Assembly: GCF_000427665.1 (NCBI RefSeq)
Contig: NZ_KE386572.1
Span: 2,008,196-2,072,195 of the forward strand
Direction of reading: 5' to 3'
Source of the DNA: Geminicoccus roseus DSM 18922
GTDB lineage: Bacteria > Pseudomonadota > Alphaproteobacteria > Geminicoccales > Geminicoccaceae
DNA length: 64,000 nt
Part shown: positions 1 through 64,000 of the stretch, in pieces
How positions within the stretch are numbered: position 1 is the first letter of the stretch
Layout: each line of letters starts with the position of its first letter
Program-made: the position numbers and the translations under genes
Notes under the pieces: generated by a model
Seen by the model: the letters and a program-made list of their open reading frames with translations, nothing else
The model's database searches: none
Told to the model about the DNA's origin: nothing

Positions 1-664
1 TGCGCTTTTCCTCGCCGAGCGTGGTCGGCACGGTCGGCTGGCCGGCGGCGCGCATCTCTTCGATCTTCGCCAGGCGGGCCTTGATCTCGGCATTGTCGGG
101 GAAAGCGTGGGCCGCGAACTTCGCGTTGCCCAGCGTGTATTCGTGGCCGGAATAGACCTTGGTGTCGTCGGGCAGGCCCGCCACCAGCTGCAGCGAGTTC
201 CACAAGGTCTCGGGCTCGCCCTCGCCGACCCGGCCGCAGCCCATGGTGAACAGGACGTCGCCGCAGAACAGCAGCTTGGCCTCAGGCAGGTAGTAGCTGA
301 TATGGCCCTGGCAGTGGCCGGGGGTATCCAGCACCTCGACCGGCGTGCCCAGGAGCTGGAAGCGCTCGCCCGGCTCGACGGTGCGGGTCAGCTTGGGCAG
401 GCGGTGGCAGTCCGCGCCGTGGCCGATCACCTCGACATGGGTCCCCATCGCCAGTTCCTCGACCCCGGCGACATGGTCGGCATGGTAGTGGGTGATCAGG
501 ATCGTGCCGACCTGCAGGCTCCGCTCCGCCAGGGTCTCCGCAATCGGCGCGGCGGCGCCCGGATCGACGATCACCACGGTGGAATTGCCCTCGCGGCGCA
601 GCAGGAAGGCATAGTTGTCGTCGAGGATCGGCAGGAGCTCCACCACGATAGCTGCGTCGGCCAC
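1..664 (-). CDS. gloB: hydroxyacylglutathione hydrolase (glyoxalase II), 3' end off window
   Basis: Hydrolyses S-D-lactoylglutathione to D-lactate and glutathione, the second step of methylglyoxal detoxification; cytoplasmic metallo-beta-lactamase-fold enzyme with a dinuclear metal site. The visible 221 residues carry the metal motif THYHADH at residues 58-64, further conserved His/Asp ligands (DTPGHCQGH, CGDVLF), and the glyoxalase II C-terminal features SGHEYT and NAKFA. The family is usually about 255 residues, so only the last 30-35 are outside the window. The start is GTG at 664, chosen because AAGGAG sits 7-8 bases upstream and the protein then begins with the usual family N-terminus (VELLPILDDNYAF). 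It is divergent from the methyltransferase at 791, a pairing known in alphaproteobacteria. Confidence 0.93.
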   Translation of the reverse strand, partial: MADAAIVVELLPILDDNYAFLLRREGNSTVVIVDPGAAAPIAETLAERSLQVGTILITHYHADHVAGVEELAMGTHVEVIGHGADCHRLPKLTRTVEPGERFQLLGTPVEVLDTPGHCQGHISYYLPEAKLLFCGDVLFTMGCGRVGEGEPETLWNSLQLVAGLPDDTKVYSGHEYTLGNAKFAAHAFPDNAEIKARLAKIEEMRAAGQPTVPTTLGEEKR

Positions 665-790
665 GGTCGCTTCTCCTTGTTCGGCACATGCCCACTTCAG
701 CCGCGGGCGTCGCGACCGTATATGGTCCGGAAGGGCTGGTCGTGCCAGCCGCGAAGGCCGGAGATCTCAGACCCAAGGCCGGATGGGGCG

Positions 791-1570
791 ATGACAAGCG
801 ATCTCGAGCAGTTCTACGCAAGCCGCCAGGGCCAGCTGGCGCGCCGCCTGATCGGGCTGCAGCTCCGGCAGCTCTGGCCCGAGGTGGCCGGCAAGACCGT
901 CGCCGGGCTGGGCTTTGCCATGCCCTATCTGGACGTGTTCGCCGAGGAGGCCGCCACCACCGTGGCGCTGGTTCCCGCGGGCAGCATCGTGCAGCGCTGG
1001 CCCGAGGAGGGGCCGAACCGGCTGGCGATCTTCCAGGAGGACGAGATCCCCCTGGCCGACCAGAGCGTCAACCTGATGCTGCTGGTCCACGTGCTGGAGA
1101 CCTGCCGCAGCCTGGACCGGCTGATGCGCGAGATCTGGCGGGTGCTGGCCGATGACGGAAGGATCGTGCTGATCGTCCCCAACCGCCACGGGGTGTGGTC
1201 CCTGTCCGACACCACGCCGTTCGGCCAGGGCTCGCCGTTCACCGCCGGGCAGGTGCAGCGCCTGCTGGCGCGCCACCTCCTGGTGCGCGGGGAGATCCGC
1301 CGGGCGATGTTCGTGCCGCCCTGGAACCTGAAGCTCCTGCAGCGGCTGGCGTTTCCGCTGGAGCGGGCCGGGCAGCGGCTCTGGCCGCAGTTCGCCGGGA
1401 TCATCCTGGCCGAGGCCCAAAAGCAGCTCTACCTGGGGGCACCCGCCTTCCAGGTGGCCCGCCCGCGCCGGCGCCAGTACGTCGCCCTGCCGCAGGCGGC
1501 GGCGCGCACCGCCGAGCATGCCGCGGTGCGGATGCTGGCGCCGAACGACCGCCGCCCGCCGCGGCGCTAA
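791..1570 (+). CDS. class I SAM-dependent methyltransferase, small
   Basis: A 259-residue protein with the layout of class I SAM-dependent methyltransferases (Methyltransf_11 type). The first motif is degenerate (GLGFAMPYLDVF, about residues 37-48) but is followed by an acidic strand, the 'NLMLLVHVLE' segment (about residues 95-104) and 'MREIWRVLADDGRIVLIVPNRHGVWS', typical of motif 'post-III'. The substrate cannot be deduced. The start at 791 gives a natural N-terminus (MTSDLEQFY); the same frame stays open far upstream but there it lies antisense to gloB, so that extension is rejected. It is divergent from gloB with a 126-base gap that must hold both promoters. Confidence 0.8.
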   Translation: MTSDLEQFYASRQGQLARRLIGLQLRQLWPEVAGKTVAGLGFAMPYLDVFAEEAATTVALVPAGSIVQRWPEEGPNRLAIFQEDEIPLADQSVNLMLLVHVLETCRSLDRLMREIWRVLADDGRIVLIVPNRHGVWSLSDTTPFGQGSPFTAGQVQRLLARHLLVRGEIRRAMFVPPWNLKLLQRLAFPLERAGQRLWPQFAGIILAEAQKQLYLGAPAFQVARPRRRQYVALPQAAARTAEHAAVRMLAPNDRRPPRR

Positions 1571-1822
1571 CCGGGTCGGCATCGGCGGTTCTTGCGCTGA
1601 CGCCGCCGGGACCGGCCAGCCGGCGCCGGCAAGTCCTGGATGGCCTCGTGCCGGAGCGGGCATGTCGTTCGCCGGCGCCGAAGGGGGTAGCGTTTCATCC
1701 CGGTAGGTTTCCGGTTCGCGGGGCGTGGTAGTGGCGCCGGCATGGTCGTGCTATGAGACAAGGGTGATGACGTCGTTTTTCCGCTGCACCTCCGCTGGTC
1801 TTCGTGCCGAGGCCGTTTTGCC

Positions 1823-3370
1823 ATGAGCAGGACTGCATGCCTTGCCGGAAGTTCTTTGGCCATCCTAGGCCTGGTCCTGGCCGGCGGCATGGCGCTGGCT
1901 GCGCCGCCCGACCCGATCCCGCAACTCGGGCCGCGGGAGGGCGTCCCGGCGTTTGTCGGGCAGCCGGCCTTGCCGCGCCCGGTCGCCGCGATGCCGGAGC
2001 CGGACGCCGCTGGAACCGGGCAGGAAGGGGCAGGGCCGGGCCCGGATCTTGCGGGCAGCGGCCTCTACCTGGCCGACGGCCCGCTGGGGGGAGCGCAGGA
2101 GGCCCGCTCGGCCTTCCTGCGCGCCGGTTGCGGGACGGTGAGCTTCGACCGGAGCGGGCGCGTGCTCGCCTCGTGCGGCACCGGCAAGGGCGCGATCCTG
2201 CACCTGCTCGACCCGCGCAGCCTGGCGACCCTCGCCAGCTACCAGCTGCCCGCCCGTCCTGACGCCCGCGGCGACCACTTCCAGGACGGGCAGGACCAGG
2301 TGGTGACCCTGGCCGGTCCCGGCCAGATCTGGACGCTGCGGCAGGTCCGGGTCGTGACGATCGGGGCGGAAAAGACCTCCGGCTCGATCCGGTTCGAGAA
2401 GACCGCCAGCTGCGACCTGACCTCCGCCCTTCCCGCGAATGCGTGGATCGTTTCCGCCCGGCCGGGTCCCGGCGGGACGATCTGGTTCGCGGCCAGCAGC
2501 GGCCTGGTCGGGACGGTGCGGCCGGAAGGCTGCGCCGTCCGCTCGGTGCAGCTGGCGACGCCGGACGGCCGGGCGGAGGCGGTCTCGGTGCCGCTCGCCA
2601 CCGACCAACAGGATGGCGGCGCGTTCGTGGTCACCGACCATGCGCTCTACCGGCTGGACCTGCGCCCGGACGGCAGCCCGGCGATCAGCTGGCGGCAGGG
2701 CTATGATCGCGGCCGCCGCCACAAGCCGGGCAAGCCCGGGCAGGGCTCCGCCACCGCCCCGACCCTGATCGGCGCGGGGTTCGTCGCGATCACCGACAAT
2801 GCCGATCCGGCCGAGAAGCTGCAGCTGTTCGAGCGGTCTCGGAACGGCGGCGGCGCCCTGATCTGCAGCACCGGCCTGTTCGAGGCGTTCCCGATGCGCG
2901 GCGCCGCCACCGCCCCCCTGGCGGCCTTCGCCTGGCGGGACGGGCAGCGCGCCACCGTGCTGGCCGCGAACGGCTATGGCCAGCAGGGCCGCCGCTCGGT
3001 GGAGCGCGGCCGCACCACCGTACCCGGCCTGGAGCGGGTCGACATCGACCTGGCGCATGGCCGGTGCCGCCAGGTCTGGTCCAACCGGCAGGTCTCCATC
3101 CCGGGCGGGCGGACGACGCTCTCGCTCGGCAGCGGGCTGGCCTATGCCTGGAGCAAGCCGCAGGGCCCGGGCCTGGCCGATCCCTGGTACTTCACCGCGA
3201 TCGACCTGCAGAGCGGCCGGGCCGTGTACCGCCGGCTGGCCGGCACCGGGATCGGCTTCGGCGATGGCCGCGCCGGCATCGCGCTCGGTCCCGACGGCAG
3301 CGCCTATGTCGGGGTGGCCGGCGGGCTGGTGCGGATCCGGGACACGGGCGACCTGGCCGGGCAGGACTGA
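1823..3370 (+). CDS. secreted protein of unknown function, possible beta-propeller
   Basis: A 515-residue protein that I do not recognise as a named family. Residues 1-26 form a clear Sec signal peptide (basic N-terminus, hydrophobic core, cleavage after ALA before APPDP), so it is probably periplasmic or secreted. The rest has no other membrane segment and contains repeated blocks of the kind GxVxxxDxSGRVLAS, GGTIWFAASSGLVGTV and DGSAYVGVAGGLVRIRD, which resemble the blades of PQQ/NHL-type beta-propellers; that reading is inference. Codon use matches the neighbours. It ends 13 bases from the stop of the convergent metA and is not clearly in an operon with the gene upstream. Confidence 0.75.
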   Translation: MSRTACLAGSSLAILGLVLAGGMALAAPPDPIPQLGPREGVPAFVGQPALPRPVAAMPEPDAAGTGQEGAGPGPDLAGSGLYLADGPLGGAQEARSAFLRAGCGTVSFDRSGRVLASCGTGKGAILHLLDPRSLATLASYQLPARPDARGDHFQDGQDQVVTLAGPGQIWTLRQVRVVTIGAEKTSGSIRFEKTASCDLTSALPANAWIVSARPGPGGTIWFAASSGLVGTVRPEGCAVRSVQLATPDGRAEAVSVPLATDQQDGGAFVVTDHALYRLDLRPDGSPAISWRQGYDRGRRHKPGKPGQGSATAPTLIGAGFVAITDNADPAEKLQLFERSRNGGGALICSTGLFEAFPMRGAATAPLAAFAWRDGQRATVLAANGYGQQGRRSVERGRTTVPGLERVDIDLAHGRCRQVWSNRQVSIPGGRTTLSLGSGLAYAWSKPQGPGLADPWYFTAIDLQSGRAVYRRLAGTGIGFGDGRAGIALGPDGSAYVGVAGGLVRIRDTGDLAGQD

Positions 3371-3387
3371 CCGGCCGGGCCGGTCAG
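3367..3387. terminator. short bidirectional hairpin between convergent genes
   Basis: A perfect 10-base inverted repeat, CTGACCGGCC and GGCCGGTCAG, spans the 13-base gap and contains both stop codons (TGA at 3368-3370, TCA at 3384-3386). The position between converging genes suggests a two-way terminator. There is no T-run on either side, so intrinsic termination is uncertain. Confidence 0.45.
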
Positions 3388-4313
3388 GTCCCGATCTGCT
3401 CCAGCTCGAACGGGGTGGTCTGGTACATCTCGTTGATCCAGTTGCCGAACAGCAGGTGGGCGTAGGCGCGCCAGCGGTTGACCGGCCGCTTCGACAGGTC
3501 GTCGTCCGGGTAGTAGCGCAGCGGCATCTCGATGGGCGCGCCGCGCTCCAGGTCGCGCCGGTACTCCCGGTCCAGCGTGAACGTGTCGTATTCCAGATGG
3601 TTGAACATGAAGAGGTGCCGGTTGACCGGGTCCTCGCACAGGCACAGGCCGGCGCGGGTCGAGCGGGCCAGCACGCGGATGCTGCCGTCGGTCGGCAGGT
3701 CCTCCTCGCGCACCTCGGTGTGGCGGCTGACCGGCACCCAGAACTCGTCGTCGAAGCCGCGCATCAGCGGCGAGCGGGCGGCGTCGCGCGGCTCGGTCAC
3801 CTCGTGGCGGAAGATGCCGAACCGCTTCTGCGGCAGGGTGTGCTTGGGCACGTGGTGGAAGTGGTAGAGGGCGGCCTGGGCGCCCCAGCAGACGTTGAAG
3901 GTCGAATGCACGTGGGTGCGGGACCACTCGAAGATCTGGGCCAGCTCGTCCCAGTACTTCACCTGCTCGAACTCCAGGAGCTCGACCGGGGCGCCGGTGA
4001 TCAGCAGGCCGTCGAACTTGCGGTCGGCGACCTGCTCCCAGCTGCGGTAGAAGCTCTGCAGGTGCGACTGCGAGACGTTGGAGGGCACGTAGCTGCCGGT
4101 GGAGATCAGGGTCAGCTCGACCTGCAGCGGGGTGGCGCCGAGCAGCCGGGCGAACTGGGTCTCGGTGGTGAGCTTGTCCGGCATCAGGTTGAGCAGGCCG
4201 ACCTGCATCGGCCGGATGTCCTGCTGCAGCGCGTCCTCTTCGCCAATCAGGCGCACGCCCTCGTTCCGCAGCAGTTCGGCTGCCGGCAGATCGTTGGGTA
4301 TCTTGATGGGCAT
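3384..4313 (-). CDS. metA: homoserine O-acyltransferase MetA, predicted acetyl-CoA type
   Basis: Activates the hydroxyl of L-homoserine by O-acylation, the first committed step of methionine synthesis; class I glutamine-amidotransferase-like fold, cytoplasmic. The 309 residues match the MetA family along the full length. The catalytic cysteine is Cys142 (FNVCWGAQAA), with His239 and Glu241 in the NHLEYD motif. Residue 111 is Glu (TGAPVELLEFE). In characterised family members Glu111 goes with acetyl-CoA and Gly111 (E. coli) with succinyl-CoA, so this is predicted to be a homoserine O-acetyltransferase despite the family name. The gene stands alone under a SAM-II riboswitch (4416-4470) with AGGGA about 8 bases before the ATG, so it should be shut off when S-adenosylmethionine is plentiful. 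Confidence 0.95.
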   Translation of the reverse strand: MPIKIPNDLPAAELLRNEGVRLIGEEDALQQDIRPMQVGLLNLMPDKLTTETQFARLLGATPLQVELTLISTGSYVPSNVSQSHLQSFYRSWEQVADRKFDGLLITGAPVELLEFEQVKYWDELAQIFEWSRTHVHSTFNVCWGAQAALYHFHHVPKHTLPQKRFGIFRHEVTEPRDAARSPLMRGFDDEFWVPVSRHTEVREEDLPTDGSIRVLARSTRAGLCLCEDPVNRHLFMFNHLEYDTFTLDREYRRDLERGAPIEMPLRYYPDDDLSKRPVNRWRAYAHLLFGNWINEMYQTTPFELEQIGT

Positions 4314-4314
4314 C

Positions 4315-4363
4315 GATCGGTCCCTGGCTCACTTCTGGCCGCAAAGGCCGACCGATCAGGGAC
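4315..4363 (-). promoter_or_regulatory. possible metA ribosome-site hairpin (riboswitch expression platform)
   Basis: In the metA leader the ribosome-binding segment CAGGGAC (4326-4320) is perfectly complementary to GTCCCTG (4363-4357). An overlapping, mutually exclusive pairing joins GATCGGTC (4357-4350) with GACCGATC (4322-4315), ending two bases before the ATG. Either would hide the ribosome site. It lies 50-100 bases downstream of the SAM-II aptamer, where an expression platform would be. The pairing is seen directly; the regulatory role is inference. Confidence 0.45.
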
Positions 4364-4415
4364 GGACACGGGACGGATCACGGCTGGAACGCCGGAATAT
4401 CGTCCTGAGTCACGA

Positions 4416-4470
4416 CCTTTTAGCGGTTTGTTTAACGTGGCCGCAAGCCGGTCGGCGCAAATCACCACGG
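4416..4470 (-). promoter_or_regulatory. SAM-II riboswitch upstream of metA
   Basis: On the minus strand the segment reads CGTGG, then TGATTTG, then CTTGCGG, then CCACG followed by TTAAACAAA and CCGCTAAAAGG. CGTGG and CCACG form stem P1. The conserved TGATTT, TTAAACAAA and GCTAAAAGG blocks are the hallmarks of the SAM-II (metA) motif of alphaproteobacteria, in which the 3' block folds back as a pseudoknot around S-adenosylmethionine. It lies in the 5' leader about 100 bases before metA, the classic genomic setting. Binding of SAM is expected to lower metA translation. Confidence 0.93.
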
Positions 4471-4484
4471 AGACAACGGCAGGG

Positions 4485-4513
4485 AAGCTGGTCGTCCCGA
4501 GGGACGATGTCAA
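4485..4513 (-). promoter_or_regulatory. candidate metA promoter
   Basis: A perfect minus-strand TTGACA (-35) lies at 4513-4508. With 17 bases between, the -10 position reads CAGCTT (4490-4485), which is weak. Initiation would fall around 4478, just ahead of the riboswitch aptamer, which fits well. A 7-base hairpin (TCGTCCC/GGGACGA, 4492-4507) lies within the spacer. Confidence 0.5.
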
Positions 4514-4777
4514 GATGATGCCGCCTTCCGGCCGGATCGGGCGGGGGTGTTTCCCCGCTGGCACGATGACCATCCGTTTATGCAAGCCAAGCCTGTGCGG
4601 ACGCCCTAGCGCTTGCCAAGGCGGAGCAACCCGCCGGATTGTACGTCGGCGGCTTTGCCGATCCAAGACCGGGGACATCGGGCGCGAGCCGCCGCATGCC
4701 GATGCCCCTCCGCAAACAGCGCGCCCCCTGCTGGAACGACCGAGGCGACCAGGGCGCGCCGAAGGACCTGCGTCGTG
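4514..4777. other. intergenic region before glgP
   Basis: No gene seen. It holds a 6-base hairpin GCGGGG/CCCCGC (4541-4558) of unknown role and must carry the promoter of the glycogen operon, although no convincing -35/-10 pair is visible. GAAGGA at 4761-4766 is the ribosome site of glgP. Confidence 0.5.
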
Positions 4778-7276
4778 ATGGACATCGATACCCGTTCCCA
4801 CCCCTCGTCGCCCGCCGGCAGGATCGAGCCCCGATATGCCGCCGCGAAACGCACGCCAACGGACCTGAAGGAAGCGATCGTGACGGCGCTTCGCTACAGC
4901 GTCGGCAAGAACCCGGAGTTCGCGCGGCTGCATGACTGGTACGCGGCCACCGCGCTGGCGCTGCGCGACCTGCTGGTCGACCAGTGGTTCCATTCCACCG
5001 ACCAGACCTACCGGCAGCGCAAGAAGCGGGTCTACTACCTGTCGCTGGAGTTCCTGATCGGCCGGCTCCTCACCGACACCGCCAGCAATCTGGGCGTGCT
5101 CGACGAGGTGAAGGCGGCGCTGGCCGCGCACGGGATCGACTTCGAGGCGGTCAAGGCGCTGGAGCCGGACGCGGCGCTGGGCAATGGCGGCCTGGGCCGC
5201 CTGGCCGCCTGCTTCATGGAGAGCATGGCGACCGTGGGCGTGCCTGGCTACGGCTACGGTATCCGCTACGATTTCGGCCTGTTCCGCCAGGTGATCCGCG
5301 ACGGCTGGCAGGTCGAACTGCCCGAGGACTGGCTGGCGTTCGGAAATCCCTGGGAGTTCGAGCGCCCGGAAGTCTCCTACGAGATCGGCTTTGGCGGCCA
5401 TGTCGAGGTCGAGGACAATGCCGACGGCACGGTCTCCTACAGCTGGCAGCCGTCCGAGCGGGTGCTGGCCCAGGCCTATGATACCCCGGTGGTCGGCTGG
5501 CAGGGCAAGACCGTCAACACGCTGCGCCTGTGGGCGGCCCGGCCGATCACGCCGATCCGCCTGGACGCGTTCAACCGCGGCCAGCATGTCGACGCGTTCG
5601 CCGAGCAGGTCCGCGCCACCGCGATCTCCCGGGTGCTCTACCCCGACGATTCCACCCCAGAAGGCCATGAGCTGCGCCTGCGCCAGGAGTTCTTCTTCAC
5701 CTCGGCCTCGCTGCAGGACCTGATCCGCCGGCACCTGACCCAGTACGACGACCTGACCTCGCTGCCCGAGGCGGCCTCGATCCAGCTGAACGACACCCAC
5801 CCGGCCCTCTCGGTCCTGGAACTGGTGCGGATCCTGGTCGACCAGCACGGCATGGTGCTGGACGAGGCCTTCGAGATTACCCGGGGGACGCTCGGCTACA
5901 CCAACCACACCCTGCTGCCCGAGGCGCTGGAGACCTGGCCGGTTCCGCTGTTCGAGCGGATGCTGCCCCGGCACATGCAGCTGGTGTTCGAGATCAACGC
6001 CCTCCACCTGGCGGCGGTGCGCAAGCGCCCGGATGCCGACGACGACCTGATCCGCTCGGTCTCCCTGATCGACGAGACCCATGGCCGGCGCGTGCGGATG
6101 GGCCATCTCGCCTTTATCGGCTCGAAGAAGGTCAACGGCGTGTCCGGCCTGCACGGCGAGCTGATGAAGGAGACCGTGTTCAAGGACCTGAACCGGATCT
6201 TCCCGGACCGGATCACCCACGTCACCAACGGCATCACGATGCGGCGCTGGATGGTGGAGTGCAATCCCGACCTGGCCCGGCTGATCACCGATTCGATCGG
6301 CCCGGCCTGGATCCAGGACGGCAGCCGGCTCAAGGAGCTGGAGAAGTTCACCGAGGACCAGCTGTTCCTGGAACGTTTTTCGAGGGTCAAGCAGGGAGCC
6401 AAGGACCGGCTCGCCACGTTTGTAGCTCAGCGGACCGGCATCCGGATCGATCCGGACGCGATGTTCGACATCCAGATCAAGCGGATCCACGAGTACAAGC
6501 GGCAGCTCCTGAACATCCTGGAAACCATCCACCTGTACGAGGCGATGCGCGCGGAACCCCAGCGAGACTGGACCCCCCGCGTGAAGATCTTCGCCGGCAA
6601 GTCGGCGGCGAGCTATCACCGGGCCAAGCTGATCATCAAGCTGATCAACGACGTCGCCCGCGTGATCAACCGCGACCCGAGCGTGCGCGACAAGCTCCGC
6701 GTGGTGTTCCTGCCGAACTACAACGTCACCCTGGCCGAGATGCTGGTGCCGGCCGCCGACCTGTCCGAGCAGATCTCCACCGCCGGGATGGAGGCGTCGG
6801 GCACCGGCAACATGAAGTTCCAGGCCAACGGCGCCGTCACCATCGGCACGCTGGACGGCGCCAATGTCGAGATCAGCCAGCATGTCGGCCGCGACAACAT
6901 CCTGATCTTCGGCCTGACCGCCGACGAGGTCCGCGAGCGCTGGAGCAACGGCTATCATCCGCGCGCCGTGATCGAGGCGGATCCCAATCTCAGCCAGGTG
7001 CTGGAGGCGGTCCGCAGCGGCGTGTTCTCCCCCGACGACCCGGGGCGCTATGCGCCGATCGTCGATGATCTCTACAACCACGACTACTTCATGGTCGCTG
7101 CCGACTTCGCTGACTACGCGAAGACCCAGCAGGAGGCGGCGGCCCTCCATCGCAAGCAGGCGCACTGGCGGCGGATGTCGCTGCGCAACACCGCCAATGC
7201 CGGCTGGTTCTCCTCGGACCGTGCGATCCGCGAGTACGCGGAGAACATCTGGCATGCGCCCATGAACCCACAATGA
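4778..7276 (+). CDS. glgP: glycogen/starch/maltodextrin phosphorylase
   Basis: Phosphorolyses the non-reducing ends of glycogen to glucose-1-phosphate using pyridoxal phosphate (GT35 family). The 832-residue length is normal. The PLP-binding lysine is Lys680 in EASGTGNMKF, followed by the family block NGAVTIGTLDGANVEI; the N-terminal block YYLSLEFLIGR and GNGGLGRLAACFMES are also present. The start is ATG 4778 (GTG 4775 directly before it is an alternative); GAAGGA is 11 bases upstream. The frame is open further upstream but lacks family sequence. It is the first gene of the glycogen operon and is 11 bases from glgB, so breakdown and synthesis genes are co-transcribed. Confidence 0.96.
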   Translation: MDIDTRSHPSSPAGRIEPRYAAAKRTPTDLKEAIVTALRYSVGKNPEFARLHDWYAATALALRDLLVDQWFHSTDQTYRQRKKRVYYLSLEFLIGRLLTDTASNLGVLDEVKAALAAHGIDFEAVKALEPDAALGNGGLGRLAACFMESMATVGVPGYGYGIRYDFGLFRQVIRDGWQVELPEDWLAFGNPWEFERPEVSYEIGFGGHVEVEDNADGTVSYSWQPSERVLAQAYDTPVVGWQGKTVNTLRLWAARPITPIRLDAFNRGQHVDAFAEQVRATAISRVLYPDDSTPEGHELRLRQEFFFTSASLQDLIRRHLTQYDDLTSLPEAASIQLNDTHPALSVLELVRILVDQHGMVLDEAFEITRGTLGYTNHTLLPEALETWPVPLFERMLPRHMQLVFEINALHLAAVRKRPDADDDLIRSVSLIDETHGRRVRMGHLAFIGSKKVNGVSGLHGELMKETVFKDLNRIFPDRITHVTNGITMRRWMVECNPDLARLITDSIGPAWIQDGSRLKELEKFTEDQLFLERFSRVKQGAKDRLATFVAQRTGIRIDPDAMFDIQIKRIHEYKRQLLNILETIHLYEAMRAEPQRDWTPRVKIFAGKSAASYHRAKLIIKLINDVARVINRDPSVRDKLRVVFLPNYNVTLAEMLVPAADLSEQISTAGMEASGTGNMKFQANGAVTIGTLDGANVEISQHVGRDNILIFGLTADEVRERWSNGYHPRAVIEADPNLSQVLEAVRSGVFSPDDPGRYAPIVDDLYNHDYFMVAADFADYAKTQQEAAALHRKQAHWRRMSLRNTANAGWFSSDRAIREYAENIWHAPMNPQ

Positions 7277-7287
7277 GGTGACCGATC

Positions 7288-9507
7288 ATGAAGCCCGCCC
7301 CCGACTTCCTGATCCTCCAGTCGGCCATGGACGCCGTGGTGGAGGCCCGTCACGGCGACCCGTTCGCCGTGCTGGGACCGCACGAAGTCGAGGGCGGGAT
7401 CGTGATCCGCGCCTTTCTGCCCGGCGCGATGAGCGTCGAGGTGGTCGAGACCGCCACGGGCGAGGCGATCGGGGCGCTGGAGCGCCGCCATCCGGCCGGC
7501 TTCTTCGAGGGGGTCCTGGCGGACCGCCCGGCCTGGCTCGCCTACCGGCTGCGCGCCACCAGCTTCGAGGGGGTGGTGTGGGAGACCGAGGACCCCTACC
7601 GGTTCGGGCCGGTGCTGGGTCCGCTCGACGACTATCTGCTGGGCGAGGGCACCCATCGCCGCCTGTGGGAGAAGCTGGGCGCCCACCTGATCGAGCATGA
7701 AGGCGTCAGGGGCGTCCATTTCGCGGTCTGGGCGCCCAATGCCGACCGGATCGCCGTGGTCGGCGAGTTCAACGACTGGGACGGCCGCCGCCACCCGATG
7801 CGCCGCCGGCTGGGGGCGGGGGTGTTCGAGCTGTTCGTGCCGGGCGTGGGCGAAGGAGCCCTGTACAAGTACGAGATCCGCGGCCCCGACGGCAACCTGC
7901 TGCCGCTCAAGGCCGACCCAGTGGGATTCGGCGCGGAATACCGGCCGGGCACCGCCTCGCGGGTCAGCAAGGTCGACGCGTTCGCCTGGGCGGATGCGGA
8001 CTGGATGACCCGGCGGGCGGCCCTGCACAACGTCCAGGCGCCGATCTCGGTCTACGAGGTGCACTTAGGATCCTGGGCGCGCGGCGAGGACAACCGCTTC
8101 CTGACCTACGAGGAACTAGGCGACCGGCTGATCCCCTACGCCATCGAGATGGGCTTCACCCATCTGGAGCTCCTGCCGATCACCGAGCACCCGTTCGACG
8201 GCTCCTGGGGCTACCAGCCGCTCGGCCTGTTCGCGCCGACCAGCCGGTTCGGCAGCCCGGCCGAGTTCGCCCGCTTCGTCGACCGCTGCCACCAGGCAGG
8301 CCTCGGGCTGATCCTGGACTGGGTGCCCGGTCACTTCCCGACCGACGCCCACGGCCTTGGCCGTTTCGACGGCACCGCCCTCTACGAGCATGCCGACCCG
8401 CGCCAGGGCTTCCACCAGGACTGGAACACCCTGATCTACAATTTCGGCCGGGCCGAGGTGATCAACTACCTGCACGCCAACGCCCTGTTCTGGCTGGACA
8501 ACTACCACCTGGACGGGCTGCGCGTGGATGCGGTGGCCTCGATGCTGTACCTGGACTACTCGCGCAAGCATGACGAGTGGGTGCCCAACAAGTACGGCGG
8601 CAACGAGAACCTGGAAGCCGTCGACTTCATGCGCCGGATGAACGAGCTGGCCTATGGCGAGAACCCGGGCGTGATGACGGTGGCCGAGGAATCAACCTCC
8701 TGGCCCGGCGTGTCGAAGCCGACCTGGACGGGGGGGCTGGGCTTCGGGTTCAAGTGGAACATGGGGTGGATGAACGACACCCTGGATTACATCAGCAAGG
8801 ACCCGGTCCATCGTCGCTGGCACCACCACCAGATGACGTTCGGCCTGCTCTACGCGTTTTCCGAGAACTTCATCCTGCCGATCAGCCATGACGAGGTGGT
8901 GCACGGCAAGGGCTCGCTGCTCACCCGGATGCCGGGCGACACGTGGCAGAAGTTCGCCAACCTGCGGGCCTATTTCGGCTTCATGTGGGGCCATCCCGGC
9001 AAGAAGCTGCTGTTCATGGGCCAGGAGTTCGCCCAGGGCGCCGAGTGGAGCGAGGCGCGCAGCCTGGACTGGCACCAGCTCGACATCGACTTGCACAAGG
9101 GCGTCCAGGACCTGGTGCGCGACCTGAACCATCTCTACCGGGAGACGCCGTCGCTCCATCGGCACGACTGCCATGGCGAGGGCTTCCAGTGGATCGACGC
9201 CAGCGATTCCGAGCATTCGGTCTACGCGTTCCTGCGCCTGGGCGACGCGGATCACCCGCCGGTCATGGTGGTCTGCAATTTCACCCCTAATCCGCACGTG
9301 AATTATCGGATCGGCCTGCCGCAACCGGGGCGCTGGAGGGAAGTTCTGAACACCGACGCCGCTTGCTACCGGGGAAGCGGGATGGGCAATGCCGGCGGGA
9401 TCGACAGCGAGCCGACCTCCTGGCACGGCCGCCCCTGCTCGGCCCAGGTCACGCTGCCGCCGCTTTCCACCCTTTTCTTCGTGGCGGAGGGCGTGCAGGA
9501 GTCGTGA
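7288..9507 (+). CDS. glgB: 1,4-alpha-glucan branching enzyme
   Basis: Creates alpha-1,6 branches in glycogen by moving short alpha-1,4 chains. The 739 residues have an N-terminal branching-enzyme domain (residues 1-110), a CBM48 domain ([21 protein letters not shown], about residues 140-165), a GH13 barrel and a C-terminal all-beta domain. The catalytic triad is visible: nucleophile Asp414 ([10 protein letters not shown]), acid/base Glu467 (TVAEEST) and Asp535 ([11 protein letters not shown]). Length and motifs are typical of GlgB. The start ATG has GAGGTG upstream and lies 11 bases after glgP. Confidence 0.96.
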
Positions 9508-9544
9508 GCGATGCGGCTGGGCATATCGGGGAAGGGAACGGCGC

Positions 9545-10812
9545 ATGGTCGAAGCAAAAACACCCACCACCGCACTGGCGCGCAATGCCATGGCCTATGT
9601 CCTGGCCGGCGGACGTGGCTCGCGACTTCATGAACTCACCGACCGGCGTGCCAAGCCCGCGGTGTTCTTCGGCGGCAAGACCCGGATCATCGACTTCGCG
9701 CTCAGCAACGCGCTCAATTCCGGGATCCGGCGGATCGCGGTGGCGACCCAGTACAAGGCGCACAGCCTGATCCGCCACCTCCAGCGCGGCTGGAACTTCC
9801 TGCGCCACGAGCGCAACGAGGGCTTCGACATCCTGCCCGCCAGCCAGCGGGTCTCGGAGACCCAGTGGTATGAGGGGACCGCCGATGCGGTCTTCCAGAA
9901 CATCGACATCATCCAGGACTATGCCCCGGAGTACATGGTCATCCTGGCCGGCGACCATGTGTACAAGATGGATTACGGCCTGATGCTCCAGCAGCATGTG
10001 GATACCGGCGCCGACGTGACCGTCGGCTGCCTGGAGGTCCCGCGCATGGAGGCGACCGCGTTCGGGGTGATGCATGTCGACGAGGAATCCCGTATCGTCG
10101 ACTTCCTGGAGAAGCCGGCCGATCCGCCCAGCATTCCAGGCAGCCCGGACGTGGCGCTGGCCAGCATGGGGATCTACGTCTTCAAGACCGACTTCCTGTT
10201 CGACCAGCTCCGCCGCGACGCGGAGACCCCCGGTTCCGCCCGGGACTTCGGCAAGGACCTGATCCCCTACATCGTCGAGCACGGCAAGGCGGTGGCGCAC
10301 CGCTTCACCCAGTCCTGCGTCCGCTCCAAGGCGGAGAGCATGGCGTACTGGCGCGATGTCGGCACGATCGATGCCTACTGGGAAGCCAGCATCGACCTGA
10401 CCGACATCGTCCCGGAGCTGGACCTGTTCGACCAGGACTGGCCGATCTGGACCTATTCCGAGCTCACCCCGCCGGCCAAGTTCGTCCACGACGTGGACGG
10501 GCGCCGGGGCGAGGCGGTCAGCTCGCTGGTCGCTGGCGGCTGCATCGTGTCCGGCTCGCGGATCCGGCGCTCGCTCCTGTCCACCGGCGTCCATGTCCAC
10601 TCCTACGGCCTGCTCGACGGCGCGGTGGTGCTGCCGCGCGCCCAGATCGGCCGGGGCACCCGCCTGCGCAACGTGGTGGTCGACAGCAGCGTGGTGATCC
10701 CGGACGGGCTCGTGGTCGGCGAGGATCCGGAACTGGATGCCCAGCGCTTCCGCCGGACCAGCCGCGGCATCTGCCTGATCACCCAGCCCATGATCGACCG
10801 GCTGGCCGTCTG

Positions 10813-10813
<1 letters not shown>
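9545..10813 (+). CDS. glgC: glucose-1-phosphate adenylyltransferase (ADP-glucose pyrophosphorylase)
   Basis: Makes ADP-glucose from ATP and glucose-1-phosphate, the committed and usually allosterically controlled step of glycogen synthesis. The 422 residues contain the nucleotidyltransferase signature ([20 protein letters not shown], residues 20-39), the [10 protein letters not shown] metal/nucleotide block, and a C-terminal left-handed beta-helix with hexapeptide-like repeats ([39 protein letters not shown]). Start ATG 9545 has GGGAAGGGAA ahead of it; an in-frame ATG at 9389 lies inside glgB and is rejected. The stop overlaps the glgA start (TGATG). Confidence 0.96.
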
Positions 10814-13901
<3,088 letters not shown>

Positions 13902-16900
13902 GTGGACCTGCGGGTCCTCCCGGGGCGTCCCTATCCGCTGGGCGTCACCCTTGACGGGAATGGCGTGAACGTCGCGCTGCCGACGGTCGACGCGCAGAAG
14001 ATCGAGTTCTGCATCTTCGACGGCAGGGGCGAGCGGGAGATCGCCCGCCTGGCCCTGCCGGAGCGGTCCAACGGCATCGTGTTCGGCCGGATCGAGGGCG
14101 TGGCGCCCGGCACCCGCTACGGCCTGCGCGTCCATGGGCCCTACGCGCCGAGGGCCGGCCACCGCTTCAACCCGAACAAGCTGCTGGTCGACCCGTTCGC
14201 CCGGATGCTGGACCGGCCGTTCCGCTTGGCGCGCTCCATGTTCGGTTACCAGCGCGGCCATCACGACGCCGACCTGTCCTTCGACGAGCAGGACAGCGCG
14301 CCGGACATGCCCAAGGCGATCGTGACCAAGCCGTCCCGGCCTTGCGCCGACAGCCGCCCGCGCACCGCCTGGACCCGGACCATCGTCTACGAGGCCCATG
14401 TGAAGGGCCTGACCAGGCTGCACCCGGCCCTGCCGGAACGGGTGCGCGGCAAGCTGACCGGCCTGGCCGAGCCGGCGATCCTGGACCACCTGACCAGGCT
14501 CGGCGTGACCGCGGTGGAGCTCCTGCCGATCCACGCCTTCCTGGACGAGCGCCATCTGGTGGAGAACGGCCTCGGCAACTACTGGGGCTACAACCCGGTG
14601 GCCTTCTCCGCTCCCGACCCGCGCTACCTGGTCGACGGCGGGGAGGACGAGCTGGCGGCCACCGTCGAGCGCCTGCACGGGGCCGGGCTCGAGGTGATCC
14701 TGGACGTGGTCTACAACCACAGCGCCGAGGGCGACGAGTTCGGCCCGACCGTTTCCCTGCGCGGCCTGGACAACGCCCTCTACTACCGCCTGGACCCGGC
14801 CGACCCCCGCTCCTACCTGAACGATTCGGGCTGCGGGAACACGCTGGCGGTCGAGCGGGCGCCGGTGCTGCGCCTGGTCATGGATTCGCTGCGCCACTGG
14901 GCGTCCCTGGGCGTGGACGGCTTCCGCTTCGACCTGGCCCCGACCGTGGCGCGGAATGCGGCCGGCTTCCAGGGCGACGGCGCCTTCCTGATGGCGCTGC
15001 GCCAGGACCCGGTCCTGGCCGACCTGAAGCTGATCGCCGAGCCCTGGGACATCGGGCCGGGCGGCTGGCAGACCGGCAACTTCCCGGACGGGTTCACCGA
15101 ATGGAACGACCGCTACCGGGACGACCTGCGCCGGTTCTGGAAGGGCGAGCCGGAGATGATCGGCCCGCTGGCGACCCGGCTGGCCGGCTCGCAGGACCTG
15201 TTCGGCCGGAACGGCCGGGGGCCCTGGGCCAGCCTGAACTTCATCACCGCCCATGACGGCTTCACCCTGCGCGACCTGGTCTCCTACGAGCGCAAGCACA
15301 ACCAGGCCAACCTGGAGGACAGTCGCGACGGGACCGACGACAACCATTCCTGGAACAACGGGGTCGAGGGACCGTCCAACGATCCGGCGGTGGTGGCCAG
15401 GCGCAAGGACGACATCCGCGCGCTGATGGCAGCCCTGATCCTCTCGCGCGGCACCCCGATGCTGACCATGGGCGACGAGTTCGCCCGCAGCCAGGGCGGC
15501 AACAACAACGCCTACTGTCAGGACGGGCCGCAGACCTGGCTGAACTGGACCGAGCTGCCGCCGGAGGGCGAGGGGCTGGTGGATCTGGTCGGCCAGCTCG
15601 TCCGCCTGCGCCAGGCGCATCCCGCCCTGCATCCCGAGCGCTTCCTGAACGGGCAGAGCGTGACTTGGCGGCGCGAGGACGGCCGCGCCTTCGACAATGG
15701 CGACTGGTACCGCCACGACCGCCGCTTTATCGGCATGGAGCTGCGCACCGAGCCGGACGCCCATGGTCTGGAAGACCCAGATCATGTCTATGTCGCGGTC
15801 AACGCCCACGACGCCCCGGTCCGCCTGACCCTGCCGCCCGCCGATCATCGCTGGCGGCTGGAACTATCGTCCGCGTCGGGCGCTTCACCGGTGCCGCATG
15901 GCATCCAACCCGAGCTGCAGGCCCGATCCGTGACCGTGCTGACCGACCGCGCCGCCCCCAGCGACGGCAACGACCCTGAGACCCTGAAGCGGCTGGCCGA
16001 CCTCGCCGGCATCGACCTCGCCTGGTGGGACATCGCCGGCACCCGCCACGAGGTGGCGCCGGACAGCCTGAAGGCGCTGCTGCGCGCGATGCGGATCCCG
16101 GCCGACAGCCCGGGCGACATCGCCGATTCCTTCACCCGGCTGGATCAGGCGCCCTGGCAGGCGACCCTGCCGAAGCTCTCCAGCGGCCGCGCCGACCGGC
16201 CGATCGTGCTGGACGTCACCGTCTCGGACGCCGAGCGCGCTCTGGAACTCGACCTGGCGTCGGAGGACGGCCAGGAACGCCGGATCACCCTGCGCCCGGC
16301 CGACGGCCAGCAGGTCGGGCAGCGCCAGCTGGACGGAGCGACGCGCACCCGCTGGCGGGTCACCCTGCCGGAAGCCCTGCCGGCCGGCCGCTGGCAGGTC
16401 CGCGGCGAGCACGGCCCGGCCCACCTGATCGTCTCGCCCGGCCGCTGCTTCCTGCCGCCGGCGCTGCGCGACGGGGGGCGCCGGTTCGGGGTGACCACCC
16501 ATCTCTATTCCCTGCGCCGCCAGGAGCACGATCCGGGCATCGGCGATTTCGGCACGCTCGCCTTGTTCGTCGACGCCTGCAAGAAGCTCGGCGCCGACGT
16601 GGTCGGGCTGAACCCGTTCCACGCCCTGTTTCTGAGCGATCCCGGCCGGGCCAGCCCGTACTACCCGTCCGACCGCCGCTTTTTGGACCAGCGCTATCTC
16701 GCCAGCGTGCTGGACCGGCAGTACCTGCCAGAGAGCGGCGGCCGGATCATCGACTATCCCAAGGTCGCGATGGGCAAGCTCGCCGCCGCCGAGCAGTCCT
16801 ACGCCGCCTTGAGCGACCAGTCCGGCCTCGACCTGTTCATCGCCGAATTCGGCAGCCAGATCACGGCGTTCGCCACCTTCCAGGCGCTGGAGGAGCAGTT

Positions 16901-17969
16901 CGGCTCCAGCAACTGGCGCGCCTGGCCGGAATGGGCGCGCCGGCCGGAGACGGTGGGCGACCGGGTCGATCCGGCCCGGGTCCGCTTCTTCGCCTACCTG
17001 CAATGGATGCTCGACCAGCAGCTCGCCGCCGCGGCCGGCCAGGCCGAGGGCATGGCGGTGGGGCTCTACCGCGACCTTGCGGTGGGGGCTGCGCCGGAAG
17101 GGGCGGAGTTCTGGTCGCAGCAGGACCGGTTCGCCCAGAACGTCGCGGTCGGCTCGCCGCCCGACCCGTTCAGCCCGACCGGGCAGATCTGGGGCGTACC
17201 GCCGCTCGACCCGCAGGTGCTGATGGCCGAGGGCCTGGCCGGCTGGCGCGACCTGCTGCGCGCCAACATGCGCCATGCCGGCGCCTTGCGGATCGACCAC
17301 GCCATGACCCTGCAGCGCCTGTTCTGGGTGCCCTCCGGCGCCTCGGCGCTGGACGGCGCCTATGTGCGCAACCCGGTCGACGCGATGTTCGCCGAGCTGG
17401 CGCTGTCCAGCCACGAATATTCCTGCATGGTGGTGGCCGAGGACCTGGGCACGGTGCCGGAAGGCTTCGGCGACCGCCTGGCCGATGCCGACATCCTGTC
17501 CACCAAGGTGATGTGGTTCGAGCGGGACGGCATGCGGTTCAAGCCGCCGGGCGAGTGGGCGGAGCGCGCCGCCGCCTGCATCTCCACCCACGACCTGGCG
17601 ACGCTTGCCGGGTTCTGGAAGGCCGACGACATCGAGCTGCGCGCCCGGGTGCACGGCACCGCACCCTCCGATCAGGCCCTGGCCGAGCGTGCGGAGGAAA
17701 AGGCGGGCCTCGCGGCGCTGATGGGCATCGACCCGGCCGACGAGGCCGCGCTGGCGCCGGCTGCCCATGCCATGCTGGCGCGCACCCCCTGCTCCCTGGT
17801 GCTGGCCCAGGCCGAGGACCTGGTGGGCGAGGTCGAGCAGCTCAACCTGCCCGGCACCGACATGGAGCGGCCGAACTGGCGCCGCCGGCTGGAGGTTCCG
17901 GTGGAAGAACTTGCCGATCACCCCTTGGCCCAGCGCGTGGTCGCCTCCATGAAGGCGGAACGACCTTGA
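13902..17969 (+). CDS. glgX-malQ: bifunctional glycogen debranching enzyme GlgX / 4-alpha-glucanotransferase MalQ fusion
   Basis: A single 1355-residue frame joins two complete enzymes. Residues 1-685 are GlgX: N-terminal CBM48-like domain, GH13 barrel with DVVYNH (268-273), nucleophile Asp344 (GFRFDLA), acid/base Glu380 (IAEPWD) and Asp452 (TAHDGF), then a beta domain. After a linker of only about 10 residues, residues 695-1355 are a full-length MalQ (GH77): nucleophile Asp1132 ([17 protein letters not shown]), Glu1180 ([10 protein letters not shown]) and Asp1231 (STHDLAT). GlgX cuts the alpha-1,6 stubs left by phosphorylase and MalQ disproportionates the released maltodextrins, so product and substrate are matched. 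The start is GTG 13902, immediately after the pgm stop. No frameshift or stop is seen at the junction. Confidence 0.94.
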
Positions 17970-17982
17970 GGGGGCTAGATTG

Positions 17983-18732
17983 ATGGCAGTCGAGAAAATT
18001 GCGCTGATCACCGGCGGCGGCAGCGGGGTGGGCCGTTCCACCGCGCTGGCGCTGGCGAAGGCCGGCTGGTCGGTGGTGGTGGCCGGCAGGCGGCAGGAGC
18101 AGCTGGACGGGGTTGTCCAGGAACTGGGTACCGACAAGGCGCTGGGCGTTGCCACCGATGTCAGCGACGACGCCTCGGTGCAGAACCTGTTCGCGAAGAT
18201 CAAGGAGCGCTTCGGCCGCCTCGACCTCCTGTTCAACAATGCCGGCACGTTCGGCCGCAACGCGCTCCTGGAGGAGCTGACCTACGACGACTGGAAGGCA
18301 GTGGTCGACGCCAACCTGACCGGCTCGTTCCTGTGCACCCGGGAAGCCTTCAAGCTCATGAAGGACCAGGACCCGCAGGGTGGGCGGATCATCAACAACG
18401 GCTCGATCTCGGCGCACGTGCCGCGGCCGAACTCGATCGCCTACACCGCGACCAAGCACGCGGTCACCGGGCTCACCCGCTCCACCTCGCTGGACGGGCG
18501 CAAGTACAACATCGCCTGCGGCCAGATCGACATCGGCAACGCCGCCAGCGAGATGACCAAGAAGATGGATGGCGGCGTCCCCCAGGCGGACGGCTCGATC
18601 AAGCCGGAGCCCAAGATCGACGCGGCCCATGTCGCCGACACGATCGTGCACATGGCGAGCCTGCCGCTGGACGCGAACGTCCAGTTCGTCACGGTGATGG
18701 CCACCAAGATGCCGTTCATCGGCCGCGGCTGA
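17983..18732 (+). CDS. SDR-family NAD(P)-dependent oxidoreductase
   Basis: A 249-residue classical short-chain dehydrogenase. The cofactor motif TGGGSGVG is at residues 9-16, NNAG at about 86-89, and the catalytic Tyr154-Lys158 pair in YTATK, with an upstream Ser in GSISAH. The substrate is not deducible. Start ATG 17983 follows GAGGGGG by 8 bases (TTG at 17980 is an alternative). It is 13 bases behind the GlgX-MalQ gene, so it is probably read from the glycogen operon, but there is no known reason for a glycogen role. It ends at a strong hairpin facing the convergent gabT. Confidence 0.88.
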
Positions 18733-18738
18733 CCGTTC

Positions 18739-18778
18739 CGTCCTGCCCACCGGCGGCTCACCGCCCGTGGGCAGGACG
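18739..18778. terminator. strong bidirectional hairpin terminator
   Basis: CGTCCTGCCCAC (18739-18750) pairs with GTGGGCAGGACG (18767-18778), and inside it GGCGG pairs with CCGCC around a CTCA loop, with one C/C mismatch between the two stems. It fills the gap between two convergent operons. No T-run follows on either strand, so it may need Rho or act mainly as a 3'-end stabiliser. Confidence 0.7.
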
Positions 18779-18781
18779 CGA

Positions 18782-20068
18782 TCAGGCTTCCGCCTCGATC
18801 AGCGCCCGCTCCAGGATCGACAGGCCTTCCTCGACCACCTCGTCGGGGGCGGTGAGCGGGACCAGCACCCGCAGCACGTTGCCGGCATAGCCGCTGGTCA
18901 GGATCACCAGGCCGTCGCGGCGCGCCAGGGTCGCGACCTTGCGGGCAAGCGCCGTGGCCGGCTCCCTGGTCGCCCGGTCGGCGACCAGCTCGATGGCCAC
19001 CATCGCTCCGAGGCCGCGGACCTCGCCGATCGAGGTGACGTCGTTGCGCCGCGCGATCCCCTCTAGCCGTTCGGTCAGAAGGGCGCCCAGGTCCAGGCTG
19101 CGTTGCAGGAGGCCCTGCTCCTCGATCACCTCCAGCACCGCCAGCGCCGCCGCGCAGGCCAAAGGATTGCCGGAAAAGGTGCCGCCGAGCCCGCCCTGGC
19201 CGACCTTGTCCATGATTTTGGCCCGGCCGATCACCGCCGAGAGCGGCAGCCCGGCCGCCAGGCTCTTCGAGGTGACCACCAGGTCCGGCACCACGCCGGA
19301 ATGCTCGATCGAGAAATACCTGCCGGTCCGGCCCATCCCGGCCTGCACCTCGTCCGAGATCAGCAGGATGCCGTGCCGGTCGCACAAGGCCCGCAACTCG
19401 CGCAGGAACCCGAACGGCGCCACGTGGAAGCCGCCTTCGCCCTGCACCGGCTCGATGATGATGGCGCCGACCCGGTCCGGGCCGATGTCGTAGCGGAACA
19501 GGTCCTCGATCCCGTCCAGCGACTGCCGCTCGCTCACCCCGTGATAGGGTGAGGGGAACGGGGCGTGGTAGACCTCGCCCGGCATCGGCCCGAATCCGGT
19601 CTTGTAGGGCGACACCTTGCCGGTCAGCGCCAGGGTCAGGAGGGTGCGGCCATGGAAGGCGCCGGAAAAGGCGATCACGCCCGGCCGGCCGGTGGCGGCG
19701 CGGGCGATCTTCACCGCGTTCTCGTTGGCCTCGGCCCCGGTGGTGAACAGGATGGTCTTCTTGCGGGCAGGCCCTGGAGCCAGCGCGTTCAGCTTCTCGG
19801 CCAGCTCCACGTAGAGCTCGTAGGGCAGGACCTGGAAGGCGGTGTGGGTGAAGCCGTCCAGCTGCCGGCGGACCGCCTCCAGCACCTTGGGGTGGCGGTG
19901 GCCGACATTCTGCACGCCGATCCCGCCGGCAAAATCGATGTAGCGCCTGCCTTCGACATCCCAGACGAAGGCGTTCTCCGCCTTTGCGGCATAGACGCCG
20001 GTGGGGTTGCTGACCCCGGGTGCCACGGCGGCGTCACGCCGGGCGCGGAGGTCCGCGTTGCTCGTCAC
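18782..20068 (-). CDS. gabT: 4-aminobutyrate aminotransferase (possibly also 5-aminovalerate)
   Basis: PLP-dependent class III aminotransferase moving the amino group of GABA to 2-oxoglutarate, giving succinate semialdehyde. The 428 residues include GGIGVQNVGHRHPKV, the PLP-phosphate block TTGAEANENAVKIARAATGR, SDEVQAGMGRTGRYF and the Schiff-base lysine in VVTSKSLAAGLPLSAV. The start is GTG 20068 (GGAGTG upstream); a longer frame to 20179 would run into the upstream gene and is rejected. It is the last gene of the operon, 16 bases after the 2-monooxygenase, and takes the GABA expected from GbuA. The same family also handles 5-aminovalerate (DavT), which matters if the operon acts on lysine. 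Confidence 0.88.
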   Translation of the reverse strand: MTSNADLRARRDAAVAPGVSNPTGVYAAKAENAFVWDVEGRRYIDFAGGIGVQNVGHRHPKVLEAVRRQLDGFTHTAFQVLPYELYVELAEKLNALAPGPARKKTILFTTGAEANENAVKIARAATGRPGVIAFSGAFHGRTLLTLALTGKVSPYKTGFGPMPGEVYHAPFPSPYHGVSERQSLDGIEDLFRYDIGPDRVGAIIIEPVQGEGGFHVAPFGFLRELRALCDRHGILLISDEVQAGMGRTGRYFSIEHSGVVPDLVVTSKSLAAGLPLSAVIGRAKIMDKVGQGGLGGTFSGNPLACAAALAVLEVIEEQGLLQRSLDLGALLTERLEGIARRNDVTSIGEVRGLGAMVAIELVADRATREPATALARKVATLARRDGLVILTSGYAGNVLRVLVPLTAPDEVVEEGLSILERALIEAEA

Positions 20069-20084
20069 GATCCAGTCACTCCGA

Positions 20085-21776
20085 TCAGTCGGGAAGCGCC
20101 ACCGGGGCCCGGTCCTGGAACAGATCGCCCGGACCAGGGTTGCCGGGGAGGCTCGATCCGCCGAGATGACGTACAACACCCCAGACCGCGTTCAAAGCCG
20201 TCGTGACCGCCCCTTCTGCCCATCCCGCTGTCCAGGACACGTCGTCGCCGGCCAGGAAGATGCCGCGCTGTCCGGGCGGCAGCCCGTCCTGCATGAAATG
20301 CGTGAACAGGCGGCGCTGGTAGCGGTAGTGGCCGGGCAGGTTGGCCTTGAACGCGCCCATGAAGTTCGGGTCGGCTTCCCAGGAGACGGTGATCGGGTGG
20401 CCGATGATGTGCCGGCGGATGTCCAGGCCAGGGTAGATCTGCGCCAGGCTGTGCAGCATCAGCCGCACCCGCTCGTCCACCGGCAGGGACAGCCATTTCA
20501 GGGCGTCGTCGTTCCAGGTGTAGGACAGGCAGATCACGCTTGGCCTGCCCTCGCCCTGGTCGAGCAGGTAGGTGCCGCGGGTCAGCCGGTCGGACAGGGT
20601 CATGCTCATCCGGTCGCGCCCGGTGGCGGGATCGACGTCCTTCCAGAACGGCCGGTCCACCAGCACGAAGGTCTTGGACGCCTGCATGTAGTGGGTGCGC
20701 TCCATCGCCATCCACATGGGATGGGGGAACAGCGCCTCGTCGCAGTCGATCCGCGCGGACAGCAGCCAGACCTGGCAGGTCGCCACGGCGGCCTCGAAGC
20801 ACTGCCGGTTGCCCCAGCGGTCGGTGATCGCGATCCGGCCGTCGGCGTCCCGCCCGATCCTGGCCACCCCGGGCATCGGCATGCCGTTGTGCAGCGCCTT
20901 GAGCGAGGTGCCGTCCGGCCAGTGCACCAGTCCGTCCAGCTTCTGCTCCCACAGGCGCACCGGCAGTTGCTCGACCCCGCCCAGCACGGAGCGATGGTCC
21001 TCGTCGGCGTTGGTGTAGACGACCCGCAGGATCTCCAGCATCGAGTTGGGATAGTCGGTGTCCCAGCCGCCGGTGCCAAAGCCGACCTGGCCGAACACCT
21101 CGCGATGGCGGAACGAGCGCCGGGCAAACGCTTTCGAGCGGGCGATGAAGCCGTAGAAGCTCTGCTCGTCCAGGGCGGGGACCAGCTGGTTCCAGACCGC
21201 TTTCAGCGTAGGCACGTCGCGGGCGCGGATGGCGGCCTGCACCTCGGAGAACGATGCCTCCTGCTCCAGCATCTCCTTCCAGGCATCGGCCACCTCCTGG
21301 AACAATGGCGGCAGGTCCGCCAGCCGGCGGGCGTAGTGGGCCTGGCCGCCCAGCTCGATCACGGTGCTGCGGCAGGCGGGGGTGAGCGGGTTGGGGAAGG
21401 GCCGGGTGCGCAGCCCGACCTTGTCCATGTAGTGGAACAGCGTCGTGGAGGAGGGCGGGAAGCGCATGGCGCCCAGCTCGGCAATGGTGCCGTCGCCGCC
21501 CTTGAACGTCTCCGAGCGCAGCCGCCCGCCGATCCGGTCGGCCTCGTAGACCACCGGCTTGAGGCCCAGCTTCATCAGCTCATAAGCCGCGACGATGCCC
21601 GAGATCCCGGCGCCGATCACCGCCACCTCGGTGCCGTGCCGCGTCGCCGGCAGCCGGCCGAGCCCTGCCGGGTGGGCGACATGGTCGTCATAGGCGAACG
21701 GGAAGTCCGGCCCGAACATGGTGACCGGCCGGGTGTCTGCGCCGCGCGCCCGGACCCCCGGCATGGATGCGGACAT
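20085..21776 (-). CDS. flavin amine-oxidase family L-amino-acid 2-monooxygenase (DavB-like; arginine or lysine)
   Basis: A 563-residue FAD enzyme resembling lysine 2-monooxygenase DavB over its whole length as far as I recall that sequence: N-terminal FGPDFPFAYDD, the dinucleotide motif VIGAGISGIVAAYELMKLG, GGRLRSETF, ELGAMRFP, and the C-terminal GDDVSWTAGWAEGAV that closes over the FAD. DavB oxidatively decarboxylates L-lysine to 5-aminovaleramide; arginine 2-monooxygenase does the same with L-arginine to give 4-guanidinobutyramide. The neighbour gbuA, which acts only on guanidino compounds, argues for arginine (inference). Start ATG 21776 has GAGGGG 8 bases upstream, inside the end of gbuA. 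Members of this family often show some oxidase side activity, which would yield the 2-oxo acid used by AruI next door. Confidence 0.85.
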   Translation of the reverse strand: MSASMPGVRARGADTRPVTMFGPDFPFAYDDHVAHPAGLGRLPATRHGTEVAVIGAGISGIVAAYELMKLGLKPVVYEADRIGGRLRSETFKGGDGTIAELGAMRFPPSSTTLFHYMDKVGLRTRPFPNPLTPACRSTVIELGGQAHYARRLADLPPLFQEVADAWKEMLEQEASFSEVQAAIRARDVPTLKAVWNQLVPALDEQSFYGFIARSKAFARRSFRHREVFGQVGFGTGGWDTDYPNSMLEILRVVYTNADEDHRSVLGGVEQLPVRLWEQKLDGLVHWPDGTSLKALHNGMPMPGVARIGRDADGRIAITDRWGNRQCFEAAVATCQVWLLSARIDCDEALFPHPMWMAMERTHYMQASKTFVLVDRPFWKDVDPATGRDRMSMTLSDRLTRGTYLLDQGEGRPSVICLSYTWNDDALKWLSLPVDERVRLMLHSLAQIYPGLDIRRHIIGHPITVSWEADPNFMGAFKANLPGHYRYQRRLFTHFMQDGLPPGQRGIFLAGDDVSWTAGWAEGAVTTALNAVWGVVRHLGGSSLPGNPGPGDLFQDRAPVALPD

Positions 21777-21788
21777 CGGTCGGCCCCC

Positions 21789-22736
21789 TCAGCTCCGGTA
21801 CTGGACCCCCGGCAGCACGCACAGCATCTCGAACAGGATGTTGGCCGCGACCAGCGCGGTGGTTCCGGCCTGGTCGTAGGGAGGCGACACCTCGACCAGG
21901 TCGCAGCCGACCAGGTTCAGGCCCCGGCAGCCGCGCACGATCTCCAGGGCCTGCCAGATGGTGAGCCCGCCCACCTCCAGCGTGCCGGTGCCAGGCGCGA
22001 AGGCAGGGTCCAGGCTGTCGATGTCGAAGCTCATGTAGACCGGGCCGTCGCCCATCATGGCGCGGACCTCGGCCATGAGCGGCACCAGCGACTTGTGCCA
22101 GCACTCCTCGGCCTGGACGACCCGGAAGCCCTGCTGGCGCGGCCAGTCGAAATCGTCGGCGGCATAGCCCGAGCCGCGCAGGCCGATCTGGATGGCCCGC
22201 TTCGTGTCGATGGCGCCGGCCTCGACCGCGCGGCGGAACGGGGTCCCGTGCGCGATCTTCTCGCCGAACATCTCGTCGTTGATGTCGGCATGGGCATCCA
22301 CATGGATCAGCCCGACCGGCCCGTGCTTCTTCGCGACCGCGCGCAGGATCGGGTAGACCAGGGTGTGGTCGCCGCCGAGACCCAGCGGGATGCAGCCGGT
22401 CGCCAGGATCCGGTCGTAATGGTCCTCGATGATCTGGACCGACTTCTTCAGGTCGAACGTGTTGGTGGGGATGTCGCCGATGTCCGCCACCTGCAGGCTG
22501 TCGAAGGGGGCGGCCCGGGTCGCCATGTTGTAGGGCCGGATCATCGTCGATTCCTGGCGGATCTGGCGCGGCCCGAACCGGGTCCCGGCCCGGTGCGAGG
22601 CGCCGATGTCCATGGGGATCCCGACGAAGCAGGCATCCAGGCCTTCGGCGGATGCGGCGGCCGGCAGGCGCATCATCGTGCCCGGCCCGGCGAAGCGCGG
22701 CATCTCGTTGCCACCGAGCGGCTGGTTGAAGGTCAT
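21789..22736 (-). CDS. gbuA: guanidinobutyrase (ureohydrolase family)
   Basis: Mn-dependent ureohydrolase predicted to split 4-guanidinobutyrate into GABA and urea. The 315 residues hold the metal ligands His124 (GGDHT), Asp147-His149-Asp151 (DAHAD) and Asp238/Asp240 (SFDID). The N-terminus QPLGGNEMPRFAGPGTMMRL and the segment ESTMIRPYNMATRAAPFDSL are distinctive of guanidinobutyrase as opposed to ordinary agmatinase; this rests on remembered family sequences, so agmatinase is the main alternative. The four-base ATGA overlap with the amidase upstream fixes the start at 22736. Confidence 0.87.
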   Translation of the reverse strand: MTFNQPLGGNEMPRFAGPGTMMRLPAAASAEGLDACFVGIPMDIGASHRAGTRFGPRQIRQESTMIRPYNMATRAAPFDSLQVADIGDIPTNTFDLKKSVQIIEDHYDRILATGCIPLGLGGDHTLVYPILRAVAKKHGPVGLIHVDAHADINDEMFGEKIAHGTPFRRAVEAGAIDTKRAIQIGLRGSGYAADDFDWPRQQGFRVVQAEECWHKSLVPLMAEVRAMMGDGPVYMSFDIDSLDPAFAPGTGTLEVGGLTIWQALEIVRGCRGLNLVGCDLVEVSPPYDQAGTTALVAANILFEMLCVLPGVQYRS

Positions 22737-23542
22737 GCAGGGTCTCCGTGGGCCAGCGGCGCGTACAGCTCCGGCCGGCGGTCGGCGAGATAGGTGTAGA
22801 GCGGGCGCGAGCGGTCCAGTATGGCGAGGTCGATCTCGGCGCCGACCACCTCCTCGCCGCGGCCGGCACGGGCAAGGTCCTGGCCCTCGGGGCCGACCAC
22901 GCAGCTCAGCCCGCAATAGTCGAGTTCGCCTTCCCGCCCGCAATGGTTGGCATAGGCGATGAAGACCTGGTTCTCGATGGCGCGGGCCGGGACGATGGTG
23001 CGCGCGATCACGTCGTAGGGCTGCATCAGCGCAGTCGGCACCGCCACCAGCTGCGCGCCCTCCAGGGCCAGCGCCCGAACCGCCTCCGGAAACTCGACGT
23101 CGTAGCAGATCAGGACGCCCACCCGGATCCCGTCCAGCTCGACCACCGGGGCATGCGCCGGACCCGGCTGGAACATCGCGCGATCCAGGTCGGTGAACAG
23201 GTGGCACTTGCGGTAGTTCAGCAGCGTCCGGCCGGTCCGGTCGATCAGGATCGCGGCGTTGTAGACCTGCCCGTCCTCTCCGCGCTCGGGGTAGCCGTAC
23301 AGCAGGGCGGTGCCGGTGGCCCTGGCGATCATCGCTGCCCGTCGCGCCGACGGCCCATCGACCGGCTCGGCCAGCCGTGCCGCCGCTTCCCGGCCGATGT
23401 TGTAGCCGGACAGGAACATTTCCGGGCTGACCAGCAGCCCGCCTTCCTGGCGCGCCGCCACCTCGGCCATGTGCTCCAGGTTCTCCGCCGGCGTTCCTGC
23501 TTTCAGCGGTCCCTGGAACAGCCTCACCCGCATCGTCGTCAT
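22733..23542 (-). CDS. carbon-nitrogen hydrolase, DavA-like omega-amidase (4-guanidinobutyramide or 5-aminovaleramide)
   Basis: A 269-residue nitrilase-superfamily amidase. The catalytic Glu41 (SPEMFLSGYNIG), Lys112 (NYRKCHLF) and Cys146 (LICYDVEFPE) are all present. Length and sequence are close to 5-aminovaleramidase DavA, the partner of DavB, so it should hydrolyse the amide made by the 2-monooxygenase: 4-guanidinobutyramide to 4-guanidinobutyrate if the substrate is arginine. N-carbamoylputrescine amidase is a weaker alternative because no agmatine deiminase is present. Start ATG 23542 overlaps the aruI stop by four bases. Confidence 0.87.
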   Translation of the reverse strand: MTTMRVRLFQGPLKAGTPAENLEHMAEVAARQEGGLLVSPEMFLSGYNIGREAAARLAEPVDGPSARRAAMIARATGTALLYGYPERGEDGQVYNAAILIDRTGRTLLNYRKCHLFTDLDRAMFQPGPAHAPVVELDGIRVGVLICYDVEFPEAVRALALEGAQLVAVPTALMQPYDVIARTIVPARAIENQVFIAYANHCGREGELDYCGLSCVVGPEGQDLARAGRGEEVVGAEIDLAILDRSRPLYTYLADRRPELYAPLAHGDPA

Positions 23543-25146
23543 CCTTCAGCAGCCAGAAACGGCGCCGCCTCGTCGATCTCGATCAGCGTCGGGACGCTGC
23601 GCCCGACCGAAGCCTGCAGCAGCGCGTCCAGGTGATCGAGGCCGGTGGCCCGATCCGCCGCGCAGCCATAGGCCCGGGCGATCGCCACGAAGTCCGGCGT
23701 CACCAGTTCGACGCCGATCGGCGGCACCCCTGTCTCGTTCATATAGGTCTTGATCTCGCCATAGCCCCGGTTGTTCCAGAGCAGGATCACGATCGGCACC
23801 TGCGCTTCCACCGCGGAGGCCAGCTCGGGCAGGGTGAACTGGAAGCCGCCATCGCCGATCAGCGCCAGCACCGGGCGGTGCGGGACCGCCAGCTTCGCCC
23901 CGATCGCCGCCGGCAGCGCATAGCCGAGCGTGCCGTAGCCGGTGGAGGCGTTGAACCAGGAGCGCGGCCGGGCAGGGGCGTAGAACTGGTTGCCGCCATA
24001 GACCGGCTGGGTCTGGTCGCCGGCGATCACCGCCCCGGGCAGCGCCCGGTCGACCGCGTCCAGGACCCGCCGCTGGCCGGCAATGGCGGGCCACCACAGG
24101 GCCTGGACCTCCGTGCGGACCTTCATCGCCCGTTCCCGACCGTCCCCGGCCAGATTGGGCGCCCGGACCGCCTGCAGAAGCGCGTCCAGCGCCGTTCGGG
24201 CATCGCTCACGATCGGCACGTCGGCTGTCCGTATGCGCGCCAGCTGTCCTGGATCGATGTCGATCCGGATCAACCGGCCGTCGAACGCCAGTTCCTGCGG
24301 ATCGGGATACATCTCGGTCTCGCCGAACTCGGTGCCCACCGCCAGCACCACGTCCGCCTCGCGCAGCGCCTGGCGCAGGGGCTGGAAGCCCAGATTCTCG
24401 CCCAGATGCAAAGGATGGCCCGGCGGCATCACGCCCTTGGCGTTGACCGTGTTGGTGAAGGTGGCGCCCAGCAGTTCGATCAGCGCCCGGGCCGGCTCGC
24501 CGGCCTCCACCGCACCGCCGCCCAGCACCACCAGCGGCCGCACGGCTTGGCGCAGCAGCTCGGCTGCCCGGGCGATGGCGGCCGGCCCCGGGCCGGGCGG
24601 CTCCGGCGCCGGGCGCACCGTCAGGTCGAGATGGCCGGCCTCGGCACGGATCACATCGGTGGGGATCTCGATCAGGACCGGGCGCGGCCGGCTGCTGCGG
24701 AACAGGGCGAAGGCGCGGGCCAGCACCTCGGGCAGCTGGTCGGGCGAGAGGATCGTGTGGCTGAACGCGCTGACCTGGGCGGCGAGGTCGCGCTGCGCGG
24801 CCAGTTCGTGCAGGGCGCCGCGCCCCATGCCCAGCTGGTCGGTGCGGTTGACGCTGGAGACCACCAGCATCGGCACGCTGTCGCCATACGCCTGGCCCAT
24901 GGCGGTCAGGATGTTGGTGACGCCCGGGCCGGTCACGGTGAAGCAGGCGGCCGGACGGCCGGTGGCGCGGGCATAGCCGTCGGCCATGAACCCGGCGCCC
25001 TGCTCGTGGCGCGGGGTGACGTGGCGAAGCCCGGTCGCGGGCAGACCGCGATAAAGCTCGACCGTGTGCACGCCAGGGATGCCGAACACGATTTCGATGC
25101 CGTGGGCCTCCAGCAGGCGGACCAGGACTTCGCCGGTGGTGGTCAT
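23539..25146 (-). CDS. aruI: thiamine-diphosphate enzyme, AruI-like 2-ketoarginine (5-guanidino-2-oxopentanoate) decarboxylase
   Basis: A 535-residue ThDP enzyme of the acetolactate-synthase fold: catalytic Glu48 in RHEQGAGFMADGYAR, central FAD/NAD-like domain, and the ThDP motif running from GDGGFQF to LLWNN. The N-terminus (FGIPGVHTVELYRGL) agrees with AruI of the arginine transaminase pathway, which decarboxylates 2-ketoarginine to 4-guanidinobutyraldehyde. Operon context supports this over acetolactate synthase: no regulatory subunit gene, and gbuA and gabT downstream. The start at 25146 (MTTTGEV) is 5 bases after the stop of the permease gene. The partner aminotransferase AruH and the aldehyde dehydrogenase are not in the window. 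Confidence 0.82.
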   Translation of the reverse strand: MTTTGEVLVRLLEAHGIEIVFGIPGVHTVELYRGLPATGLRHVTPRHEQGAGFMADGYARATGRPAACFTVTGPGVTNILTAMGQAYGDSVPMLVVSSVNRTDQLGMGRGALHELAAQRDLAAQVSAFSHTILSPDQLPEVLARAFALFRSSRPRPVLIEIPTDVIRAEAGHLDLTVRPAPEPPGPGPAAIARAAELLRQAVRPLVVLGGGAVEAGEPARALIELLGATFTNTVNAKGVMPPGHPLHLGENLGFQPLRQALREADVVLAVGTEFGETEMYPDPQELAFDGRLIRIDIDPGQLARIRTADVPIVSDARTALDALLQAVRAPNLAGDGRERAMKVRTEVQALWWPAIAGQRRVLDAVDRALPGAVIAGDQTQPVYGGNQFYAPARPRSWFNASTGYGTLGYALPAAIGAKLAVPHRPVLALIGDGGFQFTLPELASAVEAQVPIVILLWNNRGYGEIKTYMNETGVPPIGVELVTPDFVAIARAYGCAADRATGLDHLDALLQASVGRSVPTLIEIDEAAPFLAAEG

Positions 25147-25151
25147 GATGG

Positions 25152-25946
25152 TCAGTCCCTGGACCAGGCGCCGAGCAGCTTGGGCAGGTCGCCAAAGCGC
25201 GCGATCAGCCCGAAGATCACGGTCGCCAGCAGCACGAACACCACGGCCACCACCGCCATGACGGGAGTGTAGCCGTAGCGCAGGCTGTTGAAGATCTTGA
25301 TCGGCAGCGTCTCCACGGTGAAGCCCGCCACCATGTAGGCCACGATGTACTCGTTCAGGCTGAGCACGAAGGCGAAGGCGTAGCCGGAGATCAGGTAGGG
25401 CCGCACCAGGGGCAGGGTGACGGTCCGGAACACGGTCGCCTCGTCGGCGCCCATGGTGGTGGCCGCCTCCAGGAGCTGCCGGTCGATGGCGTTCAGGCCC
25501 AGGCTGATCATCACCAGCGGCAGGGTGACGAAAAAGATCGCGTGGCTGACGATGGTGGCGACGATCGAGCCGTACAGGCCGACGCTCACCCAGAACACCA
25601 GGAAGCCCAGGGCAGTGATCACCGGCGGCAGGGTGAACGGCGCCACCCCGAGCCCATAGAGCAGCTTGCCGTAGCCGACCCGCCACCGCCAGATGAACCA
25701 GGCCAGCGGGAACGCGATCAGGACCGCCAGGGCAGCGGAACTGAACGCAATGATCAGGCTGTTGCTCATGGCGTTCAGCCAGGCCGGCTCGTTGAACAGC
25801 TCAGCGTACCAGCCAAGCGACGGGTCGCGCGGCGGGAAGCGCAGCTGCTGGCCGCCGTTGAGGGACACGCCGGCCACCACCAGCAGCGGCAGCGCCATGA
25901 ACAGCACGACCAGGCCCATGAACAGGTCGCGGCCGAACCGGCTCAT
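25152..25946 (-). CDS. ABC transporter permease, PotC/PotI type
   Basis: A 264-residue inner-membrane permease with about six hydrophobic segments and the EAA loop EAATTMGADEATVFRTVTLP that contacts the ATPase. It belongs to the spermidine/putrescine permease group. It starts at ATG 25946, overlapping the stop of the partner permease by four bases. It forms the channel with the 25943-26800 product and is driven by the 26797-27849 ATPase. The cargo is probably a polyamine-like or guanidino compound given the catabolic genes in the same operon (inference). Confidence 0.92.
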   Translation of the reverse strand: MSRFGRDLFMGLVVLFMALPLLVVAGVSLNGGQQLRFPPRDPSLGWYAELFNEPAWLNAMSNSLIIAFSSAALAVLIAFPLAWFIWRWRVGYGKLLYGLGVAPFTLPPVITALGFLVFWVSVGLYGSIVATIVSHAIFFVTLPLVMISLGLNAIDRQLLEAATTMGADEATVFRTVTLPLVRPYLISGYAFAFVLSLNEYIVAYMVAGFTVETLPIKIFNSLRYGYTPVMAVVAVVFVLLATVIFGLIARFGDLPKLLGAWSRD

Positions 25947-26800
25947 CGGGGCGCCTCCCGGTTGGTCCCCAGCACCATGGTGAGCCCGATGAAGGCCAGG
26001 CTCACCAGCATCAGGAAGATCGCCATGGCCGCGGCGAACGGGATGTTCGACTGGAACACCGCCTGGTCGGTGATGTGCACCGACAGGGTCCAGTGCTGCG
26101 GCCGGCCCAGCACCTGGGGCAGCAGGAAGGCGCCCAGGTTGAACACGAACACCATGATCAGCGCCCCGATCAGGGAGTTCTTCAGGACCGGCACCACCAC
26201 CAGGAAGAAGGTGCGCAACGGCGAGGCGCCCAGCATCCGCGACGCTTCCGGCAGCTCCGGGTCCAGGCGCGACAAAGCCGGGTAGAGGATCAGCACGGTG
26301 TAAGGGAAGCCCAGGTAGCAGAGCCCCATCAGGAGCGCGCCGAAGCTGGGCGTCCAGGCCTCCGCCCGGGCCAGCGCCCCCAGCCAGACCAGCACGTTGG
26401 ACAGGCCGGCGGTGCGCGAGAGCAGGGTCGACCAGGTGAAGCCGATGATCACCTCGGAAAGGGAGAGCACCGCCAGGATGAACACCAGGAACGGCACCTG
26501 CGAGCGGCGGCGCAGCCGGGTCAGGAAATAGGTGAACGGGAAGCCGACCGCGACCACGAGGGCCGCAGCCAGGATCGAGATCCATACCGAGAACAGCAGG
26601 GTCCTGCCGAAGAACGCGCTCAGGAACCGGGCATAGTTGTCCAGCTCGAAGCCCGGCTCGTAGAACGCGCCCTCGACCTGGTGAAAGAAGCTGACCGCCA
26701 GCATGATGGCGAACGGGACCACGAAGAACAGGACCAGCATGCCCGCCGGCCACAGCATCGGCAGGTGGCCGGCCAGGCCCTGCGGGCGCTTCCCGGTCAT
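25943..26800 (-). CDS. ABC transporter permease, PotB/PotH type
   Basis: A 285-residue inner-membrane permease with an N-terminal membrane anchor (MLWPAGMLVLFFVVPFAIML), further hydrophobic segments and the coupling loop EASRMLGASPLRTFFLVVVP. It is the first of the two permease subunits of the importer, overlapping the ATPase stop and the second permease start by four bases each, the usual sign of balanced translation of complex subunits. Confidence 0.92.
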   Translation of the reverse strand: MTGKRPQGLAGHLPMLWPAGMLVLFFVVPFAIMLAVSFFHQVEGAFYEPGFELDNYARFLSAFFGRTLLFSVWISILAAALVVAVGFPFTYFLTRLRRRSQVPFLVFILAVLSLSEVIIGFTWSTLLSRTAGLSNVLVWLGALARAEAWTPSFGALLMGLCYLGFPYTVLILYPALSRLDPELPEASRMLGASPLRTFFLVVVPVLKNSLIGALIMVFVFNLGAFLLPQVLGRPQHWTLSVHITDQAVFQSNIPFAAAMAIFLMLVSLAFIGLTMVLGTNREAPR

Positions 26801-27849
26801 GACGGCAGCATCACGCAGGCCGCCTCAGGCATTTCCACCGTCACCGCGTCCCCGGTCCGCACGTCCGGCCGGGCGCGCGGGCTCGTCACCGCCAGCACCT
26901 CCGTGCCGGCGCAGTCCAGCATGATCTCGACGCTGGCGCCGAGGTCGCGGACGAAGGTCACTTTTGCCGGCAGCCGGTTCGGACCTGGATGGCTGCCCGG
27001 GTGGACCAGCACCTCCTCCGGCCGGATCGAGACCGTGGCTTTCGTGCCCTTCGCCAGCTTGCGCTGGCCGTCCCCGGCGATGCTCGCCTCGCCAACCGCG
27101 AGCGCCCCGCCCGCGTCGACCACGCCCTGGAGCAGGTTGCTGGAGCCGATGAAGTCGGCGACGAAGGCGTTGACCGGGCTGCGGTAGATCTCGACCGGCG
27201 GGCCCACCTGCTGGACCTGGGCATGGTCCATGACCACCACGATGTCGGCCATGGTCATGGCTTCCCGCTGGTCATGGGTCACCACGATGGTCGAGATGCC
27301 CAGCCGCTGCTGCAGGAGCTTCAGCTCGACCTGCATGGTCTCCCGGAGCTTGGCGTCCAAGGCCGAGAGCGGCTCGTCGAGCAGGAACAGCTTGGGGTCC
27401 AGGGCCAGGGCGCGGGCGATGGCGACGCGCTGGCGCTGCCCGCCGGAGAGCTGCGACACCTGCCGGTCGGCCACGCCCGGCAGGCGCACCAGCTCCAGCA
27501 GTTCCTCCGCCTTGCGGCGCCGGGCCGCCGGGTCGACCCCGCGGATCCGCAACCCGTAGGCAATGTTCTCGCCCACCGTCAGGTGCGGGAACAGGGCCAG
27601 GGACTGGAACACCATGCCCAGGCCGCGCTGGTGGGCGGGCACGGCCGTGATGTCCTGGTTGTCCAGCAGGATCCGGCCGGAGGTGGGCGCCTCCAGGCCG
27701 GCGATCACCCGCAAGAGGGTGGTCTTCCCGCAGCCCGACGGGCCCAGCAGGCAGATGAACCTGCCGTCGGGGAAGTCCAGGTCGATGTCCTTCAACGCCT
27801 CGAACATGCCGAAGGACTTGCCGACATGGTCGACGCGCAGTCCGGACAT
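26797..27849 (-). CDS. ABC transporter ATP-binding protein, PotA/PotG type
   Basis: A 350-residue importer ATPase: Walker A GPSGCGKTT (residues 36-44), Q-loop FQSLALFP, signature LSGGQRQR (134-141), Walker B LFLLDEP (154-160), switch His in VTHDQREA, and a C-terminal TOBE-type regulatory domain from about residue 270 (VSIRPEEVLVHPG). This is the polyamine/iron/sugar (MOI/CUT1) subfamily. It powers the two permeases downstream; the solute-binding protein gene is 45 bases upstream. Confidence 0.93.
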   Translation of the reverse strand: MSGLRVDHVGKSFGMFEALKDIDLDFPDGRFICLLGPSGCGKTTLLRVIAGLEAPTSGRILLDNQDITAVPAHQRGLGMVFQSLALFPHLTVGENIAYGLRIRGVDPAARRRKAEELLELVRLPGVADRQVSQLSGGQRQRVAIARALALDPKLFLLDEPLSALDAKLRETMQVELKLLQQRLGISTIVVTHDQREAMTMADIVVVMDHAQVQQVGPPVEIYRSPVNAFVADFIGSSNLLQGVVDAGGALAVGEASIAGDGQRKLAKGTKATVSIRPEEVLVHPGSHPGPNRLPAKVTFVRDLGASVEIMLDCAGTEVLAVTSPRARPDVRTGDAVTVEMPEAACVMLPS

Positions 27850-27894
27850 CTCAACCTCATCCTTGCAGTCGAACGGTCGAAACAGACGGGATGG

Positions 27895-29007
27895 TCAGCC
27901 TGCGATCAGCTCGTTCCATTTCTGGCTGATCCACTCGTCCCTTTCGACATAGAGGTCGTAGCGGGGAATGATCGGCGGGATGTCGCTGCCGACCGCGGCG
28001 AATTCCTCGGCGGTGAGGTCGGTGGTGTCGCGCCGGACCGTGGGCGCGGTCCCGACCTTGCGGGCCAGCTTCGCCTGGATGTCCGGGCGGCACATGTAGT
28101 CGATGAAGACATGCGCCTCGTCGAGCGCGGTGGAAGTCTTCACCACGCACCAGGAGCCGGAATCCAGCACGCCGCCTTCCTCGGGGAAGGTCGAGCGGAC
28201 CGGCTTGCTCTGGCTGGCGGCCAGCCCGGTGACGTCGTGGTAGTACTCGCCCATCGGGATCTCGCCCGATTCCAGCGCCTGCTGGAACTGGCCCTCGTCG
28301 CGCCACCAGAGTTGTACGTTCGGCACCAGCTCCTTCAGCTTGTCGAGCGCCTTCTGCACGCCGGCCTCGTCGGCCAGCATGTCGGTGCCGCCGAACCAGG
28401 TCTTGGCGGTGATCTCCAGCAGGAAGGAGTTCTGGGCCAGCGCCATCAGGCCGAGCAGGCCGGCATTGTCCTCGTCCCACAACGCCTTCCAGGAGGTCGG
28501 CGCCTCGGGGAACTCCTCGGTGTTGGTGGCGAGCGTCACGTACCAGGATACCGCGCCGATTCCGCTGATCGAGCCGTCGGGATAGCGGTGGATGAAATGC
28601 TCGTGCAGGTTCTGGGCGTTGGGCAGCTTCGATTCGTCGAGCTTCGCCCACAGCTCCGAGTTCTCGCCCTTGAGCCTGGCGACCTGGGCCATCATCGAGA
28701 CATCAGCGGGCGCGGCGCCGGCGCGGGCCGCGGTCTGCAACTGCACCAGCCAGGCCTCGCCGGTCGGTTCGGCCACCGATTCCACCTCGATCCCGGTCTC
28801 CGCGGTGAAGTCCGGGTAGATGTGCTCGTCGAAGCTTTCCTTGAAGTAGCCGCCATAGGTGCCGACCTTGAGCGTGCCGGCGGCCCGCGCAGGGCTGGGG
28901 CGCAGGCCGGTTCCGGCGAGCGCGCCGAGCGCCGCGGCGCCCAGCATCAGCTGCCGGCGCCCGCTGGTCAGGAGCCCATGTCCTGACGATCCCATCAACT
29001 TTGCCAT
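27895..29007 (-). CDS. ABC transporter periplasmic solute-binding protein, PotD/PotF type
   Basis: A 370-residue extracellular solute-binding protein. The N-terminus has a twin-arginine-like signal (TSGRRQLMLGAAALGALAG, cleavage around ARA-AG), suggesting Tat export. The mature part begins KVGTYGGYFKESFDEHIYPDF and contains the binding-protein features of the spermidine/putrescine group (LWDEDNAGLLGLMA, GEYYHDVTGLAASQ, DYMCRPDIQAKLA). Start ATG 29007 is preferred to the in-frame ATG at 29130 because the latter adds a polar, highly charged stretch before the signal. First gene of the nine-gene operon; it sets which guanidino or polyamine compound enters. Confidence 0.9.
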   Translation of the reverse strand: MAKLMGSSGHGLLTSGRRQLMLGAAALGALAGTGLRPSPARAAGTLKVGTYGGYFKESFDEHIYPDFTAETGIEVESVAEPTGEAWLVQLQTAARAGAAPADVSMMAQVARLKGENSELWAKLDESKLPNAQNLHEHFIHRYPDGSISGIGAVSWYVTLATNTEEFPEAPTSWKALWDEDNAGLLGLMALAQNSFLLEITAKTWFGGTDMLADEAGVQKALDKLKELVPNVQLWWRDEGQFQQALESGEIPMGEYYHDVTGLAASQSKPVRSTFPEEGGVLDSGSWCVVKTSTALDEAHVFIDYMCRPDIQAKLARKVGTAPTVRRDTTDLTAEEFAAVGSDIPPIIPRYDLYVERDEWISQKWNELIAG

Positions 29008-29129
29008 TGGTGACGTTCCCCGCTGCCGACGGGTGATCGCCACGCCGTCAGCCTCTCGCTTTCCATCATGCTTGCGAGCTTTTTCGGCATTCGTCAAAGG
29101 CTCGGGCTCTCTCCGGAACGCGACCCTCA

Positions 29130-29174
29130 TGCTAGAAAAGCGAACGGGCGGGGCAGCTTGGCTGCCCCGCCCGT
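29130..29174 (-). terminator. intrinsic terminator after the SGNH hydrolase
   Basis: A perfect 14-base inverted repeat, ACGGGCGGGGCAGC (29144-29157) and GCTGCCCCGCCCGT (29161-29174), with a 3-base loop. On the minus strand it is followed by TCGCTTTTCT. It lies 35 bases past the SGNH hydrolase stop and separates that gene from the ABC/catabolic operon. Confidence 0.85.
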
Positions 29175-29208
29175 GTCACCTGACCAGAACCGCGCCCGAA
29201 GAGGAGCT

Positions 29209-30012
29209 TCAGCGGGTCCGGCAGACCAGGTCCAGCGTCCGGCTGAACTCGTCGGCCAGGAGCTGCTGGCCTTTGGCGCCAAAATGGTTGTCGTTGTAGA
29301 ACAGCGCGGTGGTGCCGGCGTTGTTCGGATCGGCGGTGGTGACGTTCTGCAGGCCGTACACCAACGGGCGGGCAAAGATGTCGGTGAACCGCCGGTAGAC
29401 GTTGGCGCAGAGCATGCCCCGGTGCGTGGCGCGGCGCTGGGCGATGAAGTCGTAGGTGAAGGTCAGCCAGTGGCGGGTTCGCGGCAGGAACTCGGTGCGC
29501 TTCTTCGGGTTCCGGCTCCAGTCGTGCACCGCGGTGATCAGCAGCCGGCGGTTGCCGGTGGCGGCGCCGGCGGTAAGCAGCCGGTCGACCCCGACCCGGA
29601 AGTCGGCCTTCGCCTGGTTCAGGTTCGCCCAGCGCGCGTCCGCGTAGCGGGCGATGTCGTTGTAGCCGAAATAGACGACCGTGATGTCGTCCGGCCCATA
29701 GTTGGGCGCCGCCAGGAAGGTATCGAGCTGCTTCTTGAACGTCCCGTTCAACGGCGAGCTATAGTCCATGGCGGTGGCGCCGGACACGGCAAGGTTGCGC
29801 ATGCTGACGGCGCGGCCGCGGTTGACCAGCAGCTCCGGCCAGCTCGGGAACACCTTGGAGGTCTGGGCGGTGTCGTAGAGGGGGTCGGAATAGCTGTCGC
29901 CCAGGACAACCAGACGCTGCGTGACCCGGTTGGTGATCGGGGCAGCGCGGACAATGGAAGGCGCGGCTACAGCAGCCAGGCCGCCCGCGATGATGTGGCG
30001 ACGGCTCAACAT
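29209..30012 (-). CDS. SGNH/GDSL-family hydrolase, exported
   Basis: A 267-residue esterase/lipase-like enzyme. The N-terminus MLSRRHIIAGGLAAVAAPSIVRA is a Tat-type signal with the twin arginine near the start. The nucleophile is Ser40 in VVLGDSYSD (block I); GYNDIA supplies the block III Asn; the C-terminal DNHFGAKG supplies the Asp-His pair. This layout matches the thermolabile-hemolysin/phospholipase-like GDSL group, but the natural ester is unknown. It is transcribed alone on the minus strand and ends at a strong terminator. Confidence 0.87.
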   Translation of the reverse strand: MLSRRHIIAGGLAAVAAPSIVRAAPITNRVTQRLVVLGDSYSDPLYDTAQTSKVFPSWPELLVNRGRAVSMRNLAVSGATAMDYSSPLNGTFKKQLDTFLAAPNYGPDDITVVYFGYNDIARYADARWANLNQAKADFRVGVDRLLTAGAATGNRRLLITAVHDWSRNPKKRTEFLPRTRHWLTFTYDFIAQRRATHRGMLCANVYRRFTDIFARPLVYGLQNVTTADPNNAGTTALFYNDNHFGAKGQQLLADEFSRTLDLVCRTR

Positions 30013-30163
30013 GGGTGGACCCGACCTCGTGCGGAAGAAGAACAGATGGTCGAGCCTACTAGTGGCACCCGCGCTGGTTGCATAGCCCCTGACCCTGGGC
30101 CAGGCATCCCATGGTGCTGACTTTCCATCAAACCTGCGTCAGCTCGGCGAATCTGTCACAGGT

Positions 30164-30688
30164 TCACCCGGCCAGGAGCTCATCGATCAGCGCGGTGGCC
30201 TGCGGCCCGTCCCACTCGGCGATCCCGAGCAGCCGCCCGACTTCCAGGCCCTCCTGGTCGATCACGATCGTCGCCGGCAGGCCGGGAGCGCCCAGCAGCC
30301 GCGCGGCTTTCACGGTCGGGTCGCGACCGATGGTCAGGTGCTCGGCGCCGACCTCGTCCATGAAGGCCTGCACCTTCTCGGCCGGCGCCCGGTCGACGCT
30401 CAGCGCCAGGACCAGGACCTCCTCCTTGGGGTATTTCGCCTGCAGCCGGTCCAGCGAGGGCATTTCGGTGCGGCACGGCGCGCACCAGGTGGCCCAGAGA
30501 TTGAGGACGACCACCCGGCCCTGCAGCGCCGACAGGTCGGTCTCGTTGCCGCTCTCGTCCAGGTACTTTATCTCGGGCAGCGCCGTGCGCTCGTCCGGCT
30601 TGCGGAAGTCGAACTTTTCCGCGGCGTTCGCCGTCCAGCCGGCCAGGCTGGCGAGGGCGGTGGTCAGGAGCAGGCGGCGGCGGTCCAC
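30164..30688 (-). CDS. TlpA/ResA-type thioredoxin-like protein
   Basis: A 174-residue exported thiol-disulfide protein. The redox motif WCAPC has Cys69 and Cys72 in a typical TlpA context ([21 protein letters not shown]), with the cis-Pro segment GLPATIVID. The N-terminus [22 protein letters not shown] is a signal peptide. The start is GTG 30688 because AGAGGT lies 7 bases upstream and the signal then begins correctly; the ATG at 30754 adds an unlikely leader and would overlap argH. It is divergent from argH with a 51-base gap. Likely reductant for cytochrome c maturation or other periplasmic thiols. Confidence 0.88.
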
Positions 30689-30739
30689 GATCTTTACCTC
30701 TGGGTGCGAAATAGCGTGAGCAGCGGAAGCGGACGTAGC

Positions 30740-32107
30740 ATGTGGGGCGGTCATTTCCAGGAGGGGCCGGCCCCTCTCATGGAAGCGATCAACGCCTCGA
30801 TCCCCTTCGACCGCAGGCTGTGGCAGGAGGATCTGGAAGGCTCGGCGGCCCATGCGCGCATGTTGGCGGCAAAGGGCGTCATCGCCAAGGCCGACCGCGA
30901 CGAGATCCTGGCCGGGCTGGAGCGGATCGCCCAGAAGATCCAGGCGGGCGAGTTCGACTTCACCGCGGCCCTGGAGGACATCCACCTCAACGTCGAGGCG
31001 CGCCTGACCGAGGATGTCGGCGAGCCGGGCCGGCGGCTGCACACGGCGCGCTCGCGCAACGACCAGGTGGCCACCGACTTCAAGCTGTGGACCCGCCGGG
31101 CGATGCTGCGCGCGGATGCGCTCCTGCGCGACCTGCAGCGCGTCCTGCTGGACCTGGCTGAGCGCAACGCCGCGACGGTGATGCCGGGCTTCACCCACCT
31201 GCAGGCCGCCCAGCCGGTCACCTTCGGCCACCACATGATGGCCTATGTGGAGATGCTCGGCCGCGACCGCGCCCGGTTCAGGGATGCCTTCGGCCGGGCC
31301 GCCGACTGCCCGCTGGGGGCAGGGGCGCTGGCCGGCACCTCCTATCCGATCGACCGGCAGGTGACCGCCCGCGAGCTGGGCTTCACCCGGCCGATGGCCA
31401 ACTCGATCGACGCGGTGTCCGACCGCGACTTCGCATTGGACTACCTGGCCAGCGCCTCGATCGGGGCGGTCCATCTGTCCCGCATGGCCGAGGAACTGGT
31501 GCTGTGGAGCACGCCGCAGTTCGGCTTCGTGCGGATGCCGGAAGCGTTCACCTCCGGCAGCTCGATCATGCCGCAGAAGCGCAACCCGGACGCGGCCGAG
31601 CTGGTGCGCGGCAAGTCCGGCCGGATCCTGGGCCACCTCCAGGCTTTGCTCGTGGTCCTCAAGGGCCTGCCGCTCGCCTATTCCAAGGACATGCAGGAGG
31701 ACAAGGAGGGGGTGTTCGACGCTGTGGACAGCTACGAGCTGGTCCTGCGCGCCACCACCGCCATGCTGGAAGGCATCACCCTGTTCCCGGACAGGATGCG
31801 CGCCGCCGCCGGCGTCGGCTACACCAACGCCACCGACCTCGCCGACTGGCTGGTCCGCGAGGGCGACGTGCCGTTCCGCGACGCCCACGGCATCGCCGCG
31901 CGCTGCGTGAAGGTGGCGGAGGAGCGCGGCTGCGCCCTGGAGGAACTGCCACTCGACGCGATGCAGGCGGTGGACGCGCGGATCGACCAGCGGATCTTCG
32001 CCGTCCTGGGCGTCGAGAACTCGGTCGCCAGCCGCACCAGCGAGGGTGGCACCGCCCCGGTCCGGGTGCTGGAGGCGATCGCCGCCGCCAAGGTACGTTT
32101 CCTGTGA
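30740..32107 (+). CDS. argH: argininosuccinate lyase
   Basis: Cleaves argininosuccinate to arginine and fumarate, the last step of arginine synthesis; homotetrameric, cytoplasmic. The 455 residues contain [29 protein letters not shown] and the superfamily signature [11 protein letters not shown] with the catalytic Ser275. Length is typical. The ATG at 30740 begins [10 protein letters not shown], a usual ArgH N-terminus. The stop overlaps the start of lptM, and lysA follows, so arginine and lysine biosynthetic genes share a transcript. Confidence 0.96.
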
Positions 32108-32256
32108 TGCCCCTCCCTTCCCACCGGATGGTTGCCATGCGCCCGCTCGCCCTCGCCGCCCTGCTCGCCCTGGCCCTGGCCACCGCCGCCTGCGGCAAGA
32201 AGGGTGACCCGGAGGTTCCGCCGCCCGAGCCGGCGGCTGCCGAGAACGACGGATGA
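32107..32256 (+). CDS. lptM: LptM-like small lipoprotein
   Basis: A 49-residue lipoprotein. After a hydrophobic signal (RPLALAALLALALATAAC) the mature part starts CGKKGDPEVPPPEP, the hallmark of the LptM (YifL) family, which assists assembly of the LptDE lipopolysaccharide translocon in the outer membrane. The start used is ATG 32107 (TGATG overlap with argH); ATG 32137 gives a shorter, also valid signal (39 residues). The stop overlaps the lysA start by four bases. The argH-lptM-lysA order is common in proteobacteria. Confidence 0.85.
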   Translation: MPLPSHRMVAMRPLALAALLALALATAACGKKGDPEVPPPEPAAAENDG

Positions 32257-33512
32257 CCGGCATGTTCCAGCGCCGGGACGGCCGGCTGTTCGCCGAGGAG
32301 GTGGCGCTGACCGACATTGCGGAGGCGGTCGGCACGCCCGTCTACGTCAATTCGGCCAACGGGATGCGCCAGCAGGCGCGGATCCTCCAGGAGGCCTTCG
32401 CCGGCCAGGACGTCCGGATCTGCTATGCGGTGAAGGCCAACCACCACCTGGCGGTGCTCCGGCTGTTCGCCGGGATGGGCCTGGGCATGGACACCGTTTC
32501 CGGCGGCGAGATCGCCCGGTCGATCCGGGCGGGCTGCCCCCCGGACCGGATCGTGTTCGCCGGGATCGCCAAGGACGACGACGAGATGCGGCTGGGGCTC
32601 CAGCACGGCATCTACCAGTTCAACGTCGAATCGGTGGAGGAACTGCACCGGCTGGACCAGGTGGCGCGCGCGGTCGGCCGGCGGGCGCCGGTGGCGCTGC
32701 GGGTCAACCCCAACGTCGCGGCCGGCGGGCACGACAAGATCTCCACCGGCCGCAAGGGCGACAAGTTCGGCGTGCCGCTGGAGGATGCGCTGGAGATCCT
32801 GACCGCGGCGGACGGCATGGAGGGGGTCGAGCCGGTCGGCCTGCACTGCCATATCGGCTCGCAGATCGTCGAGCTGGCTCCCTTCGAGACCGCCTACCAG
32901 CGGGTGATCGAGGCATGGCGGGCGATCCGTGCCGGCGGCGTGGCGCTGTCCCGGATCGATTTCGGCGGCGGCTTCGGCGTGCGCTACCAGGAGCCGCCGC
33001 GCTTCCGGATCCCCGACTACGCCGCCATGGTGAAGCGGCTCACCGCCGGCCTCGGCGCCACGGTCGTGCTGGAGCCGGGCCGGTTCCTGGTCGCGGAGCA
33101 GGCGGTGCTGCTGACCCGGGCGATCTATCTCAAGCAGACCGCCGACCACCGTTTCCTGGTCCTGGACGCCGGCATGAACACGCTGATCCGGCCGGCCATG
33201 TACGGCGCCTGGCACGACATCGAGCCGGTCGAGGGCGGGCGGGGCGACGAGGCGCCGACCGAGGTGGTGGGGCCGATCTGCGAGAGCAGCGACTTCTTTG
33301 CCCGCGGCCGGATGCTGCCGCGCCTGGAGGGAGGCGATTTGGTCGCGATCCTGCAGGCCGGCGCCTATGGAAGCGTGATGGCGTCGGACTACAATTCTAG
33401 GCCAGGCCCGGCCGAGGTCATGGTAGATGGAAGCCAGTTCGACGTGATCACCCGGCGCCGGCCGGTCGAGCTACAGTTCGAGGACGAGGTGATACCCCGC
33501 TGGCTCGGATAA
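32253..33512 (+). CDS. lysA: diaminopimelate decarboxylase
   Basis: PLP enzyme (alanine-racemase fold type III) that decarboxylates meso-diaminopimelate to L-lysine. The 419 residues show the PLP lysine Lys61 in CYAVKANHH, VSGGEI, the glycine-rich IDFGGGFGV phosphate loop, EPGRFLVAE, and the substrate-side CESSDFFA motif. Start ATG 32253 overlaps lptM by four bases. Its substrate is also the cross-linking amino acid used by MurE in the cluster downstream. Confidence 0.96.
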   Translation: MTGMFQRRDGRLFAEEVALTDIAEAVGTPVYVNSANGMRQQARILQEAFAGQDVRICYAVKANHHLAVLRLFAGMGLGMDTVSGGEIARSIRAGCPPDRIVFAGIAKDDDEMRLGLQHGIYQFNVESVEELHRLDQVARAVGRRAPVALRVNPNVAAGGHDKISTGRKGDKFGVPLEDALEILTAADGMEGVEPVGLHCHIGSQIVELAPFETAYQRVIEAWRAIRAGGVALSRIDFGGGFGVRYQEPPRFRIPDYAAMVKRLTAGLGATVVLEPGRFLVAEQAVLLTRAIYLKQTADHRFLVLDAGMNTLIRPAMYGAWHDIEPVEGGRGDEAPTEVVGPICESSDFFARGRMLPRLEGGDLVAILQAGAYGSVMASDYNSRPGPAEVMVDGSQFDVITRRRPVELQFEDEVIPRWLG

Positions 33513-33559
33513 GCCGGGATGGCAGGCGGAGCTGCACCAGCCGAAGAAGGAAGCAGCCG

Positions 33560-36088
33560 ATGGACGGGGCGAAGCATGCGGCGAGGCTGCCGCGCCGACT
33601 GAACCGGGCCATCCGGGCGGCGCGCCTGTTCGTCGATGTCGAGCAGCTCTGGGCGGCCGCGCGCTGGCCGCTTCTGGTGCTCTGCCTGTTCCTGATCCTG
33701 GCCCTGGCTGGGATCCTGCCAAGGCTCCCGGCGGCACTGCATGCGCTGGTGCTGGCCGGCTTCGCCGGCAGCTTCCTTTATGCCGGTTATCGCGCCTTCC
33801 GCGGCTTCCGACCAGCAGGGCGCAGCCAGGCGCTGCAGCGGCTGGAGGCGGACAGCGGCTTTTCCCACGCGCCCTTGCAGGGCCTGGACGACCGGCTGGC
33901 CGGCGGCGGGGATGATCCTTTCACCCGCGCCTTGTGGAAGCGGCACCAGGCCCGGCTGGCAGTCCTGGCCGAGCAGACCAGGCTCACCCCGCCGCGCTCG
34001 CAGCTGCCACGGCTGGACCCCTGGGCGATCCGGGCGGCGGTCGTCCTGTTGCTGGCGGTGGCGCTGGTCGACGCGGAGGGCCGGATCGGCCAGCGCCTGA
34101 CCGAGGCGCTGGTCCCGGGCGTGGCCGCCCGGGAAGGTGCCGAGGCGATCACCGCCACCCTGTGGATCGAGCCGCCCGCCTATACCCGCCTGCCGCCGCG
34201 GATGATCGAGGCGGGCGGCGAGCGCACCATCGTGCCGATCGGCTCCCAGGCCCTGCTGCAGGTCCACCACCTGCCGCCAGGCGAGGCAGCTCCGGCGGTC
34301 GTGTTCGAGGGCACCAGCCTGGCGGCGACCCGGCTGGGCGAAGCCAGCGCCGAGGCGCGCCTGGACGTGCTGCACGACGGCGACCTGATCGTGCAGGGCG
34401 AGGAGGGTGCCGAGATCGCGCGCTTCCTGCTGGCGGCCCAGCCGGACCGCCGTCCCGGCATCCGGAGCGAGGGCGAGCCCGCCATCACCCTGCGCAACGC
34501 CCTGGAGATCGGCTGGAGCGGCGACGACGATTACGGGCTGGTCTCGGTCGCCCTGGAGATCGAGCCGGTCGAAGGCGGCCGGGCGCCCGAGCGGATCGCC
34601 CTGAAGTCGCTGCCTGAACAGCCGCGCGAGGCGAAGGGCCGCTCCTACCTGGACACCACCCCGCATCCGCTCGCCGGCGCCCAGGTCCGCCTGGTGCTGG
34701 TCGCGGTGGATGCGGCGGGGCAGGAAGGCCGCTCCGAGCCGATCGTCCTGACCCTGCCCGAGCGCAGCTTCGAGCATCCGGTCGCCCGGGCGATCATCGA
34801 GCAGCGCAAGGATCTGGCTGCCGACCCGCAGGAGCGGGAGGCGGTGGCCGACGTGCTGGACCAGCTGGCCGGCACGCAGATGATGGAGGACCTGCCGGCC
34901 TCGGTGCCCCTGTCGCTGAACAGTGCCGCGGAACGGCTGCGCCGGGGCGAGATCTCCGAGGCCGAGCTGGAATCGGTGCTGGAACAGCTCTGGGAGACGG
35001 CGCTGTTCGTCGAGGAAGGCCAGATGGCCACCGCCGAGCGCGACATGCGCCGCCTGCAGGAGGAGCTGGAGCGGGCGCTGGCCGAGGGGCGGGACGATAC
35101 CGAGATCGAGCGGCTGATGGACGAGCTGCAGGAGGCGATGAACCGCTACCTGGACGAGCTGACCCGTCAGGCGCTGGCCGAGGCGATGCGCGATCCCGAG
35201 GCGCTGGAGCGGGCGCTGCGCCAGCAGCTCGAGCAGCCGCCGGGCGCGCCGGATCCCAACATGGTCGACCGGCAGGACCTCCAGGACATGCTCGACCGGG
35301 CCCGCGAGATGCTCAAGAGCGGCTCGCGCGAGGCGGCCGAGCAGATGCTCTCGCAGCTGCGCGAGATGATGGAGAACCTGCAGGCGCAGCTGCCGATGCC
35401 GCAGGGCGCCCCCACCCCGGGCGAGCAGGCCCTATCGGACCTGCAGGAGGCGATCCGCCGCCAGCAGATGCTGCAGGACGAGGCGTTCCGGATGGACCGG
35501 CAGATGAACGGGGCGCAGCAGCCGGGCCAGGAGGGCCAGGAGGGGCAGCAAGGCCAGGAGGGGCAGCCGCAGATGACCCCGCAGCAGCTCGCCCAGCTCC
35601 AGGAGATGCTGCGCCGCGAGCTCGGGCGGATCATGGAAGGGCTGGCCGAGCAGGGCATGGAGCTTCCGGACCAGCTGGGCCAGGCGGAACTGCAGATGCG
35701 TGGCGCCGAGGGCCAGCTCCAGCAGGGCAGTCCCGGCGCCGCCACCGATCCGCAGGGGCAGGCGATGGCGCTGATGCAGGAGGCCGGCCGCGGGATCATG
35801 GACCAGATGCGCGAGCAGATGGGACAGGGTCAGGGGCAGGGTCCTGGCCGTGCCAGCGGCAGCCAGCCGGGCATGCCCGGCCGCGACCGGGCCGGCTGGC
35901 AGCGCGACCCGCTCGGCCGCTCGCAGGAAGGCATGGGCGGCGCCGACACCGACAGCACGGCGGTGCCGGACGAGGCGGCGCTGGGCCGGGCCCGGGCGGT
36001 GCTGGAGGAACTCTACCGGCGCTCGGGCGATCCGCGCCGGCCACGCATGGAGCTGGACTATTACGACCGGCTCCTCGAGCGGTTCTGA
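33560..36088 (+). CDS. TIGR02302/DUF4175 family membrane protein
   Basis: An 842-residue protein of the alphaproteobacterial TIGR02302 (DUF4175) family, function unknown. Hydrophobic segments lie at about residues 37-54, 58-78 and 155-171, so the N-terminus is membrane-anchored. From about residue 410 it becomes strongly helical and charged, with long Glu/Arg/Gln heptad-like stretches, then a Gln/Gly-rich low-complexity part (about 650-680) and a Met/Gln-rich C-terminus. The start has GAAGGAAG upstream. It lies between lysA and a peptidoglycan amidase, so an envelope role is possible, but this is only context. Confidence 0.88.
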   Translation: MDGAKHAARLPRRLNRAIRAARLFVDVEQLWAAARWPLLVLCLFLILALAGILPRLPAALHALVLAGFAGSFLYAGYRAFRGFRPAGRSQALQRLEADSGFSHAPLQGLDDRLAGGGDDPFTRALWKRHQARLAVLAEQTRLTPPRSQLPRLDPWAIRAAVVLLLAVALVDAEGRIGQRLTEALVPGVAAREGAEAITATLWIEPPAYTRLPPRMIEAGGERTIVPIGSQALLQVHHLPPGEAAPAVVFEGTSLAATRLGEASAEARLDVLHDGDLIVQGEEGAEIARFLLAAQPDRRPGIRSEGEPAITLRNALEIGWSGDDDYGLVSVALEIEPVEGGRAPERIALKSLPEQPREAKGRSYLDTTPHPLAGAQVRLVLVAVDAAGQEGRSEPIVLTLPERSFEHPVARAIIEQRKDLAADPQEREAVADVLDQLAGTQMMEDLPASVPLSLNSAAERLRRGEISEAELESVLEQLWETALFVEEGQMATAERDMRRLQEELERALAEGRDDTEIERLMDELQEAMNRYLDELTRQALAEAMRDPEALERALRQQLEQPPGAPDPNMVDRQDLQDMLDRAREMLKSGSREAAEQMLSQLREMMENLQAQLPMPQGAPTPGEQALSDLQEAIRRQQMLQDEAFRMDRQMNGAQQPGQEGQEGQQGQEGQPQMTPQQLAQLQEMLRRELGRIMEGLAEQGMELPDQLGQAELQMRGAEGQLQQGSPGAATDPQGQAMALMQEAGRGIMDQMREQMGQGQGQGPGRASGSQPGMPGRDRAGWQRDPLGRSQEGMGGADTDSTAVPDEAALGRARAVLEELYRRSGDPRRPRMELDYYDRLLERF

Positions 36089-36098
36089 GCCGCGGGTC

Positions 36099-36776
36099 CT
36101 GCCCTCGCCGAACCAGGACGACCGGCCGCAGGGCACGGCCGTTGATACGCTGATCCTGCATTATACCGGGATGCGGTCGGCGGCCGATGCCCTGGCGCGG
36201 CTGCGCGACCCGACAGCTGCGGTGAGCGCGCACTGGCTGGTCAACGAGGACGGGTCGGTGGTGGCGCTGGTTCCGGAGGCCAGGCGCGCCTGGCATGCCG
36301 GCGTCAGCGGCTGGGGCGCGCGCGTCGGCCTGAACGGCAGCTCGATCGGGGTGGAGATCGTCAATCCCGGCCACGAATGGGGCTATCGCCCGTTTCCCGA
36401 TCGGCAGGTCCAGGCGGTGATCCGGCTTTGCCGCGGCATCCTCGCCCGCTGGCCGGTGCCGGGCGGCCGGGTGCTGGGCCATGCCGAGATCGCCCCGCAC
36501 CGCAAGGAGGACCCGGGGGAGCTGTTTCCCTGGCGGCGGCTGGCCCTGGCCGGGATCGGCCGCTGGCCGGTGCCGGAGGGCGAGGCTGCGGCCGATCCGG
36601 AGCGGGGGCTGCGGGCGATCGGCTATCCGCTGGACCTGCCGGGCGTCACCCTGGCGCTGGCGCTGCGGGCGTTCCAGCGGCGCTACCGGCCGTCCCGCAT
36701 CGACGGGCACGCCGATCCGGAAACGTGCCGGCTGATTTCGGCCGTGGAAAAGCTTCAAGTCACCGAGTGGTCATGA
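36099..36776 (+). CDS. N-acetylmuramoyl-L-alanine amidase (AmiD-like)
   Basis: Zn amidase (Amidase_2) that cuts the bond between MurNAc and L-alanine in peptidoglycan. Visible features: LILHYTGM with the first zinc His, the SAHWLVNEDG and AWHAGVSGW blocks, GVEIVNPGHEWGYRPFPDRQ, and GHAEIAPHRKEDPGELFPW with the second His and Asp/Lys. A C-terminal peptidoglycan-binding-like helix bundle follows (residues about 165-220). No ATG, GTG or TTG is available near the natural N-terminus (PSPNQDDR); the only candidates are CTG 36099, used here, or far-upstream ATG 35850 inside the previous gene. A downstream ATG (36171) would remove the zinc ligand. Confidence 0.8.
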   Translation: MPSPNQDDRPQGTAVDTLILHYTGMRSAADALARLRDPTAAVSAHWLVNEDGSVVALVPEARRAWHAGVSGWGARVGLNGSSIGVEIVNPGHEWGYRPFPDRQVQAVIRLCRGILARWPVPGGRVLGHAEIAPHRKEDPGELFPWRRLALAGIGRWPVPEGEAAADPERGLRAIGYPLDLPGVTLALALRAFQRRYRPSRIDGHADPETCRLISAVEKLQVTEWS

Positions 36777-36788
36777 TAGAGGCCCTGC

Positions 36789-37194
36789 CTGCATCAGGCG
36801 GCCGGGCGGCCGCGCTCCCGCCAGCGATGGAGGGGCGAGGAAAGTCCGGGCTCCACGGAAGCACGGTGCCGGGTAACGCCCGGCGGAGGCGACTCCAGGG
36901 AAAGTGCCACAGAGATCGGTCAGCCCGCCTGGGCCCTTTCGGGGGCCTGCGGGTCATGGTGAAAAGGTGCGGTAAGAGCGCACCGCGCGGCCGGCAACGG
37001 CCGTGGCACGGTAAACCCCACCGGGAGCAAGACCAAATAGGGACGACAGCGGGCTTCGCGCCCGCAGGCCTGCTTCCGGGCTGGTCGTCCGGGTCGGTCG
37101 CGCGAGGCGGCGCGTGAGCGCCGTCCCAGAGGAATGGTCGCCGCCCGCCTTCGTGGCGGGCACAGAACCCGGCTTACAGGCCGCCTGATGCCTT
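36789..37194 (+). ncRNA. rnpB: RNase P RNA, bacterial class A
   Basis: Catalytic RNA of ribonuclease P, which matures tRNA 5' ends with the RnpA protein. The conserved cores are all present in order: GAGGAAAGTCCGGGCTCC (36836 on), GTGCCGGGTAACGCCCGG, CACAGAGA (36909 on), GGTAAACCCCACC, AGAGGAATGG, and the 3' CACAGAACCCGGCTTACAGG. The terminal helix P1 is formed by GCATCAGGCGGCC (36791-36803) and GGCCGCCTGATGC (37179-37191), which sets the ends to within a few bases. It lies 12 bases behind the amidase gene. Confidence 0.97.
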
Positions 37195-37220
37195 CTCGCC
37201 AAGTGGTAGAATTCCGGAGG

Positions 37221-37250
37221 CTCCGCGAGGTCCAGACGCGGCTGAGTTTT
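37221..37250 (+). terminator. weak terminator candidate after rnpB
   Basis: CTCCGCG (37221-37227) can pair with CGCGG plus AG (37237-37246) around a 9-base loop, with a 3-base bulge, and is followed by TTTT (37247-37250). The stem is short, so this is a modest call. Confidence 0.3.
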
Positions 37251-37279
37251 CCAAGTTACAACTGGATATTTCCTCAGAC

Positions 37280-37343
37280 TTGTCCACAAGGGGCAGGGGG
37301 GCTGAGGCCTAGCTTTTCCACAGGTTGTGGCCCGATATCCACA
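37280..37343 (+). promoter_or_regulatory. cluster of three DnaA-box-like sites
   Basis: Three same-orientation 9-mers each differ at one position from the DnaA box TTATCCACA: TTGTCCACA (37280-37288), TTTTCCACA (37314-37322) and ATATCCACA (37335-37343). The last sits in an 8-base inverted repeat, GGTTGTGG and CCACAACC (37323-37346). They lie just upstream of the candidate dcw promoter. DnaA binding is inference. Confidence 0.45.
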
Positions 37344-37363
37344 ACCAGGTCGGTGTTTGCCGC

Positions 37364-37392
37364 TTGACCGTCCCCAGCGGGGCGGCCATAAA
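37364..37392 (+). promoter_or_regulatory. candidate sigma-70 promoter of the dcw cluster
   Basis: TTGACC (37364-37369) and CATAAA (37387-37392) are separated by exactly 17 bases, matching the -35/-10 consensus at 5/6 and 4/6 positions. Transcription would start near 37399, giving an untranslated leader of roughly 320 bases before rsmH. Two GANTC sites (37419-37423 and 37478-37482), the methylation target of CcrM in alphaproteobacteria, lie just downstream. Confidence 0.5.
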
Positions 37393-37458
37393 CTTAAGCA
37401 GCGCTGCGCGCATAGGTTGATTCGCTTGCTCGCCTTCAGGGCGCGGACACCGTGGGAC

Positions 37459-37489
37459 CATGTCGGTCATTGAAATTGATTCCGACATG
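37459..37489. repeat. inverted repeat CATGTCGG-N15-CCGACATG in the dcw leader
   Basis: A perfect 8-base inverted repeat (37459-37466 and 37482-37489) with a 15-base AT-rich spacer that contains a GATTC site. Centre-to-centre spacing of about two helical turns suits a dimeric DNA-binding protein; it could also fold as an RNA hairpin. The stretch from 37490 to 37700 is visibly poorer in GC than its surroundings and holds no gene that I can support. Confidence 0.5.
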
Positions 37490-37717
37490 CCGATAAGATA
37501 AGTAATAATGTCTTGGTCGTTCTTCGGAATGATTAGCCAAGCTTTGTCTTGTAGTGTTCATGATAATTTTATTGTATTCGAGCTGTTGTCCCGCGTGAAA
37601 ATTGTGACAATCCGAGATCTTCCCGAAAAATCCTCAGAAAATCATTGGTCAGCTGTTCGGCACGTGCTAACCCGCGTTCGATAGCCGTATTGCCTTCGCT
37701 CGAGGACATTGTCTCCC

Positions 37718-38740
37718 GTGGTCCCGATCGACGCCCCTTCCCCGTTGCCCGACGACAGCGCCCGCCAGGGCCATGCCCCGGTGATGCTCGCCGAGGTGCT
37801 GCATGCGCTGGCGCCGATTGCCGGGCAGACCGTGCTCGACGCGACCTTCGGCGGCGGCGGCTACACTCGTGCCATCCTGGCGGCGGGGGCGGCCCAGGTG
37901 ATCGCCCTGGACCGCGATCCCGACGCGATCGCGCGCGGCCGCCCGCTCGCCGACGCGGAGCCCCGGCTGACCCTGGTCCAGGCGCGTTTCGGGGAACTCG
38001 ACCAGGTCGTCCGTGACCAGGGGTTGGGTCAGGTCGACGCCATCGTGTTCGACCTGGGCGTGTCCTCCTTCCAGATCGACCAGCCGGAGCGCGGCTTCTC
38101 GTTCCGCTTCGACGCGCCGTTGGACATGCGGATGTCCAAGGAGGGCCAGACTGCGGCCGAGGTGGTCGCCGAGGCCAGCGAGGTCGAGCTGGCGCGGCTC
38201 CTTTGGAACTATGGCGACGAGCGCGACGCCCGCCGGATCGCGCGGGCCGTGGTGGCCGAGCGGGACAAGGCGCCCATCGACACCACGCGGCGGCTGGCCG
38301 AGATCGTCGCGCGCGCCAAGGGGCCGTCGCGCGACCAGATCGACCCGGCGACCCGTACCTTCCAGGCGCTGCGGATCGTGGTGAACGACGAGCTGGGCGA
38401 GCTCCGCCAGGCGCTGGAGGCGGCCGAGCGCGCGCTGCGGCCGGGCGGCCGGTTCGTGACGGTCGCGTTCCATTCCGGCGAGGATTCAATCGTCAAGGAT
38501 TTCGTCAACGACCGGGGCGGCCGGATCCGCCGCTCCTATCGGCATATGCCGCCGGTGCCCGAGGAGAACCCTCGCTGGGGCTGGCTGATCGACCGCCCGC
38601 TCCGGCCGACGGCCGAGGAGAGCGGCGACAACCCGCGGGCCCGTTCGGCCAAGCTGCGCTCGGCGATGCGGCTGGGCGCCGGGGTGAAGTTTCCAGGACC
38701 GGCACGCGGCGATGCCGGCATGAACGAGGACGAGCGATGA
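37718..38740 (+). CDS. rsmH: 16S rRNA (cytosine1402-N4)-methyltransferase
   Basis: Adds the N4-methyl group of m4Cm1402 in the ribosomal P site; first gene of the dcw cluster (formerly mraW). The 340 residues show GHAPVMLAEVL, the SAM-binding LDATFGGGGYTRAIL, FDLGVSSFQID, and the C-terminal RTFQALRIVVNDEL and FHSGEDSIVKDF blocks. GTG 37718 is preferred because GAGGA is then about 11 bases upstream; TTG 37709 is an alternative with poor spacing. It overlaps ftsL by four bases. The usual upstream neighbour mraZ is missing. Confidence 0.94.
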   Translation: MVPIDAPSPLPDDSARQGHAPVMLAEVLHALAPIAGQTVLDATFGGGGYTRAILAAGAAQVIALDRDPDAIARGRPLADAEPRLTLVQARFGELDQVVRDQGLGQVDAIVFDLGVSSFQIDQPERGFSFRFDAPLDMRMSKEGQTAAEVVAEASEVELARLLWNYGDERDARRIARAVVAERDKAPIDTTRRLAEIVARAKGPSRDQIDPATRTFQALRIVVNDELGELRQALEAAERALRPGGRFVTVAFHSGEDSIVKDFVNDRGGRIRRSYRHMPPVPEENPRWGWLIDRPLRPTAEESGDNPRARSAKLRSAMRLGAGVKFPGPARGDAGMNEDER

Positions 38741-39111
38741 CCGGGCGCAACGTGGTGTTTCTCGTGCTTCTCCTGCTGGGCACGGCCTGGGCGACCTTCC
38801 ACCTGAAATATGCGATGGTGCGGCTGGAGAGCCGCAGCGCCGTGCTGGAGCGCAAGATCGCGCTGGCGGTCGACGAGATCCGCACCCTGGAGGCCGATCT
38901 CGCCCTGCGCACCCATCCCGACCGGATCGTCGCGGTGGCGCCCGAACTGGGCATGGTGCCGGTCAACGTCACCCTGCTCGCCAGCGCCGACACGATGCCC
39001 GACCATGCCAGGGTCGAGTATGCCGACCGCGTCCTGGCGGTGCTGCTGCCGTCGGGCGCGGAGGTGCCGGCCCGCCTGAAGCCGCTCGTGATCAACGGCA
39101 TCGCGCGATGA
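38737..39111 (+). CDS. ftsL: cell division protein FtsL
   Basis: A 124-residue bitopic protein: short cytoplasmic start, membrane helix at about residues 5-22 (VVFLVLLLLGTAWATFHL), then a leucine-rich coiled coil (VRLESRSAVLERKIALAVDEIRTLEADLALRT) and the FtsL-like 'HPDRIVAVAPELGMVPV' segment. It works with FtsQ and FtsB to activate FtsW-FtsI at the septum. Identified from position, length and topology, since FtsL is poorly conserved. Four-base overlaps on both sides. Confidence 0.87.
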   Translation: MTGRNVVFLVLLLLGTAWATFHLKYAMVRLESRSAVLERKIALAVDEIRTLEADLALRTHPDRIVAVAPELGMVPVNVTLLASADTMPDHARVEYADRVLAVLLPSGAEVPARLKPLVINGIAR

Positions 39112-40823
39112 CGCCCAGGCGCACCGAGATCGAGGCGGTCCTGCTCGGCCGGCGCCGGATCGGCGTGCTGCTCGCCACCTTCGGCCTGTTGTTCTCGACC
39201 CTGGCCTTCCGTCTGGTCGACATCACCCAGTTCGCCGCCGCCGAGAAGGCGCGGCCCGGCTATGTGCGCCCCCAGGATGGGATCAGCCGGCGCGACGTGG
39301 TCGACCGCAACGGCGTGCCGGTCGCCACCGACGTGCTGGTGTCCGGCGTCGGCGCCGACCCGCGCGAGGTGCCCAAGGATGGGGAGACCATCCGCAGCCT
39401 CGCTGCCGTGCTCAACCGCGATCCCCAGGCGATCGCGCGCCTGCTGGACAGCGACCGGCATTTCGTCTGGCTGGACCGCCGCATCTCCCCCAGCCAGCAG
39501 GCCAGCCTCCTGCGCCTGGGCGTGCCGGGCATCGAGTTCCGCGACCAGCCGCGCCGCGTGTATCCCCAGGCCAACCTGGTGGCCCATCTGATCGGCCAGA
39601 CCGGGATCGACAATAACGGGCTGAGCGGCCTGGAACTGACCTTCGACAAGGAGATCCGGGCCGAGCCTGCCGGGCGTGACCGCCAGCCCTTCCCGCTCTC
39701 GATCGACCTGCGCGTCCAGCAGGCGCTGCGCGAGGAGCTGGCGGAGGCCATCCGCACCTACGAGGCCGAGGCCGGCAACGCCATCATCATGGACGTGCAC
39801 AGCGGCGAGCTGGTGGGGATGGTCAGCCTGCCGGACTTCGACGCCAACCACCCGGTCAGCCCGAAGGACCCGCGGCGCTTCAACCGCAACACCGAGGGCG
39901 TCTACGAGGTCGGCTCGATGTTCAAGGCGCTCACCCTGGCGACCTTGCTGGATGCCGGCACCATCCGCATGGACGACATGTGGGACATCCGCGAGCGCCT
40001 GCGGATCGGCCGCCGCACCATCGGCGATTCGCACATGCTGAAGCGCTGGGCCAACACCACCGACGTCTTCATCAACAGCTCCAACATCGGCACCGCCCGC
40101 ATGGCGCTGAAGGGCGGCAAGGAACTGCAGCGCTATTACCTGGAGCGGCTGGGCCTGCTGGACCGTGCCCAGCTGGAAGTGCCGGGCGTCAGCCCGCCGC
40201 TGGTGCCGCGCCGCTGGCCGGACATCACCGTGGCGGTGGTGTCCTACGGCCATACGCTGGCGGTCACCCCGATCTCCTTCCTGAACGCGTTCGCCGCCGT
40301 GGTGAACGGCGGGATCCTGCGCCCGGCGACCCTGCTGCGCCGCGACCCGTCCCAGCCCGTTGCCGGGGAGCGGGTGATCTCCCAGGCCGCCTCCGACCAG
40401 ATGCGCGAGCTGCTCTGGCTGAACGTCGTGGACGGCACCGGCACCAAGGCGCGGGTGCCCGGCATGATGGTCGGCGGCAAGACCGGCACGGCCGACAAGC
40501 CCGTCAACGGACGCTACGTGAAGGGGGTGGTGATCTCGAGCTTCGTCGCGGCCTTCCCGATGAACGACCCGAAATACGCGGTCATGGTGATGCTGGACAA
40601 CCCGACCGCCAACAAGGCGTCGTTCGGCTTCCGCTATGGCAGCTGGAACGCCGCGCCGGCCACCGGACGGGTCATCAGCCGGGTGGCGCCGCTCCTGGGC
40701 GTGCCGCTGGTGCCCGAGGCGGTCGAGGACCGCTTCCTGATGAGGGCGCCGCCGGAGATCCAGGAAAAGGAACTGAAGCGTCGGGGCAAGGAGGCGCGCA
40801 TTGCGGCTCTCGAGCCTGCTTGA
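39108..40823 (+). CDS. ftsI: septal peptidoglycan transpeptidase FtsI (PBP3)
   Basis: Class B penicillin-binding protein that cross-links septal peptidoglycan. The 571 residues have an N-terminal membrane anchor (about 17-35), a PBP dimer domain, and the transpeptidase with Ser270 in SMFK, SSN at 324-326 and KTG at 458-460. Normal length. It pairs with FtsW, encoded later in the cluster. The end overlaps the murE frame by 23 bases. Confidence 0.95.
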   Translation: MTPRRTEIEAVLLGRRRIGVLLATFGLLFSTLAFRLVDITQFAAAEKARPGYVRPQDGISRRDVVDRNGVPVATDVLVSGVGADPREVPKDGETIRSLAAVLNRDPQAIARLLDSDRHFVWLDRRISPSQQASLLRLGVPGIEFRDQPRRVYPQANLVAHLIGQTGIDNNGLSGLELTFDKEIRAEPAGRDRQPFPLSIDLRVQQALREELAEAIRTYEAEAGNAIIMDVHSGELVGMVSLPDFDANHPVSPKDPRRFNRNTEGVYEVGSMFKALTLATLLDAGTIRMDDMWDIRERLRIGRRTIGDSHMLKRWANTTDVFINSSNIGTARMALKGGKELQRYYLERLGLLDRAQLEVPGVSPPLVPRRWPDITVAVVSYGHTLAVTPISFLNAFAAVVNGGILRPATLLRRDPSQPVAGERVISQAASDQMRELLWLNVVDGTGTKARVPGMMVGGKTGTADKPVNGRYVKGVVISSFVAAFPMNDPKYAVMVMLDNPTANKASFGFRYGSWNAAPATGRVISRVAPLLGVPLVPEAVEDRFLMRAPPEIQEKELKRRGKEARIAALEPA

Positions 40824-42270
40824 GCAGGAAGACCTGCTCTCCCCCCTGTCCGCCGAGGCCCTGGATCTGGACATCCGGGGCCTTGCCCTCGACTCGCGCG
40901 CGGTCAGGCCGGGCAGCCTGTTCGCGGCGCTGCCCGGCACCAGGCTGGACGGCGCCACCTTCGTGCCGGACGCGCTGGCGGCCGGGGCCATCGCCGTGCT
41001 CGGCGGCCCGGCCCTGGCCGAGCGGGCGCTGCCGGTTCCGGTGCTGGCCGCAAGGGACCCGGCGGCCTTGCTGGCAAGGCTCGCCGCCCGCTTCTTCGGC
41101 CAGCAGCCCTCAACCGTCGCGGCGGTGACCGGCACCAACGGCAAGACCTCGGTCGCGAGCTTCACGCGCCAGCTCTGGGCGCTGGCGGGCCACGAGGCGG
41201 CCTCGATCGGCACGCTCGGCGTGCAGTCGACCACCGGCGACCTGGACGGCAACCTGACCACGCCCGACGTGATCACCCTGCAGCGCCTGGCGGCGGACCT
41301 TGCCGGCAAGGGGGTCGACCATCTGGTGATCGAGGCGTCCAGCCACGGCCTGGAGCAGAAGCGGGTCGACGGGCTGCATGTCCGCGCCGCCGCCTTCACC
41401 AACCTGACCCGGGACCATCTGGACCATCACGGCAATATGGCGGCCTATCTCGCCGCCAAGTGCCGCCTGTTCGACGAGGTGCTGGCGGCGGACGGCACGG
41501 CCGTGCTGAACGCGGACATTTCCGAGTTCGCGCTGCTGCGCGATGCCTGCATCCGTCGCGGCATCCGGGTGATCGATTATGGCTGGGCCGCCGAGACCCT
41601 GCGCCTGGAGGACTGGCACCCCGAGCCGGCCGGGCAGGTCCTGGCGGTGCGGCTGGATGGCCGCACCCACCGGCTCCGCACCAGCCTGGTCGGCGCATTC
41701 CAGGCCGAGAACCTGCTGGCGGCGATCGGGCTCTTCCATGCCACCGGCGGCGATCTGGACCAGGCTGCCGCGCTTCTGGGCGAGATCCGCGGCGCTCCCG
41801 GGCGGATGCAGCTGGCCGGCACCACCGCGCAGGGGGCGGCGGTCTATGTCGACTATGCGCACACGCCCGACGCCCTGGAAAAGGCGCTGCTCGCCGCCCG
41901 TCCCCATACCGAGGGCCGCCTCGTGGTCGTGTTCGGCTGCGGCGGCGACCGCGATCCCGGCAAGCGGCCGCTGATGGGGCGGGCCGCCTCCCAACTGGCC
42001 GATCTTGCCATCGTGACCGACGACAATCCCCGCAACGAGGATCCAGCCGCCATCCGGGCGGCCGCCCTGGGCGCCATGGCGCCGGGCGCACGGGAGATCG
42101 GCGACCGGGGCCAGGCGATCCGCACCGCGATCGACGGGCTCGATGCGGGCGACGTCCTCCTGATCGCCGGCAAGGGCCACGAGCGCGGCCAGACCGTCCG
42201 GGGGGTGGTGCATCCGTTCGACGACCTCGAGGTGGCCCGGGCGGCGCTGCGCGGGATAGCAACGTCATGA
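40801..42270 (+). CDS. murE: UDP-MurNAc-L-Ala-D-Glu:meso-diaminopimelate ligase
   Basis: Adds the third residue of the peptidoglycan stem. The 489 residues contain the Mur ligase ATP loop GTNGKTS (111-117), the EASSHGL block with the carbamylated-lysine region downstream, and DNPR at 408-411, which marks specificity for meso-diaminopimelate. The start is TTG 40801, inside the end of ftsI: it yields the usual N-terminus (MRLSSLL), and no better start is present downstream. The stop overlaps murF (ATGA). Confidence 0.94.
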
Positions 42271-43661
42271 GCCCGCTCTGGACGTCGGAGCAGGCGGCCG
42301 AGGCCACCGGCGGGGCCGTCGGGGGCGGCCCGTGGCAGGTCGGCGGGGTCGCCATCGACACTCGCGAGCTGGCAGCGGGCGACCTGTTCGTCGCGCTGGC
42401 CGGAGAGAACCGCGACGGCCACGCCTTCGTCCCGCAGGCGCTGGCCGCCGGGGCCGGGGCGGTGCTGGTCGCCGAGGCCGATGCCGTCCCGCCAGGCCGG
42501 CCCTGCCTGGTGGTGGCCGACACGCTGCGCGGCCTGGAAGGGCTGGCGTTCCACCGCCGCGCCGAGAGTGCCGGCCGGATCGTCGGCATCACCGGCAGTG
42601 CGGGCAAGACCACCGCCAAGGCGGCCCTGGCCACCCTCCTGGCCGGGTTTGGCCAAACCCATGCCAGCGCCAAGAGCCACAACAACCACTGGGGGGTGCC
42701 GCTGAGCCTCGCCCGGATGCCGCGCGACGCGAGCTTCGGGGTGTTCGAGCTCGGCATGAACCATGCGGGGGAAATCCGCGCCCTGGTCGCCCAGGTCCGC
42801 CCGCACGTCGCCCTGGTCACCACGATCGCCCCGGCCCATCTGGGGCATTTCTCCGGCGAGGAGGCGATTGCGCGCGCCAAGGCCGAGATCTTCGAGCGGG
42901 TCGAGCCGGGCGGCACCGTGGTGCTGCCCGCCGACAACCGGTGGTCGGGCCTGCTGCGCACCCTGGCGGAGCGCTCGCCGGCCGGCCGGATCCTGACTTT
43001 CGGCCGCGACGCCGGTGCCGATGTCCGGCTGCTGGCCGAGCAGGGAGGGGCGGAGGGCAGCGACGTGACGGCTTGGGCCGATGGCCGGCAGCTGTCCTGG
43101 CGCCTCGATCTTCCAGGCGGCCATCAGGTCGACAACAGCCTGGGCTGGCTGGCGGTGGCCCTGGCCCTGGACCTCGACCTGGATGCGGTCGCGGCACGGA
43201 TGCCGCTGGTCCGGCCGGTGGACGGGCGCGGCGTGCGCCGCCCGGTCGAGCTCCCGTCCGGCGTCAGGATCCTCCTGCTCGACGAGAGCTACAACGCCAA
43301 TCCGGCCTCGATGCGGGCGGCGCTGGACGTGCTGGCCCGCCAGCCCGGCCGCAAGGTGGCGGTGCTGGGCGACATGCTGGAGCTGGGCCCGCAGTCGGAC
43401 AGCCTGCATGCCGGGCTGGCGCCGGCGCTGGAGGCCGCCGGGGTCCAGGCGGCCTATCTGTGCGGATCGGCGATGGCGGAGCTGGCCGGCCGGCTGCCCT
43501 GCCCGATGGAGGTCCACCATGCCCCCTCCAGCGCCGAGATCCTGCCGCTCCTGGCCACCGGTCTGCGCGATGGCGATGCGGTGCTCGTCAAAGGTTCATT
43601 GGGAAGTCGCATGCGCGTGATCGTCGACGGACTTCAGCCCCCGGGCTCGGACCGCGCCTGA
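42267..43661 (+). CDS. murF: UDP-MurNAc-tripeptide:D-Ala-D-Ala ligase
   Basis: Attaches D-Ala-D-Ala to complete the UDP-MurNAc-pentapeptide. The 464 residues show the ATP loop [12 protein letters not shown] (about residues 105-116), [22 protein letters not shown], and [21 protein letters not shown] in the C-terminal domain. Start ATG 42267 overlaps murE by four bases; the stop shares one base with the mraY start. It uses the dipeptide made by Ddl encoded later in the cluster. Confidence 0.95.
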
Positions 43662-44749
43662 TGCTCTATCATCTGCTCGTGCCGCTCTCGGACACGCTGA
43701 CCGTCCTGAACGTGTTCCGCTACATCACCTTCCGCGCCGGTGGCGCGGTGATGACCGCCCTGTTCCTGAGCTTCTGGCTGGGCCCAAAGGTGATCCGCTG
43801 GCTGAAGAGCAAGCAGCCGGGCGGCCAGCCGATCCGCCTGGACGGGCCGGAGAGCCACCTGCTCACCAAGAAGGGCACCCCCACCATGGGCGGCGTCCTG
43901 ATCCTGCTGGCGCTGACCCTGTCGACCCTGCTCTGGGCGGACCTCGGCAACGGCTACACCTGGCTCGTCCTGTTCGTCACCCTGGGCTATGGCCTGATCG
44001 GCTTTGGCGACGACTATCTCAAGCTTACCAAGCGCAACAGCAAGGGTCTGTCCGGGCGCATGAAGCTCCTGGCCCAGGCGGCGATCGCCCTGGCAGCGGC
44101 CCTCTACTTGGTGGTCGTGGTCGACGGCCCGACGGCGACAGCACTGGCGCTGCCCTTCTTCAAGGACGCATTCCTGCCCCTGGGATTCATGTTCCCGATC
44201 TTCGCGATGCTGGTCATGATGGGCAGTTCCAACGCGGTGAACCTCACCGACGGGTTGGACGGGCTGGCGATCGTCCCGGTGATGATCGCCGCGGGCTGTT
44301 TCGGCATGATCGCCTATCTGGGCGGCAACGCGATCTTCGCCAACTATCTGGGCATCCCGCATGTCCCCGGTGCCGGCGAGATCACCGTGTTCCTGGCGGC
44401 GCTGGTCGGCGCGTCGATGGGCTTTCTCTGGTTCAACGCGCCGCCCGCCATGGTGTTCATGGGCGACACCGGCTCGCTCTCGGCCGGCGGCGCGCTGGGC
44501 GCCACCGCGGTGATCGTCAAGCACGAGCTCGTGCTGGTGGTGATCGGCGGCCTGTTCGTCCTGGAAGCGGTGTCGGTGATCGTGCAGGTCGCCAGCTTCA
44601 AGATGACCGGCCGGCGGGTCTTCCGGATGGCGCCGCTGCACCATCATTTCGAAAAGCTCGGCTGGCAGGAATCGACCATCGTGATCCGGTTTTGGATCAT
44701 CGCGTCGATCCTGGCTTTGATCGGCCTTTCCACCCTCAAGCTGCGGTGA
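43661..44749 (+). CDS. mraY: phospho-MurNAc-pentapeptide transferase MraY
   Basis: Inner-membrane enzyme that moves phospho-MurNAc-pentapeptide to undecaprenyl phosphate, forming lipid I. The 362 residues form about ten membrane helices; the catalytic aspartates lie in GFGDDYLK and [10 protein letters not shown], with the family blocks [20 protein letters not shown] and APLHHHFE. Start ATG 43661 is coupled to the murF stop. Typical length and order. Confidence 0.96.
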
Positions 44750-46116
44750 GCGAAAAAATGAGCTGGATGGAGCGGATCGCCGGTCGTGACGTGGGTGTCC
44801 TGGGGCTCGGGCGCAGCGGCATGGCGACGGTGCGGGCCCTGCTCGGCAAGGCCGGGCGGGTCATGGCGTTCGATGACGATGCGCGGGCGATCGCCCGGGC
44901 GGTCGAGCTGGGCGCGGTGCGTCCCGATCCGGCGGCGATCGGGGGCCTGGCCGCCATGGTGGTCAGCCCCGGCATCCCCCTGACCCATCCCGCCCCGCAC
45001 CCGGTGGTGCAGGCCGCCTCCCAGGCAAACATCCCGCTGATCGCCGACCTGGACCTCCTGGCCGCGCGCCTGGGCGACCGCCTGGTGGTGGGGATCACCG
45101 GCACCAACGGAAAGTCGACCACCGCCGCCCTGATCCACCATCTCCTGACCCGCGCCGGCCGGCCGGCGGTGCTCGGCGGCAATATCGGCGTGCCGGTCCT
45201 CGACCTGGACCTGGGGCCGCCCGATGCCGTGGTCGTGCTGGAGCTGTCCTCCTACCAGCTCGACCTGATCCACGACCTGCCGATCGACGTCTCGGTCTGG
45301 ACCAATCTCACCCCGGACCATCTGGACCGCCACGGCTCGATGGACGGCTACATCCAGGCCAAGGAGAAGCTGTTCCGGCACGGCCGCGGCCATGCCACCG
45401 CGGTGATCGGCGCCGATGACCGCCCCAGCCGCCTGGCCGCGATCCGGCTGGCGGCGCTCGGCACCCACCGGATCGTGCCGGTCTCCGGCGACCACATGCC
45501 CGGTCCGGGCGTGGGCGTGGTCGAGGGGCGGCTGATCGACGCCAGCGACAAGACCTCCCGCTTCGTCACCGACCTTGGCCAGGCCCGCACCCTGCGCGGG
45601 CACCACAACCAGCAGAACGCCGCCGCCGCCTATGCCGCGGTGCGGGCGCTGGGGATGGCCCCCAAGGTCGCGGCGGAAGGGATGTTCGACTTCCCTGGCC
45701 TGCCGCACCGAATGGAGCAGGTCCTGGAGAAGGACGGGGTCGCCTGGGTCAACGACAGCAAGGCCACCAACCCGGATGCGGCGGGCAAGAGCCTGGCGGC
45801 CTATGAGCGGATCGTCTGGATCGCCGGCGGCCGGCCCAAGCCCGGCGGGTTCCGGGAGCTGGCGCCCGCCATGGCCAACGTCACCACCGCCCTGCTGATC
45901 GGCGAGGCCGCCGATGCCATCGCCGCCGATCTGGGCTCCGTGGTCGAGTGCCGCAAGGTCGGCACGCTCGAGGCGGCGGTGGCGGCCGCGCGCGAGATCG
46001 CCGGCCCGGGCGCCACCGTGCTGCTGGCGCCGGCCTGCGCCAGTTTCGACCAGTTCCAGGACTACGAGGCGCGCGGCCAGGCGTTCCGCGCCCTGGCAGC
46101 GGGTAGGGCGGCATGA
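44746..46116 (+). CDS. murD: UDP-MurNAc-L-alanine:D-glutamate ligase
   Basis: Adds D-glutamate to UDP-MurNAc-L-alanine. The 456 residues contain [16 protein letters not shown] (N-terminal Rossmann fold), the ATP loop [36 protein letters not shown] and [15 protein letters not shown]. The start used is GTG 44746, overlapping the mraY stop as GTGA in keeping with the rest of the cluster; ATG 44758 four codons later is an alternative. Four-base overlap with ftsW. Confidence 0.94.
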
Positions 46117-47222
46117 TCGTCGTCGCGCGCAGCGATCGCAGCGTCTTCGGCTCCTGGTGGTGGACGGTCGACCGCGTCCTGATGCTGGGCTTCGCGATCC
46201 TAGCCCTGATCGGCCTGATCCTGGTGTTCGCCGCCAGCGGCCCGATCGCAATCCGCAACAACAACCCCGCGACCTATTTCGTCGAGCGGCAGGCCCTGTT
46301 CCTGGCGATGTCGATCGCGCTGATGATGGCAGCCTCGATGCTGTCGCCCAGGGGCGTGCTGCGCCTGTCGATGGCGCTGCTTGTCCTGTTCCTGGTGTTC
46401 ACGGCGCTCACCCCCTACGGTCCTGAAGTCAAGGGCGCCCATCGCTGGCTGGATTTCGGCAGCTTCCGCCTGCAGCCTTCCGAGTTCGTCAAGCCGACCC
46501 TGGCGATCGTGGTCGCCTGGCTGCTGGCGCGCACCCAGGGGCTGCAGGGCCTTCTTCCGGCGCTCCTGCCGGTGGGCGTGGCGCTGGCCATGCTGGCCGG
46601 CCAGCCCGACATCGGCATGGCGTTCGTGGTGGCCGCGGTGTTCGGGATCCAGCTCTTCCTGGCCGGGCTCGGCTGGATCTGGATCATGGCCGCGGCCGGA
46701 GCCGGCATTGCCGGGCTTTGGGGCGCCTACCTGTTCTACCCGCACTTCACCCAGCGGGTGGACGGGTTCATGGATCCCTCCAAGGAGGTCTATCAGGTCG
46801 ACAAGGCGATGAACGCGGTGGCCTCCGGCGGCTTCCTCGGGCGGGGGCCGGGCGAGGGCGTGGTCAAGTTCCAGCTCCCCGACGCCCATTCCGACTTCAT
46901 CTTCGCCGCCACCGCCGAGGAGTTCGGGGTCATCACCTGCCTGATCCTGGTGGGCCTGTTCTTCTTCCTGCTGTTCCGGGCGCTGCGCCGGGTCGCCAGC
47001 CTGCACGACCGGTTCTGCCTGCTGGCCGCCGGCGGCCTTGCCGCCCAGTTCGGCCTGCAGTCCTTCATCAACATGGCGGTCAACCTGAACCTGATGCCGA
47101 CCAAGGGCATGACCCTGCCGTTCATCTCCTATGGCGGCAGCTCGCTGCTGGCGTTCGGCCTCAGCATCGGCCTGCTCCTGGCGCTGACCCGGCGCGGCGC
47201 GCATCTGGAAACCCAGCGATGA
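46113..47222 (+). CDS. ftsW: septal peptidoglycan glycosyltransferase FtsW
   Basis: SEDS-family polymerase that builds septal glycan strands with FtsI. The 369 residues have about ten hydrophobic segments and the family blocks KGAHRWLDFGSFRLQPSEF, QPDIGMAFV and, near the end, NLMPTKGMTLPFISYGGSS. Overlaps murD and murG by four bases each. Length is normal. Confidence 0.95.
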   Translation: MIVVARSDRSVFGSWWWTVDRVLMLGFAILALIGLILVFAASGPIAIRNNNPATYFVERQALFLAMSIALMMAASMLSPRGVLRLSMALLVLFLVFTALTPYGPEVKGAHRWLDFGSFRLQPSEFVKPTLAIVVAWLLARTQGLQGLLPALLPVGVALAMLAGQPDIGMAFVVAAVFGIQLFLAGLGWIWIMAAAGAGIAGLWGAYLFYPHFTQRVDGFMDPSKEVYQVDKAMNAVASGGFLGRGPGEGVVKFQLPDAHSDFIFAATAEEFGVITCLILVGLFFFLLFRALRRVASLHDRFCLLAAGGLAAQFGLQSFINMAVNLNLMPTKGMTLPFISYGGSSLLAFGLSIGLLLALTRRGAHLETQR

Positions 47223-48286
47223 CCGCCCGGGTGGTCATCGCCTCGGGCGGCACCGGCGGCCACATGTTCCCGGCCCTGGCGCTGGCCGACGAGATCGTCC
47301 GGCGCGGGCATCGGGTGGCGCTGGTGGTGGACGAGCGGGGGCGGCGCTGGGTGACCGGCGACCACGAGGTCCATGTGGTGGCCGCGGCAAGGCCGGGACT
47401 GGGCGTGCTCGGCCGGGGCCTGGGCGTGGCGCAGGGCCTGGTGCAGTGCCTCGGGCTGCTGCGCCGGATGCGGCCCTCGGTCGCCGCGTGCTTTGGCGGC
47501 TACGCCTCCTTCCCGCCGGCCATGGCCGCCCGTCTCCTCGGTCGTCCGGTGGTGGTCCACGAGCAGAACGCGGTGCTCGGCAAGGCCAACCGCGCCCTGG
47601 CGGGCTTCTCCAGAAGGCTGGCCCTGAGCTTTGCCCGGACCGACCACGCCCCGGCTTTGTCCGAGCGCACCGTGGTGACCGGCAACCCGCTGCGCGCGGG
47701 CTTCCGGGCCCCGGTCGCGGACGCCCCGCAGGATGGCCGCCTGCGCATCTTCGTGATGGGCGGCTCGCAGGGCGCGCGGGTGTTCTCGACCGTGCTGCCC
47801 GAGGCCCTGGCCCGGCTGCCGGCGGAACTGCGTTCCCGGCTGCGTCTGGTCCAGCAGGCCCGCGCCGAGGATCTGGACCATGTCCGCCAGCGCTATGCGG
47901 AACTCGGCATCGAGGCGGAGATCGCCAGCTTCTTCGACGACGTGCCCAGGCGCCTGTCCGGCTGCGACCTGGTGATCGTCCGCAGCGGGGCCTCCACGGT
48001 CGCGGAAGTCACCGCCTGCGGCCGTCCCGCGCTTTATGTTCCCTATGCCCATGCCGCGGACGACCACCAATACGTCAATGCCCTGAGGGTCGCCGAGGCC
48101 GGGGGCGGGCTGGTCCTGCGTGAACTGGACGCGTCGCCGGAAAAACTTGCAGACGCCATCAACGAATTGGCGAACAACCCGGAGCGCCTTTCGGTCATGG
48201 CGGCAGCGGCCCTGTCGTTCTCCCGGCCGGACGCCACCGTGGCCCTGGCCGACCTGGTTCTTTCCGTTGTGGAGCCTGATCCGTGA
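47219..48286 (+). CDS. murG: UDP-GlcNAc:lipid I N-acetylglucosaminyltransferase
   Basis: Converts lipid I to lipid II on the inner face of the membrane (GT28). The 355 residues begin with the donor-side [16 protein letters not shown], then [24 protein letters not shown], the second-domain [12 protein letters not shown] and the UDP-GlcNAc-binding [21 protein letters not shown]. Start and stop both overlap neighbours by four bases. Confidence 0.95.
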
Positions 48287-49698
48287 AGTTCCTGCCGCTG
48301 GATGTCGGCATCATCCATTTCATCGGGATCGGCGGGATCGGCATGTCCGGGATCGCCGAGGTGCTGCACCATCTGGGCTACCGCGTGCAGGGCTCCGACC
48401 AGGCGGCCAGCGCCAATGTCCTGCGCCTGCGCGACAAGGGGATCGAGGTCGCGATCGGCCACCGCGCCGCCAATCTGGGCGATGCCCGGGTCGTGGTGTT
48501 CAGCTCGGCGGTGCGGGCCGACAACCCGGAGATGGTGGAAGCCCGCGCCCGCCGCCTGCCGGTGGTGCGCCGCGCCGACATGCTGGGCGAGCTGATGCGG
48601 CTGCGCTCGGCGATCGCGATTGCCGGGACCCATGGCAAGACCACCACCACCTCGCTGGTGGCGGCCCTCCTGGATGCGGCCGGCTATGACCCCACCGTGG
48701 TCAACGGCGGCATCATCAACGCATACGGCACCAACGCCCGGCTGGGCTCCGGCAGCTGGATGGTGGTGGAGAGCGACGAGAGCGACGGCAGCTTCCTGCG
48801 CCTGCCGGCCACCATCGGGGTGGTGACCAACATCGATCCCGAGCACATGGAGCATTACGGCACCTTCGACGCGGTGCGCGACGCCTATTACAGCTTCGTC
48901 GAGCGGCTGCCCTTCTACGGGTTCGCCGTGCTGTGCGTGGACCATCCCGAGGTGCAGGCTCTGATCGCCCGGGTGACCGACCGCCAGGTGGTCACCTACG
49001 GGTTCAGCCCGCAGGCCGAGGTGCGTGCCACCAGCCTTGCGATCGAGGCGGCCGGCTCCACCTTCGACGTCACCGTGACCAGGCGCGGCGGCGGCACGCC
49101 GCTGGTCCTCGAGCGCATGTTCCTGGCGATGCCCGGCCGGCACAACGTCCAGAACGCCCTGGCGGTGATCGCCATCGCCGAGCAGTTGGGCATCGACCAT
49201 GCAGCGACCCGCACCGCGCTCGGCTCGTTCGGCGGGGTCAAGCGTCGCTTCACCATCACCGGCACGGTCGGCGGCGTGACGGTGGTCGACGATTATGGCC
49301 ACCATCCGGTGGAGATCCGCGCGGTGCTGTCGACCGCCCGCCAGGCCACCAAGGGCCGGGTGGTGGCGGTGGTCCAGCCGCACCGCTACTCCCGGCTGGC
49401 CAGCCTGTTCGACGAGTTCTGCGGCTGCTTCCACGACGCCGACAGCGTGCTGATCGCGCCGGTCTATGCCGCGGGCGAAGCGCCTTTGGAAGGGATGGAC
49501 CGCGACCGGCTGGTCGAGGGCGTGCGCGCCCGCGGCCATCGGGACTGCCGCGCGATCGACGGGCAGGAGGGGCTGGCCGACCTGGTCCGGGAGGTCACCC
49601 GCCCGGGCGACCTGGTGGTCTGCCTGGGTGCGGGCACGGTGAGCGCCTGGGCCAATGCCCTGCCGGGCGAACTCGCTGCCCTGGCCGAGGCCGCCTGA
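48283..49698 (+). CDS. murC: UDP-MurNAc:L-alanine ligase
   Basis: Adds L-alanine, the first residue of the stem peptide. The 471 residues carry [17 protein letters not shown], the ATP loop [32 protein letters not shown] and [14 protein letters not shown]. The start is GTG 48283, overlapping murG as GTGA. The stop shares one base with the murB start. Normal length. Confidence 0.95.
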
Positions 49699-50603
49699 TG
49701 GCCGACTGGCGCGACCAACTGCCGGCGGTGCGCGGTGACCTGCGGCGGGACCTGCCGCTGAGCGGGCTGACCTGGCTGAAGGTCGGCGGGCCGGCCGACC
49801 TCCTGTTCAACCCGGCCGATGCCGAGGACCTGGCCGCCTTCCTGGCGGCGCTGCCTGCCGATGTCCCGGTGCTGCCGGTGGGCGTCGGCTCCAACCTGCT
49901 GGTGCGCGACGGCGGGGTCCGCGGGGTGGTGGTGCGCCTGGCCGGCCCGCTCGCCAAGGTCGTCGCCGACGGCAACCTCCTGGTCGCCGGGGCCGGGGCG
50001 CTCGACCAGAACGCCGCCCGCACCGCCCAGCGCGCCGGCCTTGCCGGCATCGAGTTCATGATCGGCATCCCGGGCACGATCGGCGGCGCGGTCCGGATGA
50101 ACGCCGGCGCCTTTGGCGGCGAAACCCGCGAACGCCTGCTCTGGGCGGAGATCGTCGGCCGGGACGGGGTGATCCGCCGCCTGGACAATGCCGAGCTGGG
50201 CTTCTCCTACCGGCGCTCCACCCTGCCGGCGGGTTCGATCGTGCTGCGCGCGGCCTTCGCCCTGGAGCCGGGCGACCCGGCCGCCATCCTGGCCCGGATG
50301 GACGCGATCCGGGCCGAGCGGGAGGCCGCCCAGCCGATCCGCGTCGCCACCGGCGGGAGCACCTTCAAGAACCCCGAGGGTGGCCGCGCCTGGCAGCTGG
50401 TCGACCAGGCCGGCTGCCGCGGCCTGGAGCACGGGCGGGCGATGGTGTCCGACAAGCACTGCAATTTTCTGATCAACCGTGGTGGCGCCTCGGCCCGGGA
50501 AATCGAGGAGCTGGGCGAGGTGGTCCGCCAGCGGGTCCGCGACCGGACCGGTGTGGCGCTGTCCTGGGAAATCGTCCGGGTAGGCGACGAGGTGCCGTCA
50601 TGA
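49698..50603 (+). CDS. murB: UDP-N-acetylenolpyruvoylglucosamine reductase
   Basis: FAD/NADPH enzyme that makes UDP-MurNAc. The 301 residues show TWLKVGGPADLL, the FAD-binding PVGVGSNLLVRDGG, IGIPGTIGGAVRMNAGAFGG, YRRSTLP, and GGSTFKNPEGG with the proton-donor serine. The length fits the short (type II-like) MurB common in alphaproteobacteria. Coupled to murC by TGATG and to ddl by ATGA. Confidence 0.95.
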   Translation: MADWRDQLPAVRGDLRRDLPLSGLTWLKVGGPADLLFNPADAEDLAAFLAALPADVPVLPVGVGSNLLVRDGGVRGVVVRLAGPLAKVVADGNLLVAGAGALDQNAARTAQRAGLAGIEFMIGIPGTIGGAVRMNAGAFGGETRERLLWAEIVGRDGVIRRLDNAELGFSYRRSTLPAGSIVLRAAFALEPGDPAAILARMDAIRAEREAAQPIRVATGGSTFKNPEGGRAWQLVDQAGCRGLEHGRAMVSDKHCNFLINRGGASAREIEELGEVVRQRVRDRTGVALSWEIVRVGDEVPS

Positions 50604-51529
50604 GCCGCTGGAAGAACGCCCGGGTGGCGGTGCTGATGGGCGGCAGGTCGGCCGAGCGCGAGGTCAGCCTCGTTTCCGGAAGTGCTTGCGCCAGCGCCCT
50701 GGAGGAAGCAGGATTTTCCCCTATCCGCCTCGATGCGGCGGATCGGCTGGTGGAGCAGCTCATCGAGCTGCGCCCCGATGTCTGCTTCAACGCGCTGCAT
50801 GGCAGGCTCGGCGAGGATGGACGGGTGCAGGGTGCTCTCGATCTGCTCGGCATACCCTACACGCATTCCGGCGTGCTGGCCTCGGCGCTGGCCATGGACA
50901 AGCCGCAGGCCAAGCGGGTGTTCCAGGCGGTCGGGCTGCGCTGCCCGCAGGGTGTCGAAACCAGCTATCGCGAGCTGACCGAGCGAGGCGCGCCGCTCGA
51001 CGGCCCGATCGTGGTCAAGCCGTCCTGCGAGGGCAGCTCGGTGGGCGTGCTGATCGCCCCGGACGGCAATCTGGCCCCGCTTGCCCGCCGCAACGACGTC
51101 GACCCGGACCAGCGCCTGCTGGTGGAGACCTATGTCGAGGGCCGTGAGCTGACCTGCGCGGTGCTGGACGACGAGGCCCTGGCGGTGACCGAGATCGTGC
51201 CGCGCGAAGGCTTCTACGACTATCGCGCGAAATACACTGCCGGATATGCAGACCATGTGGTGCCGGCCGACATCCCTCCGGAGACCGCCAGGACGGTGAT
51301 GGAGTGGACCCTGCGCGCCCACCGGGCTCTCGGCTGCCGGGGCACCAGCCGCTGCGACTTCCGCTGGGACAGCCGCCTGCCTGGCGCGGAGGGGCTCTAC
51401 CTGCTGGAGATCAACACCCAGCCCGGCATGACCCCGATGTCGCTGGTCCCGGAACAGGCGGCCCAGCGCGGCATCTCGTTCGTCGACCTGGTCCAACGCC
51501 TGCTGGAGACCGCGCAATGCGACGGTTGA
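50600..51529 (+). CDS. ddl: D-alanine:D-alanine ligase
   Basis: ATP-grasp enzyme making D-Ala-D-Ala for MurF (DdlB-type position). The 309 residues include VLMGGRSAEREVSL, FNALHGRLGEDG, the lid region VVKPSCEGSSVGV, and the metal-binding LLEINTQPGMTPMSLVPEQA. In the second of these, HGRLGEDG replaces the more usual HGxxGEDG with no loss. Its last 13 bases overlap ftsQ. Confidence 0.95.
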   Translation: MSRWKNARVAVLMGGRSAEREVSLVSGSACASALEEAGFSPIRLDAADRLVEQLIELRPDVCFNALHGRLGEDGRVQGALDLLGIPYTHSGVLASALAMDKPQAKRVFQAVGLRCPQGVETSYRELTERGAPLDGPIVVKPSCEGSSVGVLIAPDGNLAPLARRNDVDPDQRLLVETYVEGRELTCAVLDDEALAVTEIVPREGFYDYRAKYTAGYADHVVPADIPPETARTVMEWTLRAHRALGCRGTSRCDFRWDSRLPGAEGLYLLEINTQPGMTPMSLVPEQAAQRGISFVDLVQRLLETAQCDG

Positions 51530-52359
51530 GCCGCACCGCGACCCGGATTCACGCCCTGCGCCGCAGTCGGCGCCGCCCCCGCTGGGTGCGGCAGCTGACC
51601 AATTCGGCGCTGGTGGTCCTGCTGCTGGCGGGAGCCGTCTCAACCCTGTGGATAAGTGTGGGACGAACCCACATCCAGCCGCTGCTGGCCTCGGTTGGCG
51701 ACGTCTGGCACGGGACGACAGCCCGTTCCGGGCTGGTTGTGCAGAAACTCTCCAGTGACGGGAGAGTGCGGACTTCTGTGGATGAATTGAGGACGGTCCT
51801 TGATGGGCTGCGGGGGTCCAATATACTTTTGGTTGATATAGATCAGGCGCGACGCCGTATTGAGGAGCTTCCCTGGGTGAAGTCAGCGTCCGTGCATCGC
51901 CGGCTTCCCGACACCCTCCATGTCAGCCTGGAGGAGCGCAAGCCCATGGCGCTGGCCGAGGCCGATGGCGGCCGGCTGGTCCTGATCGACGAGGACGGCG
52001 AAACGGTCCGCATCTCGGATCTGCGGCCGTTCGCCCGGCTGCCCACGGTGGCGGGCGAGGGGGCGCAGCGCCATGCCGGCGAGCTCCTGGCCCTGATCCG
52101 CTCGGAGCCGGCGCTCTCCCGCCGGGTGACCGGCGCGCGCCGGATCGGCAGCCGGCGCTGGAACGTTTGGATCGACAGGAGGATCGAGGTGCGGCTGCCC
52201 GAGAACGACGCCGCTGCCGCCTGGCACAAGCTTGCCCGGGTCCAGGCGGATGCCGCCCTGCTCGACAAGGCCGTGGTGGCGCTGGATCTGCGCGCCGTTG
52301 GGGGGATCGTGGTGCAGGCCGACCCCAGGGTCGGCAGCGATGGCCGGGAGGGCGCATGA
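51517..52359 (+). CDS. ftsQ: cell division protein FtsQ
   Basis: A 280-residue bitopic divisome protein. A very basic cytoplasmic tail (RRSRRRPRWVRQ) precedes a membrane helix at about residues 30-48. A POTRA domain (VDELRTVLDGLRGSNILLVDIDQARRRIEELPWVKSA region, about 88-125) and the FtsQ beta domain follow. It recruits FtsL/FtsB. The start overlaps ddl by 13 bases. The part from 51760 to 51850 is clearly richer in A and T than the rest of the cluster. Confidence 0.93.
   Translation: MRRLSRTATRIHALRRSRRRPRWVRQLTNSALVVLLLAGAVSTLWISVGRTHIQPLLASVGDVWHGTTARSGLVVQKLSSDGRVRTSVDELRTVLDGLRGSNILLVDIDQARRRIEELPWVKSASVHRRLPDTLHVSLEERKPMALAEADGGRLVLIDEDGETVRISDLRPFARLPTVAGEGAQRHAGELLALIRSEPALSRRVTGARRIGSRRWNVWIDRRIEVRLPENDAAAAWHKLARVQADAALLDKAVVALDLRAVGGIVVQADPRVGSDGREGA
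51647..51655 (-). promoter_or_regulatory. perfect DnaA-box consensus inside ftsQ
   Basis: TGTGGATAA is the exact complement of the DnaA box TTATCCACA. A one-mismatch copy, TGTGGATGA, follows at 51777-51785 in the same orientation. Such an AT-rich 9-mer should be rare by chance at this base composition. Binding is not shown. Confidence 0.4.
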
Positions 52360-53654
52360 GCTCGGCAGCTCTCGACCGGCGCCCGGCCGCCATCGGCGGC
52401 TTTGACCCGGCTGCCGCCAGCCGGGTCCGCGCCGTGGTCGACGTGGGCACCAGCAAGTTCGGCTGCTGGATCGTCCGGCCCAAGCGCTCGGGCGGCTTCG
52501 AGCTGCGCGGCAAGGGTTATCAGGCAGCCGACGGCGTGCGCAGCGGCGAGATCGTCGACGGCGACAATGCCGAGCTGGGCATCGCCGCGGTCGTTCATGA
52601 GGCCGAGCAGGCTGCCGGCGAGGAACTGCGCGCGGTGGCGGTGGTGACCAGCGGCGGGCAGCCGCGCTCCGCCCATGTCCGGGTCGAGGTGCCGCTGTTC
52701 GGCCGGGCAGCCGACGGGGCGGACATCGCGCGGGCGCTGGACGCGGCCCGCAAGCAGCTGGACGATCCCGCCCGCTCGATCATCCACCTCGTGCCGCTGG
52801 AACTGTCGATCGACGGCGGCCGGCCGCTGCGCGACCCGAACGGGATGCGCGGCGAGAGCCTGCAGGTCCTGGCCCACGCCGTCAGCATCGACAGCCGCCA
52901 TGTCGCCCAGCTGCGCGCCTGCCTGGACGGGTGCCATCTGGACGTGGTCGGCATGGTCTCGTCCGGCTATGCGTCGGGCTGGTCCGTCACCACCGAGGAG
53001 GAGCGCGAGCGCGGCGTGCTGGTGCTGGACCTGGGTGCTGGCGTCTCCAACGTCGCGCACTTCTTCGGCGGCCGCCTGGCCCTCCTGGCCGCGGTGCCCT
53101 ATGGCGGCGACCACATCACCGCCGACCTGGCCCATGGCCTGTCCACCCAGCGCGCCCATGCCGAGCGGATCAAGTCGCTCTACACCAGCGTGCAGGCGCG
53201 CCATGGCGACGCAGACCAGCGGATCGCGGTGCCGCACGTGGGCGACCCGGAAAGCTGGCCATCCGGCGAGGTGGCCCGCTCGCGGCTGACCGAGATCGCC
53301 AGGCCCAGGGTCGAGGAGATCCTGGAGCTGATCCGCAACCAGTTGAAGGACCACGCCGATCTGTTCCGCGCCATGCCGCCTGCCGGGCTGGTGCTGACCG
53401 GCGGGGCGTCGCGGATCGAAGGGCTGGTGGAACTGGTCGACGAGATGTTCGGCTTGCCGGTCCGGTTCGGCCGGCCCGACCGCATCCAGGCGGGCGAGGT
53501 GTTCGAATGCGAGCCTTGCGCGAGTGCCGCGAACGGTGCACTCGCCTTGTGCCGGGGCGAGGACGGCGGACAGGGCTGGCGCGGAGAGAGCGCCGGCACG
53601 TCTTTGGGCCGAGGCTGGTCCAGGTTCCGCAAATGGCTTCGTGAGAATTTCTGA
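52356..53654 (+). CDS. ftsA: cell division protein FtsA
   Basis: Actin-like ATPase that tethers FtsZ filaments to the membrane. The 432 residues contain the phosphate-1 loop [14 protein letters not shown], the phosphate-2 [26 protein letters not shown], the adenosine-site [14 protein letters not shown], and a C-terminal amphipathic helix ([15 protein letters not shown]) for membrane binding. Overlaps ftsQ by four bases; a 94-base gap with a hairpin separates it from ftsZ. Confidence 0.95.
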
Positions 53655-53660
53655 AGGATC

Positions 53661-53687
53661 GGCGCCGCCTGAAAGGGGGGTGGCGTC
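53661..53687 (+). other. hairpin in the ftsA-ftsZ gap
   Basis: GGCGCCGCC (53661-53669) pairs with GGTGGCGTC (53679-53687) over nine base pairs, including two G-U pairs, with a TGAAAGGGG loop. It starts six bases after the ftsA stop. It could be a partial terminator or an RNA-stability element that lets ftsZ be expressed differently from the upstream genes. Confidence 0.4.
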
Positions 53688-53748
53688 ATCTGCTTGGCGG
53701 TTCGGTGACCCGGTCCTGCGCGAGAGGACGGGAGGGGTGGAGGACGAG

Positions 53749-55278
53749 ATGACGATCAACTTGACCATGCCAGTGGCCCACGACCTGAAGCCCAGGATCA
53801 GCGTGGTAGGTGTCGGCGGTGCGGGCGGCAACGCCGTCAACAACATGATCACCGCGCACCTGGAGGGCGTGGAGTTCGTCGCCTGCAACACCGACGCCCA
53901 GGCGCTCGACCGTTGCCTCACCGACCGCAAGATCCAGCTCGGCAACACCGTCACCCACGGCCTGGGCGCCGGTGCCAGGCCCGAGATCGGCCGCGCCGCC
54001 GCCGAGGAGGCGCGCAACGAGATCATCGACGCCCTGTCCGGCAGCCACATGGTGTTCATCACCGCCGGCATGGGCGGCGGCACCGGCACCGGTGCTGCCC
54101 CGGTGATCGCCAAGGCGGTCAAGGAGCAGGGCATCCTGACGGTCGGCGTGGTCACCAAGCCCTTCCAGTTCGAGGGCGGCTACCGCTCGCGGCTCGCCGA
54201 GAGCGGCATCGAAGAGCTGGAGCAGTGGGTCGACACGCTGATCGTGATCCCGAACCAGAACCTGTTCCGGATCGCCAACGAGCGCACCACCTTCACCGAA
54301 GCCTTCCAGATGGCCGACCAGGTCCTGCACATGGGCGTGCGGGGCGTGACCGACCTGATCGTCATGCCCGGCCTGGTGAACCTGGACTTCGCCGACATCC
54401 GCACCGTCATGTCCGAGATGGGCAAGGCGATGATGGGCACCGGCGAGAGCGAGGGCGAGCGCCGCGCCATCGATGCCGCCGAGAGCGCCATCTCCAACCC
54501 GCTGCTCGACGAGGTGTCGATGAAGGGCGCCCGCGGCGTCCTCATCAACATCACCGGCGGCCCGGACATGACCCTGTTCGAGGTCGACGCCGCCGCCAAC
54601 CGGATCCGCGAGGAAGTCGACCAGGACGCCAACATCATCTTCGGCTCGACCTTCGACGAATCGATGCACGGCAAGATCCGGGTCTCGGTGGTCGCCACCG
54701 GCATCGCCATGCAGGAGCGCAAGCGCCGTCCGCAGCATTCGGCTGTGGAGGCGGCCCCCGCCGGCAACCCGGTGCCGCAGTCGCCGCTGCGCTTCCAGCC
54801 CCAGGTCTCCCGCCCGATCACCCAGGCCTATCCGACCCTGCGCGCGGCCACCCCGCCGGCGCCGACCACCGCCCAGACCGTGGACGCCCATATCCGCGCC
54901 GTGGCCGAGCGCAGCGACCACCGCACCGACGGGGCTGCCGCGGACCGCAGCGAGGTCTATGCCCAGAGCGCGCCCGAGCCAGCAGCCGTCTACGAGCAGC
55001 AGCAGCCCGAGCGCGAGTACGAGCCGGCCGAGGCCGAGCACCTCGCCGACCGCCGGACGCGCCAGCTCTCGGGCCTGGGGCGGGCCGAGGATCGCCTGAG
55101 CAACCTGTTCAGCAAGATGAGCAAGGGGCTGGGCTTCGGCGGCGACGCTCCCCAGGCCGAACCGCGCAACGAATCGACCCACCTGCGCTGGGAGCAGGCC
55201 AGCTCCGGCAATACTGCAGGGAGCGATCCGGTCGCGGAAATTCCCGCTTTCCTGCGCCGTGACCGTTCAAGGACTTGA
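53749..55278 (+). CDS. ftsZ: cell division protein FtsZ
   Basis: Tubulin-like GTPase forming the Z-ring. The 509 residues contain [13 protein letters not shown], the tubulin signature [22 protein letters not shown], and [12 protein letters not shown]. After the core (about residue 325) comes a long, disordered Gln/Ala/Glu-rich linker of about 165 residues and the conserved C-terminal peptide [11 protein letters not shown] that binds FtsA. The long linker is usual in alphaproteobacteria. Start ATG 53749 follows GGAGG by 6-7 bases; GTG 53737 is an alternative. Confidence 0.96.
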
Positions 55279-55381
55279 GCGGCGTTGCTCATGCATCGCA
55301 GTAAGGTGCGGCTGTAACAATCCGTAACCAACTGTGAGTGGCGGGTCCCCTCCTTCGTCCCTATCTCGAACCTGCCGGGTG

Positions 55382-55432
55382 ATGGCCCGTCCCGACCCCT
55401 CCGCATCTGCGGCCATGGTTGGAACGGGCCAT
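55382..55432 (+). terminator. long imperfect hairpin between ftsZ and lpxC
   Basis: ATGGCCCGT (55382-55390) pairs with ACGGGCCAT (55424-55432); the stem continues past one C/A mismatch with CCGACC opposite GGTTGG, and CCGCA/TGCGG forms an inner hairpin. TTTC follows. It ends 33 bases before the lpxC start, so it is either the terminator of the dcw transcript or a structured lpxC leader. Confidence 0.5.
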
Positions 55433-55465
55433 TTCATTGGTCCCGGGGACAACGGAGCGAAGGAC

Positions 55466-56461
55466 GTGAACATCGTGGGTAGTCAGCGCAACGAGATCGG
55501 TACGCAGGACCTGGGCGTCCGCGAGAGCCGGTCGGCGCGGGCGCAGCGCACGATCGCGCACCGCATCGGCTGCGTCGGCATCGGCCTCCATGGCGGCCGC
55601 AAGGTTTCCCTGACCCTTCTGCCGGCTGCGGCCGACACGGGCGTGATGTTCGTGCGCACCGATCTTCCCGGCCGGCCGGTGATCCCGGCAGTCGCGGACC
55701 GGGTCGCGGACACCACCATGTGCACCGCGCTGGTCGGCGCCGACGATGCCAAGGTCGCGACCGTCGAGCATCTGATGGCCGCCTTCGCGTTGGCCGAGAT
55801 CGACAACGTGACCGTCGAGCTGGACGGTCCGGAAGTCCCGATCATGGACGGCAGCGCCGCGCCGTTCCTGTTCCTCCTGGAATGCGCCGGCGTGCGCGAG
55901 CAGGACCGCCCGCTGCGCCGGATCGAGGTGATCAAGCCGGTGGTGGTGGAAGCCGCCGGCAAGATGGCCAGGCTGGATCCCGCCCCTTTCACCAGCTTCG
56001 CCGCCTCGATCGAGTTCGACCATCCGGCCGTGGGCGCCCAGTCCCTGGCGGTTCCGTTCGAGCCGGCACGCCTCGCGCGCGTGCTCGGCCCGGCACGGAC
56101 CTTTGGCTTCGCCGCCGACATCGAGCAGCTCCGCGCCATGGGCCTTGCCCGTGGCGGCTCGCTCGACAACGCGGTCGTGGTCGGGCCCGAGGGCGTCCTC
56201 AATCCCGGCGGGCTGCGCTTCCCCGACGAGTTCGTCCGCCACAAGATGCTGGACGCGATCGGCGACACCTTCCTGGCGGGCGCGCCGATCATCGGCCGCT
56301 GGACCGGGCACCGGGCCGGCCATGCCCTCCACGTCAAGCTGGTGCGGGCCCTGCTCGCCGACCGCAGTGCTTGGCGCTATGTCGACGACGCCGACGAGGC
56401 GGTGGATCTCCGCTCCGGCCGCTCGTCCCGCGTGGCCGAGCCGGTCGCCGCCAGCGCCTGA
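55466..56461 (+). CDS. lpxC: UDP-3-O-acyl-N-acetylglucosamine deacetylase
   Basis: Zn deacetylase, the committed step of lipid A synthesis. The 331 residues show TVEHLMAAF with the first zinc His, ELDGPEVPIMDGSA, ARTFGFAADIEQL, and DEFVRHKMLDAIGD plus GHRAGHALH with the second His, Asp and catalytic His. The start is GTG 55466 with GGAG 8 bases upstream; the ATG at 55334 would add a non-family leader through the hairpin. Its place right after ftsZ is conserved in proteobacteria. Confidence 0.95.
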   Translation: MNIVGSQRNEIGTQDLGVRESRSARAQRTIAHRIGCVGIGLHGGRKVSLTLLPAAADTGVMFVRTDLPGRPVIPAVADRVADTTMCTALVGADDAKVATVEHLMAAFALAEIDNVTVELDGPEVPIMDGSAAPFLFLLECAGVREQDRPLRRIEVIKPVVVEAAGKMARLDPAPFTSFAASIEFDHPAVGAQSLAVPFEPARLARVLGPARTFGFAADIEQLRAMGLARGGSLDNAVVVGPEGVLNPGGLRFPDEFVRHKMLDAIGDTFLAGAPIIGRWTGHRAGHALHVKLVRALLADRSAWRYVDDADEAVDLRSGRSSRVAEPVAASA

Positions 56462-56541
56462 GGGCCTTGCGCCCCTGGCGGCCTGCGACGTAGCGGCGCC
56501 CGCCGGCCACGATGCAGGCCTCGTGACGACGTGATAGACCG

Positions 56542-56580
56542 GATCCGGAAAGGCCGCCCGGCCAGGGCGGCCTCCGGATC
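56542..56580 (+). terminator. hairpin after lpxC
   Basis: GATCCGG (56542-56548) and AGGCCGCC (56551-56558) pair with GGCGGCCT (56566-56573) and CCGGATC (56574-56580), leaving a two-base bulge and a 7-base loop. No T-run follows. A Rho-independent role is therefore doubtful, but the position after lpxC suits a transcript 3' end. Confidence 0.5.
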
Positions 56581-56603
56581 AGGGAGCCAGTGTCCTGCGG
56601 CCA

Positions 56604-57458
56604 TTGTTCGTCGACCGGCACTTCTATGAGCGCGACGCCGAGGGGCGGGGCCGCTACGTGACCCTCACGCGGGGGGCGCAGATCCGCCTGGCCCTGGTCG
56701 CCCTGCTGCTGGTCGTCGTCCCGCTGGGCCTGGCCGCCGGCCTGGTCTGGACCTCCTTCCGCCTTCCCGGCCTGCCCGGCACGCAGGCGGCCGCGATCGT
56801 TCGTCCCCAGGCGCCGCCGGTCGCCGAGCCGGCGAGGACGCCCCCCACCGACGAGACGGCCGCCCTGCGCGCGGCCCTCGACGAGAGCCGGCAGAAGCGC
56901 GCCGAGCTGGTCGCGGAACTGGAAAACCTGAAGCGGCAGCAGCAGGAGGCGCCGAGCGGCCCGACCCAGGCCGATCTCGACCGGCTCCAGGCGCTCCTGG
57001 ACGAAGCGGTGAACCGTGCCGGGACCGCGGAGGCCCGCGCCGATGCCGCCGACGAGTTCGCCGCCGCCGCGGTGGAGGAGGCCGAGGCCGCGCGCCGCGA
57101 GGCTCTGTCCCGCGCGCCAATCGACGAGGCTTCCGTTCCCGACCGCATCCGGGCCCTGGAGCTGGAACTGGAGGCGGCGCGGGCCGAGAATCCTCCGCCG
57201 CCCGTCCTTGACATGGAGATGGCGCTCACGCCCGAGGAACAGATGAGCGCGGAGCGCTTCCGGGAGCTGGACGCCACCATCGCCGAGCTGGAGGCCGAGC
57301 GCGACATGCTGGAGCAGCGGATCGCCGAGCTCACCGACGAGAGCGACCAGGAGGATCCCCCGTCGCCCTCCGGATCCGACCCGGTTCCCGGCCCCGCCGC
57401 CAGCCTGGCGGACCGCGAGGGGTCTGACCCGGACGACGCGCATCCGGCCGTGCCTTGA
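56604..57458 (+). CDS. membrane-anchored coiled-coil protein, unknown
   Basis: A 284-residue protein of no family known to me. A short basic cytoplasmic segment is followed by one membrane helix (about 29-50), then Ala/Glu/Arg-rich sequence with strong coiled-coil character (about 83-175 and 230-255) and an acidic, Pro-rich tail. The start is uncertain: TTG 56604 is used (CTG 56595 lies 8 bases after AGGGAG). The sequence is polar enough and codon use regular enough to be a real gene. It could be an envelope or division accessory protein by location only. Confidence 0.65.
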   Translation: MFVDRHFYERDAEGRGRYVTLTRGAQIRLALVALLLVVVPLGLAAGLVWTSFRLPGLPGTQAAAIVRPQAPPVAEPARTPPTDETAALRAALDESRQKRAELVAELENLKRQQQEAPSGPTQADLDRLQALLDEAVNRAGTAEARADAADEFAAAAVEEAEAARREALSRAPIDEASVPDRIRALELELEAARAENPPPPVLDMEMALTPEEQMSAERFRELDATIAELEAERDMLEQRIAELTDESDQEDPPSPSGSDPVPGPAASLADREGSDPDDAHPAVP

Positions 57459-57494
57459 GCGCCGATAATCCCGTTGATCATTCAGGAAGCCGCC

Positions 57495-58556
57495 ATGCAG
57501 ATCGCTGATCTGGACACGCCCATCGCCGTCATCGACTTGGACCGGGTCGAGGCCAATCTGAAGCGCTGGCAGGATTTCTGCGACGAGCATGGCTTTGCCA
57601 ACCGCCCGCACATCAAGACCCACAAGCTCGCCGAGTTCGCCCGGCTGCAGGTGCAGCTTGGGGCCAAGGGCATCTCCTGCCAGAAGCTGGGCGAGGCCGA
57701 GGTCATGGCCGATGCCGGGATCGATGACATCCTGATCCCGTTCAACCTGGTGGGCGCGCCCAAGCTTGCCCGGGCGGTGGCGCTGGCCCGGCGGATCCGC
57801 TTGATCCTGGTGGCCGACCACGAGGAGGTGTCGGACCCGATCGGCCGCGCCTTCGCGGAAGCCGGCCTGGAGGTCGAGATGCTGGTGGAATGCGACACCG
57901 GGGCGAAGCGCAACGGCACCCAGTCGGTCGAGGACACCGTCCGCCTCGCCCGGCATATCGCCGCCACGCCCGGGCTGCGCTTTGCCGGCCTGCTGACCTA
58001 TCCGCCGCCGGGCGGGCAGCCGAACGTGGTGGCTTTCTTCGGGGAAACGGTCGCCCGGCTGAAGGAGCACGGGATCGAGGCGCCGATCCTCTCCTCCGGG
58101 GGCAGCCCCGACATGTGGACCGCCAACGAGCAGGGGCCGGTGACCGAGCACCGGCCGGGCACCTACATCTATGGCGACCGGATGCAGATGCGGGCCGGCT
58201 GCATCGGCCTGGACGACTGCGCCCTGACCGTGCTGGCCACCGTGGTGTCCCGTCCCACCGCCGACCGCGCCATCCTGGATACCGGCTCCAAAGCCCTGAC
58301 CGCCGACCTGCACGGGCTGAACGGCTATGGCCGCATCATGGAATATCCCGATGCGGTGATCGCCAACCTGTCCGAGGAACATGGCCATGTCGATCTGAGC
58401 GGCGTGGCCGGGCCGCGCCCGCGCATCGGTGACAAGGTCCGGATCCTGCCCAACCATGCCTGTCCGGTGAGCAATCTCTACGATCAGGTCGCCTTGTGCC
58501 GGAACGGTCAGGTCGAGCGGATCGTGGATGTGGACGCCCGCGGTAGATTGGCCTGA
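57495..58556 (+). CDS. D-threonine aldolase-like PLP enzyme (DSD1/alanine-racemase fold)
   Basis: A 353-residue fold-III PLP enzyme. RPHIKTHK carries the PLP lysine (Lys41), GGSPDMW the phosphate-side glycine segment, and PNHACPVSNLYD near the C-terminus the His/Cys metal site of D-threonine aldolase and D-serine dehydratase. It should cleave D-threonine or related D-3-hydroxy amino acids to glycine and an aldehyde, or dehydrate D-serine; the two cannot be separated by eye. Start ATG 57495 has CAGGAAG upstream; ATG 57474 is less likely. Confidence 0.85.
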   Translation: MQIADLDTPIAVIDLDRVEANLKRWQDFCDEHGFANRPHIKTHKLAEFARLQVQLGAKGISCQKLGEAEVMADAGIDDILIPFNLVGAPKLARAVALARRIRLILVADHEEVSDPIGRAFAEAGLEVEMLVECDTGAKRNGTQSVEDTVRLARHIAATPGLRFAGLLTYPPPGGQPNVVAFFGETVARLKEHGIEAPILSSGGSPDMWTANEQGPVTEHRPGTYIYGDRMQMRAGCIGLDDCALTVLATVVSRPTADRAILDTGSKALTADLHGLNGYGRIMEYPDAVIANLSEEHGHVDLSGVAGPRPRIGDKVRILPNHACPVSNLYDQVALCRNGQVERIVDVDARGRLA

Positions 58557-58605
58557 AATTTTCTGCGAATAGTGCGTGCCTCCGTAGGCGGGACCAGAGG
58601 AACGC

Positions 58606-60180
58606 ATGGGTGTCGAGCGCGAGCTGAAGCTCGAGGGCAAGCCAGACGATCTGCGCAAGCTGCTCCGGGAGCCGGTGATTGCCACCGGCCTCAGGAGCCG
58701 TCCCAAGCGCAAGCGGCTCGTCACCACCTATTTCGACACGCCCGACGGCACCCTGCGCGACGAGTTCGGCATGAGCCTGCGGGTGCGCCGGGACGGCCGG
58801 CGCTGGCTCCAGACCGTGAAGCGCGAGCGCCGTGCCGACGGGGTCCTGTTCTCCCGCGACGAGTGGGAGATGCCCATCGCGGGCGAGACCCCCGATCCCA
58901 CCCGGCTGACCGACCCGGCCCTGGCTGAGGTCGTGGCGATCCTGACCAGCCGGGAGGTGGTGCCGATCGTCCGCACCGAGATCCGGCGCGACCAGGTCGA
59001 TCTCGACTGGGCGGACGAGCATGGCCGGGTCGCCGTGGTCAATCTCTCCCTGGACGACGGAAGGATCGAGGCCGGGGGCAACGGCATCGAGGTCGGCGAG
59101 CTGGAACTGGAACTGGTCGAGGGCGATCCGTCCTGCCTGTTCTCCTTGGCGCTGCGCTGCGCCGACATCGTCCCGATCCGGTTCGGCACGCTCGGCAAGT
59201 GGGAGCGCGGCTGCCGGCTGCTGGCCGGGGACTCGCCACAGCCGGAGAAGGCGGAGCGGCCCACCATATCGCCCGCCTGCAACATCGAGGAGGTGATGAT
59301 CGCTTCGTTCGGCGCGGCGCTGCGCCAGTGGCTCGGCAACGAGGCCGCTGTCCAGGACGGCAGCGATCCCGAGGGCATCCACCAGATGCGGGTGGCCCTG
59401 CGGCGGCTGCGCTCCCTGCTGACCCTGTTCAAGGGCCTGATCCCGGACGCCCAGCGTTCCTCGCTCTCGGCCGAGCTGCGGATCGTCGTGCAGGGACTGG
59501 GGCCGGCGCGCGACCTGGACGTGTTCCAGAGCGAGCTGCTGCCGCCGGTGATCGAGGCCCGCCCGGGCGATCCCTCCTCGCTGGCGCTGCAGGCCGTGGC
59601 GGAAGCCGCCCGGAAGGCCGCCTACCAGGATGCCCAGGCGATGATCGCCGACCGCGCCTATGGCCGCACCCTCCTGCGCTTCTCCGCCTGGCTGGACATG
59701 CGGGCCTGGCGGATGGGCTCAGATGCGGTCGGTGTCGACCAGCTGGCCATGCCCTCGGTGGAGGCGGCCAGCGCCCTGCTGGACAAGGCCCTGCGCAAGG
59801 TGCTGCGGCGCGGCCGGGGCTTTGCCGACCTGTCGCCGCCGGAGCGCCACGAGGTCCGCATCGCCCTGAAGAAGCTGCGCTACGGCGCCGACGCGTTCTC
59901 CGGCCTGTTCGACCCCGAGGAAGTGAAGCCCTATGCCCGCCGGCTGTCGCGCCTGCAGGATCACATGGGTCGCTTCAACGACGCCGCCGTCACCGGCACC
60001 ATCGTCGACCGGCTGATGGACGATGCCTCCCTTCCGTTGGCCAAGCGGCACGAGGCGGCGCGTGGCGGCGGGCTGGTGATCGGCTGGCATGCCCATGCCG
60101 CGGTGGCCGACGAGCCCGAACTCCTGGCTGCGTGGCGCGCCTTCAAGCACGCGAAGCCATTCTGGAGGAGCGAGGCGTGA
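58606..60180 (+). CDS. CYTH and CHAD domain protein (triphosphatase / polyphosphate-binding)
   Basis: A 524-residue two-domain protein. The N-terminal CYTH domain (residues 1-205) begins with the ExExK signature ERELKL and has the charged tunnel strands YFDTPDGTLRDEFGMSLRVRRDG; such proteins often hydrolyse inorganic triphosphate. The C-terminal CHAD domain (about 225-515) has the conserved histidines in GIHQMRVALRRLRS and HEVRIALKKLRYGADAF and binds polyphosphate. Its last four bases overlap the start of the ParA-like gene, so the two are co-translated. Start ATG follows AGAGGAA. Confidence 0.92.
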   Translation: MGVERELKLEGKPDDLRKLLREPVIATGLRSRPKRKRLVTTYFDTPDGTLRDEFGMSLRVRRDGRRWLQTVKRERRADGVLFSRDEWEMPIAGETPDPTRLTDPALAEVVAILTSREVVPIVRTEIRRDQVDLDWADEHGRVAVVNLSLDDGRIEAGGNGIEVGELELELVEGDPSCLFSLALRCADIVPIRFGTLGKWERGCRLLAGDSPQPEKAERPTISPACNIEEVMIASFGAALRQWLGNEAAVQDGSDPEGIHQMRVALRRLRSLLTLFKGLIPDAQRSSLSAELRIVVQGLGPARDLDVFQSELLPPVIEARPGDPSSLALQAVAEAARKAAYQDAQAMIADRAYGRTLLRFSAWLDMRAWRMGSDAVGVDQLAMPSVEAASALLDKALRKVLRRGRGFADLSPPERHEVRIALKKLRYGADAFSGLFDPEEVKPYARRLSRLQDHMGRFNDAAVTGTIVDRLMDDASLPLAKRHEAARGGGLVIGWHAHAAVADEPELLAAWRAFKHAKPFWRSEA

Positions 60181-60803
60181 TCCGCATCCTGGTCGGCAAC
60201 GGCAAGGGCGGGGTCGGCAAGTCGACCATCGCCACCAGCCTGGCCGCGGCCCTGGCGAACAGGGGGCGGCGCACCGTCCTGGCCGACGCGGACCGGCAGC
60301 GTTCCAGCCTGCGCTGGCTGGCCGCGCGCCCGGAGGGGCAGGCCGCCATCCAGGGGCTGGACTGGTCCAAGAAGCCGGGGCCGCTGCCGGACGGGATCGA
60401 GCGCCTGGTGGTGGACGCGCCCGCCAACATGGACGGCAGCGAGATCGAGGATCTCCTGGACGAATCCGACCGGGTCGTGGTGCCGGTCCAGCCCTCCTTG
60501 TTCGACCAGGCTGGCACTGAGCGGTTCCTGGCCAAGCTCGGCAAGCAGAAATCGGTGCGCAAGGGCAAGAAGGAGGTCGTGCTGGTTCTCAACCGGCTGC
60601 GCAGCCGTGCCCGCGCCACCGGACGGCTGGAAGCCTATGCCGCCGGCCTGCAGCTGCCTGTGGCGGCGCGGATCGTGGACCGCAGCATCTACGAGGAACT
60701 GGCCACCACCGGTTTGTCGGTGTTCGACCTTGCAGGCGCTCGGACCGCGGCGGCGCGGGCGGAATGGGCGGAACTCGTCGAACTCCTGGACCAGGACGCC
60801 TAG
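60177..60803 (+). CDS. ParA/MinD-like ATPase, orphan
   Basis: A 208-residue P-loop ATPase with the deviant Walker A GNGKGGVGKST (signature Lys10 and catalytic Lys15), the switch ADADRQRSSLRWL, and the Walker B strand RLVVDAPANMDG. It is shorter than chromosomal ParA and has no parB beside it, so a role in positioning some other cargo is more likely than chromosome segregation. Start GTG 60177 overlaps the CYTH-CHAD gene (GTGA); GGAGGAG precedes it. It overlaps the convergent XRE gene by four bases. Confidence 0.88.
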   Translation: MIRILVGNGKGGVGKSTIATSLAAALANRGRRTVLADADRQRSSLRWLAARPEGQAAIQGLDWSKKPGPLPDGIERLVVDAPANMDGSEIEDLLDESDRVVVPVQPSLFDQAGTERFLAKLGKQKSVRKGKKEVVLVLNRLRSRARATGRLEAYAAGLQLPVAARIVDRSIYEELATTGLSVFDLAGARTAAARAEWAELVELLDQDA

Positions 60804-61180
60804 CCCGGCTGGCTGGCGGAATGGCGCTCCACCACCGCCCGCACCAGTCCGCCCAGGGCGACCCGCACCGCCGGGTCGCCGATCTGGGCGAAGGCCTGGT
60901 GGGGGTCGGGCGTCTCCGCTCCGCTCGAATGCGGCGGCCCGGCGGTGACCGGGTGGAAGTCGGTGATGCCGCACAGCCAGTGGATGTCGGTGCGCAGCCG
61001 CTCGGCCATCAGGACCAGGCGTGCGGCGCTGACCCGGTTGGCGCCACGCTCGAATTTCTGGATCTGCTGGTAGGACACGCCCACGATCCGGCCGACCTGC
61101 TCCTGGGTCAGGCCGAGCTCGATCCGCCGTCGCCGCAGCCGCTCCCCGATCTTGCGCTCGATCAGCCTCTCGCGATCCAC
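60800..61180 (-). CDS. XRE-family helix-turn-helix regulator
   Basis: A 126-residue DNA-binding protein. Residues about 12-66 form a typical XRE helix-turn-helix (IGERLRRRRIELGLTQEQVG, then SYQQIQKFERGANRVSAARL). The C-terminal part is short and low in conservation. The start is GTG 61180 with GGAAGGAC upstream. It is divergent from bamD and its 3' end overlaps the ParA-like gene on the other strand. The target is unknown. Confidence 0.88.
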   Translation of the reverse strand: MDRERLIERKIGERLRRRRIELGLTQEQVGRIVGVSYQQIQKFERGANRVSAARLVLMAERLRTDIHWLCGITDFHPVTAGPPHSSGAETPDPHQAFAQIGDPAVRVALGGLVRAVVERHSASQPG

Positions 61181-61292
61181 CTCAGTCCTTCCCGCGGCGC
61201 CGGATCGCCGCGTCTGGCTAGGACTGCCGGGCTCGGCTAAGGTCCTGGCGCCACGGCTTGATCATAACCCTAGGTGGAACGGGCTACAAGGA

Positions 61293-62135
61293 ATGCCGCT
61301 GATCGATCCCTGCGACCGCGCCCGCGGCACCTCGATTCGGCGCGCTTTGCGTGTCGGTGCGGTTGTGCTGCTTTTTTCGCTTTCCGCGTGTGGCGGTGGT
61401 GCTGACGAGGTCGTCCTGGAGCCGGAGAAGCCGGCCGAGCAGCTGTACAGCGAGGCACAGGAACTGCTGCAGAATGGCAGCTGGCAGCAGGCGGCGAACG
61501 CGTTCGAGGAGGTCGAGCGGCAGCACCCCTATTCCGAGCTTGCCAAGCGCGCCCAGGTCGAGGCCGCCTATGCCTTCTACGAGGGCGACTTTTACGACGA
61601 GTCGATTTCGGCCGCCGAGCGCTTCATTGACCTGCATCCGGGCGACGAGGCGACCCCATACGCCTATTATCTGATCGGGCTGTGCTATTACGAGCAGATC
61701 AGCGATGTCGGTCGCGACCAGGCGTCCACCGAGCAGGCGATGCAGGCCTTCGAGGAAATGGTCCGCCGCTACCCGCAGAGCGACTATGCCCGCGACGCCA
61801 ACCTGAAGCTCGACCTGATCCGCGATCATCTGGCCGGCAAGGAAATGGAGATCGGCCGCTATTACGAGAACAAGCAGCAATATGTCGGCGCCATCAACCG
61901 CTTCCGCAGCGTGGTCGAGAACTACCAGACCACCTCGCACGTTCCCGAAGCGCTGTTCCGCCTGACCGAGAGCTATCTGGCGCTGGGCGTGCGCAGGGAA
62001 GCGCAGGCGGCCGCCGCGGTGCTTGGCTACAACTACCCGGGCTCTATCTGGTACGAGCGGTCCTACGCTCTGCTGGAGGGCCAGAACCTGCAGCCTGCGG
62101 AGGACAGCGGGTCATGGTTGTCGAACCTGTTCTGA
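61293..62135 (+). CDS. bamD: outer-membrane assembly lipoprotein BamD
   Basis: Essential lipoprotein of the BAM complex, which inserts beta-barrel proteins with BamA. The signal has lipobox LSAC with Cys33 as the lipidated residue. Five TPR-like repeats follow (LYSEAQELLQNGSWQQAANA, ERQHPYSELAKRAQ, YPQSDYARDANLKLDLIRDH). The 280-residue length is usual. The ATG at 61293 has AAGGA directly ahead with tight spacing, so initiation may be weak; no better in-frame start precedes it. recN follows after 16 bases. Confidence 0.94.
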   Translation: MPLIDPCDRARGTSIRRALRVGAVVLLFSLSACGGGADEVVLEPEKPAEQLYSEAQELLQNGSWQQAANAFEEVERQHPYSELAKRAQVEAAYAFYEGDFYDESISAAERFIDLHPGDEATPYAYYLIGLCYYEQISDVGRDQASTEQAMQAFEEMVRRYPQSDYARDANLKLDLIRDHLAGKEMEIGRYYENKQQYVGAINRFRSVVENYQTTSHVPEALFRLTESYLALGVRREAQAAAAVLGYNYPGSIWYERSYALLEGQNLQPAEDSGSWLSNLF

Positions 62136-62151
62136 ACGCCCGGGACCGTTC

Positions 62152-63810
62152 ATGCTGCACAGCCTGAACGTCCGTGACCTTCTGCTCCTGGACCGGCTCG
62201 ACCTGGAGTTCGGCGAGGGGCTGAGCACGCTCACCGGCGAGACCGGGGCGGGCAAGTCGATCCTGCTGGGCTGCCTGGGCCTGGCCAGCGGGGCGCGCGC
62301 CGAGCGCGGCCAGGTGCGCATCGGCAGCAGCCAGGGCTCGGTCACCGCCATCTTCACCCTGCCGCCGGACCATCCGGCCCGGGCGATCCTGGCGGAGCAG
62401 GGCATCGCCTGCGCCGAGGAGATCAGCCTGCGCCGGGTCGTGTTCGCGGACGGCCGCTCGCGCGCCTTCATCGAGGACGAGCCGGTCGCGATCGGCACCC
62501 TGGAACGGGTCGGCCGCGACCTGGTCGAGGTGCACGGCCAGTTCGAGCAGCGCGGCCTGGCCGACCCCGCCCGCCACCGGGCGCTGCTCGACGCGTTCGG
62601 CGGCCACGAGGCCGAGGCCGAGGCGGTCCGCCGCACCTGGCAGGCCTGGCGCGACGTGAAGACCCGCCTGGACGAGCGCCGCCGCGCGCTGGAGCAGGCC
62701 GCGGCCGAGGAGGAGCGCCTGCGCGCCCATCTGGCCGAGCTGGAGAAGTTCGGGCCGGTGCCGAGGGAGGAGGAGGAACTGGCGGCCGAGCGCCAGCGCC
62801 TGCAGACCCGCGACCGGCAGATCGCCCTGTTCGACGAGGCCGCCAAGGGCCTGGCGGACGCCGCCGAGCGGCTGGCCGGGACCCAGCGCAAGCTGGACCG
62901 CTCTGGCATCGACGATCCGAGCCTTGAGCAGATCGTGGAAGGGCTGGAGCGCGCGTCGTCCGAGCTGGCCGATGTGGAGCGCGCCACCGCCGAGCGGCTG
63001 CGCGAGCTGGTGCATGCCGAGGGCCGGCTGGACGAGGTCGAGGAACGCCTGTTCGCGCTGCGGGCGCTGGCCCGCAAGCACCGGGTATCCGCCGACGAGC
63101 TGGAGGGCCTGCGCGAGGAGTTCATCGCGGAACTGGGCCGGATCGAGACCGGCGCTGCCGACGTCGTGCGGCTGGAAGCCGAGGCGACAATCCTGCACGA
63201 GCGGTTCCTGGCCGCGGTCCAGGCTTTGTCCGCCGCCCGCGCCCGCACCGCCGGGGCGATGAGCGAGGCCGTCGCGGCCGAGCTGGCGCCGCTCAAGCTG
63301 GAGCGCGCCACCCTGCGCGTCACCCTGACCCCGCTGGAGCCGGAGGCCTATGGGCCGGACGGCGCGGAGCGGGTCGCCTTCGAGGTCCGCACCAATCCCG
63401 GCCAGCCGTTCGGGCCGATCGGCAAGATCGCCTCGGGCGGTGAGCTTGCCCGCTTCATGCTGGCGCTGAAGGTGGTGCTGGCGCGTTTGCAGCCGGCCGG
63501 CACCCTGGTGTTCGACGAGATCGACGCCGGGACCGGGGGTGCCACCGCGGACGCGATCGGCGAACGCCTGGCGCGCCTGGCCCGCGAGCGCCAGGTCCTG
63601 GTGGTGACCCACGCGCCCCAGGTCGCGGCGCGCGCCCAGAGCCATCTCCGGGTGGTCAAGATCCAGGAGGACGACCGGACCCGGGTGGTGGTGGAGCCCC
63701 TGGAGGGCGAGGAACGCCGCGACGAGATCGCCCGGATGCTGGCCGGCGCCCAGGTGACCAGCGCCGCGCGGGCCGCGGCCGACAGTCTTATTCAGGATGC
63801 GGTATCGTAG
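62152..63810 (+). CDS. recN: DNA repair protein RecN
   Basis: SMC-like ATPase acting in double-strand break repair. The 552 residues have Walker A GETGAGKS (29-36) at the N-terminus, a long central coiled coil (about 180-370) and a C-terminal half with SGGELARFMLALKVVL (ABC signature) and Walker B LVFDEIDAGTGG (about 450-461). It starts MLHSLNVRDLLLLDRLDLEF, the family norm. It ends directly against ligA. Confidence 0.95.
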   Translation: MLHSLNVRDLLLLDRLDLEFGEGLSTLTGETGAGKSILLGCLGLASGARAERGQVRIGSSQGSVTAIFTLPPDHPARAILAEQGIACAEEISLRRVVFADGRSRAFIEDEPVAIGTLERVGRDLVEVHGQFEQRGLADPARHRALLDAFGGHEAEAEAVRRTWQAWRDVKTRLDERRRALEQAAAEEERLRAHLAELEKFGPVPREEEELAAERQRLQTRDRQIALFDEAAKGLADAAERLAGTQRKLDRSGIDDPSLEQIVEGLERASSELADVERATAERLRELVHAEGRLDEVEERLFALRALARKHRVSADELEGLREEFIAELGRIETGAADVVRLEAEATILHERFLAAVQALSAARARTAGAMSEAVAAELAPLKLERATLRVTLTPLEPEAYGPDGAERVAFEVRTNPGQPFGPIGKIASGGELARFMLALKVVLARLQPAGTLVFDEIDAGTGGATADAIGERLARLARERQVLVVTHAPQVAARAQSHLRVVKIQEDDRTRVVVEPLEGEERRDEIARMLAGAQVTSAARAAADSLIQDAVS

Positions 63811-64000
63811 ATGACGGAACTCGCGGTCGATGCGCTGGACGAGGCCGCCGCGCGCGCGGAGCTGGAACGGCTGGCCCGGGCCATCGCCGAGGCCGACCGG
63901 CGCTATTACCAGGACGCGAGGCCCGACCTGACGGATGCGCAGTACGACGAGCTGCGCCGCCGCAACCAGGCGATCGAGCAGCGCTTCCCGGCGCTGGTAC
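63811..64000 (+). CDS. ligA: NAD-dependent DNA ligase, 5' end only
   Basis: The first 63 residues are inside the window: an N-terminal Ia domain with AEADRRYYQDARPDLTDAQY and DELRRR, the NAD/NMN-binding tyrosine pair of LigA. The start ATG follows the recN stop with no gap. The adenylation lysine and later domains are beyond the right edge. The bamD-recN-ligA order is common in alphaproteobacteria. Confidence 0.93.
   Translation, partial: MTELAVDALDEAAARAELERLARAIAEADRRYYQDARPDLTDAQYDELRRRNQAIEQRFPALV

Follow-up and report, generated by a model that had tools for sequence, protein, structure and literature searches.

A probable L-arginine 2-monooxygenase encoded in a nine-gene operon of Geminicoccus roseus DSM 18922

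Within the 64,000-nucleotide stretch of contig NZ_KE386572.1 analysed here (the window), Geminicoccus roseus DSM 18922 carries a gene (20085..21776, minus strand) for an FAD-dependent L-amino acid 2-monooxygenase/oxidase of the L-AAO/MOG (DavB) family, and we consider it probable, from the protein and its gene context, that this enzyme is an L-arginine 2-monooxygenase. It is encoded in a cluster of nine genes whose most likely function is the degradation of arginine to 4-aminobutyrate (GABA) and urea. Arginine is inferred to be the best substrate because the operon holds two arginine markers, a 4-guanidinobutyrase (GbuA) and a 2-ketoarginine decarboxylase-like protein (AruI). Close cousins of the FAD enzyme are known, and the finding is thus a new assignment with good support, not a system of a new kind.

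The open reading frame is intact, starts with ATG, has AGGGGG ahead of the start and encodes a PF01593 protein of 563 aa with 64% identity to the crystallised L-lysine oxidase/monooxygenase of Pseudomonas sp. AIU 813 (3WE0, 5YB6-8; hereafter the AIU 813 enzyme). A phmmer comparison with 3WE0 gave 858 bits over residues 15-563, which bears out the original prediction of a protein that is DavB-like along its length; the next-best relative, tryptophan 2-monooxygenase, has about 30% identity. It had also been guessed that automatic annotation would name a lysine 2-monooxygenase or amine oxidase, and this was roughly right, given that plasmid homologues are named 'NAD(P)/FAD-dependent oxidoreductase' and no NCBIfam model matched the enzyme at its cut-off. 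The full-length enzyme is present as a single copy in the Geminicoccus genome. An AlphaFold model (pTM 0.84) confirmed the fold, with TM values of 0.88-0.90 to 3WE0, 5YB6 and 5YB7, its pocket loops falling below pLDDT 50 and thus being too uncertain for judging substrate fit.

Read directly from the window, the FAD gene is the eighth of nine genes on the minus strand, with neighbours that overlap by 4 bp or lie at most 45 bp apart. In the order of transcription, these genes encode a PotD/PotF-like ABC substrate-binding protein (27895..29130), which resembles polyamine-binding proteins and not known arginine-binding ones, a PotA/PhnT-like ATP-binding protein recognized by a profile match (26797..27849), a PotB-like permease (25943..26800; NF007044 match below cut-off) whose gene overlaps that of the ATPase by 4 bp, a PotC-like permease (25152..25946; NF007047 match below cut-off, together with operon geometry), the AruI-like protein (23539..25146), a carbon-nitrogen hydrolase (22733..23542), GbuA (21789..22736), the FAD enzyme and a 4-aminobutyrate aminotransferase (GABA-T, 18782..20068). 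The starts of the second permease and of AruI were shifted to the first ATG for operon geometry, and that of GABA-T was re-assigned to a GTG at 20068, which is preceded by an SD-like sequence and leaves a 16-bp gap after the FAD gene; this last protein scores 586 bits against TIGR00700 (cut-off 506.65). The gene set also occurs in other genera, in the same or a rearranged order, and is therefore not a product of chance. Elsewhere in the window, a 1355-aa open reading frame on the plus strand (13902-17969) combines a region of alpha-amylase (GlgX-like) type with a MalQ 4-alpha-glucanotransferase; it lies downstream of glgB, a glgC-like gene and glgA, and Geminicoccus harenae (L005) has an ORF of equal length at the corresponding position.

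The gene directly upstream of the FAD gene, at a distance of 12 bp, is gbuA, as had been predicted. Its 315-aa product is closest to the Pseudomonas aeruginosa guanidinobutyrase 3NIO (515 bits, against 332 for the guanidinopropionase 3NIP and about 200 for agmatinases) and retains the ureohydrolase motifs GGDHT, DAHAD and SFDIDSLDP as well as the Met161 position, which presumably has a role in specificity. The proximity to 3NIO and the conserved Met161 position together make 4-guanidinobutyrate a well-supported intermediate. The DavA-like amidase (269 aa, PF00795), for which aliphatic amidases are the best PDB matches and which we propose to be a 4-guanidinobutyramide amidohydrolase, adjoins gbuA with a 4-bp overlap, so that gbuA separates it from the FAD gene. 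The AruI-like gene, absent from the original prediction, points to arginine more strongly than the amidase does: its 535-aa product has three TPP enzyme domains and matches NF005712, 5-guanidino-2-oxopentanoate (2-ketoarginine) decarboxylase, with 752.5 bits (curated cut-off 500), this model being of the 'subfamily' and not the equivalog kind. Neither GbuA nor AruI would be needed for lysine breakdown.

In the proposed route, the FAD enzyme would oxidise the alpha-carbon of L-arginine, and the main outcome would be decarboxylation and oxygenation of the intermediate to 4-guanidinobutyramide, CO2 and H2O, with consumption of O2. The amidase would then release ammonia to give 4-guanidinobutyrate, which GbuA would split into GABA and urea, and GABA-T would form succinate semialdehyde from GABA. 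In a predicted minor share of turnovers the FAD enzyme would act as an oxidase and turn L-arginine into 2-ketoarginine; AruI, in a presumed salvage role, would decarboxylate this to 4-guanidinobutyraldehyde, and an aldehyde dehydrogenase encoded elsewhere, for which there are several candidates in the genome, would supply 4-guanidinobutyrate. The genome also has a succinate-semialdehyde dehydrogenase that exceeds the TIGR01780 cut-off, further aldehyde dehydrogenases and urease alpha genes.

The closest characterized relative is itself active on arginine. Arginine 2-monooxygenase activity was measured for the AIU 813 enzyme, with a kcat/Km of 24 for Arg versus 74 for Lys, and a complex with L-Arg is available (5YB8) (PMC5832979). 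An arginine monooxygenase has likewise been assigned in Streptomyces, in a three-enzyme route from arginine via 4-guanidinobutyramide to the azalomycin starter unit, according to the account in PMC5082578 (citing Angew Chem 2013, 52, 13096). The original prediction of a reaction with few or no firmly assigned sequences was therefore overstated. The azalomycin enzyme, compared here by its published description, is alike in that it is proposed to form 4-guanidinobutyramide from Arg and is succeeded by an amidase step; it serves polyketide starter-unit synthesis, whereas the Geminicoccus cluster is proposed to be catabolic. Since the lysine-type enzyme uses arginine (PMC5832979), a preference for arginine is not readable from homology.

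Homologues were collected from 80 named genome contigs, from sampled genomes of the phylum, order and class, from Streptomyces, from the phylum of Pimelobacter and from plasmids, and the alignments were used to identify, in AIU 813 numbering, the residues at ten pocket positions defined by the substrate complexes of that enzyme (PMC5832979). The Geminicoccus pocket (R105, W238, D241, A257, H261, Y419, W421, F476, G518 and W519 in its own numbering) shares seven of the ten with AIU 813, namely R102, W235, D238, Y416, W418, F473 and W516, among which D238 serves basic side chains and F473/W516 form an aromatic cage (PMC5832979). It differs by C254A, Q258H and A515G, and the second-site residues E140 and Q349 are lost as well. 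A254, H258 and G515 define what we call the window type, as against C or L254, Q258 and A515 in the AIU 813/Pseudomonas type; variants on the lysine side are CQG (L116 and L117), FQA (L211) and FQG (L216). Maximum-likelihood trees place the AIU 813/Pseudomonas DavB-like enzymes in one 24-row clade (SH-aLRT 100), and the FAD enzyme falls outside it. The two groups are told apart by 14 alignment sites, seven of which are no more than 3 positions from one of the ten pocket residues (hypergeometric p 9e-5; 0.0025 without the two group-defining sites). Glycine at 515 is also found in tryptophan and phenylalanine enzymes, whose pockets are wider (PMC5832979), for which reason A515 may be the derived, lysine-side state.

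These results bear on whether the enzyme could be a lysine 2-monooxygenase (DavB) after all, converting L-Lys to 5-aminovaleramide, which the amidase would take to 5-aminovalerate and the aminotransferase would process as DavT, while GbuA and AruI formed a separate arginine route sharing the operon. The identity to the lysine enzyme, the conserved D238, the DavA-like amidase and the possibility that the GABA-T family protein serves as DavT all agree with such a function. We nevertheless regard it as very unlikely, given two guanidino-specific enzymes in the same tight operon, a position outside the DavB clade, the differences at C254, Q258 and A515, and the separate lysine-type paralogue that is kept in Zavarzinia. 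Placement inside the characterized lysine enzymes with an identical pocket had been named beforehand as grounds for rejecting arginine; the tree and pocket leave the arginine assignment standing, and with the guanidinobutyrase identity and AruI they support arginine over lysine well.

Position 254 bears on the product. In AIU 813, the C254I exchange raised oxidase activity fivefold and abolished monooxygenase activity, so that this residue controls the product, and with Arg the wild type yields chiefly the amide, at an O/M of 0.26 or roughly four amides to each keto acid (PMC5832979). The alanine of the Geminicoccus enzyme could leak 2-ketoarginine, which would explain the presence of AruI in the operon. 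Taken further, the enzyme might be mainly an L-arginine oxidase that forms 2-ketoarginine, NH3 and H2O2, with AruI providing 4-guanidinobutyraldehyde and the amidase handling a minor amide. The changed residue 254 and the association with AruI, in the operon and beside the FAD gene in Zavarzinia, are consistent with this. However, the wild-type AIU 813 product ratio speaks for the amide, the operon is without a guanidinobutyraldehyde dehydrogenase gene, and no partner accompanies the window type more constantly than the amidase, a homologue of which is close to the FAD gene at 77 of 83 loci, whereas AruI adjoins that gene in only two genera; a predominant oxidase thus appears unlikely, and a monooxygenase remains the preferred assignment. 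On the lysine side, Leu at 254 occurs in L128, L109, L110, L210, L212, L213 and L215, and an amidase gene is missing from the vicinity of three of the four LQA enzymes in the first survey. Some of these Leu254 enzymes may be true lysine oxidases, both for this reason and because Ile254 abolished the AIU 813 monooxygenase.

A ureohydrolase gene was found within 6 kb of window-type enzymes in Geminicoccus, Zavarzinia, Azospirillum, Ancylobacter and Kineococcus, and the same distance yielded none for the 22 lysine-clade enzymes in the first survey. AruI adjoins the FAD gene upstream in Geminicoccus and downstream in both Zavarzinia genomes, so that the order differs and the link is kept. Zavarzinia aquatilis has one copy of each type, and GbuA-like, AruI and ABC transporter neighbours are present only at the window type. 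A Tsukamurella plasmid combines speB, permease, amidase and FAD genes in one gene run, and its FAD enzyme has the pocket residues of the window. The small gene after AruI in Zavarzinia was considered as a Rid imine deaminase and rejected, being the unrelated SelR. The ureohydrolases of Zavarzinia, Azospirillum and Ancylobacter (L006/L127, L007, L008, L129) are 43% identical to Geminicoccus GbuA and are without the Met161 motif; judging from these sequences, the guanidinobutyrase step seems to be filled by different ureohydrolases across genera. One exception to the ureohydrolase pattern is L216 (genome G1104, 6502-10465), a divergent lysine-side enzyme with F254/Q258/G515, which neighbours a gene of a different amidase family (amidase signature, PF01425) and, on the other strand, a GbuA (66%); this locus perhaps represents an arginine route that was assembled a second time, independently. 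CaiB-type CoA-transferase homologues related to succinate-glutarate CoA-transferase, below the cut-off of the model, adjoin the lysine-type genes L107 and L118 and are suggestive of lysine use there.

A Fisher test of ureohydrolase adjacency against pocket type on raw loci gave p 0.2, being swamped by Arthrobacter and Streptomyces loci without a neighbouring ureohydrolase, and an independent-pairs (independent-contrast) test had no power as the split is one deep branch. For the same reason the neighbourhood associations are not separable from ancestry. Whether a genome as a whole encodes a ureohydrolase is uninformative, as 45 of 47 do so irrespective of pocket type.

Streptomyces deserves separate consideration. 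Homologues of the FAD enzyme occur in 144 of 150 genomes, and nearly all whose pocket was read are of the window type, including every first copy among them. S. lividans is described as having no arginine monooxygenase and as making no azalomycin without fed 4-guanidinobutyramide (PMC5082578). Either the gene is absent or silent in this species, or the pocket type alone does not mean arginine; the assignment of the Geminicoccus enzyme therefore rests mainly on its own operon. Second copies in some Streptomyces have W516F and are nested in the same side of the tree as the Geminicoccus enzyme (L195-L202; genomes G898, G860, G866, G833, G857, G908, G950, G837). Neighbours in the loci scanned include a LAL regulator and an AMP-ligase (L195), PKS genes (L197, L198) and a VinK-like acyltransferase, and a ureohydrolase lies 6.7 kb from L202; these copies are candidates for omega-amino/guanidino starter-unit enzymes.

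The near-universal occurrence in Streptomyces, together with the many actinobacterial copies that adjoin a permease of cationic/branched-chain amino-acid type, would also fit a broad or different basic amino-acid monooxygenase acting on homoarginine, canavanine, ornithine or Lys and Arg alike, with an operon that feeds several guanidino and amino acids into one route. The putative polyamine-type transporter of the operon, whose cargo is a prediction, and the preference of AIU 813 for Orn and Lys with acceptance of Arg (PMC5832979) point in the same direction. We hold this to be quite unlikely for Geminicoccus, where GbuA resembles guanidinobutyrase and not guanidinopropionase or agmatinase, which ties the product to the chain length of arginine. 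Arginine remains the likeliest substrate.

Two established routes resemble the proposed one. P. aeruginosa degrades arginine by the AruH-AruI-GbuA arginine transaminase pathway; homologues of AruI and GbuA are present in the Geminicoccus operon, which differs in its amidase and in the proposed use of a flavin monooxygenase for the first attack on arginine. The arginine oxygenase pathway of Streptomyces griseus was reportedly described by Thoai and co-workers as one of a monooxygenase. Its end route through 4-guanidinobutyrate and GABA is the same as that proposed here; it is known from biochemistry, and a link to genes was not found in the literature surveyed. The S. griseus enzyme has also been described as an oxidase/dehydrogenase (PMC2242806).

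We tentatively propose, as a serious possibility and not an expectation, that the operon is a two-branch device built round a two-product flavoenzyme, whose amidase and AruI branches would meet at 4-guanidinobutyrate for GbuA, and that the A254/H258/G515 pocket clade would mark those members of the DavB family, in Alphaproteobacteria and Actinomycetota alike, that are specialised for arginine. What is new is a catabolic gene cluster proposed for the arginine monooxygenase route, in which amide and keto-acid branches are joined, and the presence of a 2-ketoarginine decarboxylase in a monooxygenase operon becomes a testable question. Probable arginine and lysine monooxygenases share 60-65% identity and their automatic names, and residues 254, 258 and 515, combined with ureohydrolase or AruI neighbours, provide a handle on them and a residue rule that could separate these two misannotated groups.

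Follow-up and report, generated by a model that had tools for sequence, protein, structure and literature searches.

DnaA-box sequences conserved upstream of a putative dcw promoter in Geminicoccus roseus and other Geminicoccaceae

We have analysed a 64,000-nucleotide stretch of the Geminicoccus roseus genome (hereafter, the window; 2,008,196-2,072,195 of a 5,421,495-base contig), in which a dcw (division and cell wall) cluster begins. The features of this locus are summarized in Table 1. The gene for the RNase P RNA is followed by 516 bp in which no gene was recognised, and then by rsmH, the first gene of the cluster. Pfam matches were obtained for 9 of the 10 dcw frames scanned, a set that leaves aside the frames between ftsW and ftsQ; the remaining one of the 10, the frame at the ftsL position (38737-39111), gave no Pfam match. 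Elsewhere in the window, a SAM_alpha riboswitch was found on the minus strand at 4400-4478 (RF00521, 75.3 bits).

Table 1. Features between rnpB and the dcw cluster of Geminicoccus roseus (positions in the window)
Feature	Position	Strand	Remarks
rnpB (RNase P RNA, class A)	36794..37192	+	gene upstream of the boxes; Rfam RF00010, 268.8 bits
DnaA box 1, TTGTCCACA	37280-37288	+	one mismatch from consensus TTATCCACA; 75 bp to -35
DnaA box 2, TTTTCCACA	37314-37322	+	one mismatch from consensus TTATCCACA; 41 bp to -35
DnaA box 3, ATATCCACA	37335-37343	+	one mismatch from consensus TTATCCACA; 20 bp to -35
-35 element TTGACC of predicted dcw promoter	37364..37369	+	TTGACC in 25/30 family loci; exact 8-mer CTTGACCG in 9/16 genera
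-10 element CATAAA	37387..37392	+	weak; without final T; CATAAC in same-genus relative
Putative untranslated leader	37399..37708	+	placed from promoter position
GATTC (GANTC sites)	37419 and 37478		downstream of -10
rsmH (mraW), first dcw gene	37709..38740	+	start TTG 37709 or GTG 37718
Remaining dcw cluster	38737..55278	+	Pfam matches fit ftsI, murE, murF, mraY, murD, ftsW, ftsQ, ftsA, ftsZ

A sequence-only reading of this DNA had pointed to three near-consensus DnaA boxes, in one orientation, upstream of a TTGACC-N17-CATAAA promoter, and we observed exactly this arrangement, with the starts and gaps given in Table 1 (gaps were counted from box end to -35). When up to one mismatch was allowed, the window contained 6 matches to TTATCCACA, compared with 1.98 expected and a maximum of 5 over 100 shuffles, and 3 of the 6 form the cluster. 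We also counted boxes at this threshold in 109 pieces of 20 kb (2.18 Mb of the 5.42 Mb contig, ~40%) together with the remainder of the window. There were 77, and three fell within 300 bp of each other at the dcw locus only; this locus belongs to the window, is covered by none of the 20-kb samples, and was thus entered into the count by choice. All five contigs together have 6 exact copies of TTATCCACA, 3 of them in the 5.42 Mb contig, and the reversed pattern, used as a control, occurs 16 times. One of the three exact copies in the contig lies in the interior of ftsQ (51647-51655, minus strand), where TCATCCACA is also found (51777-51785, minus strand). Two copies of TGGGGATAA (TTATCCCCA on the opposite strand), which are spaced 33 bp from each other (L001:283 and L001:316) and precede the open frame of dnaA by ~0.8 kb, are possibly a regulatory site. 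The DnaA frame of this genome contains DHTTV, in keeping with a DnaA-responsive dcw promoter.

The promoter had been described as a good one. This description fits the -35 element; the -10 element, CATAAA, is weak, and a consensus promoter scan did not list TTGACC-N17-CATAAA, returning four other sites at 37470-37631, including three promoter-like sites on the plus strand of the leader at 37470, 37482 and 37604. Because of the weak -10 element and these competing sites, the true transcription start in Geminicoccus may differ from the one near 37399 that is predicted from the promoter position. Our preference for 37364-37392 comes from conservation rather than from the consensus scan. Among the 25 family loci with TTGACC, 22 have TAnnnT 17 bp after it, the exceptions being both Geminicoccus genomes and G042. 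TTGACC was not found in G003, G005, G008, G015 and G031 (30 loci searched), and in G003 and G005 we saw by eye TTGACT-N17-TAGGGT and no box. The block immediately before rsmH (37590-37708; GTGACAA ... AGAAAA ... TTGGTC) shows good conservation with the same-genus relative, and a promoter-like site of the consensus scan, 37604-37631, falls inside it.

Conservation in relatives had been set beforehand as a check on the boxes, and they passed it both within the genus and across the family. In the same-genus relative (G001), whose RsmH is 71% identical, all three boxes are kept at identical offsets, -429, -395 and -374 from the RsmH match start. Box 1 reads TTATCCACA in that genome and boxes 2 and 3 are identical to those of G. 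roseus, so that 26 of 27 box bases are the same in the pair, compared with 49 of 74 spacer bases. For the wider comparison, 31 Geminicoccaceae genomes were searched, rsmH was found in every one, and 30 loci were taken; in the search for relatives, rsmH matches were present in 30/30 genomes (12 of them non-family). In other genera, offsets refer to the beginning of the match, which need not coincide with the actual start codon. Usable rnpB-rsmH regions numbered 28, since in G030 and G031 the contig ends before rnpB; for G007 a fixed stretch was taken because of a run of N within rnpB. A box with up to one mismatch was present in 24 of the 28 regions, representing 13 of 16 genera, and an exact box in 18; the four regions without a box at this threshold were those of G003, G004, G005 and G016. 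The regions hold 51 boxes in all (mean 1.4, maximum 4 in 40 shuffles) and 26 exact ones (0.025 in shuffles), and 150 permuted 9-mers gave a mean of 1.8 matches and a maximum of 9. In a count made free of any motif, TATCCACA and TTATCCAC were the most widely shared exact 8-mers (11/16 genera each), followed by CTTGACCG and CTGTGGAT (9/16 genera each). At one mismatch, the DnaA box is equalled in its spread over genera by some GC-rich 9-mers.

The distances between these elements indicate which of them belong together. Of the 25 TTGACC loci in the family, 22 have at least one box in the 140 bp upstream, and each of these 22 has a box separated by 62-82 bp from the -35 element, a family-wide position that the 75-bp gap of box 1 in G. 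roseus matches; in the other 3 (G004, G016 and the contig-cut G030) the same 140 bp contain no box. Over 11 genus means, the standard deviation was 7 bp from box to -35, a value aided by the search band (gaps of 46-86) although a 140-bp scan returned the same boxes, 33 bp from rnpB to box, and 36 bp from -35 to rsmH. G009 offers two candidate promoters, with a gap of 65 or 81, and the second was used. The far greater variability of the rnpB and rsmH distances argues that the boxes go with the promoter element rather than with rnpB. The gaps gave a mixed picture of helical phasing. The primary gaps gave p 0.026 at 10.5 bp, with a better fit at 8.8 bp, and near 10.2-10.3 bp the p values were 0.0025 for the pooled and 0.0009 for the unique-value list, any effect of common ancestry being contained in all of these values. 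In the aggregate, DnaA-box sequences and TTGACC greatly exceed chance expectation, and the two have been kept together with little variation in their spacing.

We considered whether the sites might act on rnpB by affecting read-through or the formation of its 3' end, with the hairpin GGTTGTGG-N8-CCACAACC as one possible means. Box 1 begins 87 bp after the rnpB end and the hairpin is perfect in G. roseus, but one of its pairs is lost in the same-genus relative, and the distance from rnpB varies as described. Also, the RNA stability calculated for the stretch is ordinary (z -0.59) and a terminator search gave no terminator-like site; on these two results the hairpin or terminator reading was dropped, and a role in rnpB expression appears very improbable. 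A DnaA-titrating or nucleotide-exchange site, of the datA or DARS type, lying beside the dcw cluster by chance would account for three boxes at a distance from the likely oriC (see below). We think this unlikely, however, as 21 of the 24 box-bearing family regions have only 1-2 plus-orientation upstream boxes, and box position follows the TTGACC element.

From these sequence comparisons, the boxes and the TTGACC element between rnpB and rsmH probably constitute a DnaA-responsive promoter of the dcw operon. DnaA would bind the TTATCCACA-type boxes, which precede a promoter for the housekeeping sigma factor. This promoter has the form CTTGACC-N17-TAnnnT in most of the family and TTGACC-N17-CATAAA in G. 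roseus, and rsmH and the genes downstream of it would be transcribed from it. Relative to the predicted start, the centres of boxes 3, 2 and 1 would lie near -60, -81 and -115, and the first two of these we take to resemble class I activator positions. Because the boxes lie upstream of the -35 element without overlapping it, and because the -10 element is weak, the effect of DnaA around replication initiation would most likely be activation, and division and wall synthesis would thereby be timed to replication. A variant of this reading, its probability overlapping with that of the DnaA-responsive promoter as a whole, is that DnaA represses the promoter, either through a loop between an upstream box and an opposed box at the rsmH start, or by a block to elongation. 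Such an opposed minus-strand box (up to one mismatch, between -30 and +11 relative to where the RsmH match begins) was observed in 12 of 30 family loci, in exact form in 8 and doubled in three. Yet it was found in neither Geminicoccus genome, and in both of these genomes no box overlaps the -35 or -10 element; repression seems less likely than activation.

The proposal to which the boxes had been linked, that DnaA and CcrM together control the dcw cluster, is supported in part. The boxes are tied to the predicted dcw promoter and conserved at a constrained distance from TTGACC, as just described; the contribution of GANTC and CcrM found no such support. The two GANTC sites equal the expectation from base composition (2.04), the region of the same-genus relative has 0 compared with 2 in G. 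roseus, and GANTC is absent from 13 of the 28 family regions, and a CcrM-controlled promoter was rejected on the last two counts. In sampled sequence of the G. roseus genome, GANTC is depleted (1,909 sites, 6,264 expected), which agrees with CcrM-type methylation.

It had also been suggested that the region could be part of a replication origin. The locus does have DnaA boxes, GANTC and an AT-richer stretch, and it falls where cumulative GC skew is low and flat (1.0 to 2.45 Mb), close to the point at ~2.02 Mb that lies opposite the apparent terminus (~4.73 Mb). Counts of GGGNAGGG over the 109 samples showed a sharp switch at ~4.72-4.75 Mb and a broad one at ~1.2-1.6 Mb. This sequence is balanced at 2.05-2.20 Mb (9 to 7), but in the samples from 1.65-2.00 Mb it occurs 29 times forward and 8 times reverse, like the arm out to 4.7 Mb, a ratio that an origin at 2.05 Mb would not produce. 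Moreover, a search for parS-like sites (up to 2 mismatches) gave the positions 1.485 and 1.490 Mb, a backwards control pattern giving one match per strand, and hemE, next to which there are box-like sites, lies at 1.504 Mb. Between hemE and the adjoining open frame, which we take to be ppsR (RP001 type), there are box-like sequences and GANTC; a hemE context is typical of alphaproteobacterial oriC. The polarity of GGGNAGGG, the parS-like sites and hemE together place oriC, in all likelihood, near 1.5 Mb. The dcw locus, at 2.0455 Mb, is 0.54 Mb from hemE and lies off both the strand-polarity switch and the parS-like sites. On balance, the origin was rejected as an explanation of the dcw boxes, and its probability is negligible.

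MraZ is another regulator found at the head of the dcw cluster. A MraZ-controlled promoter is not what we observed here, as a mraZ profile gave no match in any of the 31 Geminicoccaceae genomes at E 0.001, a result that sets this family apart from MraZ-regulated dcw heads. The same profile was positive in 316 of 385 genomes of the class and matched 7 of 14 control genomes, including E. coli, B. subtilis and Caulobacter; a diverged mraZ could be missed, since in G029 a MraZ-like frame was seen by eye and gave no profile match. Of the 69 class genomes without a mraZ match, 4 are Geminicoccaceae, and 30 others were taken for rsmH (8 listed as having no match, and 22 presumed mraZ-negative from their absence among the matches). 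An rsmH match was obtained in 25 of the 30, giving 26 loci, of which 22 were scanned and the partial L284, L288, L291 and L292 omitted. Exact boxes were present in 2 of the 22 (G147 and G251, both of family f118), a single near-match in 5, and none in 15. Both f118 genomes examined (loci L269 and L272) have two exact plus-strand boxes between rnpB and rsmH and no detected mraZ. The combination of an exact box with undetected mraZ was thus seen in Geminicoccaceae and f118 and at 0 of the 20 other scanned mraZ-negative loci. The rarity of boxes at these 22 loci implies that lack of mraZ is not generally paired with DnaA boxes, and given the limitation to two families, DnaA may have taken the place of MraZ in some lineages but has not done so as a rule.

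Scans of other loci also gave few boxes. Among 11 of the 12 non-family loci (G025 was omitted), an exact box was found only in G018, between rnpB and mraZ; G027 and G028 have one near-match each, and the other 8 have no box. Of 80 named loci, whose mraZ flag (from a crude motif) was left unused, 23 were scanned, and 6 had a single near-match and 0 an exact box. The pattern TTRTCCACA-N59-88-CTTGACC occurs class-wide in 33 of 385 genomes, compared with ~19 for a backwards control, so that most matches outside Geminicoccaceae may be due to chance. When 30 of these loci (3 of the 33 matches had none) were compared with rsmH and mraZ proteins, matches were confined to four Geminicoccaceae members (G000, G006, G014 and G038). 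In two genomes of family f74 (L243 and L244), a DnaA box and CTTGACC precede a frame whose translation resembles transcription termination factor Rho on reading.

Control of division genes by DnaA is already known elsewhere. In Caulobacter crescentus, ftsZ, gcrA, mipZ and hdaA are described as having DnaA-activated promoters with one to six boxes (PMC3193534). The resemblance to Geminicoccus is that of alphaproteobacterial promoters with DnaA boxes, the Caulobacter set including a division gene, ftsZ; the Geminicoccus boxes differ in lying at the dcw head, upstream of rsmH, and are known from their sequence. In Bacillus subtilis, of a phylum distant from Geminicoccus, DnaA is reported to bind the ftsL promoter region in vivo (PMC8203912), and RsmH is encoded in the ftsL operon (PMC11019786); in that bacterium, levels of RsmH and PbpB looked unchanged after initiation arrest. 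Escherichia coli likewise has DnaA boxes in its dcw cluster, in ftsQA, which at least in one account are irrelevant to ftsZ transcription (PMC8203912), but these are intragenic, whereas the Geminicoccaceae boxes lie between genes and share their conservation with a promoter element. In Sinorhizobium meliloti, sites for CtrA have been reported in front of mraZ (PMC4414408). Our search of a set of open-access papers gave none that describes a DnaA site at the head of the dcw cluster in Geminicoccaceae.

With a DnaA-box promoter in 13 of 16 genera, placed at the dcw head, and with mraZ undetected, the Geminicoccaceae are suited to probing whether replication initiation directly controls the supply of division-gene products. 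A further step, that in Geminicoccaceae the main regulatory role at the dcw head has passed from MraZ to DnaA, we put forward with considerable doubt, and f118, a second family in which mraZ was undetected, may represent a separate replacement of the same kind. If DnaA did replace MraZ, one protein would set both the initiation of replication and the provision of enzymes for division and wall synthesis.
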